Below the pieces are notes generated by a model, which was given only the letters and a program-made list of their open reading frames with translations, had not been told where the DNA came from and did no database searches. Shown piece after piece: positions 1 to 60,865 of a stretch of DNA of 60,865 nucleotides (positions are counted from its first letter, which is position 1; each line of letters begins with the position of its first letter). Origin of the DNA: Pseudoxanthomonas sp. GTDB taxonomy: Bacteria > Pseudomonadota > Gammaproteobacteria > Xanthomonadales > Xanthomonadaceae. A program made the position numbers and the translations under genes. Location of the stretch: assembly GCA_017745195.1 (NCBI GenBank), contig JAGHZW010000246.1:1-60865 (forward strand), written 5' to 3'.

Positions 1-312
1 GAGACGCACATCGGGGTCAAGGACAAGCTCTCCTGCATGGACGAGCTCGCCGCCCGCCATGGGCTCGACCGCGCGCGCACGGCCTTCGTCGGCGACGACC
101 TGCCCGACCTGGACTGCCTGCGCGTGGCGGGCCTGTCCGTGGCGCCGGCCAATGCCCATCCGTGGATCGCCGAGATCGTGCACTGGCGCACCCGCGGGCG
201 CGCCGGCGAAGGTGCGGTGCGCGAGGTCTGCGACGTGCTGCTGGCCGCGCAGGGCCACGTGCCGGCGATCCTCGCCGGAGTGGCGCATGCACGCGACGGG
301 CGCCAGGCATGA
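1..312 (+). CDS. kdsC: KdsC, 3-deoxy-D-manno-octulosonate 8-phosphate phosphatase (3' part, truncated by window start)
   Basis: HAD-family phosphatase that removes the phosphate from KDO-8-P to give free KDO for the LPS inner core, in the cytoplasm. Only the C-terminal 103 residues are present; the frame is open from base 1. The visible part carries the HAD motif IV FVGDDLPDLDCL followed by GLSVAPANA and the late VREVCDVLL helix, as in KdsC. Its stop overlaps the lptC start by 4 nt (ATGA), so it heads a KDO/LPS-transport operon (kdsC-lptC-lptA-lptB), an order conserved in many gammaproteobacteria. The catalytic N-terminal DxD motif lies outside the window. Confidence 0.93.
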   Translation, partial: ETHIGVKDKLSCMDELAARHGLDRARTAFVGDDLPDLDCLRVAGLSVAPANAHPWIAEIVHWRTRGRAGEGAVREVCDVLLAAQGHVPAILAGVAHARDGRQA

Positions 313-869
313 GCTGGCGTACCGTCCTCGGTCTGGTGCTGCTGGTCGCCGCCGTCGTCACCGGCTGGTCGGCCTGGAACATGCGTGAGCGCGAAGCTCC
401 CGAAACCAGCAGCGGACAGCGTTCCGACTACGTGCTGCGCGACTTCGAACTGGTCACGCTGGACAGGACCGGCGTCGAGTCGGTGCGGCTGAAGGCGCCG
501 GAACTGCAACGCAGCCGGCAGGACGAAAGCCTGGCGATCACCCGCCCGTTGTTCCTGATCCCCGGACAGGACGGCGGCTGGCAACTGACCGCCGACGAGG
601 GCTGGGTCGCCGCCGACGGCAACCTGGTCAGGCTGAAGGGCAACGTGGCCGGCGACAGCGCCGAGGGCCATCCGCTGCCGACCACCTTCCGCACCAGCAC
701 GCTGGAACTGCTGCCGGACCAGCACCTGGCCCGCACCGACGACCAGGTCACCCTGACCCAGCCGGGTATCATGCAGACCGGCGTCGGCTTCAGGGCCAAC
801 CTGCAGGCCCGCCAGTACCAGTTCCTCTCACAGGTCAAGACCCGCTATGAACCGTCTGCGCGCCATTAG
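309..869 (+). CDS. lptC: LptC, LPS export periplasmic bitopic protein
   Basis: 186-residue inner-membrane protein that receives LPS from LptB2FG and passes it to LptA. One N-terminal membrane anchor (about residues 5-22, VLGLVLLVAAVVTGWSAW) precedes a periplasmic beta-jellyroll domain containing YVLRDFEL and LTADEGWVAADGNLVRLKGNV, typical of the family; the length is close to E. coli LptC (191). The start ATG overlaps the kdsC stop (ATGA), and the 3' end overlaps lptA by 23 nt, so translation of the three genes is probably coupled. A longer in-frame opening begins upstream inside kdsC, but the membrane anchor immediately after this ATG decides the start. Confidence 0.92.
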   Translation: MSWRTVLGLVLLVAAVVTGWSAWNMREREAPETSSGQRSDYVLRDFELVTLDRTGVESVRLKAPELQRSRQDESLAITRPLFLIPGQDGGWQLTADEGWVAADGNLVRLKGNVAGDSAEGHPLPTTFRTSTLELLPDQHLARTDDQVTLTQPGIMQTGVGFRANLQARQYQFLSQVKTRYEPSARH

Positions 870-1364
870 CCTCCACGCCCTGCTGGTCCTGGCAGCGCTA
901 GCGCTGGCGCCCGCACTGGCGCACGCCCGCACGGCGGATCGCAACCAGCCGATGGCGCTGGATGCGGACAATTCCGACTGCAACCTGGCCGACGACGGCA
1001 AATGCGTGTTCACCGGCAATGTCGTCATCACCCAGGGCACGCTGGACATCCGTGCCGAGCGCGCCGAGGTCCACCGCAGCGGCGGCGAGATCGACCAGGT
1101 CATCCTCACCGGCCGCCAGGCGACGATGAAGCAGCAGATGGACGACGGCACCATGATGAACGCCAGCGCCGACAAGATCGTCTATGAGGTGCGCAAGGAA
1201 ATCCTGACCCTCACCGGCAACTTCAAGATCGAGTCGCCGCGCGGCAGCAACAGCGGCCAGCGCATGGTCTACAACATGGGCACCGGGCAGATGCAGAGCG
1301 GCGGCGATGGTACCCGCGTGCGCACCGTGATCCAGCCGAAGCAGCCTGCCGGGAGTGGCAACTG

Positions 1365-1365
<1 letters not shown>
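847..1365 (+). CDS. lptA: LptA, LPS transport periplasmic bridge protein
   Basis: 172-residue periplasmic protein that forms the beta-jellyroll bridge carrying LPS from LptC to LptD. A Sec signal peptide spans residues 1-27 with a likely cut after AHA; the mature part starts [15 protein letters not shown] and contains the OstA-type core ([21 protein letters not shown], and the [11 protein letters not shown] strand). Last residues overlap the lptB start by one base (TGATG). Member of the kdsC-lptCAB operon. Confidence 0.93.
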
Positions 1366-2084
<719 letters not shown>

Positions 2085-2141
2085 GCCCCCGCTCCGGGAA
2101 TCCCCCGCCGGCAGTCCCGTCGTTCCAAACCTGGCAGGGAC

Positions 2142-3584
2142 ATGAAGGCACGGCTGCAGACATCGCTGGGACAGCACCTGGTCATGACGCCGCAGCTGCG
2201 CCAGGCCATCCGCCTGTTGCAGATGTCCACGCTCGAGCTGCAGGCCGAGGTCGCCGAAGCGATCGAGACCAATCCGCTGCTGGAGTGGACCGAGGATGCC
2301 GCCTACGACGCCCCCGCGCAGGCCGACGGCAGCTCCGCCGACGGCCAGGGCGAAGCCGATGCCGGCGAGCGCGGCGAAACGGCGCGCGATGGCGATGACT
2401 GGACGCCGGAAGACGGCCCCTGGGACGGCGGCGGAAGCGGCGGCGGCGGCGGTGCCGACGACGACCGCGAAGATGCCGCCGAGCGCATGGCCGAACCGGA
2501 AAACCTGGTCGACCACCTGCTCTGGCAGCTGCATCTGTCGCCCCTGTCGGAGCGCGACCGCCGCATCGGCGCGGCACTGATCGACGCACTGGACGAAGAC
2601 GGCTACCTGCGCGAGCCGCTGTCGACGATCGCCGAAACCCTGCTGCCGGAAGTGCATGCCAGCGAGGACGAGATCCTGACCGTGCTGCACCAGCTGCAGC
2701 GCTTCGATCCGGTCGGGATCGGCGCGCGCGGCCTCGGTGAATGCCTGCGGCTGCAGCTCGAAGTACTGCCCGAATGCACCCCCGGACGCGCGCTGGCGCT
2801 GCGCATCGTCGACGGACCGCTGGAACGGCTGCCGCGCAGCGGCATCGCCGGCATCGCCCAGGAACTGCGCAGCCCGGTGGACGAGGTCGAGCAGGCGGTG
2901 CAGCTGGTGCGCTCGCTCGATCCGCGCCCGGGCAAGCAGGTCGGCGAAGTCGATCCGGACAATTACGTGATCCCCGACTGCGTGGTCTGGCGCCAGCGCG
3001 GGGTGTGGAAGGTCGCGCTGTCGCAGCAGGCGATGCCGCGCGTGTCGATCCACCGCGGCTACGAGCAGATGATCCGCCGCTGCGGCGAGAGCGATGCCGG
3101 CTACCTGCGCACCCAGCTGCAGGAGGCGCGCTGGCTGCTCAAGAGCCTGGAGGCGCGCGGCGAGACGCTACTCAAGGTGATGCGCTGCCTGCTGCGGATG
3201 CAGTCGGGCTTCCTCGAATTCGGCGAACAGGCGCTGCGCCCGCTGACCTTGCGCGAAATCGCCGGCGAGATCGGGCTGCACGAATCCACGGTATCGCGCG
3301 CGATCGCGCGCAAGTTCGTGCGTACTCCGCGCGGGACATTGCCGCTGAAGGCGTTCTTCGCTTCGGGCATCGACACCGACGGCGGCGGCGAGGCGTCGAG
3401 CACGGCGATCCAGGCGATGATCCGCCGTCTCATCGACGACGAGAACCCGCGCAAACCGTTGTCTGACGCCAAGCTGGCCGACCTGCTCAAACAGGCCGGA
3501 ATTCCGGTGGCGCGGCGGACCGTGGCGAAGTATCGTGAAGCCATGAACATTTCGGCTTCGCATGAGCGGGTCCGGATCGGCTGA
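2142..3584 (+). CDS. rpoN: RNA polymerase sigma-54 factor RpoN
   Basis: 480-residue sigma-54. Region I is the Gln/Leu-rich N-terminus (SLGQHLVMTPQLRQAIRLLQMS), region II is an acidic, Gly-rich linker (about residues 55-120, with a GGGSGGGGGADDD stretch), then the core-binding domain, an HTH (LREIAGEIGLHESTVSRA), and the RpoN box ARRTVAKYRE close to the C-terminus. All elements for -24/-12 promoter recognition are present. The following hpf-hprK-rapZ-PTS genes are the family's usual neighbours. The start is the ATG whose product begins MKARLQTSLG, matching the family N-terminus. Confidence 0.96.
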   Translation: MKARLQTSLGQHLVMTPQLRQAIRLLQMSTLELQAEVAEAIETNPLLEWTEDAAYDAPAQADGSSADGQGEADAGERGETARDGDDWTPEDGPWDGGGSGGGGGADDDREDAAERMAEPENLVDHLLWQLHLSPLSERDRRIGAALIDALDEDGYLREPLSTIAETLLPEVHASEDEILTVLHQLQRFDPVGIGARGLGECLRLQLEVLPECTPGRALALRIVDGPLERLPRSGIAGIAQELRSPVDEVEQAVQLVRSLDPRPGKQVGEVDPDNYVIPDCVVWRQRGVWKVALSQQAMPRVSIHRGYEQMIRRCGESDAGYLRTQLQEARWLLKSLEARGETLLKVMRCLLRMQSGFLEFGEQALRPLTLREIAGEIGLHESTVSRAIARKFVRTPRGTLPLKAFFASGIDTDGGGEASSTAIQAMIRRLIDDENPRKPLSDAKLADLLKQAGIPVARRTVAKYREAMNISASHERVRIG

Positions 3585-3653
3585 GCAAGCAAGTACCGAC
3601 GGAACACCGCCCGGGGCGGAGCCGCCAACGCGGCACGACCAAGGAGGTACACG

Positions 3654-3971
3654 ATGCGCATCGAAACGTATGGCCAGCAGCTTGACGTCACCCCGGCCCT
3701 GAGCGACTACGTCGAGAGCAAACTGCAACGCCTCGACCGCCATTTCGAGCAGCCCATCGAAGTCCGGGTCCAGCTCAGCCTGCGCAAGCCCGCCCACCAT
3801 GCCGAGGCCACCCTCTCCGTGCCGGGGCGCACCCTGCACGCCGACGCCGATGGCGAGAACATGTACGCCGCCATCGACCTGCTGGTCGACAAGCTGGATC
3901 GCCTGATCCTGAAGCACAAGGAAAAGCAGCACGACCACCACGCCCCGCGCGTGGCCAGCGGCGTGGCCTGA
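3654..3971 (+). CDS. hpf: Ribosome hibernation promoting factor, short form
   Basis: 105-residue HPF/RaiA-family protein that binds the 30S decoding centre and promotes 100S dimers in stationary phase. The fold signature is visible: MRIETYGQQLDVTPALSDYVESKLQRLDRHF then a HAEATLSVPGRTLHADADGENMYAAIDLLVDKLDRLILKHKEK helix, here cited in parts. No C-terminal dimerisation extension, so it is the short form. A strong Shine-Dalgarno (AAGGAGG) lies 8 nt before the ATG. It follows rpoN as in most gammaproteobacteria; ptsN, which often follows hpf, is not here (the next 111 nt are non-coding). Confidence 0.93.
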   Translation: MRIETYGQQLDVTPALSDYVESKLQRLDRHFEQPIEVRVQLSLRKPAHHAEATLSVPGRTLHADADGENMYAAIDLLVDKLDRLILKHKEKQHDHHAPRVASGVA

Positions 3972-4082
3972 CCGCCCACCGCGGCGCACGCCGGCGACCA
4001 CGCGCGTCGCCGGCGTGCCGGCTCCCTCCCGGACGGGAATCTGGGCGACAATCGCGCATCCCCATCGACGAGGCCGGGCTGC

Positions 4083-5036
4083 ATGAGGAACGCCAGCATC
4101 ACCGCGCGCGAGCTGTTCGAGCAGCAGCAGGAGAAGCTCGGCCTGCGCTGGCTGGCCGGGCAGAAGGGCGACAACCGCGGGATCGAGTCGGGTGACACCA
4201 ACGCCCGCCGTCCGTCGCTGGCCGGCTACCTCAACGCGGTCTATCCGAACAAGGTGCAGATCCTCGGCAGCGAGGAGCTGGCCTGGCTCGACTCGCTGGA
4301 CGCGCGGCTACGCTGGGAAACGATCGAGAAGATCATCCAGTTCCGCCCGCTGGCGCTGGTGATCAGCAAGAACCAGTCCTGCCCGGAGGACCTGCGCACC
4401 GCCGCCGAGGAGACCGACACGCCGCTGTGGATCTCGCCCAAGCGTGGCCACGAGCTGCTCAACCACCTGTCCTACCACCTCGCCCGCACCCTCGCCCCGC
4501 GCGTGACCCTGCACGGGGTGTTCATGGAGATCTATTCGATCGGCGTGCTGATCACCGGCGAGGCGGGATCTGGCAAGAGCGAACTGGCGCTGGAGCTGCT
4601 CAGCCGCGGCCATCGCCTGGTGGCCGATGACGCCCCCGAGTTCACCCAGATCGCACCGGACGTGCTCGACGGCACCTGCCCGGAACTGCTGCAGGACCTG
4701 CTCGAAGTGCGCGGCCTCGGCGTGCTCAACGTGCGCGAGATGTTCGGCGACACCGCGGTCAAGAAGAACAAGTACCTGCGCCTGATCGTGCACCTGACCC
4801 GGCCGATGACCGAACCGACCGCGCACGGGTACGAGCGCCTGACCGGCGATTCGGGCACGCGCCACGTGCTGGACCTGGACGTGCCGCTGATCACCCTGCC
4901 GGTCATGCCCGGCCGCAACCTGGCCGTGCTGACCGAGGCCGCCACGCGGCTGCACATCCTGCGAACCAAGGGCATAGATCCGGCGGCGATGTTCATCGCC
5001 CGCCACAGCAACCTGCTGGAGCGGCGCGGCGGATGA
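4083..5036 (+). CDS. hprK: HPr kinase/phosphorylase HprK
   Basis: 317-residue bifunctional enzyme that phosphorylates HPr on Ser46 with ATP or PPi and removes that phosphate again. Walker A GEAGSGKS is at residues 159-166, the family signature [16 protein letters not shown] at about 207-222, and the N-terminal HprK domain covers residues 1-135. The target serine is conserved in the HPr encoded 1.3 kb downstream, supporting a functional pair. Stop overlaps the rapZ start (ATGA). HprK is typical of Firmicutes but also occurs in several proteobacterial lineages in exactly this rpoN-hpf-hprK-rapZ context. Confidence 0.94.
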
Positions 5037-5905
5037 GCGCGACCCAGCCGACGCTGGTCATCGTCAGCGGCCTGTCCGGCTCGGGCAAGTCGGTGGCGCT
5101 GAAGACGTTCGAGGACCTGGACTACTACTGCGTCGACAACCTGCCGATCGAGCTGCTGCCGGCGTTCGTCCGCAGCCTGATGCGCGAGGATGGCCTGCCG
5201 GAGCGGATGGCCGTCGGCATCGACGTGCGCAACCGGCACAGCGACCTCAGCCGGCTGGCCGAATGGCGGGCGATGGCCGCGTCGCTGGGCGTGGATGCGT
5301 GCCTGCTGTACTTCGATGCCAGCGACGAGGTCGTGCTGCGGCGCTTTGCCGACACGCGCAGGCGCCACCCGCTGACCCGGCTGGGCCTGTCGCTGCCCGA
5401 AGCGCTGGCGCGCGAGCGCGAGCTGACCGCGCCGCTGCGTGAGGAAGCCGACGCGGTGGTCGACACCAGCGCGCTGAACGTGCACCAGCTGCGCCGCCTA
5501 GTGATCACCCGGTTCGCGCTGAGCCACGCGCCGGAGCTGTCGCTGCTGTTCGAATCCTTCGCCTACCGCCGCGGCGTGCCCACCGACGCGGACTTCGTCT
5601 TCGATGCCCGGGCCCTGCCCAATCCGCACTGGGACGAGCAACTGCGCCCGCTCAGCGGACGCGACACCCAGGTCCGGGATTACCTGGACGCCCAGCCGGA
5701 AGTGGAGCTCTACGTGGCCCAGGTCACCGGCTTCCTCGACACCTGGCTGCCGAAGCTGCGCAACGAGACCCGCGCGTACGTGACCGTGGCCTTCGGCTGC
5801 ACCGGTGGCAAGCACCGCTCGGTCTACCTGGCCGAGCGCCTGGCTGCCCATGCCCGCGCGCAGGGCTGGGAACAGGTGGCAACCTACCACCGCGAGCAGG
5901 AATGA
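5033..5905 (+). CDS. rapZ: RapZ (YvcJ-type) nucleotide-binding / RNase adapter protein
   Basis: 290-residue P-loop protein. Walker A GLSGSGKS is at residues 13-20, followed by [11 protein letters not shown], and the C-terminal half contains the family motif [18 protein letters not shown]. In E. coli RapZ guides RNase E to the GlmZ/GlmY small RNAs and so controls GlmS; in other bacteria (YvcJ) it is a nucleotide-binding protein of less defined role. Translationally coupled to hprK by a 4-nt overlap. No GlmZ-like RNA was recognised in this window. Confidence 0.93.
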
Positions 5906-6017
5906 CCCGGCCGGGTTCCGTCCACGGCACGTGCGCGCCGTCCGGGCCACCGGCGGAATACCGGAAAACCCGCCAGACCCGCTGACGCCGGCCATAGCGC
6001 TCTGTTAACTTTCCGCC

Positions 6018-6410
6018 ATGGCCTGTGGCATTCTCCTGATCACCCACCCCGGCGTCGGCAGCGCGCTCCTGGCGGTCGCAACCACCCTGCTGCGCACCTT
6101 GCCGCTGCGGGCAGAGGCGTTCGAGGTCCCGTTCGATTCCAACCTGGACCAGCTGCTTCCGGCCGCTTCGGCGGCGCTGCGCCGGGTCGATGGCGGGGAT
6201 GGCGTGCTGGTGCTGACCGACCTGTACGGCGCCAGTCCCAGCAACCTGGCCGCGAAAGTGGCCCGGCTGGGAACGCCGGTACGGCGGGTGGCGGCGCTGA
6301 GCCTGCCGATGCTGCTGCGGGTCATGAATTACCCGGAACAGGGACTGGACCACCTGCCCGCCACCGCGGCGGCAGGCACGCGCAATGGAGCGATCATCGA
6401 CGATGCTTGA
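6018..6410 (+). CDS. PTS system mannose-type EIIA component
   Basis: 130-residue EIIA of the mannose/fructose/sorbose superfamily, a phosphocarrier that accepts phosphate from HPr. The presumed phospho-acceptor is His10 in GILLITHPGVG; the LTDLYGASPSNLA motif is also characteristic. No EIIB, EIIC or EIID gene follows, so it is likely a regulatory phosphorelay output rather than part of a sugar permease. Its end overlaps ptsH by 8 nt. A 112-nt non-coding gap separates it from rapZ. Confidence 0.88.
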   Translation: MACGILLITHPGVGSALLAVATTLLRTLPLRAEAFEVPFDSNLDQLLPAASAALRRVDGGDGVLVLTDLYGASPSNLAAKVARLGTPVRRVAALSLPMLLRVMNYPEQGLDHLPATAAAGTRNGAIIDDA

Positions 6411-6672
6411 ACGTGAACTCACCGTGTCCAACCGCTTGGGCCTGCACGCCCGCGCGACCGCCAAGCTGGTGCAGGAACTGGCGCCGTTCCGCTGTTCGGT
6501 GACCCTGCAGGCGAAGGGGCGCGAGGTGAATGCGAAGAGCATCATGGGCGTGATGCTGCTGGCTGCCGGCCAGGGCACCCCCGTGACCGTGCGCACCGAC
6601 GGCCAGGACGAAACCGCGGCCATGGACGCCATCGCCTCCCTGTTCGAGCGGCGCTTCGACGAGGACGCCTGA
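6403..6672 (+). CDS. ptsH: HPr phosphocarrier protein
   Basis: 89-residue HPr. Counting from the ATG at 6403 puts the EI-dependent phosphorylation site at exactly His15 (NRLGLHARAT) and the HprK target at exactly Ser46 (NAKSIMGVM), which fixes this start over an ATG 18 nt upstream. Both regulatory sites are therefore present, as in HPr of Firmicutes. It overlaps the EIIA gene by 8 nt and is followed after 34 nt by ptsI. Inferred role: relay between EI and the EIIA-Man, tuned by HprK. Confidence 0.94.
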   Translation: MLERELTVSNRLGLHARATAKLVQELAPFRCSVTLQAKGREVNAKSIMGVMLLAAGQGTPVTVRTDGQDETAAMDAIASLFERRFDEDA

Positions 6673-6706
6673 GCATGGCTGCGCCGGGCCGCCCCGGGAA
6701 CCGGCC

Positions 6707-8458
6707 ATGCGCGCCAGCCTCCGTCACCGATCCGGCGGCACGCCGGTGAAGCACGCTTTCGCTGGCCATGGAGCTTCGCGCGGCCTGGCCCTGGGTCGCG
6801 CCCGCGTGCGCCTGCCGCATGTGCTGGAAATCGGCGAGCAGCACGTCCCGGCGGCCAAGGTCGAAGCCGAAGCCGCGCGCCTGCAGGCCGCACTCGAGGC
6901 CGCCCGCGCCGAGATGCGGGCGCTGCGCGAGAAACTGCAGGGCGCCCTGTCGAAGGAAGCGGTCGAGTTCATCGACCTGCACGCGTTGCTGCTGGACGAT
7001 CCGGACCTGGTCAACGCACTCGATACGCTGATCCGCCAGGAGCGCTACTCCGCCAGCTACGCGCTGCGCGTGCAGCGCGATCGCCTGGCGGCCGTGTTCG
7101 AGCAGATGGACGACCCGTACCTGAAGAGCCGGCTCGACGACCTCGACCACATCATCGGCCGGATCAACGCCCACCTGCACCGACGCGATGCGCTGCCGCG
7201 CGGAACCGCCGGCGAGGTGCTGGTCTGCGACAACGTCGCGCCCTCCGAACTGGCCCAGCTGCAGGCGCAGGGCGTGGTCGCGGTGGTATCGGCCGGCGGC
7301 AGCCCGCTTTCGCACAGCGCGATCCTCGCCCGCAGCCTGCACCTGCCGCTGGTGGTCGGCGCCGCCGAAGCGCTGGCGCACACCAACGACGGCGACGTGG
7401 TGATGGTGGACGGCGAAACCGGCGAGGTCGTGGTCGACCCCGATGCCGCCGACCTGCGCCGCTACCACCAGCGCGAGCAGCAGGACGCACGCGAACGCCG
7501 CGACCTGGAGCGCCTGCGCAGCAAGCCGACCCGCACCCGCGACGGCATCGACATCGCCCTGTACGCCAATGCCGAGTCGCGCGAGGACGTGGCCCGCGCG
7601 CACACGCTGGGCGCGGCCGGCGTGGGCCTGTTCCGCACCGAATTCCTGTTCCTGCAGCGCAACGAGCTGCCCGACGAGGACGAGCAGTTCCAGGTCTACC
7701 GCGACGCGGTGCTGGGCATGAGCGGCCGCCCGGTCACCTTCCGCACCCTGGACCTGGGCGCGGACAAGGCCGATCGCACCGGCCTGGCCCTGGAGAACGA
7801 GGACAACCCGGCGCTGGGCGTGCGCGGCGTGCGCCTGTCGCTGCTCTACGACCGCGTGTTCGACACCCAGTTGCGGGCGATCATCCGCGCCGCCGCCTAC
7901 GGGCCGGTGCGCGTGCTGGTGCCGATGGTCAGCTGCCGCGAGGAAGTGCTACTGGTCCGGCGCCGGCTGCACCGCGCGGTGGCGGTGGTACGCCGGCGCG
8001 GCGTGGCGGTCGAGGCGCCGCCGCTGGGCGCGATGATCGAGGTGCCGGCAGCGGCGATCGGCGTCTACGGCCTGGTCGACGCGGTCGACTTCATGTCGAT
8101 CGGCACCAACGACCTGGTCCAGTACCTGCTGGCCGTGGACCGCAACAACGACGCCCTCGGCGACCTGTATTCGCCGCTGCATCCCGGCGTGCTGCGCCTG
8201 CTCGCGCACGTCATCGGCGCAGGCGAGCAGTCGGACACGCCAGTGGCGGTATGCGGCGAAATGGCCAGCGACCCGCGGCTGGCACCGCTGCTGCTCGCGC
8301 TCGGCCTGCGCGAGTTCAGCCTGCATCCGTCGGGGCTGCTGGAACTGCGGCGCACGATCCGCGAATGCCGCCACCAGGACCTGCGCGGGCGCGCCAACAA
8401 GCTGCTGCAGGCCCGCGACCGCAACGCGATCGAACGCTGGCTGGCAGCCGTGGACTGA
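6707..8458 (+). CDS. ptsI: PTS enzyme I (phosphoenolpyruvate-protein phosphotransferase)
   Basis: 583-residue EI, which autophosphorylates from PEP and hands phosphate to HPr. The active-site histidine lies in GGSPLSHSAILARS; the PEP-binding barrel has GVGLFRTEFLF, GADKADRTG and MSIGTNDLVQYLLAVDR, and the cysteine motif VAVCGEMASDP is intact. The family N-terminus (GxxAS.G.A.G.A) begins around GHGASRGLALGRA, so a GTG at 6746 is an alternative start; the ATG at 6707 has a GGGAA 6 nt upstream and is kept. Last gene of the hprK-rapZ-EIIA-HPr-EI cluster. Confidence 0.94.
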   Translation: MRASLRHRSGGTPVKHAFAGHGASRGLALGRARVRLPHVLEIGEQHVPAAKVEAEAARLQAALEAARAEMRALREKLQGALSKEAVEFIDLHALLLDDPDLVNALDTLIRQERYSASYALRVQRDRLAAVFEQMDDPYLKSRLDDLDHIIGRINAHLHRRDALPRGTAGEVLVCDNVAPSELAQLQAQGVVAVVSAGGSPLSHSAILARSLHLPLVVGAAEALAHTNDGDVVMVDGETGEVVVDPDAADLRRYHQREQQDARERRDLERLRSKPTRTRDGIDIALYANAESREDVARAHTLGAAGVGLFRTEFLFLQRNELPDEDEQFQVYRDAVLGMSGRPVTFRTLDLGADKADRTGLALENEDNPALGVRGVRLSLLYDRVFDTQLRAIIRAAAYGPVRVLVPMVSCREEVLLVRRRLHRAVAVVRRRGVAVEAPPLGAMIEVPAAAIGVYGLVDAVDFMSIGTNDLVQYLLAVDRNNDALGDLYSPLHPGVLRLLAHVIGAGEQSDTPVAVCGEMASDPRLAPLLLALGLREFSLHPSGLLELRRTIRECRHQDLRGRANKLLQARDRNAIERWLAAVD

Positions 8459-8576
8459 GGCCGGGATCCGGCTCCGTACGAATCCGTCGACGCGGGTGCT
8501 CGCGCCTGTCCATCGACCGCAACGCGCCCGCGCCCTGCCGTGACCGCTGGGGGCGCGGCCGTCGTGTCGCCGTTGC

Positions 8577-8791
8577 CCGCGAAGCGGACTTCTTGCCCCA
8601 CCTGCAAAGCAGGCGTCGTATCGCCGTCACCTGCAAGTGGGTGCGGTTTCGCCACGCCGGCAAAAGGGGCGTCGTGCGATCCATCCCCGCGAAGCGGGCG
8701 TCGCGTGATCCATCCCCCGCGAAGCGGGCGTCGCGCGATCCATCCCCTGCGAAGCGGGCGTCGCGCCTATCCATCGCCCGCGAAGCGGGCG
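8577..8791 (+). repeat. Tandem 30-bp repeat array with hairpin core, decaying at its 5' end
   Basis: The 404-nt gap between ptsI and mgtE holds a tandem array. The best copies are 8691-8720, 8721-8750 and 8751-8781, unit GAAGCGGGCGTCGCG followed by (T/C)GATCCATCCCCCGC, with a final partial copy at 8782-8791. Each junction makes the small palindrome CCCGC-GAA-GCGGG. Upstream, increasingly degenerate copies can be followed (about 8577-8602, 8603-8632, 8633-8658, 8659-8690), for example CTGCAAAGCAGGCGTCGTATC. The array is read neither as coding nor as CRISPR. It sits 70 nt before the mgtE ATG and may affect readthrough or mRNA stability; that is inference. Confidence 0.8.
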
Positions 8792-8862
8792 ATAATGCCG
8801 CGCATGAACGCCTGACCCGCCGCGCGCCTCCGCCGCGGCTCCACCCGCCACCGGAGACGCGC

Positions 8863-10224
8863 ATGGCCGAAGCCGTCCGCCACGACAAGACTGCGCGCCA
8901 GCTGCGCCTGCTCTCCGATGCGCTGGACAGCGGCCGGCTCGGCCCGGTGCGACGGCTGGTCAACACCCTCTCCCCGGCCGAGATCGGCAACCTGCTCGAG
9001 TCGCTGCCGCCGGGCAAGCGCGAGGTCGTGTGGGGCCTGGTCGACGCCGAGGACGACGGCGAGGTGCTGCTGCACGTCGGCGACGAGGTGCGCGAGAGCC
9101 TGATCGCGGACATGGACCCGGACGAACTGGTCGCCGCGGTCGAAGATCTCGACATCGACGACCTGGCCGACCTGGTCGAGGACCTGCCCGACACGGTCAT
9201 CGACGAAGTCCTCAAGTCGATGGACCGCGAGAACCGCGAGCGCCTGGAGCAGGTGCTGTCCTATCCCGAGGACAGCGCCGGCCGCCTGATGAACCCGGAC
9301 GTGGTCACCGTGCGCGCCGACGTCAACGTCGACGTGGTGTTGCGGTACCTGCGCCTGCGCGGCGAGCTGCCCGACCACACCGACCACCTGTACGTGGTCA
9401 GCCGCCGCCACCAGTACCTGGGCCGGGTGCCGCTGGCCGCCCTGGTGACCCACGAGGACTCGACCCCGATCAACCGCCTGGTCGACGACCAGCAGCCGGC
9501 GATCGACGTCGGCGAGTCGGACCAGGAAGTGGCGCGCCAGTTCTCCGACCACGACTGGATCTCCGCGCCGGTGGTCGACGAGAACAACATCCTGCTCGGC
9601 CGCATCACCATCGACGACGTGGTCGACATCATCCGCGGCCAGGCCGAACACCAGGCCCTGGGCGCGGCCGGCCTGGACGAGGACGAGGACCTGTTCAGCC
9701 CGGTCTGGCGCGCCATGCGGCGCCGCCTGATCTGGCTGTCGATCAACCTGTGCACCGCGTTCGTGGCCGCCAGCGTGGTCGGCGAGTTCACCGCCACCAT
9801 CGACAAGCTGGTCGCCCTGGCGGTGTTGATGCCGGTCGTCGCCGGCATGGGCGGCAACGCCGGCACCCAGGTACTGGCGCTGATGGTGCGCGGCCTGGCA
9901 CTGGGACAGGTCGGCGCATCCAACGTGCGCGTGCTGCTGTGGAAGGAACTGCGCGTGGCCCTGCTCAACGGACTGGCGCTCGGGGTGGTGCTGGCCGTGA
10001 TCGTGCTGGTCTGGTTCGGCAGCCCTGCCCTCTCGCTGGTGATCGCCGCGGCGTTGACCCTGAACCTGCTGCTGGCCGCCACCGCCGGCGTGCTGGTGCC
10101 CCTGACGCTCAAGCGGCTGGGTTTCGACCCGGCCCTGTCCAGCGGCATCTTCCTGACCGCGGTGACCGATTCGATGGGCTTCCTCGTCTTCCTCGGCCTG
10201 GCCACGCTGGTCCTGCTGCACTGA
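8863..10224 (+). CDS. mgtE: MgtE-family magnesium transporter
   Basis: 453-residue Mg2+ channel/transporter of the inner membrane. The cytosolic N domain (superhelical repeats, residues about 10-125, ending YPEDSAGRLMN) is followed by paired CBS domains (about 130-255; DHLYVVSRRHQYLG, and APVVDENNILLGRITIDDVVDII), and five membrane helices at 290-453 with the pore signature MPVVAGMGGNAGTQ. Frame is open far upstream through the repeat array; the ATG at 8863 is chosen because it gives the family N-terminus and has a GGAG 7 nt before it. Placed behind ptsI, a neighbourhood seen in related genomes. Confidence 0.94.
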   Translation: MAEAVRHDKTARQLRLLSDALDSGRLGPVRRLVNTLSPAEIGNLLESLPPGKREVVWGLVDAEDDGEVLLHVGDEVRESLIADMDPDELVAAVEDLDIDDLADLVEDLPDTVIDEVLKSMDRENRERLEQVLSYPEDSAGRLMNPDVVTVRADVNVDVVLRYLRLRGELPDHTDHLYVVSRRHQYLGRVPLAALVTHEDSTPINRLVDDQQPAIDVGESDQEVARQFSDHDWISAPVVDENNILLGRITIDDVVDIIRGQAEHQALGAAGLDEDEDLFSPVWRAMRRRLIWLSINLCTAFVAASVVGEFTATIDKLVALAVLMPVVAGMGGNAGTQVLALMVRGLALGQVGASNVRVLLWKELRVALLNGLALGVVLAVIVLVWFGSPALSLVIAAALTLNLLLAATAGVLVPLTLKRLGFDPALSSGIFLTAVTDSMGFLVFLGLATLVLLH

Positions 10225-10393
10225 GCGGCGGCGATCGCTGGCTGAGCTTCCAGCGGGAACAGGCAGCGCTCTACGCCGCATTGCGCAAGGCGCAGCCCCC
10301 ACTGAACGCAGCGGTGACCCGGGCCTGGCAACCAGGCCGGGACCGGGCAGCGGCGGCTATGCTGGCCATTCCTCCGTCGGGGCCGCCGATGCG

Positions 10394-11197
10394 ATGCACA
10401 TGCGCCATGCGTTCCTCCTCGCCGCCCTGCTGCTGGTCCTGCCACTGATGGCTGCTTGCCATGCCCATGCCGCGAAGGACGCAGCCGCCGGCCATTTCGT
10501 GCAGCGCGAGCTGGTCCTCGACGGCCACAGGCACCGCTATGCCGTGTTCGTGCCCGCGATCGCGCAGCCGCGGCCGTTGCCCGTGGTGCTGTTCCTGCAT
10601 GGTTCCGGCGAGCGCGGCAGCGACGGCCACAGCCAGACCACCGCCGGGCTCGGCGACTGGCTGCGCGAACACGCCGACGCGTTCCCGGCCTTGGTGGTGT
10701 TCCCGCAGGTGCCACGCGACGGCGAATGGATGGGTGACAACGCGCGCATGGCGCTGGCCACGCTGGACGCGGCCAGCGCCGAATTCGGCGGCGATCCCGC
10801 GCGCACCTATGCGACGGGCATGTCGATGGGCGGCTACGGCACCTGGGAGGTGGCGCTGCTGGCGCCACGGCGGTTCGCCGCGCTGGTGCCGGTATGCGGC
10901 GGCGTGCGCGCACCGCGTTCGGCGCGGCCGACGCTGTTGGTCACCGCCGTGGCCTGCGAGGCCGATCCCTACGCCGCGCTGGCCACGCGGCTGAAGGACG
11001 TGCCGGCCTGGCTGTTCCATGGTGCGCTCGACGACGTGGTCTCGCCGGCGGACGACCGCCGGCTGTACGAAACCGCACGCGAGGTCGGCGCCGACTTCCG
11101 CTACACCGAATATGCGGACGGCAACCACAACGCCTGGGACGCGACCTACGCCGACCCGGCGATGTGGCAGTGGCTGTTCGCGCAACGCCTGCACTGA
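10394..11197 (+). CDS. Secreted alpha/beta hydrolase (esterase/peptidase-like)
   Basis: 267-residue protein with an N-terminal signal (about residues 1-26; LLLVLPLMAACHAHAA) that contains a near-lipobox MAAC, so it may be a lipoprotein or periplasmic. The alpha/beta-hydrolase fold shows LFLHGSGERG (oxyanion region), the nucleophile elbow GMSMGGYG, an acidic residue in HGALDDVVSP and the catalytic histidine in DGNHNAWDATY. This pattern is found in feruloyl/acetyl esterase-like and dienelactone-hydrolase-like proteins; the substrate cannot be read from the sequence. A second ATG 6 nt downstream is equally possible. Confidence 0.75.
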   Translation: MHMRHAFLLAALLLVLPLMAACHAHAAKDAAAGHFVQRELVLDGHRHRYAVFVPAIAQPRPLPVVLFLHGSGERGSDGHSQTTAGLGDWLREHADAFPALVVFPQVPRDGEWMGDNARMALATLDAASAEFGGDPARTYATGMSMGGYGTWEVALLAPRRFAALVPVCGGVRAPRSARPTLLVTAVACEADPYAALATRLKDVPAWLFHGALDDVVSPADDRRLYETAREVGADFRYTEYADGNHNAWDATYADPAMWQWLFAQRLH

Positions 11198-11208
11198 GGA
11201 GACACACG

Positions 11209-11484
11209 ATGCCCGACCTGGTCGACGACTACTTCCAGCCTGGCTGGCGCACGCGCACGCTCGAATGCGCCGCCTGCGAATGGCGTGGCGACAGCCGCGC
11301 GATGACCCTGCAGCCGCACGAGGACATGAGCGAATACCTTTGCCCGCAGTGCGAGGACATCCTGCTGGTGGTGCGCCATCCGGACCTGGCCCAGGTCCGC
11401 GCCGCCGCCGAAGCCGGCCATCCCGAAGCGCTCGAGCAGCTGGCGCTGCTCGAGGATTACCTGCGCCGCCAGCAGGGCGGCTGA
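11209..11484 (+). CDS. Small Cys4 zinc-ribbon-like protein of unknown function
   Basis: 91-residue protein with two CxxC knuckles, CAAC (residues about 21-24) and CPQC (about 47-50), which would form one zinc ribbon, followed by a charged alpha-helical C-terminus (HPDLAQVRAAAEAGHPEALEQLALLEDYLRRQQ). A clear Shine-Dalgarno (GAGGAGA) stands 7 nt before the ATG. Starts 12 nt after the hydrolase gene, so the two are probably cotranscribed. Not recognised as a named family; convergent with pgi (7 nt between stops). Confidence 0.7.
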   Translation: MPDLVDDYFQPGWRTRTLECAACEWRGDSRAMTLQPHEDMSEYLCPQCEDILLVVRHPDLAQVRAAAEAGHPEALEQLALLEDYLRRQQGG

Positions 11485-11491
11485 GCGCGGA

Positions 11492-13006
11492 TCAGCCGCG
11501 CAGCTTGCCGATCAGCGCCGCGGTCACCGGGTCGGACGCCTTCGATTCGCCACGCAACGCCGGCAGCAGGGTATTGGCCACCTGCTTGCCCAGCTCCACG
11601 CCGAACTGGTCGAACGCGTTGATGCCCCATACCACCGACTGCACGTACACGCTGTGCTCGTACATGGCCAGCAGCGCGCCGAGCGAATGCGGGGTCAGCG
11701 CATCGAGCAGGATCGTGGTACTCGGGCGCCCGCCCGGATAGACGCGATGCGGATCGTCGCTGGCCTGGCCGTTGGCCAGCGCTTCGGTCTGCGCCAGCAG
11801 GTTGGACATCAGCGCTTCGTGGTTGGCCGCGTACGGATCATCGTTGTGCACGGTACCGATGAAATCGGCAGGAACAATGCCGGTACCCTGGTGCAGCGCC
11901 TGGAAGAAGCTGTGCTGCACATCGGTACCTGCCCCGCCCCACCAGACCGGCACGGTGTCGGCGGCGACCGGGCTGCCATCCAGCTGCACGCGCTTGCCGA
12001 GCGACTCCATCACCAGCTGCTGCAGGTACGCCGGCAGCAGCGCCAAGCGCTGGTCGTAGGTCATCACCGCATGCGAGGCCAGGCCCAGCGCATTCCGGTT
12101 CCATACCGCGGTCAGGCCATGGCGCACGGCCAGGTTGGATTCCAGCGGCGCCTGCAGCGCGTGCGCATCGAACTGCGCGGCACCGGCGAGCAGCTGCTCG
12201 AAACCGTCCATGCCGATCGCCAGCGCGATCGGGAAGCCGACCGCCGACCACAGCGAATAGCGGCCGCCGACCCAATCCCACATCGGCAGCACCCGCTCGG
12301 CGGCGATGTCGAACGCGGCCGCGGCGCGCTCCGGGTTGGCGCTGACCGCGTAGATCCGCTCGCTGCTGCCGAGCCAGTCGCGCACGATCGCGCCGTTGAG
12401 CAGCGTTTCCTGGGTGCCGAAGGTCTTGGAGATGAAGATCGCCGCAGTACGCTTCGGATCCAGCGGCGCCAGCACGCGCTGCGCGGCGGCGCCGTCGACA
12501 TTGGAGATGAAGTGCACGCGGAAACGGCGCGGCAGCGGACCGCGCAGCGCATCCACCACCAGGCGCGGGCCCAGGTCCGAGCCACCGATGCCGACGCTGA
12601 CGATGTCGGTGACGTCGCTCGCCTCGAGCGCCTCGACCAGGCCGCGCATGCGCACCCCGACTTCCGCCGCGGTGGCATGGGCCTCGCGCGCGGCCGGCGC
12701 CGGCGACAGGTCGCCGCGCAGCGCGGTATGCAGGACCGCGCGGCCTTCGGTGATATTGATCTTCTCGCCGTCGAACAGGCGCCGGAACGCACCGGCCAGG
12801 TCACGCTCGCGGGCCAGCGCCAGCAACGCATCCCAGGCCTGCGCGTCATAGCGCTGGCGGGCGAAGGTCGCGTACAGCGGGCCGACCTGCAAGGCCTGCG
12901 CATCGATCCGCCCCGGCTCGGCTTTCAGCAGCCCGGCGATGCTGGCGCCGGACAGGCGCGCGGCGTGGGACTGGAGAAATTCGAAACCGGAAGCGGATGC
13001 GGTCAT
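11492..13006 (-). CDS. pgi: Glucose-6-phosphate isomerase
   Basis: 504-residue cytoplasmic enzyme interconverting glucose-6-P and fructose-6-P. Hallmarks: [22 protein letters not shown] (SIS domain phosphate binding), the PGI signature region [13 protein letters not shown], the catalytic ESN/H region ([13 protein letters not shown], and [24 protein letters not shown]). The ATG at 13006 shares one base with the panD stop (TGATG), giving the family-typical length; the longer upstream reading of this frame is panD antiframe. Last gene of the panB-panC-panD-pgi run. Confidence 0.95.
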
Positions 13007-13386
13007 CAGGCGGCCTGCTTGGGGATGGTGTGGTTGGTGTGGGTGATGCGGTTGGCGGCGTCGACGTAGACCAGGTTCGGCTGGAAGCTGGCGGCCTCGG
13101 CTTCGCTCAGCCCGGCGAACGCGGCGATGATCACCAGGTCGCCCACCTGCACGTGGCGCGCGGCGCCGCCGTTGAGCGAGATGATCCCGCTGCCTTCGTC
13201 GGCGCGGATCGCGTAGGTGGTGAAGCGGCTGCCGTTGGTGACGTCCCACACGTGCACCTGCTCGAACTCGCGGATGCCGGTGGCATCGAGCAGCAGCCCG
13301 TCGATCGCCACCGAGCCTTCGTAGTTGAGCTCAGAATGGGTGACGGTGGCGCGGTGGATCTTGGCTTTCAGCAGGGTCAGGTGCAT
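13006..13386 (-). CDS. panD: Aspartate 1-decarboxylase
   Basis: 126-residue pyruvoyl enzyme making beta-alanine from aspartate for pantothenate. The self-cleavage site Gly24-Ser25 ([10 protein letters not shown]) is at the canonical position when translation starts at [15 protein letters not shown], which sets the start at 13386. Tyr58-equivalent region (GSRFTTYAI) and [10 protein letters not shown] are conserved. A 7-bp inverted repeat (GCAACGC, 13417-13423 with 13429-13435) lies in its leader about 30-50 nt upstream, of unknown meaning. Couples to pgi through a one-base overlap. Confidence 0.95.
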
Positions 13387-13492
13387 CGGACGTTCAACTC
13401 TTCGTCGTGGATGGTAGCAACGCGGCGAGCGTTGCACTGGTAACAATGGCTTCGCGTCGGCGCGGGCACTCCGGCGGCCGCGGCGCGAGCGC

Positions 13493-14335
13493 TCAGAACT
13501 CGAGGTTGTCGATCAGCCGGGTCCTGCCGAGGCGCGCGGCGACCAGCGCGACCTTCGGGCCCGCTTCGCCGTCGAGCGGTTCGGACAGGTCGGGACGGCG
13601 CAGCGCCGCGTAGTCGACCACGAAGCCGGCCTGGCGCAGCTGCTCGGACGCCTGGGCCTCGACCACCACGCGCGGCGCGCCGGACTGGTGCGCCTGGCGC
13701 ATGTCGCGCAGCACGCGATGGATGGTCGCGGCCTGCGGGCGTTCATCCGCGCCCAGGTACTGGTTGCGCGAACTCATCGCCAGGCCATCGGCTTCGCGAA
13801 CGATGCCGCCGCCGACGATCTCCATCGGAAACTGCAGGTCGGCGACCATCTGCCGGATCACCGCCAGCTGCTGGTAGTCCTTCTTGCCGAACGCGGCGAC
13901 ATCCGGCAGCACCTGGTTGAACAGGCGGCTGACCACGGTGCACACACCGTCGAAGTGGCCGGGGCGGCACTCGCCTTCCAGCACCGCGCTTACCCCGGGC
14001 ACGTGCACCTTCGAAGCCAGCTCGACGCCGAACGGATACATCGATTCGACTGTCGGCAGCCACAGCACGTCGCATCCGGCACCTTCGAGGCCGGCGGTGT
14101 CGGCATCGGGCGTGCGCGGGTAGCGGGTGAAATCCTCGTTGGGGCCGAACTGGGTCGGGTTGACGAACACGCTGGACACCACGCGGTCGGCGTACTGCCG
14201 GGCGAGCATGACCAGCGAGTAGTGGCCGGCGTGCAGGTTGCCCATGGTCGGCACGAAGCCCACGCGCAGGCCCTCGCGCCTCCAGCCGCGCACGCGCTCG
14301 CGCAGCGCCGCCAGTTCGGTGATGGTTTCGATCAT
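13493..14335 (-). CDS. panC: Pantothenate synthetase (pantoate-beta-alanine ligase)
   Basis: 280-residue enzyme that adenylates pantoate and joins it to beta-alanine. The HIGH-like nucleotide-binding motif [10 protein letters not shown] (residues about 29-38), [21 protein letters not shown] (KMSKS-equivalent loop) and MSSRN are intact. Length matches the family. Starts 23 nt after panB's stop; 106 nt precede panD. Confidence 0.95.
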
Positions 14336-14358
14336 TGTCCGGGTGTTCCTTGGATCGC

Positions 14359-15174
14359 TCAGGCGTAGGCGTGTTCGGCGTCAGGGAAGCTGCCGTCGCG
14401 CACAGCCGCGGCATAGGCGCGGAACGCGCCGGCGACCGAGCCGCCCTCGGCGAGGAAATCCTTGACGAAGCGCGGCCGGCGATGGCCGCTGTCCAGGCCG
14501 AGCATGTCGTGCATGACCAGCACCTGGCCGTCGCAATGCGGGCCGGCACCAATGCCGATAGTCGGCACGAAGACGGCGGCGGTGATCTTCTGCGCCAGCG
14601 GCGTCGGCACGCACTCCAGCACCAGCAGTGAGGCACCGGCCTCGACCGCGGCCTGCGCATCGGCCAGCAGCCGCGCGGCGGCCTGCTCCTCGCGGCCCTG
14701 GACCTTGAAGCCGCCCAGCTTGAGCACGGACTGCGGGGTCAGGCCGAGGTGGGTGCAGACCGGAATGTCGCGTTCGGACAGGAAGCGCACGACCTCGAGC
14801 TTGTGCCCGGCGCCCTCGATCTTGACCATCTGCGCGCCGGCCTGGAGCAGCGCGACCGAGGCGTCCAGCGCGCGCTCGGGGGTCGCGTCGGCCTGGAACG
14901 GCAGGTCGGCCACCAGCAGCGCCTGCCGCAGGGTCCGGGCCACCGCGGCGGTGTGGTAGACCATGTCGGCCACGCTGACCGGCAGGGTCGAATCGTGGCC
15001 CTGCACCACCATGCCCAGCGAGTCACCGATCAGGACCAGGTCGATGCCGCTGCGGTCCATGACCCGGGCGAAGCTGGCGTCATAGGCGGTCAGCATCGCC
15101 AGGCGACGGCCCTGGCGCTTGGCCTCGGCCAGCGCGGGGACGGTCCAGGGCTTCTGCTCGGCATGGACGCTCAT
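14359..15174 (-). CDS. panB: 3-methyl-2-oxobutanoate hydroxymethyltransferase
   Basis: 271-residue enzyme forming ketopantoate from ketoisovalerate and methylene-THF. Motifs: [30 protein letters not shown] (cited here as its two halves), the metal-binding GDSLG, VKIEGA, and [17 protein letters not shown]. Start is placed at 15174 (product [10 protein letters not shown]), which has GAGAAG upstream; an ATG 57 nt further upstream would add a 19-residue acidic tail unlike the family. Together with panC and panD it gives all the pantoate/beta-alanine steps to pantothenate except ketopantoate reduction. Confidence 0.94.
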
Positions 15175-15271
15175 CGGCGGCTTCTCATCATCGGCGGTGC
15201 CAGGTTCGGCGAGCTTGCCATTATCGCCCACGAACAGGCCAAGATGCGGCCTGGAGCGGGTCGCCGCCGGA

Positions 15272-15784
15272 TCAGTCCGTTCCCGCCCCGTCGGCCAGCG
15301 CTTCCACGCCGGCCGGATCGATCCCGCGCAGGGCCTCGGCGACGGTGCCGTGGCCGGGGAACGGCTCGGCCGGCGCGATCTCGGCCAATGGCACCAGGGC
15401 GAAGGCGCGCTCGTGCAGGTGCGGGTGCGGCACCCGCAGGCCCGGCCGGTCGATTACCTGGCCACCGTAGAGCAGCAGGTCCAGGTCGAGCACGCGCGGA
15501 CCCCAGCGCTCGGCCGGGTCGCGCTGGCGGCCGGCTTCTTGCTCGATCCGCAGCAGTTCTTCCAGCAACACCTGCGGCGCCAGCCCGGTCTGCAGCAGGG
15601 CCGCGGCGTTCACGAAGTCGGGCTGGTCCAGCCGTCCCCAGGCCGGCGTGCGGTAGAAGCGCGAAAGCGCGAGCAGGCGGCTGTCGGGCAGTGCTTCCAG
15701 TGCCGCGGCGGCGGCACGCAGGGTCGCCTCGGGTCGGCCGAGGTTGGCACCCAGGCCGACGCAGGCGTGGACGTGGCCGTTCAT
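15272..15784 (-). CDS. folK: 2-amino-4-hydroxy-6-hydroxymethyldihydropteridine pyrophosphokinase
   Basis: 170-residue HPPK that transfers pyrophosphate from ATP to hydroxymethyl-dihydropterin in folate synthesis. [28 protein letters not shown] (split here as [10 protein letters not shown] and QPDFVNAA), [15 protein letters not shown] (ATP/Mg Asp pair) and [16 protein letters not shown] are diagnostic. ATG overlaps the pcnB stop (ATGA). The pcnB-folK-panB order is conserved in gammaproteobacteria. Confidence 0.95.
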
Positions 15785-17112
15785 TCGCCCGCGGGCGCGC
15801 TGCCGCGACGACGGCGCCGGCGGCGACGGCGCGCCGGGGCGTCGCCTTCGTCATCGGCGGCACTGGCCGCCACCAGGTTCGCCGACAGTTCATCGCCGGA
15901 ACTGGCCTGGGCCTGCTGCCAGAACTCGACGTCCGCCGCATGCGAATCCGACGCCGCCAGGCGCAGCGCCAGGAAATCGAAGGCGGCACGGAAGCGCGGA
16001 TGGGCGAGCAGGCGGAACACCCGCTTGCGCTGGCGCGAAGAGAACCGCGGCTGCAGCAGCCAGATCTCCTGCATCGGCAGCGAGAAGCGCTTGGGCAGCG
16101 CGATCGTCTGCACCTGGTGCAGGGTGACCCGGTCGGCGGCGCGACGCTGCGCCTCCTCGGCATGCATGCCCTGCGCCTGCAATCCGGCCAGCGATCGGCA
16201 GTAGGCCGGCCACAACAGCAGGGCGAACAGGAACGCCGGCGAGACCGGCTCGTCGGCGGCGACCCGCGCGTCGGTGTTGCGCAGGCCGGCCAGGACCATG
16301 CGCCGCAGCGCGCCGCTGCGGTTGGAGCGCAGTGCCGCGGCCGTTTCCGGCAGCAGCGCGCCGAGCAGGCCGTGCCGCTCCAGGCCCTCGAAACTGGCCA
16401 CCGCGTGCCCGGACAGGAACAGCTTGAGCATTTCCTCGAACAGCCGCGCCGGCGCGGCTTCGCCCAGCAGCCCGGCCAGGCGCGGGATCGGCTCGGCAGT
16501 GCCCGGCTCGATGGCGAAACCGAGCTTTGCCGCCAGGCGCACCGCGCGCAGCATGCGCACCGGGTCCTCGCGGTAACGGGTTTCCGGGTCGCCGATCAGG
16601 CGCATCACCCGTGCCTGCACGTCCTCGAAGCCGCCCACGTAGTCGCGCACCGAGAAATCCTCGATCGCGTAATAGAGCGCATTGCAGGTGAAATCGCGGC
16701 GGACCGCGTCGTCCTCGATGGTGCCGTAGACGTTGTCGCGGACCAGCCGTCCGTCCTCGACCTCGCGGTCGCCGCTGCCGTCGTCGCTGTTGGCGCGGAA
16801 GGTGGCGACCTCGATGATCTCCTTGCCGTAGACCACGTGGGCCAGGCGGAAGCGGCGGCCGATCAGGCGGCAGTTGCGGAACAACGCCTTGACCTGCTCG
16901 GGCGTGGCGTCGGTGGCCACGTCGAAATCCTTGGGGTGCATGCCCAGCAGCAGGTCGCGGACGGCGCCGCCGACCAGGTAGCCGGCGAACCCGCCCTCGC
17001 GCAGGCGGTAGAGCACGCGCAGTGCGTTGGGACTGATGTCCCGGCGGGAAATGACGTGCTGCTCGCGCGGGATGGTGCGCAGGACGGGCTGCGGGAGGGA
17101 GTGCGGATTGAT
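15781..17112 (-). CDS. pcnB: Poly(A) polymerase PcnB, probable AUC start
   Basis: Adds poly(A) tails to RNA 3' ends. Core motifs: LVGGAVRDLLLGMHPKDFDVA (read as LVGGAVRDLLLG and PKDFDVATDATPEQV), GRRFRLAHV, RRDFTCNALYY, REDPVRMLRAVRLA; an Arg-rich C-terminal tail (RRRRRRRRR near residue 435). The first ordinary start, GTG at 17016, would cut off the conserved N-terminus TIPREQHVISRRDISPNALR, which is encoded in frame upstream and matches the family. No ATG, GTG or TTG precedes that segment before a stop at 17178. An ATC at 17112 has GGAAG 7 nt upstream and gives 443 residues; it is chosen here. E. coli pcnB is known to start at AUU. Confidence 0.85.
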   Translation of the reverse strand: MNPHSLPQPVLRTIPREQHVISRRDISPNALRVLYRLREGGFAGYLVGGAVRDLLLGMHPKDFDVATDATPEQVKALFRNCRLIGRRFRLAHVVYGKEIIEVATFRANSDDGSGDREVEDGRLVRDNVYGTIEDDAVRRDFTCNALYYAIEDFSVRDYVGGFEDVQARVMRLIGDPETRYREDPVRMLRAVRLAAKLGFAIEPGTAEPIPRLAGLLGEAAPARLFEEMLKLFLSGHAVASFEGLERHGLLGALLPETAAALRSNRSGALRRMVLAGLRNTDARVAADEPVSPAFLFALLLWPAYCRSLAGLQAQGMHAEEAQRRAADRVTLHQVQTIALPKRFSLPMQEIWLLQPRFSSRQRKRVFRLLAHPRFRAAFDFLALRLAASDSHAADVEFWQQAQASSGDELSANLVAASAADDEGDAPARRRRRRRRRGSAPAGE

Positions 17113-17148
17113 GGGTGTGCTTCCGTGAACGGGAACGTGCCGGACCGA

Positions 17149-17177
17149 TTGCCGTCCGGCGGGCGCGTGAATATACT
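17149..17177 (+). promoter_or_regulatory. Sigma-70 promoter of tRNA-Glu
   Basis: TTGCCG (17149-17154), 17-nt spacer, TATACT (17172-17177), then a GC-rich discriminator (GCGCGCC) typical of stringently controlled stable-RNA promoters. About 28 nt separate the -10 box from the tRNA. It lies in the leader of the divergent pcnB gene, whose own -10 may overlap on the other strand (AGTATA/TATATT). Confidence 0.75.
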
Positions 17178-17205
17178 AGCGCGCCTTCGCCGGCGACACC
17201 TCAAC

Positions 17206-17280
17206 GCTCCCTTCGTCTAGTGGTTAGGACGTGGCCCTCTCAAGGCTAAAACAGGGGTTCGAGTCCCCTAGGGAGCGCCA
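17206..17280 (+). tRNA. tRNA-Glu (anticodon CTC)
   Basis: Cloverleaf of 75 nt with encoded CCA. Acceptor GCTCCCT pairs with AGGGAGC; D arm TCGTCTAGTGGTTAGGACG; anticodon stem TGGCC/GGCTA (one G-U) closing loop CTCTCAA, so anticodon CTC reads GAG; T arm GGGGTTCGAGTCCCC. Own promoter upstream and terminator downstream. Confidence 0.97.
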
Positions 17281-17301
17281 TCCCGCCGGCTGAAGCACAG
17301 G

Positions 17302-17328
17302 AAAAAGCCCCGCATTGCGGGGCTTTTT
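17302..17328. terminator. Bidirectional intrinsic terminator
   Basis: AAAAAGCCCCGC-ATT-GCGGGGCTTTTT: 7-bp GC stem, 3-nt loop, A and T runs on either side, so it can stop transcription from the tRNA-Glu (plus) and from the sugar porter gene (minus), whose stop is 84 nt away. Nothing else is seen in 17281-17411. Confidence 0.9.
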
Positions 17329-17411
17329 CGTTTCCGGGTACAGGCCGGGCCCGCTCGGGGCCCGCTGCAGGCCCGGCCAGACGGTCGACCCGTCCGGCCG
17401 GACCGGGAGGG

Positions 17412-18854
17412 TCAGCCCTCCATCTGCTCCAGCTCCTTGCCCTTGGTCTCGTGGATGAACCGCTGGACCAGGAAGAAGCTGATGACCGCGCAGACCGCGT
17501 AGAAGGTGTAGCTGGCGGCCAGGCCCAGGCCCGAGGCCATCACCGGGAAGCTCTGCGCGATGAGGTAGTTGGCGAACCACTGTGCAAAGCCGCACACGGC
17601 CAGCGCCGAGCCACGGATCTGGTTCGGGAACATCTCGCCGAGCATCACCCACATCACCGGGCCCCAGGAGACATTGAAGAAGATCACGTAGAGGTTGGCG
17701 GCGATCACCGCGACCACGCCCATCTGCTGCGACAGCACCAGCTTGCCGGCCGGGTCCAGCGTGCCCTGGCTGAAGGCATAGACCATCACGAACAGGGTGA
17801 CGGCCATGCCCGCCGAACCGATCAGCAGCAACGGCTTGCGGCCGATCTTGTCGATCACCGCGATGGTGACGAAGCAGGCCGCGATCGACACCACGCCGGA
17901 GCCGATGTTGATCAGCAGCGAATCGGCCTCGGTGAAGCCGGCCAGCTGCCACAGCGTCGAGCCGTAGTAGAAGATCACGTTGATGCCGACGAGCTGCTGG
18001 AACACCGCCAGCAGCAGGCCGGCCCAGACGATCGCACGGATGCCGAGGAAACCGCGTCCGCCGGCCGGCGTCAGCACATCGCGCAGGCGCGGACGGTGGT
18101 CGGCCGAGAAGCTGGCCTTGATCTCGGCCAGTTTGGTGGAGGCTTCGGCAGGTCCCAGCAGGCTGACGAGCACGCCGTTGGCTTCCTCGTGCCGGCCCCT
18201 GGAGACGAGGTAGCGCGGGCTCTCCGGAATGAAGAACAGCGTGACCAGGAACACCGCGGCCGGGATCGCCTGCATCAGGTACATCCAGCGCCACGCTTCG
18301 ATCCCGCCCCAGAACGGCTCGGTCGAACTGCCCGCGGCCGCCGCGAGGTAGTAGTTCACCACGAAAGCCAGGGTCAGGCCGGTGATGATCATGATCTGCT
18401 GGGCCGTGGTCATCCGGCCGCGGATGGCCGCCGGCGCGACTTCGGAAATGTACGCAGGCGAAAGCACCGAAGCGGCACCTACGGCAATGCCGCCGAGGAT
18501 TCGCGCGAAGACGAACAGGCTGTGGACATGGGCCAGGCCCTGGATCACCGCACCGATGAGGAACAGAACCGCGGCCAGCCGCATCACGTTGCGACGCCCC
18601 ATGCGGTCGGCCAGCGTGCCGGCGAAGAAGGCGCCGATGATGCAGCCGATCAGCAGCGAGCCGACGGTGAAGCCCAAGCCCGCGTCATCCAGCGCGAAAG
18701 CGGCCTTGAGGCCCGGCTGGGTGCCGTTCACCGCGCCGCTGTCGTAACCGAACAGCAGGCCGCCGATGGTGGCCACGCAGCTGATGAGAATGATGAAGGC
18801 GATGTTTCCGCCGCCTTGCCCGGCCTTGTCGCCGGCGATCGATGAACTGCTCAT
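17412..18854 (-). CDS. MFS sugar:proton symporter (sugar porter family)
   Basis: 480-residue inner-membrane transporter with about 12 helices. Sugar-porter signatures are present: GYDSGAVNG in helix 1, ADRMGRRNVM after helix 2, PAYISEVAPAAIRGRM, PESPRYLVSRGR after helix 6, QQLVGINVIFYYG in helix 7, DKIGRKPLLLIG and GPVMWVMLGEMFPNQIRG. These match xylose/glucose/galactose permeases. Start at 18854 is preferred (AAGGG 6 nt upstream) over an ATG 39 nt earlier. It lies downstream of the xyloglucan enzymes after a 372-nt gap, so it may import the released monosaccharides; the exact substrate is inference. Confidence 0.88.
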   Translation of the reverse strand: MSSSSIAGDKAGQGGGNIAFIILISCVATIGGLLFGYDSGAVNGTQPGLKAAFALDDAGLGFTVGSLLIGCIIGAFFAGTLADRMGRRNVMRLAAVLFLIGAVIQGLAHVHSLFVFARILGGIAVGAASVLSPAYISEVAPAAIRGRMTTAQQIMIITGLTLAFVVNYYLAAAAGSSTEPFWGGIEAWRWMYLMQAIPAAVFLVTLFFIPESPRYLVSRGRHEEANGVLVSLLGPAEASTKLAEIKASFSADHRPRLRDVLTPAGGRGFLGIRAIVWAGLLLAVFQQLVGINVIFYYGSTLWQLAGFTEADSLLINIGSGVVSIAACFVTIAVIDKIGRKPLLLIGSAGMAVTLFVMVYAFSQGTLDPAGKLVLSQQMGVVAVIAANLYVIFFNVSWGPVMWVMLGEMFPNQIRGSALAVCGFAQWFANYLIAQSFPVMASGLGLAASYTFYAVCAVISFFLVQRFIHETKGKELEQMEG

Positions 18855-19226
18855 TTCAACCCTTGTTGTCGTATTGGTCTTCCGCACCGGCAAGCCGGTG
18901 CGCCCTCCCCCACGGCCCGCCCACGCGGACCGCTTGCCGGTGCGATACCGCCTTCGCGGTCCGCATGCCGGCGCAGGCCCAGGTTCGCGGCCTGCCCTGA
19001 CAGCACGGGTCCGCCCTCACGGACCCTCCTCTCCATCGATACGTCCACTTCCGCGGACGGTCGCCGGGGCACCGGCGCCGGCCAAGCTTACCTGCAATGG
19101 CAGCGCTGTCGTCACTCCCCCGCGGCAATGCAGGAAGAGGCCGTCGCGCCGGGTTCCGCCGCCGGGCGACCGATTCGAATGAAACAGTCCCGCGTGCCGC
19201 ATCGCTGCCATTGCCGGCCTGCCACC
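18855..19226 (-). promoter_or_regulatory. Gap upstream of sugar porter, with an operator-like half palindrome
   Basis: 372 nt without a credible gene. The only structured element noticed is TGGCAGCGCTGTCG (19098-19111), centred on AGCGCT like the palindrome before the second TonB receptor (TGGTAGCGCTACCA) but imperfect. It would lie about 245 nt before the sugar-porter ATG. No clear -35/-10 pair was found. Small open frames here have no family features. Confidence 0.3.
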
Positions 19227-21647
19227 TCACGCACGCAGCAGCCGGCCGTCACGCCAGGCGAGCGATGCCGACTGCCCTGCACCCAGCTCCAGTTCCAGCA
19301 CCTGGCCGCGATGCTCGAACCGGTAGCGACCGCCGCGGTCGCTGGTGATCCGCGCCTGGCGCAGCTGGCCACCGGACCATTCCAGGTCCATGCCTGCCGC
19401 GCCGCGTACGCGCAGGCCGCGCACGTAGCCGTCGGGCCAGGCCCGCGGCAGCGCCGGCAGCAGGAAGATCGACCCGCCCCAGCTCTGCAGCAGCATCTCG
19501 GTGATGCCCGCGGTGCCGCCGAAATTGCCGTCGATCTGTCGCGGCGGATGCGCGTCGAACAGGTTCGGGTAGGTGCGCGAGGGACTGAGCAGCATGGCGA
19601 GCACCTTGTGCGCATGCTCGCCGTCGCCCAGCCGCGCCCACAGGTTCAACCGCCAGCCGATGCCCCAGCCGGTGGCCTCGTCGCCGCGGATCTCCAGCGA
19701 ACGGCGCGCCGCGGCGGCCAGGTCTGGCGTGTCGCGGATGTTGATCTGGCTCGACGGATGCAGCGCGTACAGGTGCGAGACGTGGCGGTGGTGGATCTCC
19801 GGCGCATCCATGTCCCAGTCCTGCTGCCACTCCTGCAGCTGGCCGGCGCGGCCGACGCGATGCGGCGGCAGGCGCTCGCGCAGCGCGGCCAGGGTGCGCG
19901 CCAGGTCCGCGTCCACGCCGAGCAGGCCTGCGATCTCGATGCACTGGCCGAACAGGTCGCGCAGCAGCTGCGCATCCATCGACGGGCCCGCGCACAGCGA
20001 AGCTCCATGCGGATGCACGTTCTCCGGCGAGATCGACGGCGCGGTGACCATGGCGCCGGTGTTCGGGTCCTCGACCAGGGTGGCGGCGAAGAACTGCGCC
20101 GCGCCGCGGAACAGCGGCCATACCTTGCGCAGGTAGTCGGGATCACGGCCGTAGTCCCAGCGGTCCCACAGGTGCTGCAGCAGCCAGGCGCCGCCGGTCG
20201 GCCACAGGCCCCACTCGGCACCGTCGATCGGCGCGGTGCGGCGCCACAGGTCGGTGTTGTGGTGCACGACCCAGCCCGGTGCGCCGTACATGCGCCGCGC
20301 GGTGTCGGTGCCCGCTTCGGCCAGTTCGGCGACCATCCGCTGCAGCGGCTCGACGCATTCGCCCAGCGCATTGGCCTCGGCCGGCCAGTAGTTCATCTCG
20401 GTGTTGATGTTGATCGTGTACTTGCTCTCCCACGGCGGGGACAGCAGGTCGTTCCAGATGCCCTGCAGGTTGGCCGGCTGGGTGCCGGGCCGCGAACAGC
20501 TGGCGAGCAGGTAGCGTCCGTACTGGTGGTACAGCGCGGCCAGGTCCGGATCGCCGCCTTCGGCGAAGCGCGCCACGCGTTCGTCGGTGGGCAGCGCGGC
20601 GACTGCTTCCGGCGTGTGGCCCAGCCCGATCGCTACCCGGTGGAACAGTCGCTGGTGATCGGCCACGTGCGCGTCGAGCAGCTGCTGCCACGACTTGCCG
20701 GCGGCCGCATCGAGCTGCGCGGCGGTGATCGCTTCGGGGTCGCCGCTGATGTCGTCGAAGCGACGGAAGCTGGTGGCGGCGGTCAGCAGCAGCACCACCT
20801 CGTCGGCACCCTCGACTTCGATGTGCTCGCCGCGCCGGCGCAGCGTACCGCCTGTCGCCAGCACCCGCAGCCGCGCGGCGAAGCGCAGCCTGCCCTCGAT
20901 GCCGAACGCGTCGCCGTTGCGGCCCCGCAGCAGCAGGCCGCGGTCGCCATCGGCGGTGACCGACGTCTGTGCATGATCGCTGCCCAGGCCGATCCGCACC
21001 CGCACCCGGCCCGGTTGGCTGGTGGACAGGCGCACGGCCAGGCACTGGTCCGGGGCCGAGACGAAAGCCTCGCGCCGGTGCTGCAGCTTCCATCCGGACT
21101 CGAACGTGCTGGTCGTCACCGCGCGGTCCAGGTCCAGTTCGCGGCGGTAGCCGTTGAGCTCGGAAATCTCGAGGAAATCCAGCGCCAGGTCGGCCAGCGG
21201 CTGGTAGGGCATCTGCTTCTTCGGCCGGCCCATCATCTTCGCGTTGGCCAGCGCTTCGGCCTCGGCATAACGGCCGGCGAACAGCAGGCGCCGCACCTCC
21301 GGCAGCGCGGCCAGCGCATCCGGTGGGGTCGGGTCGTACGGCCCGCCGGCGTAGAGCGTGTCCTCGTTGAGTTGCAGCCGCTCGGACCTGCCGCCGCCCC
21401 AGACCATCGCACCGAGCCGGCCGTTGCCCAGCGGCAGCGCCTCGACCCATTGCGTGGCCGGGCGCCGGTACCACAGGCGCAATGGCCCGGCTGCCTGCGG
21501 ACCGCCAGCCTTCGCGGTGGCGGCGCCGGCGGCGGCGGTCCGCTGCGCCGTCGCGGCCGGCGCATCGCCCACCGCGGCCAGCGCACCGGTGCCGGCGGCG
21601 GCCGCAGCCGCCGTGGCTTTCAGCAACTGGCGCCGGGTCAGGTCCAC
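19227..21647 (-). CDS. GH95 alpha-L-fucosidase (or alpha-L-galactosidase), Tat-exported
   Basis: 806-residue inverting glycosidase predicted to remove the terminal alpha-1,2-L-fucose (or L-galactose) from xyloglucan side chains. GH95 hallmarks: LPLGNGRLGAMVWGG near the N-terminus, NTEMNYWPAE (catalytic Asn pair, about residue 415), SISPEN (general acid Glu about 542) and DGNFGGTAGI (Asp about 706). The N-terminus MDLTRRQLLKATAAAAAAG is a twin-arginine signal, unlike the Sec or lipoprotein signals of its neighbours, so it is exported folded. Distal enzyme gene of the GH74 operon, 40 nt after GH31. Confidence 0.88.
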   Translation of the reverse strand: MDLTRRQLLKATAAAAAAGTGALAAVGDAPAATAQRTAAAGAATAKAGGPQAAGPLRLWYRRPATQWVEALPLGNGRLGAMVWGGGRSERLQLNEDTLYAGGPYDPTPPDALAALPEVRRLLFAGRYAEAEALANAKMMGRPKKQMPYQPLADLALDFLEISELNGYRRELDLDRAVTTSTFESGWKLQHRREAFVSAPDQCLAVRLSTSQPGRVRVRIGLGSDHAQTSVTADGDRGLLLRGRNGDAFGIEGRLRFAARLRVLATGGTLRRRGEHIEVEGADEVVLLLTAATSFRRFDDISGDPEAITAAQLDAAAGKSWQQLLDAHVADHQRLFHRVAIGLGHTPEAVAALPTDERVARFAEGGDPDLAALYHQYGRYLLASCSRPGTQPANLQGIWNDLLSPPWESKYTININTEMNYWPAEANALGECVEPLQRMVAELAEAGTDTARRMYGAPGWVVHHNTDLWRRTAPIDGAEWGLWPTGGAWLLQHLWDRWDYGRDPDYLRKVWPLFRGAAQFFAATLVEDPNTGAMVTAPSISPENVHPHGASLCAGPSMDAQLLRDLFGQCIEIAGLLGVDADLARTLAALRERLPPHRVGRAGQLQEWQQDWDMDAPEIHHRHVSHLYALHPSSQINIRDTPDLAAAARRSLEIRGDEATGWGIGWRLNLWARLGDGEHAHKVLAMLLSPSRTYPNLFDAHPPRQIDGNFGGTAGITEMLLQSWGGSIFLLPALPRAWPDGYVRGLRVRGAAGMDLEWSGGQLRQARITSDRGGRYRFEHRGQVLELELGAGQSASLAWRDGRLLRA

Positions 21648-21687
21648 CGCTCAGTCCTTTCCGATCCGGCCCATGCTGCCGTTCGCA

Positions 21688-24534
21688 TCAGCGTGCAACG
21701 CGGCGGACGGTGACCGCCTTGCCGGTGTAGCGCACGGTCCGGTCGGCCTTCGGCTCCAGCGCACCAGCATCGTCGCGCGGACCGTCGATCCAGCGCACGC
21801 GGATCTCGCGCTGCTGCTGCATGCCCGGGTACTGGCCCTGGCGCGCGCCGATGGTCAGCTCGCCGGTCTTCTCGTTCCATGCCAGCGGGATGCGGCTGAA
21901 CTCGCCGCGCTCGTAGCCGTAGTCGCGGCCCTCGTCCTCGTACAGCGAGAAGCTGCCGTCGGCGCCGGTGTAGACCTCGATGGTCAGCGGCGCGGCGGGC
22001 TGTTCGTCGACGTACTGCTGGACCACCGTGCGCGGCACGATCGAGCCGGCGCGGACGAACAGCGGCATGCGCTGCAGCGGCGCGGAGGCGTCGATGGTCT
22101 GCCCGCCCTCGTAGCGCTTGCCGCTCTCGAAGTCGATCCAGGCGCTGCCGGCCGGCAGGTACACCGGGCGGCTGGTGGCCTTGAACGTGGTCACCGGGGC
22201 GACCAGGAAGGCCGGGCCGAACAGGTACTCGTCGGCGATGCCGCGCGCCTTCATGTCGTCCGGGAAGTCCATCGACAGCGTGCGCAGGATGGTGCCGTCC
22301 TTGTGCCAGGTGTCGCCGGCCAGGGTGTAGACGTACGGCAGCAGCGTGTAACGCAGCTTCAAGTAGTGGACGAAGCTGTCGTAGTACGGGGTGCCTTCCG
22401 GCGCGATGTTCCAGATCTCCCGGTACGGGAACTGGCCATGCAGGCGGAAGATCGGCACGAACGCACCGTACTGGAACCAGCGCAGGTTCTGCTCGCGCCA
22501 TTCGGCCAGGTGCGCCGGGTCCTGGGTCTCGTAGCGCCGCTCCGGCGAGAAGCCGCCGATGTCGAAGCTCACGTTCGGCGCACCGGCCATCGAGGCACCG
22601 ACCAGGCCGGAGATCTGCTCGCGCATGTTGTCCCAGGTCGGCACGATGTCACCGCTCCAGAACGCAGCGGCGGCGCGCTGCTGCCCGGCGAAGAACGAAC
22701 GCGACAGGATGAACACGCGCTTGTCCGGATCGGTCTCGCGCGAGCCGCGGAACACGCCCTCCGAATGCACCAGCGGATAGGAATTGAAGTACTCCAGCGA
22801 CGGACCGAACGCGGTCGGCGTGGTCCGCGCCTTGCGCTCGCCGATGTCGATGTTGCTGTGCAGGTCCGGCTCGGACGCATCCAGCCACCAGGCGTCGATG
22901 CCCTTGCTGTTGAGTTTCTCGTTGACCTGGCGCCAGAAGATGTCCTGCGCCTCCTTCGAGTACGGATCGTAGAAGGAGTTCAGGTAGCCCTTGCCGATCC
23001 AGTCCAGCTCGCCGACCTCGACGTTGCGATGGTACATGTGCCCGGCTGCATCGAGTTCCTTGTAGTTGGCCGTGGTCGGATAGAACTTCGGCCACACCGA
23101 GATCATGATCTGGGCGTGCTGGTCGTGGACGTGCTTCACCATTCCGTCCGGATCGGGGAAGTTGGACTTGTCGAAGTCATGCGAGCCCCAGGCGTCCTGC
23201 GGCCAGTACGACCAGTCGAGCACGATCGCGTCGATCGGCAGCTTGCGCCGGCGGTATTCGTCCAGCGCGCCGGTCAGCTCGTCCTGGGTCTTGTAGCGCT
23301 CGCGGCTCTGCCAGAAGCCATAGGACCACTTCGGCAGGATCACCGCCTTGCCGGTCAGCTGGCGGTAGCCGGCGATCAGGTCGTCGCCCTTGTCGCCGGC
23401 GACCACGTAATAGTCGATCATCTGCCCGGCCTCGGACCAGATCGACAGGTCCTTGGCCTCGTCGGCCGGCAACGGATCGCGGTGCAGGAGTGCGATATAC
23501 GACGGATCGATCGCGTTCCACTCGACGCGGATCGCGTGCTGCCTGCCGGGTTCCAGCTCCAGCGCGAACTCGTGGTGCCAGGGGTTCCAGTTCTGGCGCC
23601 AGCGGTCGACCACGGGCTTGCCGTCGACCAGCACCTTGGCGTACTCGCTGTTGTACAGCGAGAAGGTGTGGCGGCCGCCGGTCTTCGCCTCGATCGTGCC
23701 TTCCCACACCACCTGGGTGCGACCGCCCTGGACCGTGTTCCAGCCGGCCTTGGGCAGGTTCTTCAGGTCCTTGATGTACTGGTAGTTGATCTGTTCCTCG
23801 CGGCGGACCACCTTCTCCTTGCCGTCGATGGAATAGCGCGCGGTGAGCGCGCCGGGCTTGCCCTTGGCGTCGCGCAGCACCAGGCTCTCGCCGATCGGGC
23901 GCAGGCCGCGCGGATCACCGAAGCGGGTGATCGAATTGTTGTCCCAGAGGATGCCGTAGTGGCGCGACGACTGGACGAACGGAATCGCCTTGTCGATGTT
24001 GTGCTGGAGCAGCTCGACGTCGCGGCCCTTCAGGTCCATCCAGCCCTGCTGGTGCAGGCCGGTGCCGTAGAAGGATTCGTCGTCCGGGGAGACGAAGCGC
24101 TGGCGCACGCTCTCCAGCGCGCGGCCTTCGGCCGTGAACGGAACGAAGGTGCGGCCGCCGGCCACTTCCTGGACCAGAGGCCTGCCATCGGCGTCGAAGA
24201 AGCTCACGTGCCCGTCGGCCAGCGCGACCTCGGCGCTGATGCCCGGCGCGGTGACCCGCACCGCGTCCGCGGTCTGGCTGACCTGGAACTCCGGCGTGCC
24301 CTGTACCGGCACCCGCATCAGGCTGGCGCTGCGCTGGAAATCGCCATCGCTGTCGGCGCTGACCCGGACGATGTGGTCGTTGACCACCTGCAGGCGCACG
24401 TCGGCGGCCTTGCCGTCGGCCGGGCGCACGATCACGCCATCGGCCTGCCGCTCCACCGTCTGTGCGGCGGCAAACAGCGGCAGCAGCGCCGTCGCCATGA
24501 TCGCCAGCCGTGCCGGCTTCCTCTGTCCCCTCAT
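21688..24534 (-). CDS. GH31 alpha-xylosidase with PA14 insert
   Basis: 948-residue exported enzyme expected to cleave alpha-1,6-xylose from the non-reducing end of xyloglucan oligosaccharides. Sec signal at residues 1-26 (LLPLFAAAQ). A PA14-type domain is inserted before the barrel (about 245-370; INYQYIKDLKNLPKAGWN then VVWEGTIEAKTGGRHTFSLY cited separately). The nucleophile is Asp551 in WWLDASEPD and the acid/base Asp629 in WSGDIVPTW. The PA14 insert is a known feature of xyloglucan-active GH31 such as Cellvibrio Xyl31A. Start at 24534 has a strong AAGGGAGG; a longer in-frame reading upstream runs through the GH35 end and is discarded. Confidence 0.9.
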   Translation of the reverse strand: MRGQRKPARLAIMATALLPLFAAAQTVERQADGVIVRPADGKAADVRLQVVNDHIVRVSADSDGDFQRSASLMRVPVQGTPEFQVSQTADAVRVTAPGISAEVALADGHVSFFDADGRPLVQEVAGGRTFVPFTAEGRALESVRQRFVSPDDESFYGTGLHQQGWMDLKGRDVELLQHNIDKAIPFVQSSRHYGILWDNNSITRFGDPRGLRPIGESLVLRDAKGKPGALTARYSIDGKEKVVRREEQINYQYIKDLKNLPKAGWNTVQGGRTQVVWEGTIEAKTGGRHTFSLYNSEYAKVLVDGKPVVDRWRQNWNPWHHEFALELEPGRQHAIRVEWNAIDPSYIALLHRDPLPADEAKDLSIWSEAGQMIDYYVVAGDKGDDLIAGYRQLTGKAVILPKWSYGFWQSRERYKTQDELTGALDEYRRRKLPIDAIVLDWSYWPQDAWGSHDFDKSNFPDPDGMVKHVHDQHAQIMISVWPKFYPTTANYKELDAAGHMYHRNVEVGELDWIGKGYLNSFYDPYSKEAQDIFWRQVNEKLNSKGIDAWWLDASEPDLHSNIDIGERKARTTPTAFGPSLEYFNSYPLVHSEGVFRGSRETDPDKRVFILSRSFFAGQQRAAAAFWSGDIVPTWDNMREQISGLVGASMAGAPNVSFDIGGFSPERRYETQDPAHLAEWREQNLRWFQYGAFVPIFRLHGQFPYREIWNIAPEGTPYYDSFVHYLKLRYTLLPYVYTLAGDTWHKDGTILRTLSMDFPDDMKARGIADEYLFGPAFLVAPVTTFKATSRPVYLPAGSAWIDFESGKRYEGGQTIDASAPLQRMPLFVRAGSIVPRTVVQQYVDEQPAAPLTIEVYTGADGSFSLYEDEGRDYGYERGEFSRIPLAWNEKTGELTIGARQGQYPGMQQQREIRVRWIDGPRDDAGALEPKADRTVRYTGKAVTVRRVAR

Positions 24535-24590
24535 CGCGTTTCCTCCCTTGCGGCGCCCGCGGGCACCTTGGTCTTCGATCACTTCGATCA

Positions 24591-26288
24591 TCAATAGGTC
24601 GCCAGCTTCACCCGCAGCAGCTGCGGGGCGCTGGAGAAGTTGAGCCCATAGTCGGTCTGGTCGCCGTTCCAGCGGCGATGGAACACCCATTCGCCGTTCT
24701 CGTAGGTGCCTTCGTCGACATATTCGTAGATCTGCCGGTCGGCCACGGCCGGATCTGTCGCCACCAGGTTGACCCGCGCGTGCATGCCGGTGACCAGGAA
24801 TTCGTCCGGCCCCAGCTGCACGACCAGCGCACCACCGACCGGCTCGGGATTGCCCGGCGGTTGGCCCTGGAACCAGAACTGCGGCACGCCGTAGGTCACC
24901 ACCGCCTTCCAGCGCTCGTCGATCGGCAGGGTCTGCACCGGCTGGCCCGGCTGTTCGGCGGTACCGTGCACCTTGCCCTCGAAGCTGGCCTTGGCGACCA
25001 GCCGCGCCGCCGGCGACACCAGACGGTAGTTCAGCGCGAACGGCTCCAGCGTCTCCGGGTTCATCACCTTGGCGCCGAGCGGGTAGTTCGAATACTTCGA
25101 ATAGTCGATGCCGAACGGTGACCAGCCGATCGCCTGCTCGCCCAGCGCAGCGAAGAAGTAGCGCGCGTACTCGCCGCGGTTGCCGGTCTCGGCGACGAAC
25201 AGCGGGTTGTCCGGGCGCGAATAGCGCTCAAGCACCGTGGTGTAGTGGGTGTACTCCGGCATGTAGATGTCCGGCGCCAGCAGGTCGATGTGCGGCGCGG
25301 CGGCCTTGTACACGTCGAGCACGTTGTCGGTCGGGCCGCCGCTGGCGTACTGGCCAGGCTGGCCGGGGTTGAACGGCCCGCGCAGCGCGGCGTTGATGTA
25401 CATCGGCAGCGGGTAGGCCTCCTTGCCGGCAGCCGCGACCTGGTCGATGTAATGGGCGATGTGCCAGGCGTGGAAGAACTCGTCCGCATCGGCGCCGAAC
25501 GCCTCGCGCCAGGTCCCGGGCGACTTGCCCAGCTTCTGCAGCAGCGCATCCGGCACCGGCCCGTCGAACACCTTCTGCGCCATCGGCGAGAAGTCGCGCA
25601 CGCCACCGTAGGTGCCCGGCTCGTTCTCCGGCTGGACCATGATCACGGTGCGCTGCGGGTCGGCGGCCTTCAGGTGCTTCATCAGTTCGACGAAGGCCTT
25701 GCGGTCGGCCTGCAGCGTCGCCTCGCCCAGCGGCGACAGCGAATTGAGCGTGCGTCCGTCGGCGGTGATCACCCGCGGGAAGCGCTCGTTGTCCAGCTTC
25801 ACCCACTTGGGCGCGTAGTTCGGGCCGTTGTTCTTCCAGGTCGCGAACCAGAGCAGGACCAGGCGCACGTCGTGCTCGCGCGCCTGCGCCAGCAGCGTGT
25901 CGACGAAGGAGAAGTCGAACCTGCCCTCCTCCGCTTCGATCTGCTCCCAGGACACCGGCACCATCACCGTGTTCGGCTTGACCACCTCGATCGCCGGCCA
26001 CACGTTCTCCAGTGCCGCGGGCCAGTTGCTGGAGTTGTTGACCTGCGCACCGAGGACCAGGAACGGCTCGCCGTCGACCAGCAGCGCGTGGCGACCGTCC
26101 TTGCTGACGATCTGCGGGATCGGAGCCTCGGCCGCCGCGGTTTTCGCATCCGCCGCGCCGGCGCTACCCGCCTTGGTCGCCGGTTCGCCATCGGCATGCC
26201 CGCTGTTGCCGCAGGCCGCCAGCAGGCACGCCAGCAGGAACGCCAGCCATGCAGTGGCGACGACGCGCCAGCCCATTCCGTTTTTCAT
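24591..26288 (-). CDS. GH35 beta-galactosidase, lipoprotein
   Basis: 565-residue GH35 enzyme predicted to remove beta-1,2-galactose from xyloglucan side chains. Catalytic glutamates are in VQPENEPGTYG (acid/base, about 221) and LFVAETGNRG (nucleophile, about 367); the barrel has VMVPVSWEQIEAEEGRFDFS. Start MKNGMGWRVV gives a lipoprotein signal with lipobox LLAACG (Cys26), placing the enzyme on a membrane surface facing the periplasm. Two in-frame ATGs upstream (26327 and 26333, the latter 4 nt after the preceding stop) would bury the lipobox at Cys39-41; they remain possible. The released galactose feeds the dgo genes nearby. Confidence 0.88.
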   Translation of the reverse strand: MKNGMGWRVVATAWLAFLLACLLAACGNSGHADGEPATKAGSAGAADAKTAAAEAPIPQIVSKDGRHALLVDGEPFLVLGAQVNNSSNWPAALENVWPAIEVVKPNTVMVPVSWEQIEAEEGRFDFSFVDTLLAQAREHDVRLVLLWFATWKNNGPNYAPKWVKLDNERFPRVITADGRTLNSLSPLGEATLQADRKAFVELMKHLKAADPQRTVIMVQPENEPGTYGGVRDFSPMAQKVFDGPVPDALLQKLGKSPGTWREAFGADADEFFHAWHIAHYIDQVAAAGKEAYPLPMYINAALRGPFNPGQPGQYASGGPTDNVLDVYKAAAPHIDLLAPDIYMPEYTHYTTVLERYSRPDNPLFVAETGNRGEYARYFFAALGEQAIGWSPFGIDYSKYSNYPLGAKVMNPETLEPFALNYRLVSPAARLVAKASFEGKVHGTAEQPGQPVQTLPIDERWKAVVTYGVPQFWFQGQPPGNPEPVGGALVVQLGPDEFLVTGMHARVNLVATDPAVADRQIYEYVDEGTYENGEWVFHRRWNGDQTDYGLNFSSAPQLLRVKLATY

Positions 26289-26337
26289 GCCCTGCACCCC
26301 ACGGCCTGCAAACTCCGTATTCGACATTCGCATCTGT

Positions 26338-28284
26338 TCACCACGCCCGCGTGCGGAACGGCGAGGCCGGCAGGCCGTCGGCCCCGACCAGGTCGGCCTG
26401 GGCCGGGTCATCGCTCCACGCGTAACGCGCCGCTTCCGGGCTGGCCACCGCCTTGCTGCGCAGGACCACCGTGTCGCCGACGATGCGCGCCTGCGCCGGA
26501 TGGAAACGGTTGTCCGCGCCGGCCACTTCGAAGCCGCGCGGCGCGGAGCCGCCCGCGCGCGTGGCCAATACCCCCTGCAACGCGTCGAAGCGCAGCACCA
26601 GCTCGCCGCCTTTCGTTTCGACCGTACGGAACAGCGGCCCGCGATGGACCAGGTCCTGCTCGCCATACGCCACGTGCCGCGCCGCCAGCGCCAGGCGATG
26701 GCCGACGACGTGCTTGTCGCGCGGATGGATGTCGTGGCTGTTGCCGGCATCGATCAGTACCGCCTGGCCGGTGGCCGGCAGCGCCAGCGCCGCCGACTGC
26801 GACTCGCGCAGGGTCGCCCACGGGCTGTCGAGCACGATGCCGGCTGCATCACGGCGATCATCGCCGGAGCCGAACGCGGCCAGCTGCGCCCACAGGAACG
26901 GCAGCGCCGGCGCCTGCCACTGCGCGCGCCAGCCCTCGATCATCGCCCTGAACTGGTCGCGGTAGCGATACGCGCCCGCCGGCGTGGCATTGGCCTCGCC
27001 CTGGTACCAGATCACGCCGGCCAGCGCGTACGGCTGCAGCGGATGGATCATCGCGTTGAACAGCACGGTATCGACCTGGTTCTTGTCGTCCGCGGTGGAA
27101 ACGGTCACTGCCGCGGTACGGAAGCGCCAGTCGCCCGCGAGCGGACGCCGCCGTCCGCCGGCCGGCTCGATGAAGACCTCCGCCGGCGCACCGGCGATGC
27201 CGCCACCGCCGCCGGTGTCCTCGACCCGCACCGCGACGGTATTGAGACCGGCACGCAGCGCAGAAGCCGGCACCTTGTACACCCGTGGCACGTCGTAGCC
27301 GTTGCTGGTCGCACCCACGCGCTGGCCGTTGACCCAGGCCACGTCGCTGTCGTCGATCCGGCCCAGCCCCAGCACCGCACCGGCGGCCGCCTCGCTCGCG
27401 CTCAGCTCGAAGCGGGTGCGATACCAGGCTGTGCCATTCATGCCGGCATAGCCTTGCGCTTCCCAGGTCGACGGCACCGTGATCGCGGCCCAGCCACTGT
27501 CGTCCAGCTGCGGCGAGGCGAACGCATCGGAGGCCGCGTCGACCGGCGTCCAGTCGGCCAGGCGGGCACGGGTCGCCGCTTCCACGCGTTCGTCGGCGGC
27601 GCGGCGCGTGGCCATTTTTGCTTCCAGTGCGGCCGCGTCCAGGCCGAGCATCGACGCGTCCATCCACGCCTCGATCGAGCTGCCGCCCCAGGTGCTGTCG
27701 ATGATGCCCACCGGTACGCCGAGCACCTGGCGCAGCTCGCGGGCAAAGGCGTAGCCGGCGGCGGAAAACTCGCCGACGTTCTGCGCCGTCGCCGGCAGCC
27801 AGTGTCCGCCGGCCAGCTGCGCCTGCGGCGTGGCCGCCCACGACTTGGGCACCTTGAAGTGGCGCAGCGACGTATCGCTGGCGCCGGCGATGTCTTCCTT
27901 GCCGTGCAGCGTGGTCGCCACCGGCCATTCCATGTTCGACTGGCCCGAGGCCAACCAGACCTCGCCGACCAGCACATCGCCGATGCGCTTTTCCTCGTTG
28001 CCGGCATGCACCAGCAGCGTATACGGCCCGCCTGCGGGATGCGCCGGCAGCTGCAGCGACCAGCGCCCGTCCGCGCCTGCCACGGCTTGCGCCTTGCGGC
28101 CGTCGAACTCGACCTGCACGCGCGCACCCGGCGCCGCCTGGCCCCACACCGGCAGCGCGTGGTCACGCTGCAGCACGGCGCCGTCGGTGAACAGCAGTGG
28201 CAGTTCGAGTTTCGCGTCCGCCGCGATCGCCGGCAGCGCCAGCGCGAGCCAGGCCAGGGTGCCGACGACGATCCGATGCTTCAT
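26338..28284 (-). CDS. CE20-type (sialate O-acetylesterase-like) carbohydrate acetylesterase
   Basis: 648-residue exported SGNH esterase. Sec signal at 1-21 (LALALPAIAA). Catalytic Ser116 is in ASGQSNMEW; the Asp/His of the triad are in DAGNSHDIHPRDKHVVGH (about 515-525). A jelly-roll module is inserted mid-protein (DDSGWAAITVPSTWEA ... WYRTRFEL, about 265-400), the architecture reported for the CE20 xyloglucan acetylesterase of Xanthomonas. Role: remove O-acetyl groups from xyloglucan galactose before GH35 acts. ATG overlaps the GH74 stop (ATGA). Confidence 0.87.
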   Translation of the reverse strand: MKHRIVVGTLAWLALALPAIAADAKLELPLLFTDGAVLQRDHALPVWGQAAPGARVQVEFDGRKAQAVAGADGRWSLQLPAHPAGGPYTLLVHAGNEEKRIGDVLVGEVWLASGQSNMEWPVATTLHGKEDIAGASDTSLRHFKVPKSWAATPQAQLAGGHWLPATAQNVGEFSAAGYAFARELRQVLGVPVGIIDSTWGGSSIEAWMDASMLGLDAAALEAKMATRRAADERVEAATRARLADWTPVDAASDAFASPQLDDSGWAAITVPSTWEAQGYAGMNGTAWYRTRFELSASEAAAGAVLGLGRIDDSDVAWVNGQRVGATSNGYDVPRVYKVPASALRAGLNTVAVRVEDTGGGGGIAGAPAEVFIEPAGGRRRPLAGDWRFRTAAVTVSTADDKNQVDTVLFNAMIHPLQPYALAGVIWYQGEANATPAGAYRYRDQFRAMIEGWRAQWQAPALPFLWAQLAAFGSGDDRRDAAGIVLDSPWATLRESQSAALALPATGQAVLIDAGNSHDIHPRDKHVVGHRLALAARHVAYGEQDLVHRGPLFRTVETKGGELVLRFDALQGVLATRAGGSAPRGFEVAGADNRFHPAQARIVGDTVVLRSKAVASPEAARYAWSDDPAQADLVGADGLPASPFRTRAW

Positions 28285-30521
28285 GGGCGTGGTTCTCCAT
28301 AGATGATGCCGCGGCCGCCGGTGGCCAGGTAGACGCGCCCGTGCACGCACGCATCGCCGGTCATCATGCGCAGACTACCGAAGCGGTGCCGCGCATCGTC
28401 GATCCGCAGCCAGTGGCCGCCCTCGTCGTCGGAGCGGAACAGGCCGTCGACCCCATCCACCACGCCTGAGACGAACAGCGCCGGCACGTTGCGTCCGGGC
28501 GCCGGCGCACCGAGCCCTGCGGCGACGGCGCTGTCCACGCCCGGCAGGCGCACCGTCTTGCCATCGACCCAGCGGAGCAGGCCGTTGCCGGCGGCGGCAA
28601 AATAGACCACGCCAGCCTTCAATGGTGATGCGAGCAGGTCGCCATGGAAGCGACCGTCGATGGCCGTGACGCTGCCTGCTTCCACGAACGACGCACCGCC
28701 ATCGCGACTGGTGAACAGCTGGCCGTTCGACGGGTCGAAGGCGTACCAGCGTGCGGCTTCGAAGCGGTCGGCCGCGACCGTGGCGCCGACCGGCAGGCCG
28801 CGCACCGGCTGCCAGTGGTCGCCAAGATCGGTGGTCAGCCAGTGGGGCGCGCCGCCGGCCTGCCAGATCACATGCGCGCCATCGGCCGATACGGCAACGC
28901 TGACCCGGCCGTCGCCTTCACCCGCGGGCGGTTCGCGGGTGAACTGGGTCCAGCTGCTGCCGCCGTCGCCCGACCAGGCCACGCGCACGATCGCCGGATC
29001 GGGATGGTGCAGGTGGCCGCTGCGGACCAGGAATTCCGGTTTGCGCCCGGCATAGTCCAGGCTCTCGGTGTTGCTGTAGCGCGGCGGCTTCGCGAACTGG
29101 GTCGTGGTGCTGCGCAGGTCGTCGTGGCGGAAGCCGTCGATGTCGCCGAGCCCGCTGACCAGCGGTGCACCCCGTGGCGGGCTGAGCAGGTCCAGCGGCA
29201 CGGTCTCGTCCAGCCCGGCATCGTCGAACATCCAGTGCACGGTGCCGCCGCGATCGACCGCGGTCATGTCGCGCGAGGCCCACACGCCGTAGCCGGTGAC
29301 GAACAGCACCCGGTCCGGATCGTGCGGGTCGATCTCGATGTCGGCCATCCAGTGCGGCGTGGCCTGCGCGGTCCACGGCGAGGCGGAATGGTCGAACTCC
29401 GAGTGTTCGAGCACCGGCGTCCAGCTGCGGCCGCCGTCGATACTGCGGTACACCTCGTCGCGCGGCTTCCAGCGACGGAAGGTGGTCGCCACGATCACGT
29501 CCGGGTTGGATGCATCCACCGCCACCGCGCCCCAGCCGAAGCCGTCGCCTTCCAGGTCGGTGGACTGCGGCGCCGGGGTGATCTCGGTCCACGCGCCACG
29601 TGCCGGCGAATATCGCCACACGGCCCCATTGCTCATCGTGTCCGGGCCCGGCTCGTCGCCGTAGCTGAGCAGGAAGTCGCCGCGCGCGTCGCGGACCATG
29701 TGGCTCGGCCGCAACCCGATGGGCTGGCCCGGCACCGCCTGCCAGCTCTTTCCCGCGTCGGTCGAACGGAACAGGCCGCCTTCGCGACTGGAGACGCCGG
29801 CATAGACCACTGGCGTCGGCGCGCCGGCCTGGCCACTGGCCGGATCGAACGCAACGAAAACGATGCCGATCGACTGCTTGCGATTGGCGTGATTGCTGGC
29901 AGTGGCCGATTCAGAGGTGGCCAATGCCGGGAAGTCCTCGACCCGGGCCCAATGCGCGCCGCGGTCGTCGCTGCGCCACAGGCCATGCGCGCGCGAGCCG
30001 AGGAACAGCACGCGGCCATCGTTCGGGTCCACCATCAGCCGCTCGCCGTTGCCGCGCGACAGCTCGTTGCCACCGAGCTTGAACGGCAGGTCGGCGCGCT
30101 CGAAGCTGGCACCGCGATCGGAGGAGCGCAGGATCGCGCCATTGCCGGCGCGCTCATGGGTATAGGTACCGGCGGCCAGGTAGACACGCTGCGGATCGGA
30201 CGGATCCAGCGCCAGGCTCTCGATGCCGGTCAGGTTGGCGTCGTCGCGGCCGATCCAGTCGGTCAGCGGGATCCAGCGCCGCGCCGCGGCGTCCCAGCGG
30301 TAGGCACCACCGACATCGGTGCGCGCGTAGGCCAGGCCACGCTCGGCGGGATGGAACACCAGGCCGGTGACGAAACCGCCGCCACCGATGGCGACATTGC
30401 GCCATTCGTAGGGCGCATCGGCGATGGCCGCCATGGCCGGTATCGCCGCGATCGATCCGGCCAGCAGGCACGCGATGCGGAGGAAAGCGAGCCGGGCGAA
30501 GCCGGGATGGAACGTGTGCAT
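28281..30521 (-). CDS. GH74 endo-xyloglucanase
   Basis: 746-residue secreted enzyme that cuts the xyloglucan backbone. Sec signal at 1-31 (AIPAMA). The two seven-bladed propellers are built of BNR/Asp-box-like repeats (for example SSDRGASFERADL, STDAGKSWQAVPG, SIDGGRSWTPVLE, SRDGGASFVEAG). The catalytic aspartates fit Asp69 in ARTDVGGAYRW and Asp460 in SGLGDIDGFRH. Start at 30521 has GGGAG 8 nt upstream. First enzyme after the TonB receptor, separated from it by a 166-nt gap with a 13-bp hairpin. Confidence 0.9.
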   Translation of the reverse strand: MHTFHPGFARLAFLRIACLLAGSIAAIPAMAAIADAPYEWRNVAIGGGGFVTGLVFHPAERGLAYARTDVGGAYRWDAAARRWIPLTDWIGRDDANLTGIESLALDPSDPQRVYLAAGTYTHERAGNGAILRSSDRGASFERADLPFKLGGNELSRGNGERLMVDPNDGRVLFLGSRAHGLWRSDDRGAHWARVEDFPALATSESATASNHANRKQSIGIVFVAFDPASGQAGAPTPVVYAGVSSREGGLFRSTDAGKSWQAVPGQPIGLRPSHMVRDARGDFLLSYGDEPGPDTMSNGAVWRYSPARGAWTEITPAPQSTDLEGDGFGWGAVAVDASNPDVIVATTFRRWKPRDEVYRSIDGGRSWTPVLEHSEFDHSASPWTAQATPHWMADIEIDPHDPDRVLFVTGYGVWASRDMTAVDRGGTVHWMFDDAGLDETVPLDLLSPPRGAPLVSGLGDIDGFRHDDLRSTTTQFAKPPRYSNTESLDYAGRKPEFLVRSGHLHHPDPAIVRVAWSGDGGSSWTQFTREPPAGEGDGRVSVAVSADGAHVIWQAGGAPHWLTTDLGDHWQPVRGLPVGATVAADRFEAARWYAFDPSNGQLFTSRDGGASFVEAGSVTAIDGRFHGDLLASPLKAGVVYFAAAGNGLLRWVDGKTVRLPGVDSAVAAGLGAPAPGRNVPALFVSGVVDGVDGLFRSDDEGGHWLRIDDARHRFGSLRMMTGDACVHGRVYLATGGRGIIYGEPRP

Positions 30522-30649
30522 CGGGGTTCTCCCGTCGGGATGGAGAGCCGATGCGCCATGCGTGGAGCACATTCTCGGCAGCAGACACGGGGGTTCTGGC
30601 AACACCCGGCGTCTTCCGTTCTCCGGTGGGCGAGGAACAGCAAAACTCC

Positions 30650-30678
30650 GGGAAGGGGAGGCATCGCCTCCCCTTCCC
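30650..30678 (-). terminator. Perfect 13-bp hairpin between TonB receptor and GH74 (partial terminator?)
   Basis: On the minus strand GGGAAGGGGAGGC, loop GAT, GCCTCCCCTTCCC, followed 5 nt later by TTTT. It starts 10 nt after the receptor stop. The weak U-run suggests incomplete termination or 3'-end stabilisation of the receptor mRNA, lowering enzyme expression relative to receptor; this is inference. The rest of 30522-30687 shows nothing else. Confidence 0.6.
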
Positions 30679-30687
30679 GCTCCGCGA

Positions 30688-33657
30688 TCAGAACGTCAGG
30701 CGGATGGTCGCCGCGTAACGGCGGTCGTTCACGTACCACGAGGTGACGCGGCTGCCCGCATCGTTCTGGTCCATGATCGTGCGCTGCTCGGCGTTGTTGA
30801 GGTTGTTCATCTCCAGGCCGAGCTGCACATGGTCGCTCACGCGGTAGAAGACCGAGCCGTCCAGCTGGCCATAGTCGTCGCTGTACACCGGCAGCTTCCA
30901 GACGATGTTGTTGTTGTTGCCGTTGTAGCCGTTCGGCCCGACCGACAGCAGGTACTTGCTGCGCCAGTTGTAGGCCAGGCGGACCTGCCACGGACCCTTC
31001 TCGTAGAACGCGGCGAGGTTGAACGCATTCTTCGACAGGCCGTCGGCCGGCAGGTCATCGAAGGTGGAACCGTCGGTATCGACCGGCTGCACGTCGATGT
31101 TGTTCGGCACCTCGGTGGAGCTGTCGATGTAGGTGTAGTTGGCCGACATGCCGAAGCCGTCGAAGGGCTCCGGCAGGAAGTCGAAGAACTGGTTCCAGCC
31201 AAGTTCCACGCCGCGGATGTTCGCCGTGCCCACGTTCACCGGACGGCTGATCAGGTAGTCGTACATGTTGCCGTCCGCACCCGGGAACGGCACCACCTGG
31301 GTCTGGCGGCGGAAGTAGTCCTTGATGTCCTTGTAGAACAGGTTCACCCAGGCCATGCCACCGTGGTCCGGATCGAAGTACCACTCCGTCGACAGGTCGA
31401 ACTGGTTGGCCTTCATCGGCTCCAGGTACGGGTTGTCGTAGGAGCTGCCGGTCAGGTCCATGTCGCTGATCGGCGGGTAGCTGCCGTCGGTCGGCGGATC
31501 GATGCCGGGCTTCATGCTGGCATTCAGCACCTGGTAGGCCTGCATGTCACCGAAGTTGGGGCGTGCGATGGCTTTGGACGCGGCGAAACGGAAGATCACG
31601 TTCGTCATCGCCTCCCAGCGCATGTTGAGGCTGGGCAGCACGTCGGTGTAGGAGTTCTCGGCGGAAATCGGCTCGGATTCGCCGCTGCCCAGGAACGGTG
31701 CGTACGCCTGGTTCGGGAAGACCACGTAGCCCTTGGCCGAGTTCTCGGTGCGGACCACGCGCACGCCGACGTTGCCGTCGAACGCCACGTCGTCCAGGCC
31801 GAAGTTCAGCATCACGTAGCCGCCGTTGGTGGACTCTTCCTGCACGTTGGTGTGCTGCGGGCCCGGGAGCATCGGGGTGTACGGCGTGAAGCCACCGGGA
31901 TTGATGTAGAACTGCTCGGCGGCCGCGTGGATGGCCTGGTAGCTGCCCGGATAGCCGAGCGCCGTGGCCAGGACCGGCGCGTAGAAACCGCCCGGCGCAT
32001 TGGCGTCCCCGCGATAGAAGTTCTTGAACTCGTTGAGATGGGTGAGACTGGAGTTGACCTCGCTGCTCAGGTCCAGCCCCGGCAGCGGCACGCCGCCGGG
32101 CAACTGCCACCACTGCATCCAGGGCTGGATCACCGCCGCCCAGTTGTAGCCGGTATCGATGCTGGTCGCATCGCGCCGGGTGGTGCGCACGCCGCCCTTG
32201 ATCGAGCGGAAGAAGCCGCTGTCGAAGCTGTACTTGATGTCGGCGCGCCAGGTCTTCTGCTCGGCCTCGTTGTCGTCCTGGTGGTCCATCGTGAACCCCC
32301 AGTAGTAGTTGTCGGGGTTCGAGGTGAACTGCTGGTCCACGCTGATCGACGGCAGGCCCTTGGTCAGGTCGACGTCGATGTACGGCATCAGCAGGCCCAG
32401 GGCCACCGTGGAGTCCAGGCTCTTGGTGTCAGCCTTGATGTACTGCACGTCGGTCGACAGCTCGACCTTGTCGTTGACCGCCCACTTCAGACCGGCGGAG
32501 AAATCGGTGGTCTTGGAGTTGCGGTTCGACGCACGGATGTCCGTGCCCATCGGCACGCCACCGGGCTGGATGATGCGGCCGGAGCGGAATACGTTGCCAT
32601 CCAGCTCGTACGGCTGGGTGGTATCGAGCGCGACCTGGGTCGGGTCGTTGTCGACGAAGATCGCGTCTTCGTACCAGAGCTCCTTGTACTTGCTCTGGAA
32701 GGCGGTGGCGACAACCTCGATGTCGTCATTGGGCTGCCACTGCATGGCCAGGTAGGCGCCGCTGCGCTTGCGGTCGTAGTTCAGCGTGCGCCAGTCGGCG
32801 CCGCGCGGCACCCACACATCGTCGCCCGTGCCGTCGCCGTTCACATCGGAATTGCTGTTGTTGAAGAACGGGCGGACGAACATGCCGTCCGTGCGCGTCG
32901 CCAGATCGGAGCGGGCCAGGTCGACCAGAATGCCGAAATTCCCGGCGCCGGTGTTCCAGCGGTTGCTGTAGAGAACCGATGCCGAAGGGCTGGTCTTTTC
33001 GGCGAAATCACCGTTGTTGACGCTGAAGCTGGCCGCCAGCTTTTCACCCTCGAAATCGAACGGCAGGCGCGTGCGCAGGTCGACGGTGCCGCCCAGGCCG
33101 CCTTCGATCATCTCCGCAGTCTGGTTCTTGTACACATCCACGCCGGCCATCAACTCCGACGGCACGTCCTGGAAGCTCAGGCCGCGGCCACCGGAGGCGG
33201 AGAAGCTGTCGCGACCATTCAGCTCGGAACGGACCTGGGTCAGGCCGCGGACCTGCACGCCGTTGCCCTCGGCCGAGAAGTGTTCCGGATCGCCCACCGC
33301 CAGGAAGCGGTCGATGGTCACGCCGGGAATACGCGAGAGGGTTTCCGTGATGCTGCGGTCGGGCAGCGCGCCGATGTCCTGCGCGGTGACCGAGTCGACG
33401 AAGGTGCTGGCGTCGCGCTTGATGTCCTGCGCGCGCATCACGCTGGCGCGGATGCCCTGGACCTGAACGGCCTCCAGGTCGGTCGCATCGGTCTTGGCGG
33501 CGTCATCGGCGGTCGCGTCATCGGCCGTCGCGCTCTGTTCTTGGGCATGGAGCACACCGGCCGGCAGGGCCAGGGCGATGCCCAGGGCCAGGGCCGAACG
33601 GACCAGATGGACAGGCAGGCGCGACACGGCGGCGCCGCGGAGCGGGTATTTCGGCAT
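30688..33657 (-). CDS. TonB-dependent receptor 1 (xyloglucan oligosaccharide uptake)
   Basis: 989-residue outer-membrane receptor. Signal peptide 1-38 (ALGIALALPAGVLHAQ), a TonB-box-like DLEAVQVQG, plug domain with GALPDRSITETLSRIPGV and GLGGTVDLRTRLPF, and a beta-barrel ending in Phe (ATIRLTF). The plug motif VMRAQDIKRDA is typical of the large carbohydrate-type receptors of xanthomonads. GGGAGGG precedes the ATG by 7 nt. As first gene of the GH74-CE20-GH35-GH31-GH95 operon it very probably imports GH74 products; the ligand is inferred from context. Confidence 0.9.
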   Translation of the reverse strand: MPKYPLRGAAVSRLPVHLVRSALALGIALALPAGVLHAQEQSATADDATADDAAKTDATDLEAVQVQGIRASVMRAQDIKRDASTFVDSVTAQDIGALPDRSITETLSRIPGVTIDRFLAVGDPEHFSAEGNGVQVRGLTQVRSELNGRDSFSASGGRGLSFQDVPSELMAGVDVYKNQTAEMIEGGLGGTVDLRTRLPFDFEGEKLAASFSVNNGDFAEKTSPSASVLYSNRWNTGAGNFGILVDLARSDLATRTDGMFVRPFFNNSNSDVNGDGTGDDVWVPRGADWRTLNYDRKRSGAYLAMQWQPNDDIEVVATAFQSKYKELWYEDAIFVDNDPTQVALDTTQPYELDGNVFRSGRIIQPGGVPMGTDIRASNRNSKTTDFSAGLKWAVNDKVELSTDVQYIKADTKSLDSTVALGLLMPYIDVDLTKGLPSISVDQQFTSNPDNYYWGFTMDHQDDNEAEQKTWRADIKYSFDSGFFRSIKGGVRTTRRDATSIDTGYNWAAVIQPWMQWWQLPGGVPLPGLDLSSEVNSSLTHLNEFKNFYRGDANAPGGFYAPVLATALGYPGSYQAIHAAAEQFYINPGGFTPYTPMLPGPQHTNVQEESTNGGYVMLNFGLDDVAFDGNVGVRVVRTENSAKGYVVFPNQAYAPFLGSGESEPISAENSYTDVLPSLNMRWEAMTNVIFRFAASKAIARPNFGDMQAYQVLNASMKPGIDPPTDGSYPPISDMDLTGSSYDNPYLEPMKANQFDLSTEWYFDPDHGGMAWVNLFYKDIKDYFRRQTQVVPFPGADGNMYDYLISRPVNVGTANIRGVELGWNQFFDFLPEPFDGFGMSANYTYIDSSTEVPNNIDVQPVDTDGSTFDDLPADGLSKNAFNLAAFYEKGPWQVRLAYNWRSKYLLSVGPNGYNGNNNNIVWKLPVYSDDYGQLDGSVFYRVSDHVQLGLEMNNLNNAEQRTIMDQNDAGSRVTSWYVNDRRYAATIRLTF

Positions 33658-33842
33658 CACTGTTCCCTCCCAGGACACTGACTTCGAATCTTCGAGTTTT
33701 GGGCCGGCAGGGCCGGCAATCCGGGGGTTCAGCGCGTCGATCCGCCAATGCACCAACGGCGTGCAATTGCAGGGCTGGAACCTCCCGGCCAGCACCTTAG
33801 GCGGGTTCAGTCATGGATTTCCAATAAAGAATTCGGGGCGAT

Positions 33843-33861
33843 CTATTCTTCGATGGAATAC
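33843..33861 (-). promoter_or_regulatory. LysR-type operator before TonB receptor 1
   Basis: CTATTC-TTCGATG-GAATAC, an inverted repeat with ATTC-N7-GAAT core (T-N11-A), about 190 nt before the receptor ATG. The same sequence with different spacer bases stands beside the lysR gene (38396-38414). Immediately next to it on the far side is a 7-nt direct repeat TGCCGGT-N7-TGCCGGT (33865-33885). The 323-nt gap 33658-33980 is notably AT-richer here and otherwise holds only the terminator of receptor 2. Confidence 0.6.
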
Positions 33862-33927
33862 ATATGCCGGTTATTTATTGCCGGTCGGGGCCGCTGCAGC
33901 ACCCCTCGACAGGGAGGGAAGAACCCC

Positions 33928-33958
33928 AAAAAAAGGCCCGCGCCAACCGGCGCGGGCC
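33928..33958 (-). terminator. Intrinsic terminator of TonB receptor 2 gene
   Basis: Minus strand: GGCCCGCGCC, loop GGTT, GGCGCGGGCC, then TTTTTTT. 10-bp perfect stem and a 7-nt U-run, 22 nt after the stop at 33981. It separates the two receptor transcription units. Confidence 0.92.
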
Positions 33959-33980
33959 CCGCTCGCCCGTTGGGGCGGTC

Positions 33981-36900
33981 TTACCAGCTGGCGCGGAGCA
34001 CGGCCGAATAACGGCGGTCGTTCTCGAACCAGGCGCGGGTATAGAGCGTGTCGTCGACGTAACCGTCGCGCAGGTACTTGCGCGGCCCGATCAGCAGCTT
34101 GGTGATGCTGTTGGTCAGGTTGTTCACCTGCAGGCCGATCTGGAAGTTCTTGTTGATGTTGTAGAAGAACGAGCCGTCCAGCTGGCCGTAATCGTCGTTC
34201 CAGGTCGGCAGGAAGGTGATCGCGTCGCTGCTGGTCAGCAGGTACTTCGAACGCCAGTTGTAGGCCAGTCGCGCCGACACCCGGCCGTGCTCGTAGATGC
34301 CGATGAGGTTGTACGAGTGCTCGGACAAGCCTTCCAGCGGCAGCTCGACCGCCCCTGCCCGCGCCGCGCTTCCGTTCGGCACCCCGACCGCGGCGTTGGT
34401 GCCGCCACTGCTGTCCACGTAGGTGTAGTTGGCCTGGACGCCGAAGCCCGGCAGGAAGTCGAAGAACTGCGAGTAGCCCACTTCGAAGCCGCGGATCTTG
34501 CCTTCGTCCAGGTTGTGCGGACGGGTGATCAGGTACTCGTCGCCGAAGATGACTTCGGTGGCCGCCTGGTTGGCGAAGTAGTCCTTCACGTTCTTGTAGA
34601 AGAACGTGGCGTACAGGCTGTTGGCCGGGCCGAAGTACCATTCCAGCGCGGTGTCGAACTGGGTGGCGCGCATCGGCTTCAGTTCCGGGTTGCCGCCATT
34701 GCCGGTGAAGGACAGGTCGGACGGACCGCACAGCTCGGTGCGCAGGCCGTCATCCAGGGCCTGCTGGCAGGCCGAGGCGCTGGCCGACAACGGCAGCCAT
34801 GCCTGCATCAGGCGGAACTCCGGCCGGGCGATCGCCTTGGATGCGGCGAAGCGCCACTGCAGGCCATGGTCGAAGCGCACGCGCAGGTTCAGGCTCGGCA
34901 GCACGTCGGTGTAGGTGCTCGAGGTGTCGGTGGTGAAGGCCTGGCCGGCGTACCTGTCCAGTACTTCCTGGGTCACCACGTCCGCCCAGCTCGACATGTC
35001 CGGCATCAGCCCGCCGCCGGCGGTATTGACGCTGGTCTTGACCACGCGCACGCCGATGTTGCCGTCCAGCGGATTGGCCATCGCGTCGTTGCCGAAGTAC
35101 AGCACGCCATAGCCGGCCTGGGTGCGCTCGTCCTGGGTGTTGGTGCTCTCCGGCCCGAAACCGATCGGGCTCCACTTCGCGCCCGGGAGCTGGCCCAGGG
35201 TGCCGGCGACGGTGGCGATGTCGACCATGCTGTCCTTCGGCGACCAGAAGCTGGTCGGCACGTCGGCCTTGCCGCCGAAGAAGTCCTTCATCGTGTACAG
35301 CGTCGACTCGCTGGAATAGAACTGGTCCAGCCAGGCCACGTTGGCGCGGGTCGGGTCAGCCGGGGTGCCGGTCAGCTTGTTCCAGTCGTCGCTGATGACG
35401 CCCCAGTTCCAGCCGGTGAACTGGTTGTCGTAGCTGCGGTCGGCCACGCGCGCACCGAAGCGCACGAACTGCAGCCAGTCGCTGTCCTGGAAGGTGTATT
35501 CCAGGTCGACGCGGCCGGCGCGCTCGATGCCCTCGCTTTCGCCGAGGTGGTCCATCGCCGACCGCCAGAAGTAGTTGCTCTGGTCGGTGACGGTGGCCGG
35601 ATCGCCGAGGGAGATCGTCGGGTACTTGCCGCTCAGGTCCAGGGTCATGTCCTGCAGCAGGGTCGAGGCATGCAACGAGAAATCGACGTTGCTGCTTTCG
35701 GCCTTCACGTACTGGAAGTCGCCGCGGACGATCAGGTTGTCGGTGATGAAGTGCTGGAAGCCCGACGACCAGTCGGTGGTCTTCGAGGTCTGTTCGTTGA
35801 GCCGGTTGCCACTGATGTACTGGATGCCGGAGTTGCCCTGGTAGACGCCGGGGTTGCCGTTGTCCAGGTCGGAGGGCTGGCCGAGCCAGCCACCCTGGCG
35901 CACCGTACCGCTGATGAAACGGCCGTTCTCGTCATAGGTGAACCGGGTGCCGGCCGCCGGAATCAGGTTGTTGCTCATGTCGGCCAGGCCGTCGGCGTAG
36001 ATCGGATTGAAGTGCGCCGGGTCGCCGTTCCAGTTGGGCTGGTTCTTCTGCGAAGCGCCGCCGAACTCCATGAAGTGCTCGCGCCAGGTCATGTCGTACT
36101 GCGAGGTGATGAACTGGGTATAGACCTCGGTGTTTTCGTTGGGCTTCCACTGCAGCGCGAACGCGCCGCCCTGGCGCTTGCGCTCGAAATCGGTACGCCG
36201 CCAGTTGGCGCCACCGGGCACGAACACCTGGTCCAGGTCGGTGCCGGCCAGCAACGCGTCGCGCTGGGATTCAGCCGACTGCCACGAACCCTGGTCCCAG
36301 TCGTAGGCCCAGTCGGTGTCCGAACCTTCGGTCTGCTCGGCCGGCTTACGGCCGCGGCGGTCGAACGGCATGATCTGGACGCCGTCCGAACGGGTCGCCA
36401 GCTCGGAATAGAACACGTTGGCCAGCGCGCCGACCTCGCCGATGCCGGTCTGCCAGCGGTCGCTGAACAGGAACGAGGCCGACGGCCTGGCGTCCTTGGC
36501 CTTGTCGCCGTAGTTGTAGTCGACGCTGCCGGCGATCTTGCGGCCGGGTTCGTCGAACGGCTTGCGCGTGCGCAGGTTGACCGTGCCGCCCAGTCCGCCT
36601 TCGATGATCTCGGCCGACGGGTTCTTGTACACGTCCACGCCGGCCATCAGTTCCGCCGACACTTCCTCGAAGCTGATGCCGCGTCCACCGGCGGCGCTGA
36701 AGATGTCGCGCCCGTTCAGTTCGCCACGCACGAAGGTCAGGCCGCGGATCATCACGCCGCTGCCTTCGGCGGAGAAGTGGTCGGTATCGTCACGCGCGGC
36801 GAAGCCGGTCACGGTCACGCCGCTGATGCGCTTGAGGGTCTCGGTAACCGAGCGGTCCGGCAGCGCGCCAATATCCTCGGCGGTGATCGAGTCGACGATC

Positions 36901-37154
36901 TGCGCGGCGTCGCGCTTGATGTCCTGGGCACGCATCACCGAGCCGCGGATGCCCTTGACCTCCACCGCCTGCAGCTCGGTGGCCGATGCTTCCTTCTTTT
37001 CCTTGTCGCCGGACGGCGTCTGGGCTTCCTGCGCCTGCAGCGCACCGGCGGACAAGGCCAGGGCGACGCCGAGGGCGAGCGTGGAATGGTTGAGATGGGT
37101 CGACAGGCGCGACATGGCGCTACGCCGGGCGGCGCAGTTCGTACGATTCGGCAT
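33981..37154 (-). CDS. TonB-dependent receptor 2
   Basis: 1057-residue outer-membrane receptor, related to receptor 1 especially in the plug (both carry VMRAQDIKRDA, GALPDRSxTETLxRI and GLGGTVxLRT). Signal peptide within 1-46 (ALGVALALSAGALQAQ), TonB-box-like ELQAVEVKG, barrel ending in an aromatic residue (VLRASW). GGGAGGGA precedes the ATG. Monocistronic by its own terminator and has its own palindromic operator upstream. Likely a second xyloglucan-oligosaccharide transporter with a different preference; ligand inferred. Confidence 0.9.
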   Translation of the reverse strand: MPNRTNCAARRSAMSRLSTHLNHSTLALGVALALSAGALQAQEAQTPSGDKEKKEASATELQAVEVKGIRGSVMRAQDIKRDAAQIVDSITAEDIGALPDRSVTETLKRISGVTVTGFAARDDTDHFSAEGSGVMIRGLTFVRGELNGRDIFSAAGGRGISFEEVSAELMAGVDVYKNPSAEIIEGGLGGTVNLRTRKPFDEPGRKIAGSVDYNYGDKAKDARPSASFLFSDRWQTGIGEVGALANVFYSELATRSDGVQIMPFDRRGRKPAEQTEGSDTDWAYDWDQGSWQSAESQRDALLAGTDLDQVFVPGGANWRRTDFERKRQGGAFALQWKPNENTEVYTQFITSQYDMTWREHFMEFGGASQKNQPNWNGDPAHFNPIYADGLADMSNNLIPAAGTRFTYDENGRFISGTVRQGGWLGQPSDLDNGNPGVYQGNSGIQYISGNRLNEQTSKTTDWSSGFQHFITDNLIVRGDFQYVKAESSNVDFSLHASTLLQDMTLDLSGKYPTISLGDPATVTDQSNYFWRSAMDHLGESEGIERAGRVDLEYTFQDSDWLQFVRFGARVADRSYDNQFTGWNWGVISDDWNKLTGTPADPTRANVAWLDQFYSSESTLYTMKDFFGGKADVPTSFWSPKDSMVDIATVAGTLGQLPGAKWSPIGFGPESTNTQDERTQAGYGVLYFGNDAMANPLDGNIGVRVVKTSVNTAGGGLMPDMSSWADVVTQEVLDRYAGQAFTTDTSSTYTDVLPSLNLRVRFDHGLQWRFAASKAIARPEFRLMQAWLPLSASASACQQALDDGLRTELCGPSDLSFTGNGGNPELKPMRATQFDTALEWYFGPANSLYATFFYKNVKDYFANQAATEVIFGDEYLITRPHNLDEGKIRGFEVGYSQFFDFLPGFGVQANYTYVDSSGGTNAAVGVPNGSAARAGAVELPLEGLSEHSYNLIGIYEHGRVSARLAYNWRSKYLLTSSDAITFLPTWNDDYGQLDGSFFYNINKNFQIGLQVNNLTNSITKLLIGPRKYLRDGYVDDTLYTRAWFENDRRYSAVLRASW

Positions 37155-37231
37155 CACAGATCCCTCCCCAGGGACTGAATGAAAACGCGGAAAACCAATC
37201 TGGTTCAGTGGATCGACGGCCTTTGGGCCAT

Positions 37232-37251
37232 CGATGGTAGCGCTACCATCG
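37232..37251 (-). promoter_or_regulatory. Perfect 20-bp palindrome, xyl-box/LacI-type operator
   Basis: CGATGGTAGCGCTACCATCG, fully self-complementary, about 78-97 nt before the receptor 2 ATG. The core TGGTAGCGCTACCA differs by one or two bases from the xyl-box TGGTAGCGCTAACA described for xylan/xylose regulation in Xanthomonas. No LacI-family gene is in this window, so the regulator would act in trans. Confidence 0.65.
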
Positions 37252-37350
37252 GCACGCGAAAAAAAAGTCCCCTGCCCCACAAGGACCTTGCGCGGATAAC
37301 AACGATACCGGGGTCACACGCTAGTGGCGGGGACTGCGCGTGACCAATGA

Positions 37351-37383
37351 AAAGAACGGATAGACCCACCGGGACCTATCCGT
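37351..37383 (-). terminator. Probable terminator of the lysR gene
   Basis: Minus strand ACGGATAG, inner CCC/GGG pairing, CTATCCGT, followed by TCTTTTC. 8-bp outer stem; the U-run is interrupted. It stands 12 nt after the lysR stop at 37395. Confidence 0.5.
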
Positions 37384-37394
37384 ACGAAGGCATA

Positions 37395-38378
37395 TCAGGC
37401 CGGCAAAGGCAGCGGCGCGTCGGCGACCGGATACAGCTGCCGCGCGATCGCCCGCAACGACTCCAGCATCCGCTGCGCCGCCGGCGAAAGCAGGTGGCCG
37501 CGACGGCGGACGATGCCGAACGACTCCATGCCCACGCCCAGTTCCAGCGGCAGCACCGCCAGCTGGCGGGCCTGCACGTAGGGAGCGACGGCTTCCGCGG
37601 GCAGTGCGGTGAGCAGGTCGCTGACCCGCAGCAGGTTGATCGTCACCGACAGCGAGGATGTCTCGATCGTATTGCGCGGGCCGACCAGGCCGTACTCGAG
37701 GAACATCGTCTCCATGCGCGCGCGCAGCACGCTGTCCGGCGGCGGCAGGATCCAGCCGTAGGGTGCCAGCTCGTCGTGGCGGACGGCCCCCCGTCCGTCC
37801 AGCGGATGGCCGGCGCGCACGATCACCGAGTGCGGCTCGTCGGCCAGCGGCTCGAATACCAGGTCCGCCCCGCCCTCCGGATCCATGATCCGGCCGATCA
37901 CCAGATCGAGCTGGCCGTCGAGCAGCTTGGCCACCAGTGGCCGGCTGTAGTCCATCTCGATCCGCACCAGGATGTCCGGATGCTCGCGCTTGACCGCGGC
38001 CACCGCCTGCGGGACCAGGTTGGTGCCGGGATTGACCACGGTGCCGATCGATGCCTGGCCCATGCGGCCGTCGCGCAGGGCGGCGATCTCCTCCTGGGCG
38101 CGGCCGATCTCCAGCAGCGCGGTCCGTGCGCGCCGGATCAGCACCTGCCCGTACCAGGTCGGTTCCACGCCGCGGGCATGGCGGTCGAACAGCGGTACGC
38201 CGAGCAGGCCCTCCATTTCGGCCAGCAGCTTGGAGGCGGCCGGCTGGGTCATGCGTGCGGCCTCGGCCGCGCGCAGCACCGACCCCTGCTCCTCCAGGTG
38301 CATCAGCAGCAACAGGTGTCGTGTCTTCAGGCGCGACGGGTTGAACCAGTGCGCGTTGGTGGTGGTTGGCTTACCCAT
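37395..38378 (-). CDS. LysR-family regulator, GbpR-like (galactose/xyloglucan control)
   Basis: 327-residue LysR-type transcriptional regulator. N-terminal winged HTH at about 16-75 (GSVLRAAEAARMTQPAASKLLAEME), followed by the periplasmic-binding-like effector domain (GTVVNPGTNLVPQAVAAV, VIGRIMDP). The sequence style (LKTRHLLLLMHLEEQGSVLRAA) resembles GbpR, which regulates sugar-binding genes in Azospirillum/Agrobacterium. Divergent from the galactonate genes, next to the xyloglucan receptors. The motif ATTC-N7-GAAT overlaps its own promoter and recurs before receptor 1, so autoregulation plus control of the operon is likely; effector unknown (a galactose derivative is plausible). Confidence 0.85.
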   Translation of the reverse strand: MGKPTTTNAHWFNPSRLKTRHLLLLMHLEEQGSVLRAAEAARMTQPAASKLLAEMEGLLGVPLFDRHARGVEPTWYGQVLIRRARTALLEIGRAQEEIAALRDGRMGQASIGTVVNPGTNLVPQAVAAVKREHPDILVRIEMDYSRPLVAKLLDGQLDLVIGRIMDPEGGADLVFEPLADEPHSVIVRAGHPLDGRGAVRHDELAPYGWILPPPDSVLRARMETMFLEYGLVGPRNTIETSSLSVTINLLRVSDLLTALPAEAVAPYVQARQLAVLPLELGVGMESFGIVRRRGHLLSPAAQRMLESLRAIARQLYPVADAPLPLPA

Positions 38379-38395
38379 TTCCCCTCCCAGAGAAA

Positions 38396-38441
38396 CTATT
38401 CAGGCCAGGAATAGATTACGGCGAAAATTTCATTTGCCCAA
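38396..38441 (-). promoter_or_regulatory. lysR promoter overlapped by LysR-type operator
   Basis: Minus strand: TTGGGC (38441-38436), 17-nt spacer, TAATCT (38418-38413). The perfect inverted repeat CTATTC-AGGCCAG-GAATAG (38396-38414) overlaps the -10 box and start region, the classic position for LysR autorepression, and is also upstream of the divergent dgo genes. A clear plus-strand promoter was not found in the remaining 38415-38658. Confidence 0.6.
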
Positions 38442-38658
38442 CATAACTGGGCAGGCGAGGCTACGGCCGCACGAATGACCCGGAACCTGCCAGGCCCACC
38501 TGCGCGGACGGAGTCTCACCGGCCTGGGAGGAGGGCCATGGCACGCTCCACGCGACGGACCGCGACCAAACTCGCACCTGGCCAATGGCCGCACTGCGCA
38601 CGCCCGGCGGACCGGAACGGCCTCGCAGGCGCCCGCCGCCCCCATGACGAGGCCCACC

Positions 38659-39306
38659 ATGAATGAGGTCGCCACCCACGGTGAGCGGACACCGCAGGCT
38701 CCGTTCCGCCTGCCCCTGATCGCGATCCTGCGCGGCATCGGCCCGGCCGAAGCCAGCGCGCACGTCGGTGCCCTGGTCGAGGAAGGCTACGACGCGATCG
38801 AGATCCCGCTGAACTCGCCCGACTGGGCGCAGAGCATCGGCACTGTCGCGCAGGAACATGGCGGACACGCATGGATCGGCGGCGGCACGGTGCTGCGCCC
38901 GGCCGAAGTGGACACCCTGCAGCACCTGGGCGCGCGCTTCGTGGTCACGCCCAACACCAATCCGGTCCTGATCCGCCACGCGGTGGCGGCCGGAATGCAG
39001 GTGGTCGCCGGCTTCGCCACGGCCAGCGAGGCCTTCGCCGCGCTCGATGCCGGCGCGCAGATGCTCAAGCTTTTCCCCGCGGCCACCTACGGACCGGGCC
39101 ACGTACGCGCCCTGCGCGCGGTGCTGCCGCCGGTGCCGCTGTTCGTGGTCGGCGGGATCACTCCGCTCACCCTCCCCGACTACCTGGCCGCCGGCAGCAC
39201 CGGCGCGGGCATCGGCGGCGAACTCTACCGTCCTGGCCAGCCGGTCGGGCGCACCCGCGCCCATGCGCGCGAATTCCGCCTCGCCCAGTCCGGCTCCCCT
39301 TGCTGA
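38659..39306 (+). CDS. dgoA: 2-dehydro-3-deoxy-6-phosphogalactonate (KDPGal) aldolase
   Basis: 215-residue class I aldolase splitting KDPGal into pyruvate and glyceraldehyde-3-P, last step of the De Ley-Doudoroff pathway. Motifs: LIAILRGI, catalytic Glu in [24 protein letters not shown] and the Schiff-base Lys in [13 protein letters not shown]. Start at 38659 is chosen for GAGG 6 nt upstream; an ATG 15 nt earlier lacks a ribosome site. First gene of dgoA-dgoD-lactonase-dgoK. Confidence 0.92.
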
Positions 39307-39323
39307 AGACCGAACACGTGCCG

Positions 39324-40472
39324 ATGAAGATCCGCCGCCTCACCACCTACCACGCCGCGCCGCGCTGGCTGTTCCTCAAGATCGAAACCGATGAAGGCAT
39401 CAGCGGCTGGGGCGAACCGGTAGTAGAAGGCCGCGCGCGCACCGTGGAAGCGGCCGTGCACGAGCTGGGTGAATACCTGGTCGGCCAGGACCCGGCACGG
39501 ATCAACGACCTGTGGCAAACCCTGTACCGCGGCGGCTTCTACCGCGGCGGCCCGGTGCTGATGAGCGCGATCGCCGGCATCGACCAGGCGCTGTGGGACA
39601 TCAAGGGCAAGGCGCTGGGCGTGCCCGTGTACCAGCTGCTCGGCGGCCTGGTCCGCGACCGGATGAAGACCTATCGCTGGGTGGGCGGCGACCGCCCGGC
39701 CGAACTGGTCGAACAGATCCGCGGCTATCTCGCCCAGGGCTTCGATACCTTCAAGTTCAACGGCACCGAGGAAATGCGCCTGGTCGACAGCCCGCGCGCG
39801 ATCGATTCGGCACTGGCCAAGGTCGCCGCGGTGCGCGACGCGTTCGGCGATACGGTCGACTTCGGCATCGACTTCCACGGCCGCGTCGGCGCGCCGATGG
39901 CGCGCGTGCTGCTGCGCGAACTGGAGCCGTACAAGCCGCTGTTCGTCGAAGAACCCGTCCTGCCCGAACAGGCCGAGTACTACCCGCGCCTGGCCGCCGC
40001 CAGCGCGATCCCGCTGGCGGCGGGCGAACGCATGTACTCGCGCTTCGAGTTCAAGCGCGTACTCGAGGCCGGCGGCCTGTCGATCCTGCAACCGGACCTG
40101 AGCCACGCAGGCGGAATTACCGAGTGCCTGAAGATCGCGTCGATGGCCGAGGCCTACGACGTGGCGCTGGCACCGCACTGCCCGCTCGGCCCGGTGGCGC
40201 TGGCCGCGTGCCTGCAGCTGGACTTCGTCTCGCACAACGCGATGCTGCAGGAACAGAGCATCGGCATCCATTACAACCAGGGTGCCGACCTGCTCGACTA
40301 CGTGCTCAACAAGTCCGACTTCGCCTGCGAGAACGGCGACATCCGCGCCTTGCCGCTGCCCGGGCTGGGCGTGGAGATCGACGAAGAACGCCTGCGCCAC
40401 GCCCATGCCAATCCGCCCGACTGGCGCAACCCCGTCTGGCGCCATGCGGACGCCAGCGTCGCCGAATGGTAG
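39324..40472 (+). CDS. dgoD: D-galactonate dehydratase
   Basis: 382-residue enolase-superfamily enzyme (same length as E. coli DgoD) converting D-galactonate to 2-keto-3-deoxy-galactonate. General bases His185 ([11 protein letters not shown]) and His285 (LAPHCPLGP) fall at the E. coli positions; metal-binding acids are in [10 protein letters not shown] and [11 protein letters not shown]. 17 nt after dgoA. Confidence 0.95.
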
Positions 40473-40482
40473 AAATCCCGCG

Positions 40483-41406
40483 ATGACAGACAGCCACGCC
40501 CGCTCCGCCCGCCTGACCGTGTCCTCGCGCTGCGCCCACGGCGAAGGCGTGCTCTGGTGCGAGCGCCGGCAGGCGCTGCTGTGGGTCGACATCGATGGCG
40601 CGCGGCTGTGGATGCACGCGCCGGGCTCCGGCACCACGCGCCACTGGACGCTGCCCGATCGCGCCGGCTGCCTGGGCCTGGCGAGCAGCGGCGAGCTGCT
40701 GGTGGTGCTGGCCAAGTCGATGCATCGCGCCGATCTCGACGCCGCGCTCGCCAGCGATGCGACCTCGCTGCCGCTGTCGCACCTGGCCGACGTCGAACCG
40801 CATGAACCGCGTACGCGCAGCAATGACGGCCGCGCGGACCGCAACGGCAACTTCGTCTTCGGCACCATGGACGAATCGGCGCAAAAGACCCCGATCGGCA
40901 CGTTCTACCAGTACTCGGCCGCGCATGGCCTGCGCCGGCTGCCGCTGCCGGGCGCCGCGATCCCCAACTCGATCTGCTTCTCGCCCGACGGGCGCACGCT
41001 GTACTGGTGCGACTCGGTGCGGCAGGCGATCCTGTGCTGCGACTACAACGCCGATGCGGCCACCGTCGGACCATCGCGCGTGTTTGTGGAAATCGACCGT
41101 GCCGGCGCCGACGCGGACGGCTCGGCCATCGACGCCGAAGGCCACCTGTGGAACGCGCAATGGGGGGGCGCGCGCGTGGTGCGCTACGCACCCGATGGCC
41201 GCGTCGAGCGGATCGTGCCTGTGCCGGTGCCGCAACCTTCCTGTTGCGCGATCGGCGGCGCGGACCTGGACACGCTGTACGTGATCACCTCGCCGCAGGG
41301 CCTGGATGCGCCGGCGCGCGCCGCGGCGCCCGAATCGGGCAGCCTGTTCGAAGTCCCGCTGGGCCGCGGGCTCGGCCTGGCCGAAAGCCGCGTGGTGCTG
41401 CCTTGA
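40483..41406 (+). CDS. SMP-30/gluconolactonase family sugar lactonase
   Basis: 307-residue six-bladed propeller lactonase, expected here to open D-galactono-lactone to galactonate. Motifs: CAHGEGVLWCERRQALLWVDI (metal Glu in GEG), NDGRADRNGNFVFGTMD, IPNSICFSPDGRTLYWCDS (metal Asn and Asp), and DGSAIDAEGHLWNAQWGGARVVRYAPDGR, quoted in parts. 10 nt after dgoD; its TGA overlaps the TTG start of dgoK. Substrate is inferred from the operon. Confidence 0.88.
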   Translation: MTDSHARSARLTVSSRCAHGEGVLWCERRQALLWVDIDGARLWMHAPGSGTTRHWTLPDRAGCLGLASSGELLVVLAKSMHRADLDAALASDATSLPLSHLADVEPHEPRTRSNDGRADRNGNFVFGTMDESAQKTPIGTFYQYSAAHGLRRLPLPGAAIPNSICFSPDGRTLYWCDSVRQAILCCDYNADAATVGPSRVFVEIDRAGADADGSAIDAEGHLWNAQWGGARVVRYAPDGRVERIVPVPVPQPSCCAIGGADLDTLYVITSPQGLDAPARAAAPESGSLFEVPLGRGLGLAESRVVLP

Positions 41407-42302
41407 TCGCGGTCGACTGGGGCGGCAGCAGCCTGCGTGCGTATCGGCTGGATGGCGACGGAACCGTGCTCGACCGACGCCGCAGCAACGACGGCGCGCT
41501 GGCCTGCGCCGGCCGTTTCGGCGAGGTGCTCTCGGCCCTGATCGCCGGCTGGGACGACCCGCTGGTGGTGATGGCCGGGATGGTCGGCGCGCGCGGCGGC
41601 TGGATCGAAGTGCCCTACGTGCAGGGCCCGGCCGATACCGCGGCGCTGGCTGCCGGCATGCTGCGCCTGGATACCTCGCATGCAGCGCCCGGCCTGGTGG
41701 CCCGCGCGCTGTGGTGCGTGCCGGGCATGGCCGACCGCACCACGCCGGTGGGCGACGTGATGCGCGGCGAGGAAACGCAGATCGCCGGGCTGCTCGACGC
41801 GCTCGGCCCCGGCACGCACACGGTCTGCCTGCCGGGCACCCACAGCAAGTGGGTGCGCGTGAGCGACGGCGCCATCGCCAGCATCTCCACCGCCATGACC
41901 GGCGAACTCTACGGTCTGCTGCGCGCGCACAGCATCCTCGGCCACGGCATGACCGCGGGCGAACATGCGCTGGATGTGGACGCCTTCGACGCGGGACTGG
42001 AATGCAGCCGCGATCCGGCCGGAGGCCTGCTCCACGACCTGTTCGGCGTGCGCACGGCGACGGTGTTCGGCCGTTTCGCGCCGACGGCGCTGCCGTCGTA
42101 CCTGTCCGGCCTGCTGATCGGCCACGAACTGCAGGCCGCCCTCGCCGGCCTGTCCGCACCGGTGCACCTGGTCGGCAGTGAAACCCTGGTCGAACGCTAC
42201 GCGCATGCACTGCAGGCCCGCGGCATCGCCGTCCAGCGCCACCCCGAAGCGCTAGCGGCCGCGGGCATGCACCAGCTTGCGAAGGCCCGCGGACTGGTCT
42301 GA
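41403..42302 (+). CDS. dgoK: 2-dehydro-3-deoxygalactonokinase, TTG start
   Basis: 299-residue kinase (E. coli 292) phosphorylating KDGal to KDPGal. The phosphate-binding N-terminus IAVDWGGSSLRAYRLD, MAGMVGARGGWIE, the CLPGTHSKWV block, TGELYGLL and the C-terminal LVGSETLVERY are family features. The only start leaving this N-terminus whole is the TTG at 41403, overlapping the lactonase stop as TTGA, so its translation probably depends on coupling. The open frame extends much further upstream inside the lactonase, without family content. Confidence 0.92.
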   Translation: MIAVDWGGSSLRAYRLDGDGTVLDRRRSNDGALACAGRFGEVLSALIAGWDDPLVVMAGMVGARGGWIEVPYVQGPADTAALAAGMLRLDTSHAAPGLVARALWCVPGMADRTTPVGDVMRGEETQIAGLLDALGPGTHTVCLPGTHSKWVRVSDGAIASISTAMTGELYGLLRAHSILGHGMTAGEHALDVDAFDAGLECSRDPAGGLLHDLFGVRTATVFGRFAPTALPSYLSGLLIGHELQAALAGLSAPVHLVGSETLVERYAHALQARGIAVQRHPEALAAAGMHQLAKARGLV

Positions 42303-42392
42303 GCCGAGCCTGCACGGCGGGCGCGGGGCGACGCCGGGAGGGTGCCTGGACTAGAATATGACGCCCGATCCGGACGCTCCACGGCTGTCGCC

Positions 42393-42716
42393 ATGCCTTT
42401 CGTCGTCACCGAAAACTGCATCAAGTGCAAGTACACCGACTGCGTGGAAGTGTGTCCGGTCGACTGTTTCCACGAAGGCCCGAACTTCCTGGTGATCGAT
42501 CCGGACGAGTGCATCGACTGCACCCTGTGCGAGCCGGAGTGCCCGGCCAACGCGATCTATCCGGAAGACGACGTGCCGGCCGGCCAGGAGGGCTTCGTCG
42601 CCCTCAACGCCGAACTCTCGAGGGCGTGGCCGGTGATCACGGTCCGCAAGGAACCGCTGCCCGAAGCAGCCGAGTGGGACGGCAAGCCGGGCAAGCTGCC
42701 GTTGCTGGAACGCTGA
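42393..42716 (+). CDS. fdxA: Seven-iron ferredoxin FdxA
   Basis: 107-residue soluble electron carrier with one [3Fe-4S] and one [4Fe-4S] cluster. Cys9, 12, 17, 21, 25 and Cys40, 43, 46, 50 follow the Azotobacter ferredoxin I spacing ([17 protein letters not shown] and [12 protein letters not shown]). C-terminal extension ([18 protein letters not shown]) is also typical. A TAGAAT box 36 nt upstream (42352-42357) may be its -10; no good -35 is visible. Own terminator follows. Confidence 0.94.
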
Positions 42717-42772
42717 CCGCGGCACCCGCGCAGCCCTCCAGGGACGCCGGCGCGACTTCGCCGGCACATGCG

Positions 42773-42797
42773 AAAAAGGCGCCCGAAGGCGCCTTTT
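42773..42797. terminator. Bidirectional intrinsic terminator
   Basis: AAAAA-GGCGCC-CGAA-GGCGCC-TTTT. Lies 57 nt after fdxA and 26 nt from the stop of the convergent lipoprotein gene, so it can serve both. Confidence 0.85.
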
Positions 42798-42822
42798 CCA
42801 TTTCCACCGGGGATGCCCGGCT

Positions 42823-43350
42823 TCAGTGCCTGGCCAGTGCCGCCTGCAGCGCGGCGATCACCTTCAGCGGCGCCTCGCCGGTGGTGGGCAGGCCGCGCGG
42901 ATCGACCGCCGACACGTAGCTGCCGCCTTCGACCGCGACCACGCGGACCAGGAACTTCACGTCCTGGTAGCTGATGTCGTAGGTGCCCAGCAGCTGGGCG
43001 CTGCTGGCGATGGTCACGCCGTCGATCCCGCCCAGCGCGGTGCCGACCTGGGTGAACACCTGGTCGCGGCTGCCGGCCACGGTGAAGCCGCTCGGCGATG
43101 CGGCCGGTGCGGCCGCGGGTGCGGCGGTCTGCGGACGCGGCGCGGCGCCGGCCGGCGGCAGCGCCATCGCCCCGGAGGTGTCGGGCAGGTTCAGATCCGG
43201 CGGCACTTCCAGCGGACGCTGTTCGGGCGCCAGCGCATAGTCGCCCTTGGGGCCCTTGTGGAACCAGGAGCAGCCGCCCAGCGCCACCATCGTGGTGGAG
43301 GCCAGCAGCACGGCCGCGGAAGCGCGGGCAATGCGGGAAGTCTTGGACAT
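42823..43350 (-). CDS. bamC: Short BamC-like outer-membrane lipoprotein
   Basis: 175-residue lipoprotein with signal and lipobox VALGGCSW (Cys27). After WFHKGPKGDYALAPEQRPLEVPPDLNLPD, quoted as WFHKGPKGDY and LEVPPDLNLP, which is the BamC N-terminal signature that contacts BamD, comes an Ala/Pro linker and one small alpha/beta domain (FTVAGSRDQVFTQVGTAL ... VRVVAVEGGSYVSAVD). E. coli BamC is 344 residues with two helix-grip domains, so this version keeps only one. Downstream of dapA, the same dapA-bamC order as E. coli. Function in Bam assembly is inferred. Confidence 0.75.
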   Translation of the reverse strand: MSKTSRIARASAAVLLASTTMVALGGCSWFHKGPKGDYALAPEQRPLEVPPDLNLPDTSGAMALPPAGAAPRPQTAAPAAAPAASPSGFTVAGSRDQVFTQVGTALGGIDGVTIASSAQLLGTYDISYQDVKFLVRVVAVEGGSYVSAVDPRGLPTTGEAPLKVIAALQAALARH

Positions 43351-43384
43351 CAATGCTCTCCGGAAGTGTCTGTATTCGGGTACG

Positions 43385-44293
43385 TCAGGCCGCGAGCGGT
43401 TCGCGGCCAGGATGGGTTTCGAGTTCGCGCACCAGTTCGGCGATGCGCTCGGCCTCGCCCTGGTGGCGCGCCGACAGCGGCAGCAGCGGCAGGCGCAGGC
43501 CATGGCCGATGCCCAGTCGCTGCAGCAGCGCCTTGGCCGGAACCGGGTTGGATTCGATGCCGCAGAAATCATGCAACGGCGCCAGCCGCGCATCCCACCG
43601 GGCGGCCGCCACGGCATCGCCGGCGCGCGCCAGGTCGCACAACCGCCGGTAGGCCGACGGGGCGACGTTGGACCCGACCGAAACCAGACCTTCGGCGCCA
43701 GCCAGCATCGAACGGGAGGCCGAACCGTCGTCGCCACCCAGTACGTGGAAACCGTGGCCGCGCAGGGCGACCAGCGCGGCCACGCGCTGCGGATCGGACA
43801 CCGCTTCCTTGATGCCGACGATGCGTTCGTGCAGGGCCAGCTCGGCCACGGTTTCCAGCAACAGGTCGCACCCGGTGCGGCCGGGCACGTTGTAGAGCAC
43901 GACAGGCAGCCCGCCCTGCTCGGCCACGGCGCGATAGTGCGCCAGCAGTCCAGCCTGGCCCGGCCGCACGTATGGCGGCGTCACCACGAGTGCCGCGTCG
44001 GCACCGGCGGCCGCGGCGCGGCGGGTCTGGGCGATGGTGCGCGCGGTGCCGGACAGGCCGGTACCGGCGAGCACCGGCACGCGCCCATCGACGGTCTCGA
44101 CGGCCACGCGCAGCAGCGTGTCGTATTCGGCGTCCTCGAGCATCGATGCCTCGCCCGTGGACCCGGCGACGACCACGCCCTCCACGCCGGCGGACAGCTG
44201 CCACTGCAGCAGCCGGCGCCAGGCGTCGAGGTCCAGGGCGCCGGCCTCGTCGAACGGGGTCGCAAGCGCGGTGATCAGGCCGGTGGGATGCAA
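43385..44293 (-). CDS. dapA: 4-hydroxy-tetrahydrodipicolinate synthase, TTG start
   Basis: 302-residue enzyme condensing pyruvate and aspartate semialdehyde in lysine/mDAP synthesis. Schiff-base Lys in [11 protein letters not shown], Tyr in [16 protein letters not shown] and the N-terminal [17 protein letters not shown] are conserved. The family N-terminus begins right after a TTG (product (M)[12 protein letters not shown]); no ATG or GTG precedes it closely, so TTG is the predicted start. No strong Shine-Dalgarno is seen. Transcribed divergently from gcvR. Confidence 0.92.
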
Positions 44294-44358
44294 AGCCGGT
44301 TTCGCTCGGGATTCTGCGGCTTGCGCACGTTGCGCGGGCCGGTTTTCAGGGAGGCCCG

Positions 44359-44395
44359 ATCATACTTGCGGCGTGAAAGCACGGGCAAGTATGCT
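44359..44395. promoter_or_regulatory. Overlapping mirror-symmetric divergent promoters (dapA / gcvR)
   Basis: Plus strand: TTGCGG (44366-44371), 18-nt spacer, TATGCT (44390-44395), reading towards gcvR. Minus strand: TTGCCC (44388-44383), 18-nt spacer, TATGAT (44364-44359), reading towards dapA. The two are built on one 9-bp inverted repeat, CATACTTGC-N15-GCAAGTATG (44361-44393), so each -35 box abuts or overlaps the other's -10. Only one polymerase could occupy the site at a time. Confidence 0.7.
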
Positions 44396-44439
44396 GAGCG
44401 CAGCGGTCGGACCCACCCAGCCCGCCATTCAGACTCGCA

Positions 44440-45015
44440 ATGCCGGAAGCCTCCTTGACCGACACCCCGCCCCGGCCTTCGCCGAACGAAAACCACCTCC
44501 TGATCAACGCCTATACGACGCATCCGGAGTCGCCGCTGCTGGCGGTGACGCGCCGGATCGCCGACAGCGGGTGCAACCTCGTCGACGCACGCCTGGCCAC
44601 GGTCGGTCGCGACGTGTCGATGACCGCGCTGGCGACCGGCTCGTGGGACGCGGTGGCCAAGCTGGAGGCGATGCTCGGCCGGCTCGACCGGGAGGAAGGC
44701 CTGAAGCTCAACTGGTACCGCACCGGCGCCAAGCAGAGCCAGTCCAACCTGCTGCCGTACATCGTCGAGGTGGTGGCCGCCGACAAGGCCGGCATCCTGT
44801 TCCAGCTGGCCGATTTCTTCGACCGCCAGGGCATCACCATCGAGAACCTGCAGAGCACCCGCTATCGCGCCATGCAGACCGGCGCGGAGATGTTCTCGGC
44901 GCAGGTGACGATTGGTGTTCCCGCCAACATGCACATCGCCGCCCTGCGCGACGACTTCCTCGAATTCTGCGACCACCTGAACCTCGACGCGATCATGGAT
45001 CCGATGAAGTTCTGA
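44440..45015 (+). CDS. gcvR: GcvR-like ACT-domain regulator
   Basis: 191-residue cytoplasmic protein with two ACT domains: HLLINAYTTHPESPLLAVTRRIADSGCNLVDARLA (about 18-55, quoted as HLLINAYTTHP and LLAVTRRIADSGCNLVDARL) and PYIVEVVAADKAGILFQLAD (about 105-160). This is the architecture of the glycine-cleavage repressor accessory protein GcvR of E. coli, and the gcvR-bcp pair opposite dapA is the E. coli gene order. Whether it works with a GcvA homologue cannot be told here. Confidence 0.85.
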   Translation: MPEASLTDTPPRPSPNENHLLINAYTTHPESPLLAVTRRIADSGCNLVDARLATVGRDVSMTALATGSWDAVAKLEAMLGRLDREEGLKLNWYRTGAKQSQSNLLPYIVEVVAADKAGILFQLADFFDRQGITIENLQSTRYRAMQTGAEMFSAQVTIGVPANMHIAALRDDFLEFCDHLNLDAIMDPMKF

Positions 45016-45037
45016 GCAGGAGCGCGATACCGGCAAG

Positions 45038-45514
45038 ATGAAACAGCCCAGGCTCGACCGTTCCACCCTCGCGTTGCCGCTGGCCCTGTCCGGCGGCCGC
45101 ACCGCCACCCTCGCCGATTTCTCCGGCCGCTGGCTGGTCCTCTACTTCTATCCGAAGGACAGCACGCCCGGTTGCACGACCGAGGGGCTGGACTTCAATT
45201 CGCTGCTGCCGAAATTCCACCGCGCCGGTGCCAACGTGCTCGGCGTTTCGCGCGATTCGGTGAAGTCGCACGACAACTTCTGCAACCGGCAGGGTTTCGC
45301 CTTCCCGCTGGTCAGCGACGCCGACGAAGCGCTGTGCCGGGCGTTCGACGTGATCCACGAGAAGAACATGTACGGGCGCAAGGTGCTGGGCATCGTGCGC
45401 AGCACGTTCCTGATCTCGCCCGACGGGCAGGTCGCCCGCGAATGGCGCGGGGTCAAGGTTCCCGGCCATGCCCAGGCCGTGCTCGACGCGCTGAAGGCCG
45501 AAACCGCGCAGTGA
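45038..45514 (+). CDS. bcp: Thioredoxin-dependent peroxiredoxin (Bcp/PrxQ family)
   Basis: 158-residue thiol peroxidase. Peroxidatic Cys46 is in YPKDSTPGCTTEGLDF, with the Thr and Pro of TPxxC conserved. Position 51, where E. coli Bcp has its resolving cysteine, is Leu, so this is an atypical form that may resolve through Cys92 or Cys110-region thiols or act as 1-Cys. 22 nt after gcvR. Confidence 0.9.
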   Translation: MKQPRLDRSTLALPLALSGGRTATLADFSGRWLVLYFYPKDSTPGCTTEGLDFNSLLPKFHRAGANVLGVSRDSVKSHDNFCNRQGFAFPLVSDADEALCRAFDVIHEKNMYGRKVLGIVRSTFLISPDGQVAREWRGVKVPGHAQAVLDALKAETAQ

Positions 45515-45638
45515 CCACCATCTCCGCCACCCCGCGCCGTCGCCCTGCCCCGCAGGCCGCGACGGCTCGCCGCTGTCCGGCGTCCGTGCATGCGCACGCG
45601 GCGCCACGCCCCCACGCTGTCCCCACCAGGAAGCCACG

Positions 45639-47039
45639 ATGACCCGAGGCAAGCGCATCTACGTGCTGGACACCAACGTGCTGATGCACGACCCGACCGC
45701 GCTGTTCAAGTTCGAAGAGCACGACATCTACCTGCCGATGCAGGTCATCGAGGAACTCGACAACGCCAAGAAGGGCACCTCCGAAGCCAGCCGCAACGCG
45801 CGCCAGGTCAGCCGCTTCCTCAACGAACTGGTGGAAGCCTCGGGCCTGGACAACCTGGCCGGCGGCATCCCGCTGGCGCAACCGCAGGGGGTGCAGCTGC
45901 GCGGCCGCCAGAGCGCCGGCCTGCTGCGCTTCCAGACCAGCCACTTCGAGGCGGGCAAGAGTTTCGGCGCGGTGATCCCGGACAACGCCATCCTCGGCGC
46001 GATCCTGGCGCTGAAGGAGCAGACCCCGGCCGAGATCCCCGTGGTGTTCGTCTCCAAGGACATCAACCTGCGGATCAAGGCGGCGATCGCCGGGATCGCG
46101 TCCGAGGACTACGAGAACGACCGCGCGCTGGACGACTTCAGCCTGCTGTTCACCGGTGCCACCGAGCTGCCCGAGGACTTCTGGGAACGCCATCGCGACA
46201 GCCTGCGCTCGTGGTCGGATCGCGGCCGCACCTCCTACGAGGTGTCCGTGCGCGAGGACGAGGACTGGTATCCGAACCAGTACCTGTACATGCCGGGCGA
46301 GGACGAAGTCGAACTGCGCGTGGCGAAGATCGATGGCGGCAAGGCGACGCTGACCCTGGTCGACGATTTCCGCGGCGGCCAGCACGCGGTGTGGGGCATC
46401 AGCGCGCGCAACCGCGAGCAGAACTTCGCGCTCAACGCGCTGATGGACCCGGACATCGACTTCGTCACCCTGCTCGGCACCGCCGGCACCGGCAAGACCC
46501 TGCTCGCGCTGGCCGCCGGCCTGGCCCAGACCATGGACCAGCAGCGCTACCGCGAGATCATCATGACCCGCGCCACGGTCAGCGTCGGCGAGGACATCGG
46601 TTTCCTGCCCGGCACCGAGGAAGAAAAGATGACCCCTTGGATGGGCGCGTTGACCGACAACCTGGAAGTGCTGACCCACAACCAGGAAGGCGGCGCCTGG
46701 GGCCGCGCGGCGACCAACGACCTGCTCGCCTCGCGGATCAAGATCCGCTCGATGAACTTCATGCGCGGCCGCACCTTCCTCTCGCGCTACCTGATCCTGG
46801 ACGAGGCGCAGAACCTCACCCCGAAGCAGATGAAGACCCTGATCACCCGCGCCGGCCCGGGCACCAAGATCGTCTGCCTGGGCAATGTCGAGCAGATCGA
46901 CACGCCATACCTGACCGAGACGACATCGGGCCTGACCTACGCCGTGGACCGGTTCAAGAACTGGCCGCACAGCGCGCACATCACCCTGCGCCGCGGCGAG
47001 CGCTCGCGACTGGCCGACTTCGCCTCCGAAGTGCTGTAG
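45639..47039 (+). CDS. PIN-PhoH fusion ATPase (PhoH2-type)
   Basis: 466-residue protein with an N-terminal PIN ribonuclease domain (about 6-150; acidic residues in YVLDTNVLMHD and EELDNAKKG) and a C-terminal PhoH ATPase (Walker A GTAGTGKT about 283-290, then TRATVSVGEDIGFLPGTEEEK, Walker B YLILDEAQN, and GNVEQID). PhoH2 proteins are described as RNA helicase-ribonucleases, in some bacteria within toxin-antitoxin operons; no antitoxin-like gene is next to it here. AGGAAG stands 7 nt before the ATG. The 124 nt before it hold nothing recognised. Confidence 0.9.
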   Translation: MTRGKRIYVLDTNVLMHDPTALFKFEEHDIYLPMQVIEELDNAKKGTSEASRNARQVSRFLNELVEASGLDNLAGGIPLAQPQGVQLRGRQSAGLLRFQTSHFEAGKSFGAVIPDNAILGAILALKEQTPAEIPVVFVSKDINLRIKAAIAGIASEDYENDRALDDFSLLFTGATELPEDFWERHRDSLRSWSDRGRTSYEVSVREDEDWYPNQYLYMPGEDEVELRVAKIDGGKATLTLVDDFRGGQHAVWGISARNREQNFALNALMDPDIDFVTLLGTAGTGKTLLALAAGLAQTMDQQRYREIIMTRATVSVGEDIGFLPGTEEEKMTPWMGALTDNLEVLTHNQEGGAWGRAATNDLLASRIKIRSMNFMRGRTFLSRYLILDEAQNLTPKQMKTLITRAGPGTKIVCLGNVEQIDTPYLTETTSGLTYAVDRFKNWPHSAHITLRRGERSRLADFASEVL

Positions 47040-47052
47040 CCGGGGAGAACCG

Positions 47053-47754
47053 ATGGGTGCACAGCTGCCACGCTGGGTCTGGATCGGCGCGATCTCGCTC
47101 GCGTGCATCGCCGGCATGGTCAACGTCGTCGGCTACCTGGGTTTCGAACACCAGGCGGTCAGCCACCTCACCGGCACCACCAGCCTGCTCGGCGCGGCGC
47201 TGGCCGCCGGTGACTGGCGCTCGGTCCGCCAGCTGTGGAGCGTGCTGATCGCGTTCTGCCTGGGGGCCACGCTCAGCGGCCTGATCATCCAGGACAGCAC
47301 GCTGCGGCTGGGCCGGCGCTACGGCGTCGTCCTGGCCCTGGAATCGCTGCTGCTGGCCGCGGCGGTGCCGCTGTTCGCGCGCCAGCAGATGTTCGGCGCG
47401 TTGCTGGCGGCGACGGCCTGCGGACTGCAGAACGCGATGGTCACCACCTACAGCGGCGCGGTGGTGCGCACCACGCACCTGAGCGGCATGTTCACCGACC
47501 TGGGCATCGGCCTGGGCCACCTGGTCCGTGGCATGCCGCTGCCGATGCGGCGACTGACGCTCAGCGGACTGATCATCAGCGGCTTCCTCGGTGGCGGCAT
47601 CCTCGGCGCCTGGCTGTTCACGCACCTGCGCTATCAGGCGCTGCTGATCCCGTCCGCGCTGACCGGCCTGACCGGTGTCGGCTACGTCGCCTACCGGCAT
47701 GCCTGGCTGCTGCGGCAGCGCCCGCGCGAAGACGGCCGCGAAAGCGCGGAATGA
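47053..47754 (+). CDS. YoaK/DUF1275-family membrane protein
   Basis: 233-residue inner-membrane protein with about six helices and the family motifs GMVNVVGYLGFEHQAVSHLTGTT (quoted as GMVNVVGYL and HLTGTTS), AFCLGATLSG and CGLQNAMVTTYSGAVVRTTH with HLSGMFTDLGIGLG. Biochemical function of the family is unknown. 13 nt after the PhoH gene, probably cotranscribed. Confidence 0.85.
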   Translation: MGAQLPRWVWIGAISLACIAGMVNVVGYLGFEHQAVSHLTGTTSLLGAALAAGDWRSVRQLWSVLIAFCLGATLSGLIIQDSTLRLGRRYGVVLALESLLLAAAVPLFARQQMFGALLAATACGLQNAMVTTYSGAVVRTTHLSGMFTDLGIGLGHLVRGMPLPMRRLTLSGLIISGFLGGGILGAWLFTHLRYQALLIPSALTGLTGVGYVAYRHAWLLRQRPREDGRESAE

Positions 47755-47794
47755 GCTGCCGGCCGGTCCGCTGGCGCCGGTGCACAATAGCGGC

Positions 47795-48616
47795 ATGAGC
47801 GATCCACGAACCGATTCCAGGCCGGTATCCGTCCTGACCATCGCCGGCTCCGATTCCGGCGGTGGCGCCGGCATCCAGGCCGACCTGAAGACCTTCGCCG
47901 CGCACGGCGTGCACGGCCTCTCGGCGCTGGCGGCGCTGACCGCGCAGCACACCCGTGGCGTCACCGCGGTGCACGTGCCGCCGACGGATTTCCTCGACGC
48001 GCAGATCGACGCCTGCTTCGACGACTTCCGCATCGGCGCGGTCAAGCTCGGCATGCTCGCCAGCACCGCGGTCATCGAAACCGTCGCGCGCGCGATCGAA
48101 CGCCACCGGCCCACGCAGGTCGTGGTCGACCCGGTGATGGTCGCCACCAGCGGCGCGCGCCTGCTCGAGGAAGACGCGCTCGACGCGATGCGCCGGCGCC
48201 TGCTGCCGCTGGCCACCGTGATCACGCCGAACCTGCCGGAAGCCGAACTGCTGCTCGGCTGGAAGATCGGCGATCTGGCTGCGATGTCGCAGGCCGCCAC
48301 CGCGCTGCGCGCGCTGGGCGCGCCGGCGGTGCTGCTCAAGGGCGGCCACCTGGCCGGGCCCGGCGAAGTGGTCGATATCCTCTCCGATGCCGACGGCGAA
48401 CAGCGCACCGCGCACCCGCGCCTGCAACTCGAAGCGCATGGCACCGGCTGCACCCTGGCCTCGGCGGTCGCAGCCAACCTGGCGCGCGGCCTGCCGCTGC
48501 GCGAGGCCTGCACCGGCGCGGTGGCGTACGTGCAGGCAGCGCTGCGCGGCGGCTACCGCCCAGGCCGCAGCGACGTGCGCGTGCTGGACCACTTCGCGTC
48601 GATGCCGGGCCGATGA
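47795..48616 (+). CDS. thiD: Hydroxymethylpyrimidine/phosphomethylpyrimidine kinase
   Basis: 273-residue ribokinase-fold kinase that phosphorylates HMP and HMP-P for thiamine synthesis. Motifs: TIAGSDSGGGAGIQADLKTF, VVVDPVMVATSGARLL, TPNLPEAELL, and the catalytic loop HGTGCTLASAVAANLA. Start at 47795 gives the family N-terminus; an open frame continues upstream in the antiframe of yoaK. Its stop overlaps the next ATG (ATGA). Confidence 0.94.
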   Translation: MSDPRTDSRPVSVLTIAGSDSGGGAGIQADLKTFAAHGVHGLSALAALTAQHTRGVTAVHVPPTDFLDAQIDACFDDFRIGAVKLGMLASTAVIETVARAIERHRPTQVVVDPVMVATSGARLLEEDALDAMRRRLLPLATVITPNLPEAELLLGWKIGDLAAMSQAATALRALGAPAVLLKGGHLAGPGEVVDILSDADGEQRTAHPRLQLEAHGTGCTLASAVAANLARGLPLREACTGAVAYVQAALRGGYRPGRSDVRVLDHFASMPGR

Positions 48617-49476
48617 GCAACACCACAATCACCGGAGCGCCGCTCGCATCCGCCGACGGCCACCGCTGGACGCTGCTGTCGCATGCGCCTGCGCGGCCGC
48701 GGGCGCACCTGCTGTGGCTGCCTGCGCTGGGCGTATCCGCACGCCACTACCAGCCGCTGGCCGATGCGCTGGCGGTGCGCGGCATCGCCACGCACCTGCA
48801 CGAATGGCGCGGCAACGGCAGCAGTTCGCTGCGCGCCTCGCACGAGCAGGACTGGGGCTATCGCGAACTGCTGTCGCTGGACCTGCCAGCCAGCCTGGCC
48901 GCGCTGCCCGCGGACGGCACGCCGCGACTGCTGGGCGGACACAGCCTCGGCGGACAACTGGCCTGCTGCCTGGCCGGCCAGCATCCGGACGCGTTCGCCG
49001 GCCTCGGCCTGGTCGCCAGCGGCACGCCGTACTGGCGCAGCTTTCCGCCACCGCGTGGCTGGCTGCTGCCGCTGGCGTACCGGTTCCTGCCGTGGCTGGC
49101 ACGCAAGCGCGGCGCCCTGCCCGGGCGCCGGCTGGGCTTCGGCGGCACCGAGGCACGCAGCCTGATCGCGGACTGGGCCCGGGTGGGACTCACCAACCAC
49201 TACGCGGCATCCGGGCTGGACCGTGACCTGGAAACAGGCATGGCGCGACTGCGCATGCCGGTACAGGGCGTGCTGCTGGCCCGCGACTGGCTGGCGCCAC
49301 CGGCCTCGCTGCGTGCGTTGCTGGCCAAGCTGCCGGGTTCACCGGCACAGGTCGCGTCGCTTGACGCGGCGGCCCTGCAGGTTCGGGCCGATCATTTCGG
49401 CTGGATGCGACAGCCGGACGCGGTTGCCCGGGTGCTCGCTGAAGGGCTCGCACACGAATTTGCGAAGAATGATTGA
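48613..49476 (+). CDS. Alpha/beta hydrolase of unknown substrate
   Basis: 287-residue cytoplasmic alpha/beta hydrolase without a signal. Nucleophile elbow GGHSLGGQLA (about residues 113-122), oxyanion-side LLWLPALGVSARHYQPLADAL, and a late His in RADHFGWMR. Looks like the serine-aminopeptidase/lysophospholipase group. Coupled to thiD through ATGA. Its last codons contain the -35 box of the downstream tRNA. Confidence 0.75.
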   Translation: MSNTTITGAPLASADGHRWTLLSHAPARPRAHLLWLPALGVSARHYQPLADALAVRGIATHLHEWRGNGSSSLRASHEQDWGYRELLSLDLPASLAALPADGTPRLLGGHSLGGQLACCLAGQHPDAFAGLGLVASGTPYWRSFPPPRGWLLPLAYRFLPWLARKRGALPGRRLGFGGTEARSLIADWARVGLTNHYAASGLDRDLETGMARLRMPVQGVLLARDWLAPPASLRALLAKLPGSPAQVASLDAAALQVRADHFGWMRQPDAVARVLAEGLAHEFAKND

Positions 49477-49501
49477 CGACCGTCGAAGGCTCACGCATAA
49501 T
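49473..49501 (+). promoter_or_regulatory. Sigma-70 promoter of tRNA-Arg
   Basis: TTGACG (49473-49478), 17-nt spacer, CATAAT (49496-49501), GC-rich discriminator TCGCGGCC. The -35 overlaps the stop codon of the hydrolase gene. Confidence 0.8.
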
Positions 49502-49517
49502 TCGCGGCCTTGAAAAC

Positions 49518-49594
49518 GCGCCCGTAGCTCAGCTGGATAGAGTACCTGGCTACGAACCAGGCGGTCGGGAGTTCGAATCTCTCCGGGCGCGCCA
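49518..49594 (+). tRNA. tRNA-Arg (anticodon ACG)
   Basis: 77-nt cloverleaf with encoded CCA. Acceptor GCGCCCG pairs with CGGGCGC; D arm with AGCTCAGCTGGATAGAGT; anticodon stem CCTGG/CCAGG closing loop CTACGAA (anticodon ACG, expected to be deaminated to ICG); T arm GGGAGTTCGAATCTCTC. Confidence 0.97.
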
Positions 49595-49602
49595 TTTGCA
49601 AA

Positions 49603-49634
49603 GGACCAGCGATACGTCGCTGGTCCTTTTTTTT
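49603..49634 (+). terminator. Intrinsic terminator of tRNA-Arg
   Basis: GGACCAGCGA-TACG-TCGCTGGTCC followed by eight T. Perfect 10-bp stem with a stable UACG tetraloop, 8 nt after the tRNA. Confidence 0.96.
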
Positions 49635-49705
49635 GCCTTCCGCGAAAGAGTGGCCGCCGATCCGGCGCACCGCTGCTGGCGATGCGCCGGAAACCTGATA
49701 CGGGC

Positions 49706-50251
49706 TTACTTCGCTGCCGGCGCGCTGCCCGGCGGGAAACCGGCGAACATCTCGGCGATGCCGGCGCGCAGCAGGGCGTCGCCCTTGGCCGGATCATCCG
49801 GCACGGTGTCGCTGGCGGTGCCGCGCCAGATCGCCTGCTTGGTGCCGGCGTCGAACAGGTCCACGACCAGCGTGCCCACGGTGTAGGTCCGCACGCGCGT
49901 GGTCGCGCTGCCCATGCCCATGCCGCCGTACCAGCCCCAGCCACCGTACATCGGGCCGGAGTACATGGTGTCCAGGCTCTGCTGCTGCTGGGTAGCCACG
50001 TGCGCGACCACGGCCACGTCGCCGCTCGCCGATTCGGTCCAGCCCTTGGCGCGCAGCTGCGCGTTGACGTACTCCACGATCCGCTGCGAGGCCAGCGGCG
50101 GCACGCCCTGCTGGTCCGGCTTGGCCAACCAGGTGAAGGTGCGGTAGCCGCTGAAGTTCGCCGACGGGTCGGCGTCGGTGTGCACGGTCGGCGAGCTGGC
50201 GCAGGAGGCCAGCAGCAGCGTGGCGAGTGCGATCGGGATCAGGCGTGACAT
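49706..50251 (-). CDS. DUF4136-type lipoprotein
   Basis: 181-residue lipoprotein: signal and lipobox LLLASCAS (Cys17), then VHTDADPSANFSGYRTFTW, ASQRIVEYVNAQLRAKGW, VVAHVATQQQQ and a GYGGMGMG-type Gly/Tyr patch, followed by TYTVGTLVVDLFDAGTKQAIWRGTASD. These are the DUF4136 family features; the family is of unknown function, found anchored in the envelope. AGGAGAG lies before the ATG. Confidence 0.82.
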   Translation of the reverse strand: MSRLIPIALATLLLASCASSPTVHTDADPSANFSGYRTFTWLAKPDQQGVPPLASQRIVEYVNAQLRAKGWTESASGDVAVVAHVATQQQQSLDTMYSGPMYGGWGWYGGMGMGSATTRVRTYTVGTLVVDLFDAGTKQAIWRGTASDTVPDDPAKGDALLRAGIAEMFAGFPPGSAPAAK

Positions 50252-50833
50252 GGGGCTCTCTCCTCTGTTGTGCGAATGGGATGCGGGCGGGCTCGACTGC
50301 AAAGCGGGATCGGCTTCGTCGCAGACGGACCGCGTTCGGCGGCGGGATCGATCGACAGGATCCACGGGTGCCGCGCCGCCGAGGGGGAGCCGTGCCGGCA
50401 CCGCGCTGTTCGCGGACCTGCGGTCGCGCGGGTGGCGGTATCACGTGCATCGACAGCCGGCTCGATCCCGTGCAAGCAACAGCGACGGTGGCATGTACAG
50501 GCGCGCCGAGCATGCCGTTCCCGCAGCAGGCTCCCGCCGCACCGGTGCAACGCAGTGGGCGCGCCGGCTTCCAGCACGTCCTTCGCGACGGATCGATATG
50601 GCCGATGCAGGTGGACACGATCCATACGATGAGGCCCCGGTTGGCCAGCTCCACCGGATCGTATTCCGCAGCCGCCGCGCGCACATATAAGCCGAAGGAC
50701 CAATGCGTGATCTGGCTGCTTTCCGGCCACTCGGGCGCAATATGTCCCCGTGCTGGCGGCCGTCGTGACCGACCTGTCGCCAAGGGCCGCGACTCACGCG
50801 TCGCGGCCCTCCAACATCTCATGGGAGCAGCTC
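50252..50833 (+). promoter_or_regulatory. 582-nt gap with 10-bp hairpin in the leader of the next gene
   Basis: No reading frame here has family features; several GC-driven open frames overlap each other. The one clear structure is AGGGCCGCGA (50783-50792), 8-nt loop, TCGCGGCCCT (50801-50810), a perfect stem ending 24 nt before the ATG of the 813-residue protein and 12 nt before its Shine-Dalgarno (GGGAG). It has no U-run, so it is not a terminator; a role in mRNA stability or translation is conceivable. Confidence 0.45.
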
Positions 50834-53275
50834 ATGCGTCTTGTCCCGGTATTGCTTGCCGCGCTTCTGCTGCTTCCGTTGCGCCTGTCGGCGGCGACGC
50901 CGACGGCCATCGACGCCCGGCCCTTCCCGCGTCAGTACAGCGCCTCCGGCACCCCGTTCACCGTCTACCAGCCGCAGATGGACAGCTGGGAAGGTGATCG
51001 GCTCAAGGGGCGGTTCGTGATGTCGGTGAAGAACGGCGTCGAAACCGGGCCGGACGGCAAGACCGTCGACAGCCTCGACTACGGCGTGGTCTGGTTCAGC
51101 GCCGCCACCGAAGTGGACAAGGAAGCGCGCGAGGTACTGCTGCGCGAGGTCAGTTTCGACCGCGCCAGTTTCCCGACCGCGATGGACCGGCAGGAACGCT
51201 ATCTGGGGATGGCGCGCAGCGTGGTCCGCAAGGGCGCCACCTTCACCATCGACCTGGACCAGCTGGAGGCCGCGCTCGTGGTCGGCCGGGCGGACCTCAA
51301 GCTGCCCTCGCTGCCGGTGAAGAACGAACCGCCGGAGATCCTGTTCGCGTTCGGCCCGGCCCTGCTGATCCTGGTCGATGGCAAGCCGGCGCTGAAACCG
51401 ACCGGCACGGCCGGCGTGCAGCGGATCATCAACAGCCGCTCGCTGCTGCTCCAGTACCAGGGCCGCTACTACACGCGCGTCGCCGGGCAGTGGGCGAGTG
51501 CCGCCGCACTGGCTGGCCCGTGGACGTCGGCCAAGACGGTGGACAAGTCGCTGCAGGCCATCGCCGACCAGCTGGCCGCGCAACGCCTGGTCGATACGCT
51601 GGACGATCCGCCCGACACGGTGAAGAAGGCGCTGGCGACGGGCAAGTTCCCCGAGGTCGTGGTGCGGACCGGGTCGACCGAACTGATCGTGGTCGACGGC
51701 GATCCGCAGCTCGCACCGATCCCGGGCACGACCCTGAGTTACATCACCAACACCGGCGCCGACGTCATCATCAACGGCGCCAAGGACAACGCCTGGTACG
51801 TGCTGGTGTCCGGACGCTGGTTCACCGCGGCCTCGAGCAAGGGTCCCTGGCAGTACGTGGCGCCGGACAAGCTGCCGGTCGATTTCGCCCGGATTCCCGC
51901 GGACAGCCCGATGGGCAGCGTGCTGGCGTCGATCGCCGGCACTCCGGAAGCGTTCGAATCGCTGATCGCCAACAGCATTCCGCAGACGGCGACGGTGAAC
52001 CGCAACGAAGCCCGGCTGCAGGTCCAGTACGACGGCATGCCGAAATTCGAGCCGATCGCCGGCACCCCGCTGCTGTACGCGGTGAACACCGCGGTGCCGG
52101 TGATCCAGGCGTCGGGCGGCTTCTACGCGGTGGACAAGGGCGTCTGGTTCACCGCCGCGACCGCGAGCGGTCCGTGGACGGTGGCCGCGAGCGTGCCGGC
52201 CGAAATCTACTCGATCCCGACCAGTTCGCCGCTGCATTACGTGACTTACGTGCGGATCTACGGCAGCGAAGGCGACGAAGTCCATGTCGGCTACACGCCG
52301 GGCTACTACGGCACCGTGGTCAACAGCGGCGTGGTCGTCTACGGCACCGGCTACGCCTGCAATCCGTGGGTCTATGACCTCTGGTACGGCTGTCCCGCCA
52401 CCTACGGCATGGGCGTGTACTTCGGCTGGAGCTCGGGAGCGGGCTGGAGCTTCGGCTTCGGCTGGGGCTACTACCCGTGGTATCCGTACTGGGGCCCGTG
52501 GTGGGGCTACCCGGGCGGCTGGTGGGGCGGCGCCGCGGCCTGGAACGTCTACGGCCAGTGGGGCAGCGCGGCGATCAGCGGCACCGGCGGCGCCTGGGCC
52601 AACCCGTACACCGGCAACGTCGGCCGCGGCTTCCGCGGTGGCTACTACAACGAACGCACCGGCGGTCGCGGCGTCGGCCGTGGCTTCGTCAACACCAACG
52701 CCTATACCGGCACGACCAGCGCCGGCGCGCAGGGTGCGCGCTACAACCCGCAGACCGGCCGCGTGGTTGGCGGAACCGGTGGCGCCGCCTACAACCCCTA
52801 TACCGGACAAGGCGTCGCCGGCGGCAGCCGTACCGTGGTCAACACCGAAACCGGGCGGGTCACCGAGATGGCCGGCGGCAAGGTCAGCGGTCCGAACGGA
52901 TCGGCCGGTGCCGGTGCGATCAACAGCGACGGCAGCCGGGTCGACATCAGCGGCGCCGGCGGCTACCGCTACAACTCCGATACCGGCGAGATGAGCCGCG
53001 GCGGCGTGGTCAACATCAACGACAGCATCTACGCCGGCAAGGACGGCAACGTCTACAACTACCAGGATGGCGAGTGGAAGCAGGTTGGCCGCCCGGAACA
53101 GCAGGGCCGCAACATCGACAGCCAGACCCGCAACGACCTGTACCGCGACCGCAGTGCACGCGAAGGCGGCTACCAGCGCAGCAGCGGTGGCATGCAGCGG
53201 CCGTCGGGCGGCTTCCAGCGGCCCGCAGGCGGCTTCTCGCGGCCGATGCGGGGCGGCGGCGGATTCCGGCGTTGA
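50834..53275 (+). CDS. Large secreted protein with three ~109-residue repeats and a Gly/aromatic-rich tail
   Basis: 813 residues. Sec signal at 1-20 (LLAALLLLPLRLSAA). After an N-terminal domain (25-160), three tandem modules start near residues 164, 271 and 384; each has PE.....G...L.VDG.P.L.PI.GT.L.YI.NT followed by a YY/WY/FY..V.G.WFTAA...GPW hallmark (RVAGQWASAAALAGPW, VSGRWFTAASSKGPW, VDKGVWFTAATASGPW). Next come GYTPGYYGTVVNSG, a Trp/Tyr/Gly segment (520-575, with GYYPWYPYWGPWWG), Asn/Gly/Tyr repeats (ARYNPQTGRVVGG, AAYNPYTGQGVAGG, GYRYNSDTGEMSRGG) and a C-terminal RPSGGFQRPAGGFSRP tail. Similar proteins are sometimes labelled carbohydrate-binding family V/XII; that is not demonstrable here. 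Precedes a BamA-type barrel. Confidence 0.75.
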   Translation: MRLVPVLLAALLLLPLRLSAATPTAIDARPFPRQYSASGTPFTVYQPQMDSWEGDRLKGRFVMSVKNGVETGPDGKTVDSLDYGVVWFSAATEVDKEAREVLLREVSFDRASFPTAMDRQERYLGMARSVVRKGATFTIDLDQLEAALVVGRADLKLPSLPVKNEPPEILFAFGPALLILVDGKPALKPTGTAGVQRIINSRSLLLQYQGRYYTRVAGQWASAAALAGPWTSAKTVDKSLQAIADQLAAQRLVDTLDDPPDTVKKALATGKFPEVVVRTGSTELIVVDGDPQLAPIPGTTLSYITNTGADVIINGAKDNAWYVLVSGRWFTAASSKGPWQYVAPDKLPVDFARIPADSPMGSVLASIAGTPEAFESLIANSIPQTATVNRNEARLQVQYDGMPKFEPIAGTPLLYAVNTAVPVIQASGGFYAVDKGVWFTAATASGPWTVAASVPAEIYSIPTSSPLHYVTYVRIYGSEGDEVHVGYTPGYYGTVVNSGVVVYGTGYACNPWVYDLWYGCPATYGMGVYFGWSSGAGWSFGFGWGYYPWYPYWGPWWGYPGGWWGGAAAWNVYGQWGSAAISGTGGAWANPYTGNVGRGFRGGYYNERTGGRGVGRGFVNTNAYTGTTSAGAQGARYNPQTGRVVGGTGGAAYNPYTGQGVAGGSRTVVNTETGRVTEMAGGKVSGPNGSAGAGAINSDGSRVDISGAGGYRYNSDTGEMSRGGVVNINDSIYAGKDGNVYNYQDGEWKQVGRPEQQGRNIDSQTRNDLYRDRSAREGGYQRSSGGMQRPSGGFQRPAGGFSRPMRGGGGFRR

Positions 53276-53311
53276 CGCGATGCGGGGACCGGATCGGCAC
53301 GCGCACGGCCC

Positions 53312-54625
53312 ATGAAGCAATGTCGCACGCCGGCGCGAGCACCCGCGCCGGCCCGGTCCCGGCTGCGTGCCGCCCTGCGCATCGCCAGTCCCGCCCGGAC
53401 GCCGGAAGCCTGCGGCAGACACCCGAGGGCGGCAGACACGCGGGCGACGTGGCCGCTGCTCGCGCTGCTGTTTCCGCTGGTGGCTGGCGCCGATCCCGGC
53501 ACGACCACGCCGCCACCGGAAACAGCGGGAGCGCCAGCCACGCCGGCCAGGACCGGCATGTTCAGGGACGGCGAAGACGGCAGCGTCGACATGTCGAACT
53601 GGCTGCTCGACCACCACGGATTCCTGCCGCTGCCGATCGTGATCACCGATCCGGCACTGGGCTATGGCGGCGGCATCGTGTTCGCGTTCTTCCAGCGGCC
53701 GCAAGGCAGCGCCACGACCCGGACCGCATCGGACGGCAGCACGCAGATGATCGCGCCGAACCTCTTCGGCGCGATGGCCATGAAGACCGAGAACGGCAGC
53801 AAGGCCTATGGCGGCGGCGGCATCCTCCACTTCCGCGACGACACCTGGCGTTACAAGGGCGGCGTGGCCGAAGCCGACTTCAACATCGACTTCTATACCG
53901 GCGGCCGGTTGCAGCCGGAGACGCGCGTGGCGGTCAACCTGGCCGGGCTCGGCTCATCACAACAGGTCTCGCGGCGGATCGGCGACCGCGAGCTGTTCGT
54001 GTCGGCACAGTGGATCTATACCGACCTCGATCCCAGGCTGAAGGACACCGGGCAACGCCCGCTGTTCGACGACATCGACTTCCGGCAGGTCAATTCCGGC
54101 ATCGGGCTGAGCCTGGAATACGACAGCCGCGACAATCCGTTCACCCCGTCGCGCGGCTATTTCCTGCTGGCGCAGGGCGTTGCCTATCTGCCCGCGATCG
54201 GCAGCGACCTGACGTTCCAGACCTATCGCGCTTACGGTTACGGCCACTGGCCGCTCGGCGCGAAGCTGGTGCTGGGCGCGCGCGCGGACCTGCGCCACGC
54301 CGCCGGCGACGTGCCCTTCTACCGGCTGCCGTTCATTGACCTGCGCGGAATCGCTTCGGCGCGCTACCAGGACGATTCCGCCGGCGTGCTGGAGTCCGAG
54401 CTGCGCTGGAATTTCACTTCGCGCTGGGCCGGGATCGGATTCCTCGGCGCCGGTCGCGCCTGGGGCACGCGTTCCAGCTTCGACCAGGCCTACACCGCCG
54501 TAAGCAAGGGCGTGGGCGTGCGCTACCAGATCGCGCGCCGGATCGGCCTGTATGTGGGCGCAGACTACGCCTGGGGGCCGGAAGACAGGACGGTCATCGT
54601 CCAGATGGGCAGCGCCTGGCGTTGA
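53312..54625 (+). CDS. BamA/TamA-type outer-membrane beta-barrel protein
   Basis: 437 residues. A hydrophobic export segment (WPLLALLFPLVAGADPG, about 47-63) sits after an unusual Arg/Ala-rich leader, so the true start may be later at a non-ATG codon; none is obvious. The mature part has FLPLPIVITDPALGYGGG and the Omp85-like barrel end: SLEYDSRDNPFTPSRGYFLLAQGVAY (as SLEYDSRDNPFTPSRGYF), GFLGAGRAWG, GVGVRYQIARRIGLYVGADYAWGPED. No POTRA domains, so it is barrel-only. 36 nt after the repeat protein, probably same transcript; it may display or secrete that partner, which is inference. Confidence 0.75.
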   Translation: MKQCRTPARAPAPARSRLRAALRIASPARTPEACGRHPRAADTRATWPLLALLFPLVAGADPGTTTPPPETAGAPATPARTGMFRDGEDGSVDMSNWLLDHHGFLPLPIVITDPALGYGGGIVFAFFQRPQGSATTRTASDGSTQMIAPNLFGAMAMKTENGSKAYGGGGILHFRDDTWRYKGGVAEADFNIDFYTGGRLQPETRVAVNLAGLGSSQQVSRRIGDRELFVSAQWIYTDLDPRLKDTGQRPLFDDIDFRQVNSGIGLSLEYDSRDNPFTPSRGYFLLAQGVAYLPAIGSDLTFQTYRAYGYGHWPLGAKLVLGARADLRHAAGDVPFYRLPFIDLRGIASARYQDDSAGVLESELRWNFTSRWAGIGFLGAGRAWGTRSSFDQAYTAVSKGVGVRYQIARRIGLYVGADYAWGPEDRTVIVQMGSAWR

Positions 54626-54940
54626 ACCTGCAGCGGCGCGCTGACGCCGACTGCAACCTGCATGCGACGGGTCGCCCGTGCAGGGCCACAGGGACGGCAT
54701 GGTGGATACCGAACCGGCACGCGTCCGCCATCGCGTGGCGGGACATGCACACGCTGCAGGTTGCGCGGTCAGCGTGACCATCGCAAGAGCGGCAGCCCAG
54801 CGACGTACCGGAAACCTCGGTCACTTTGTCCTCGCTCGCGAAACGAGGGATCGATCCGCTGCGATGACACCCGCGCTCCGGGCTACGGTGCAGTTGTCGA
54901 ACCGGCAGGACCGCCCGGGCCAATGCGCTCTCCAGATACG
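54626..54940. other. Gap with no recognised element
   Basis: 315 nt between the barrel gene and the convergent tRNA-Ser unit. Open frames overlap on both strands without family features, promoter or repeat. No terminator for the plus-strand genes was seen apart from the shared hairpin at 54941-54960. Confidence 0.5.
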
Positions 54941-54960
54941 AAAAAACCCCCTTTCGGGGG
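54941..54960 (-). terminator. Intrinsic terminator of tRNA-Ser inside a 44-nt inverted repeat
   Basis: Minus strand CCCCC-GAAA-GGGGG-TTTTTT. It is the core of a longer near-perfect inverted repeat (54932-54975) whose outer arms are CCAGATACGAAAA and TTTTCGTATCTGG; one arm includes the tRNA 3' CCA. Confidence 0.93.
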
Positions 54961-54972
54961 CGTTTTCGTATC

Positions 54973-55065
54973 TGGCGGAGTGAGAGGGATTCGAACCCTC
55001 GATAGAGCTTTTGACCCTATACTCCCTTAGCAGGGGAGCCCCTTCGGCCTCTCGGGCATCACTCC
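54973..55065 (-). tRNA. tRNA-Ser (anticodon GCT)
   Basis: 93-nt class II tRNA with encoded CCA. Acceptor GGAGTGA pairs with TCACTCC; anticodon stem CTCCC/GGGAG closing loop CTGCTAA (anticodon GCT); long variable arm (TATAGGGTCAAAAGCTCTATC region); T arm GAGGGTTCGAATCCCTC. Behind csrA, as serV is in E. coli. Confidence 0.96.
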
Positions 55066-55105
55066 GTTGGACCCGCACCGCGCTGCTGCGCCCGCGAGAC
55101 GCGGA

Positions 55106-55134
55106 AGGATACCTTCTAGGGCGTTTCGCGGCAA
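55106..55134 (-). promoter_or_regulatory. Sigma-70 promoter of tRNA-Ser
   Basis: Minus strand TTGCCG (55134-55129), 17-nt spacer, TATCCT (55111-55106), GC-rich discriminator. Lies just after the csrA stop, so the tRNA need not depend on csrA transcription. Confidence 0.7.
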
Positions 55135-55146
55135 ACGCTTTCGCGC

Positions 55147-55353
55147 TCAGGATTCCGGATCGCCCTCGCCGCCTGCGGCCCCCGGGGCCTCGCCCCGCTG
55201 GATCCGCTGGTAGATCTCCTCGCGATGCACCGCTACGTCCTTCGGCGCGGTGATGCCGATGCGCACCTGGTTGCCCTTCACCCCGAGCACGGTGACGGTG
55301 ATCGAATCACCGATCATCAGGGTTTCGCCTACGCGGCGGGTCAGAATCAGCAT
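55147..55353 (-). CDS. csrA: Carbon storage regulator CsrA (RsmA)
   Basis: 68-residue RNA-binding dimer that blocks or stabilises target mRNAs at GGA motifs. The RNA-contact residues Leu4 (MLILTRR) and Arg44 ([12 protein letters not shown]) are in place. C-terminal tail is Gly/Ala-rich. GGAGATAGACA precedes the ATG; this GGA is itself a potential CsrA site for autoregulation. The alaS-csrA-tRNA-Ser order is conserved in gammaproteobacteria. The 168-nt gap to alaS shows no clear promoter. Confidence 0.97.
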
Positions 55354-55521
55354 TGTCTATCTCCATGGCGCCGGCGTGCCTTCGCCGGCCCGCGGACCTT
55401 CGGCGGAAGGCCACGCGCGTCCACTCAGCAGCGTAACAAGGGTCGAACAGTCCCGGATCGTACTGCCCCCGCCAGCGGGGGGGCAAGTTCCCGTCCCGGT
55501 GGCGGGCATGCGTACAACGCA

Positions 55522-58176
<2,655 letters not shown>

Positions 58177-58299
58177 CTGGCTTTGGCTGGCGGACGGGTC
58201 CGGGCCGGGAACACGCCATGGCGGCCCGGCGGAACGGGAGTTTCGACACGCTAAAGGGTAGCAGAGGCCGCGCCGACGGGCTGAAAACCAGCCCCGGGC

Positions 58300-58833
58300 T
58301 CAGTCGTCCGGATCCCAGCGCGTGGCCGCGCGGATGCTGTCGCCGTCAAATCCGCGTCGCGCCAGCAGGTCGGCGGCCTTGCGCCGCTGGGCCAGGTCAA
58401 GCGGACCGGCCGGGCCGAAACGGCGCCGGACCAGGTCGCGGGCATTGCCGGTCCAGTCGCCGTCGAAACCCTCCAGTGTCGCGGCGATGGCCTCGCCCGA
58501 CAGGCCATGGGTCGCCAGTTCGGCGCGGATATAGAGCGGGCCATAGCCGGAAGCGGCACGGCTGCGGACCAGCGATTCGGCGAAGCGGGTGTCGTCCTGC
58601 CAGCCCTCGCCGGCCAGGCGCTCGACCGCGGCAACGGCTTCACCGGCCTCGACCCCGCGTGCGGCCAGCTTGCGGGTCAGCTCCTTGCGCGAATGCTCGC
58701 GCCGGACCAGCAGCCCCAGCGCGCGCTGCACGGGGGTGGGTTCCGGGCGCTTCCGGCGTCGCGCCGGCGCGTTCGTGCCGGGCAGCTCGACCGGACCGCG
58801 CGTGCCTTCATGGTCCTGGGGATCGTCGGTCAT
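58300..58833 (-). CDS. recX: Regulatory protein RecX
   Basis: 177-residue inhibitor/modulator of RecA filaments. Three-helix RecX repeats are visible: [47 protein letters not shown] and [11 protein letters not shown] with [15 protein letters not shown] (each quoted in part). The N-terminal 40 residues are a charged extension. Start at 58833; an ATG 24 nt upstream is possible. 141 nt after recA, with a hairpin between. Confidence 0.92.
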
Positions 58834-58946
58834 GGGTCCGCGGGAGATATGCGCCATCCATGGCGCCTGCCCTCCTGGCCTTCAAGGTCCCGTTCCCCGC
58901 CGTCACGCCACTGACAGCATTCCGGCGGGGAACGGGATAGCGGTCG

Positions 58947-58966
58947 GTCCCGGGTGAAACCGGGAC
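58947..58966 (-). other. Hairpin between recA and recX
   Basis: GTCCCGG (58947-58953), loop GTGAAA, CCGGGAC (58960-58966); 8 nt past the recA stop. No U-run on the minus strand. In E. coli a recA-recX hairpin lets only a fraction of transcripts continue into recX; the same may hold here. Confidence 0.45.
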
Positions 58967-58974
58967 TCGTGTTC

Positions 58975-60012
58975 TTACTCGTCGTCGCCTTCGTCATTGC
59001 CTTCGTCGCGCGAGCCCTGCTCGGGCTGGAACTTCTCGCGCAACTCGGCCTCGAGCTTGGCGGCCAGCGCCGGGTTCTCGCGCAGGTACTGGCGGGCGTT
59101 GTCCTTGCCCTGGCCGATGCGCTCGCCGTTGTAGCCGTACCAGGCACCGGACTTGTCGACCAGCTTGGCGTCCACGCCCATGTCGATCAGCTCGCCTTCG
59201 CGGCTGATGCCCTCGCCGTACAGGATCTCGGTGACGATCTGCTTGAACGGGGGCGCCAGCTTGTTCTTGACCACCTTGATCTTGGTCTGGTTGCCGATGA
59301 TCTCGTCGCCCTTCTTGATCGCGCCGATACGGCGGATGTCCAGGCGCACCGAAGCGTAGAACTTGAGCGCGTTGCCACCGGTGGTGGTTTCCGGGCTCTG
59401 GCCCGGCATCATCACGCCGATCTTCATGCGCAGCTGGTTGATGAAGACCACCAGGGTGTTGGAGCGCTTGATGTTGCCGGTCAGCTTGCGCAGGGCCTGG
59501 CTCATCAGCCGCGCCTGCAGGCCCGGCAGCTGGTCGCCCATCTCGCCCTCGATCTCGGCCTTCGGCGTCAGCGCGGCGACCGAGTCGATCACCAGGATGT
59601 CGATCGAGCCCGAGCGCACGAGCATGTCGGCGATCTCCAGCGCCTGCTCGCCGGTGTCCGGCTGCGACAGCAGCAGGTCGTCGACGTTGACGCCCAGCTT
59701 GGCCGCATAGATCGGGTCCAGCGCGTGCTCGGCGTCGATGAACGCGGCGGTTCCGCCCTGCTTCTGGCATTCGGCGATCGCCTGCAGGGTCAGGGTGGTC
59801 TTGCCCGAGGACTCCGGCCCGTAGATCTCCACCACGCGGCCCTTCGGCAGGCCGCCGATGCCCAGCGCGATGTCCAGCATCAGCGAGCCGGTCGGGATCA
59901 CCTCGACCGCTTCGATCGCACGGTCGCCCATGCGCATCACCGAGCCCTTGCCGAACTGCTTGTCGATCTGGCTCAGGGCCGCGGCAAGGGCGCGCTTCTT
60001 GTTCTCGTCCAT
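58975..60012 (-). CDS. recA: Recombinase RecA
   Basis: 345-residue recombinase and LexA coprotease. Walker A GPESSGKT at residues 65-72, [28 protein letters not shown] (as [10 protein letters not shown]), L2 loop [14 protein letters not shown] and acidic tail [10 protein letters not shown]. Start at 60012 (GAGGA upstream) gives [13 protein letters not shown]. No TTAG-N6-TACTA operator was found in the 173-nt lexA-recA gap. Confidence 0.98.
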
Positions 60013-60185
60013 CTGGAAGTCCTCGGGTGTCAGTGGTGTGTTGCGAAGTCTGGGGTGGCCCGGTCGCACAGGCTGCGACGACGGGCGATGGATTCAAAAA
60101 TAGTCGCGGAGCCCTGCCCTTCCCATCGCCACGCGCCGCCGCCTCGGGTCGGAAAACGCCGCGGCGACGGCCAGTGGTTCCGCCA

Positions 60186-60842
60186 TCAGCGGTTCGGCCT
60201 GACCAGGCCGCAGTACAGGCCCTCGATGGCGAAGTCCTGGTCCGGCAGCACCTCGATCGGCGCGTAGTCGGGGTTGCGCGGCAGCAGGCGGATCCGGTCC
60301 TTGCCGATCTTCAGCAGCTTGACCGTGATCTCCTCGTCCACCCGCGCCACCACGATCTGGCCCGAACGCGCCTCGCGGGTGCGGTGCACGCCGATCAGGT
60401 CGCCATCGAAGATGCCCTCGTCGCGCATCGAGTCGCCCTGGACCTTGAGCAGGTAGTCCGGCGAGGGCGAGAACAGCACCCGGTCCAGGACCACGAAGCT
60501 CTCGGCCATGCCGGTCGGCACGTCGGCACCGATGGGCATGCCGGCCGCGACCCGACCCAGCACCGGCAGGCGCAGCGCATCGTCGTCATTGCCGGCCGGC
60601 GGCAAGGCCAGCTCGGCCTGCGGCGGCTTCGGCGCGACCTTCAACCGGATGCCGCGGGCGCGACCGGGCAGGCGCTCGATCGCACCGGCCGCCTCCAGCG
60701 CCTCCAAGTGGTACTGCGCCGCACGTACGCCCTTGAAGCCGAAGGCGCGGGCGATCTCGGTCTGCGAAGGCGGCATGCCCTCGGCGTCGATGCGCTCGGC
60801 GATCAGGGCCAGGATGGCTTGCTGGGTATCGGTCAGGTCCAT
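60186..60842 (-). CDS. lexA: SOS repressor LexA
   Basis: 218-residue repressor-protease. Winged HTH at 1-66 (PPSQTEIARAFGFKGVRAAQYHLEAL); self-cleavage site Ala100-Gly101 (GRVAAGMPIG); catalytic Ser138 (VQGDSMRDEG) and Lys175 (EEITVKLLK). N-terminus MDLTDTQQAILALIAERI matches xanthomonad LexA, fixing the ATG at 60842, only 2 nt from the operator and without a Shine-Dalgarno. Confidence 0.97.
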   Translation of the reverse strand: MDLTDTQQAILALIAERIDAEGMPPSQTEIARAFGFKGVRAAQYHLEALEAAGAIERLPGRARGIRLKVAPKPPQAELALPPAGNDDDALRLPVLGRVAAGMPIGADVPTGMAESFVVLDRVLFSPSPDYLLKVQGDSMRDEGIFDGDLIGVHRTREARSGQIVVARVDEEITVKLLKIGKDRIRLLPRNPDYAPIEVLPDQDFAIEGLYCGLVRPNR

Positions 60843-60844
60843 GG

Positions 60845-60863
60845 TTAGTAGTAATACTACTAA
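60845..60863 (-). promoter_or_regulatory. LexA operator (autoregulation)
   Basis: TTAGTAGTAATACTACTAA, a 19-bp palindrome identical to the LexA box described for Xanthomonas lexA (TTAG-N6-TACTA core). Its minus-strand reading contains TAGTAT, which could be the -10 box, putting the transcription start within a few bases of the ATG. Confidence 0.9.
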
Positions 60864-60865
60864 CG

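What the first reader, a model, noticed from the sequence alone, without database searches (positions are those of the whole stretch)
33843..38414. Same LysR-type inverted repeat at lysR/dgo and before the GH74-operon receptor
CTATTC-N7-GAATAC (33843-33861) and CTATTC-N7-GAATAG (38396-38414) share both half-sites and spacing but not the spacer bases, which argues for selection on a binding site. The second overlaps the -10 of lysR. This predicts a regulon in which one LysR protein controls its own gene, the galactonate operon and xyloglucan uptake/degradation.
Basis: partly seen in the sequence, partly recalled or inferred. Interest (0 to 1): 0.75.

Follow-up and report, generated by a model that had tools for sequence, protein, structure and literature searches.

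The report
LysR switch linking galactose and xyloglucan
Two copies of the same DNA docking site, conserved across a bacterial family, suggest that one LysR-type switch turns on both the breakdown of galactose and the uptake of the plant polysaccharide xyloglucan that supplies it.

Summary
CTATTC-N7-GAATAC (33843-33861) and CTATTC-N7-GAATAG (38396-38414) are the only two exact TATTC-N7-GAATA sites in the 3.6 Mb draft genome. Before lysR the palindrome is exact in 35 of 48 loci and within two mismatches in 45; the 35 have 31 different spacers. A matrix trained without the window's genus ranks the two sites first and second in the window, at 21 bits against 7.5 for the third.

Toward dgo and toward the receptors, the palindrome is followed at one fixed spacing (15 bases) by TTCATT[T/G]G: 99 hits at that spacing, 0-9 at twelve others. 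This composite, within 3 mismatches, is in 43 of 43 genomes searched with the LysR gene and, only at 3 mismatches, in 7 of 43 without. A further genus, 33 of its 35 genomes new to this pattern, has it within 2 mismatches in 34. The palindrome centre lies near -65 of the predicted starts.

The LysR is probably the orthologue of Xanthomonas GamR, a known galactose regulator. The operator, promoter plan, direct xyloglucan link and a galactan target in relatives are predictions I did not find in print. Binding is untested.

The parts
33843..33861 (-). Operator of the receptor/GH74 operon: GTATTC-N7-GAATAG read toward TBDR1; centre 33852, 195 bases before the TBDR1 start, about -65 from the predicted transcription start
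33821..33834 (-). Conserved element GAATTCTTTATTGG at fixed distance after the operator; its TTGG read as part of a -35
33794..33799 (-). Predicted -10 of the TBDR1 operon, TAAGGT (CTAAGGT or CTATGCT type at about this place in relatives)
   Evidence: my assignment, no mapped start
38396..38414 (+). Operator between lysR and dgo: CTATTC-N7-GAATAG; centre 38405, 27 bases before lysR and 239 before dgoA
38423..38436 (+). Conserved element GAAAATTTCATTTG at the same fixed distance, read toward dgo
38457..38462 (+). Possible dgo -10 (GAGGCT; A2 and T6 present) at the place equivalent to the TBDR1 -10; CATAAC at 38442-38447 is an alternative
   Evidence: weak, my assignment
38413..38418 (-). Predicted lysR -10 TAATCT; with TTGGGC at 38436-38441 as -35, the start would fall inside the operator
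   Evidence: my assignment
37395..38378 (-). LysR-type regulator, probable orthologue of Xanthomonas GamR
   Evidence: name by gene position
38644..39306 (+). dgoA, KDPG/KHG-type aldolase
   Evidence: PF01081
39321..40472 (+). dgoD, galactonate dehydratase type (enolase superfamily); substrate inferred from the neighbours
   Evidence: PF13378, PF02746
40486..41406 (+). SMP-30/gluconolactonase-type lactonase
   Evidence: PF08450
41403..42302 (+). dgoK, 2-keto-3-deoxy-galactonokinase
   Evidence: PF05035
30688..33657 (-). TBDR1, TonB-dependent receptor, first gene of the presumed xyloglucan operon
   Evidence: TIGR01782
19227..30605 (-). Rest of the presumed operon: GH74-like (28281-30605; BNR/sortilin matches and gene position, no GH74 model hit), SASA esterase (26338-28350, CE20 by position), DUF5597/beta-galactosidase-like (24591-26750), GH31 (21688-24690), GH95 (19227-21647)
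   Evidence: CE20, GH35 and GH74 names by comparison with the set
33981..37160 (-). TBDR2, second receptor; no composite site within 4 mismatches here, LacI-type palindrome upstream instead

Best explanation
A LysR-type regulator (GamR orthologue) binds TATTC-N7-GAATA as its recognition site. At dgo and at the TBDR1-GH74-esterase-GH35-GH31-GH95 operon the site sits about 65 bases upstream of the predicted start. The regulator would also contact the A/T-rich TTCATT[T/G]G element over the -35 region and, on binding a galactose-pathway molecule, recruit RNA polymerase. At 38396-38414 the same bound site covers the start region of lysR and represses it. So the signal that galactose is being catabolised raises uptake and breakdown of the polysaccharide that yields galactose. 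Shown here: the sites, their conservation, the fixed spacing and the dependence on presence of the LysR gene. Inferred: binding, activation, autorepression and the effector.
For: Only two exact sites in the own genome. Before lysR: exact in 35 of 48 loci, within 1 mismatch in 41, within 2 in 45; of gaps 3-15 only gap 7 stands out, and the gap-12 signal reuses the same right half. A matrix from 34 lysR-side sites outside the window's GTDB genus (30 distinct; several of these loci still bear the name Pseudoxanthomonas) ranks the two window sites 1 and 2. In 48 loci, up to about 10 kb either way, the 61 sites with at most 1 mismatch are 41 before lysR, 17 before a receptor or GH74 and 3 inside dgoD. 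Composite within 3 mismatches in 64 loci: dgo side in 61, before a receptor or hydrolase/esterase gene in 62, none elsewhere in those stretches. 43 of 43 LysR+ genomes against 7 of 43 LysR-. In genus g17, composite within 2 mismatches in 34 of 35 genomes, with 1 hit for the backwards control: a TTCATTTG (dgo-type) site in 33, all exact, and a TTCATTGG (receptor-type) site in 34, exact in 13; of 28 new loci opened, 27 hold the LysR (71-75%) and one is a contig piece with the receptor. The palindrome holds the T-N11-A of LysR sites, the gene is divergent from dgo, and the protein has HTH_1 and LysR_substrate domains. In X. citri xyloglucan oligosaccharides induce XAC1768-1777, and XAC1767 is called GamR, a galactose metabolism regulator.
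Against: No binding, expression or start-site data from this organism. Receptor-side sites are weaker than dgo-side sites in the first 64 loci: exact composite in 1 locus, within 1 mismatch in 12, within 2 in 42, within 3 in 62. 5 of 29 LysR+ genomes have no exact palindrome, and 9 of 34 exact palindromes lie neither before lysR nor before these receptors and are unexplained. One orthologue with full upstream sequence has no palindrome within 2 mismatches (L137) and no dgo-side composite within 4. In g17, one genome (81% complete) has no composite, and G105, a fragmented assembly in which one search found no LysR, still has a receptor-type site. The dgo -10 is ambiguous. Of 2000 column-permuted matrices, 43 also put 33843 in the top two. 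The core alone also occurs before a receptor beside a paralogous LysR.
Confidence: 0.85

Rival explanations
1. The palindrome is the site of another regulator encoded elsewhere, and the neighbouring LysR acts on other DNA.
For: No binding data; nine exact sites in relatives lie away from the LysR cluster.
Against: Site presence follows presence of this LysR gene. Location just upstream of the regulator gene and T-N11-A symmetry are typical of LysR sites (established knowledge). Some relatives show a different palindrome at the same place before a paralogous LysR gene.
Confidence: 0.08
2. The receptor promoter is held by the shared TTCATTGG plus CTATGCT promoter core, and the palindrome there is a relic or weak site; control comes mainly from other regulators such as a LacI-type xylose repressor.
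For: The core occurs without this palindrome at another receptor of the same genome. The palindrome is degenerate at receptors in most of the first 64 loci. TBDR2 carries a perfect LacI-type palindrome at 37235-37248.
Against: In 47 of 48 loci (window plus 47 named) palindrome and core keep the exact 15-base spacing before a receptor or hydrolase/esterase gene within 3 mismatches; 99 hits fall at that spacing against 0-9 at others; in genus g17 the receptor-type site is exact in 13 of 35 genomes. Relic sites would have decayed.
Confidence: 0.065
3. Chance: two similar palindromes in a 61 kb window.
For: With 2 mismatches allowed the window search gives 5 matches and 5 of 100 shuffles reach that number.
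Against: All conservation evidence; exact sites are expected far less than once per genome, since the backwards control gives 4 in 29 genomes.
Confidence: 0.005

Closest known systems
GamR (LysR-type galactose metabolism regulator) of Xanthomonas oryzae pv. oryzae; XAC1767 in X. citri
   Same: Position beside the two TonB-dependent transporters of the xyloglucan cluster (locus numbers). Orthologues of 73-75% identity in 19 of 20 genomes of genus g7, which holds Xanthomonas sp. F10, and of 71-75% in 27 of 28 opened loci of genus g17 (unnamed). Galactose metabolism as theme.
   Different: The original paper (Rashid 2016) is not held and was not seen; I do not know whether it defines an operator. 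Papers seen report binding upstream of hrpG/hrpX in X. oryzae (passages); that region was not examined here. No locus named X. oryzae or X. citri was compared.
XyGUL, xyloglucan utilisation locus of Xanthomonas (Vieira 2021, PMC8245568)
   Same: Same set: two receptors, GH74, esterase (CE20), GH35, GH31, GH95; induced by xyloglucan oligosaccharides in X. citri.
   Different: The passages and the one section that I read do not give this operator or a direct LysR control of the cluster.
PcaQ/GbpR-type LysR regulators
   Same: Best NCBIfam model is PcaQ over the full length (212.6 bits). GbpR as a galactose/arabinose-sensing LysR is recalled, not from a call.
   Different: Below the PcaQ cut-off (303.8 bits), so not PcaQ; operators of those proteins were not compared.

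Membership tests
LysR-type transcriptional regulator (LTTR) with its operator | N-terminal LysR helix-turn-helix and C-terminal substrate-binding domain | tested here: met
   PF00126 and PF03466 above cut-off
LysR-type transcriptional regulator (LTTR) with its operator | Dyad-symmetric recognition site with T-N11-A | tested here: met
   ATTC-N7-GAAT in both sites
LysR-type transcriptional regulator (LTTR) with its operator | Divergent from a target operon, site in the shared intergenic region | tested here: met
   lysR minus, dgo plus, site between them; kept in relatives
LysR-type transcriptional regulator (LTTR) with its operator | Recognition site near -65 and activation site near -35 of the target promoter | tested here: inconclusive
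   Geometry fits predicted -10s; transcription starts not mapped
LysR-type transcriptional regulator (LTTR) with its operator | Protein binds the site; effector changes activity | not testable with these tools
   needs EMSA or footprinting
GamR orthologue | LysR gene beside the receptors of the xyloglucan cluster, as XAC1767 | tested here: met
   Window; full order printed for relatives (e.g. L075, L076); in Xanthomonas-named L121, L123, L130, L136, L142 one search shows dgo on one side and a receptor on the other; XAC numbers
GamR orthologue | Direct sequence comparison with GamR of X. oryzae | not tested
   That sequence was not fetched by name
GamR orthologue | Required for galactose use | not testable with these tools
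   genetics needed
Xyloglucan utilisation locus (XyGUL) | Receptors plus GH74, CE20, GH35, GH31 and GH95 | tested here: met
   GH31, GH95 and both receptors by model; GH74, CE20 and GH35 by partial matches (BNR/sortilin, SASA, DUF5597 with a sub-cut-off GH42 hit) and position

The most novel reading that the evidence does not exclude
Polysaccharide uptake here is wired by monosaccharide content. A pair of paralogous LysR regulators, one for galactose and one for arabinose, read different palindromes (TATTC-N7-GAATA and ATAC-N8-GTAT) placed at about the same distance from a shared promoter core. Each switches on the outer-membrane receptor systems whose polymer yields its sugar (xyloglucan, and galactan with GH53 in relatives; arabinan with arabinofuranosidase and GH43) together with the pathway for that sugar. 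The galactose half is well supported in the family; the arabinose half rests on few genomes of the window's genus.
Probability: 0.4. Interest if true: 0.65.

Novelty: new member of a known kind. Interest (0 to 1): 0.52.

Why it matters
It supplies a concrete operator and promoter plan for a regulator known by name in Xanthomonas, and predicts direct control of xyloglucan (and in relatives galactan) uptake by galactose catabolism. That would explain why receptor and hydrolase genes respond to the released sugar, and it makes the sugar-sensing step (which galactose-pathway molecule is sensed) directly testable. The paralogue offers a natural system for how LysR proteins change operator specificity while keeping one promoter core.

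Tried and rejected
Chance palindrome: rejected. Other spacings of the palindrome: of gaps 3-15 only gap 7 stands out before lysR; gap 12 (5 exact of 48) comes from a TATNC-like copy five bases upstream sharing the same right half. The core TTCATTKG as specific to this LysR by itself: rejected, since it also stands before a receptor beside the paralogous LysR with another palindrome. GH53/galactan target in this genome: rejected, no GH53 found in the draft assembly; it holds only for relatives. At three of the GH53 loci (L205, L206, L213) another, distant LysR gene (about 25% identity) lies just upstream of the receptor, so control of that target by GamR is not certain. The two 3-mismatch composite hits in the own genome outside the window lie inside likely coding frames and were set aside. 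GguR as a name: rejected, in the paper found GguR is a GntR-family regulator.

Limits of the genome sets. 'Without LysR' means no match at E 1e-60, where at most 11 candidates per genome were scored; 23 of the 43 such genomes were in the part of the miss list that one search did not print, and I took them as misses because they are not among its 29 matches. Of the 29 LysR+ genomes, two were not given: G014 (57% complete, broken frames) and G045 (LysR on a 4.3 kb contig); both are as L141 and L128. In one search the target is the nearest downstream homologue of a window gene, so an unrecognised gene in between would be missed (distances 542 and 580 in L125 and L140). Five loci have shorter flanks.
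Full report
Observation. The two palindromes are at the stated places. They share 11 of 12 half-site bases and the 7-base gap. In the window's own genome TATTC-N7-GAATA occurs exactly twice, both here. Titles of the closest named loci, with LysR identities of 82-93% in 12 of the 13 same-genus genomes that match and 77% in the other, place the window in or near Pseudoxanthomonas.

Genes. Minus strand from right to left: LysR 37395-38378, receptor TBDR2 33981-37160, receptor TBDR1 30688-33657, then GH74-like, SASA esterase, DUF5597/beta-galactosidase-like, GH31 and GH95. The GH74 label rests on BNR/sortilin matches and position, since Pfam and NCBIfam gave no GH74 hit. Plus strand from 38644: dgoA, dgoD, lactonase, dgoK, the De Ley-Doudoroff branch from galactonolactone to pyruvate and glyceraldehyde 3-phosphate (established pathway knowledge). 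Terminator-like hairpins lie at 33933-33960 and 37356-37383, bracketing TBDR2, so TBDR1 probably has its own promoter.

Conservation at lysR. Over the window plus the 47 named loci, the 300 bases before the helix-turn-helix codon hold the palindrome exactly in 35, within one mismatch in 41 and within two in 45 of 48. The three without are a contig edge (L131), a frame-broken genome with an 8-base gap (L141), and L137. The 35 exact sites have 31 different spacers, so the half-sites are held by selection rather than by recent descent.

Conservation at the receptors. In the same 48 loci, up to about 10 kb either way where the locus allows, the 61 palindromes at one mismatch or fewer are 41 before lysR, 17 before a receptor or GH74 (143-291 bases before receptors, 35 before GH74), and 3 inside dgoD. 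A palindromic matrix from 34 lysR-side sites outside the window's GTDB genus (30 distinct sequences; some of these species still bear the name Pseudoxanthomonas) scores the two window sites 21.4 and 21.2 bits; the third-best place in 60,865 bases scores 7.5. As a control, 43 of 2000 column-permuted matrices also placed 33843 in their top two.

A composite promoter. Reading from the palindrome toward dgo and toward the receptors, both sides show the same element at the same distance: the 19-base palindrome, 8 or 9 bases, then an A/T-rich run ending TTCATT[T/G]G, then a -10-like hexamer about 43-49 bases after the palindrome, clear on the receptor side and ambiguous on the dgo side. With TATTC-N7-GAATA-N15-TTCATTKG and up to 3 mismatches, 64 loci give the dgo side in 61, a site before a receptor or hydrolase/esterase gene in 62, and nothing else in those stretches; at 4 mismatches six other hits appear. 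Changing the 15-base spacing removes the signal: 99 hits at 15, and 0 to 9 at twelve other values, in 48 loci. Whole genomes: 43 of 43 LysR+ genomes given to one search have the composite, with 5 hits for the backwards control; of 43 LysR- genomes, 7 have one, all 8 hits at 3 mismatches, with 3 control hits.

A further test. Only two genomes of genus g17 (G032, G078) had been searched with this pattern before. Searched as a whole after the pattern was fixed, 34 of its 35 genomes match within 2 mismatches, with 1 control hit. A TTCATTTG (dgo-type) site is present in 33, all exact; a TTCATTGG (receptor-type) site in 34, exact in 13, one mismatch in 18, two in 3. Of the 28 new loci opened, 27 hold the LysR at 71-75% identity; the other (L239, from G105) is a contig piece with the receptor. 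In the six loci centred on a receptor-type site a receptor begins shortly downstream. The genome without a match is 81% complete. G105 is a genome in which one search found no LysR although it has a receptor-type site; its contig there is a fragment, so a gap in the assembly is possible.

Geometry. Taking starts 7 bases after the predicted -10s, the palindrome centre is at about -65 (TBDR1) and -64 (dgo), the usual LysR recognition position (established knowledge), with the TTCATT element over the -35. Starts are predicted, not mapped. The strict sigma-70 scan finds no promoter there, which fits activator dependence but does not prove it.

Regulator identity. In X. [quoted passage not shown] Two other papers say that GamR of X. 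oryzae binds the hrpG/hrpX region (passages of PMC7831014 and PMC6965072). Xyloglucan oligosaccharides induce XAC1768-1777 in X. citri (one section read). I did not see the GamR paper, and compared no locus named X. oryzae or X. citri. On novelty: nine literature searches and passages of seven papers (PMC8245568, PMC10714752, PMC5507952, PMC7831014, PMC13282271, PMC6965072, PMC7036363) showed no operator for this regulator. That is a limited search of an open-access library.

Further targets in relatives. A composite of one recognisable kind, at 3 mismatches, recurs away from the cluster in 12 of the 19 g7 genomes. Of twelve outlying places opened, six (L205, L206, L213 of g7; L207, L214 of g17; L211 of the window's genus) hold a receptor of 71-100% identity to that of L206, with a GH53 endo-galactanase relative beside it. 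Four others stand before GH43 (L208), GH43 plus GH42 (L209), GH39 (L210) and GH5 (L212) genes. The last two are the own-genome hits inside likely coding frames. In the window's genome no GH53 was found and no third site. At L205, L206 and L213 another LysR gene adjoins the locus, so this target is less certain.

A sister system. A paralogue (40% identity) on contig C209 stands beside a receptor, an arabinofuranosidase, a GH43, an aldose epimerase and a Gfo/Idh-type dehydrogenase. Its receptor promoter has the same core but the palindrome ATAC-N8-GTAT. In 16 genomes searched, this composite is exact in three (own and G008 before the receptor, G005 before the arabinofuranosidase) and stands before the paralogue's own gene at 2 mismatches in three (G007, G008, G015); the other hits were not examined, and six genomes have none.

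Mechanism. Most likely the LysR protein sits on the palindrome and, with ligand, also on the TTCATT element, activating dgo and the xyloglucan operon, while covering the lysR start. Steps shown: site, conservation, geometry, dependence on the gene. Steps inferred: binding, ligand, activation, autorepression.

Verdict. The kind of system is known (a LysR regulon, a known regulator by likely orthology); operator, promoter plan and extent are predictions that I did not find in print.

Noticed in passing
L218 (own contig C209) 1976-13183: LysR paralogue (40% identity) beside an arabinose-type locus: receptor, arabinofuranosidase, GH43, aldose epimerase, Gfo/Idh dehydrogenase. Its receptor promoter has the same core but palindrome ATAC-N8-GTAT.
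   Followed up: partly
37235-37248: Perfect LacI-type palindrome TGGTAGCGCTACCA before TBDR2; exact twice in the genome, a third with one mismatch. At two mismatches the backwards control has more hits (51) than the pattern (12). It resembles the XylR box recalled from Xanthomonas, suggesting xylose control of TBDR2 beside galactose control of TBDR1.
   Followed up: partly
L205, L206, L207, L211, L213, L214: Receptor plus GH53 galactanase loci preceded by the composite site; in L205, L206 and L213 a distant LysR gene lies just upstream.
   Followed up: partly
L084, L085, L086, L087, L088, L089, L090, L091, L092 (e.g. L085:8041, L088:8035): Nine exact TATTC-N7-GAATA sites in LysR+ relatives away from the cluster, five of the form TATTCC-N5-GGAATA. 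Eight are in genomes, which lists none of them, so they lack the core. L084 and L090 lie inside likely coding frames; near L087 and L088 no likely gene was found by a base-composition filter. Unexplained.
   Followed up: no
L208:4350-4389, L209:4478-4517, L210:4014-4053, L212:3976-4015: Composite-like sites before GH43, GH43 plus GH42, GH39, and GH5 with ricin-type lectin domain, each opened in a single genome; possible lineage-specific additions to the regulon.
   Followed up: no
33933-33960 and 37356-37383: Terminator-like hairpins with 12 pairs each after TBDR2 and after lysR, minus strand, separating the transcription units.
   Followed up: no
L068 / L141: Genome of Pseudoxanthomonas sp. 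NC8 has many frame breaks across the cluster and an 8-base spacer in the lysR operator, which looks like sequencing error.
   Followed up: no
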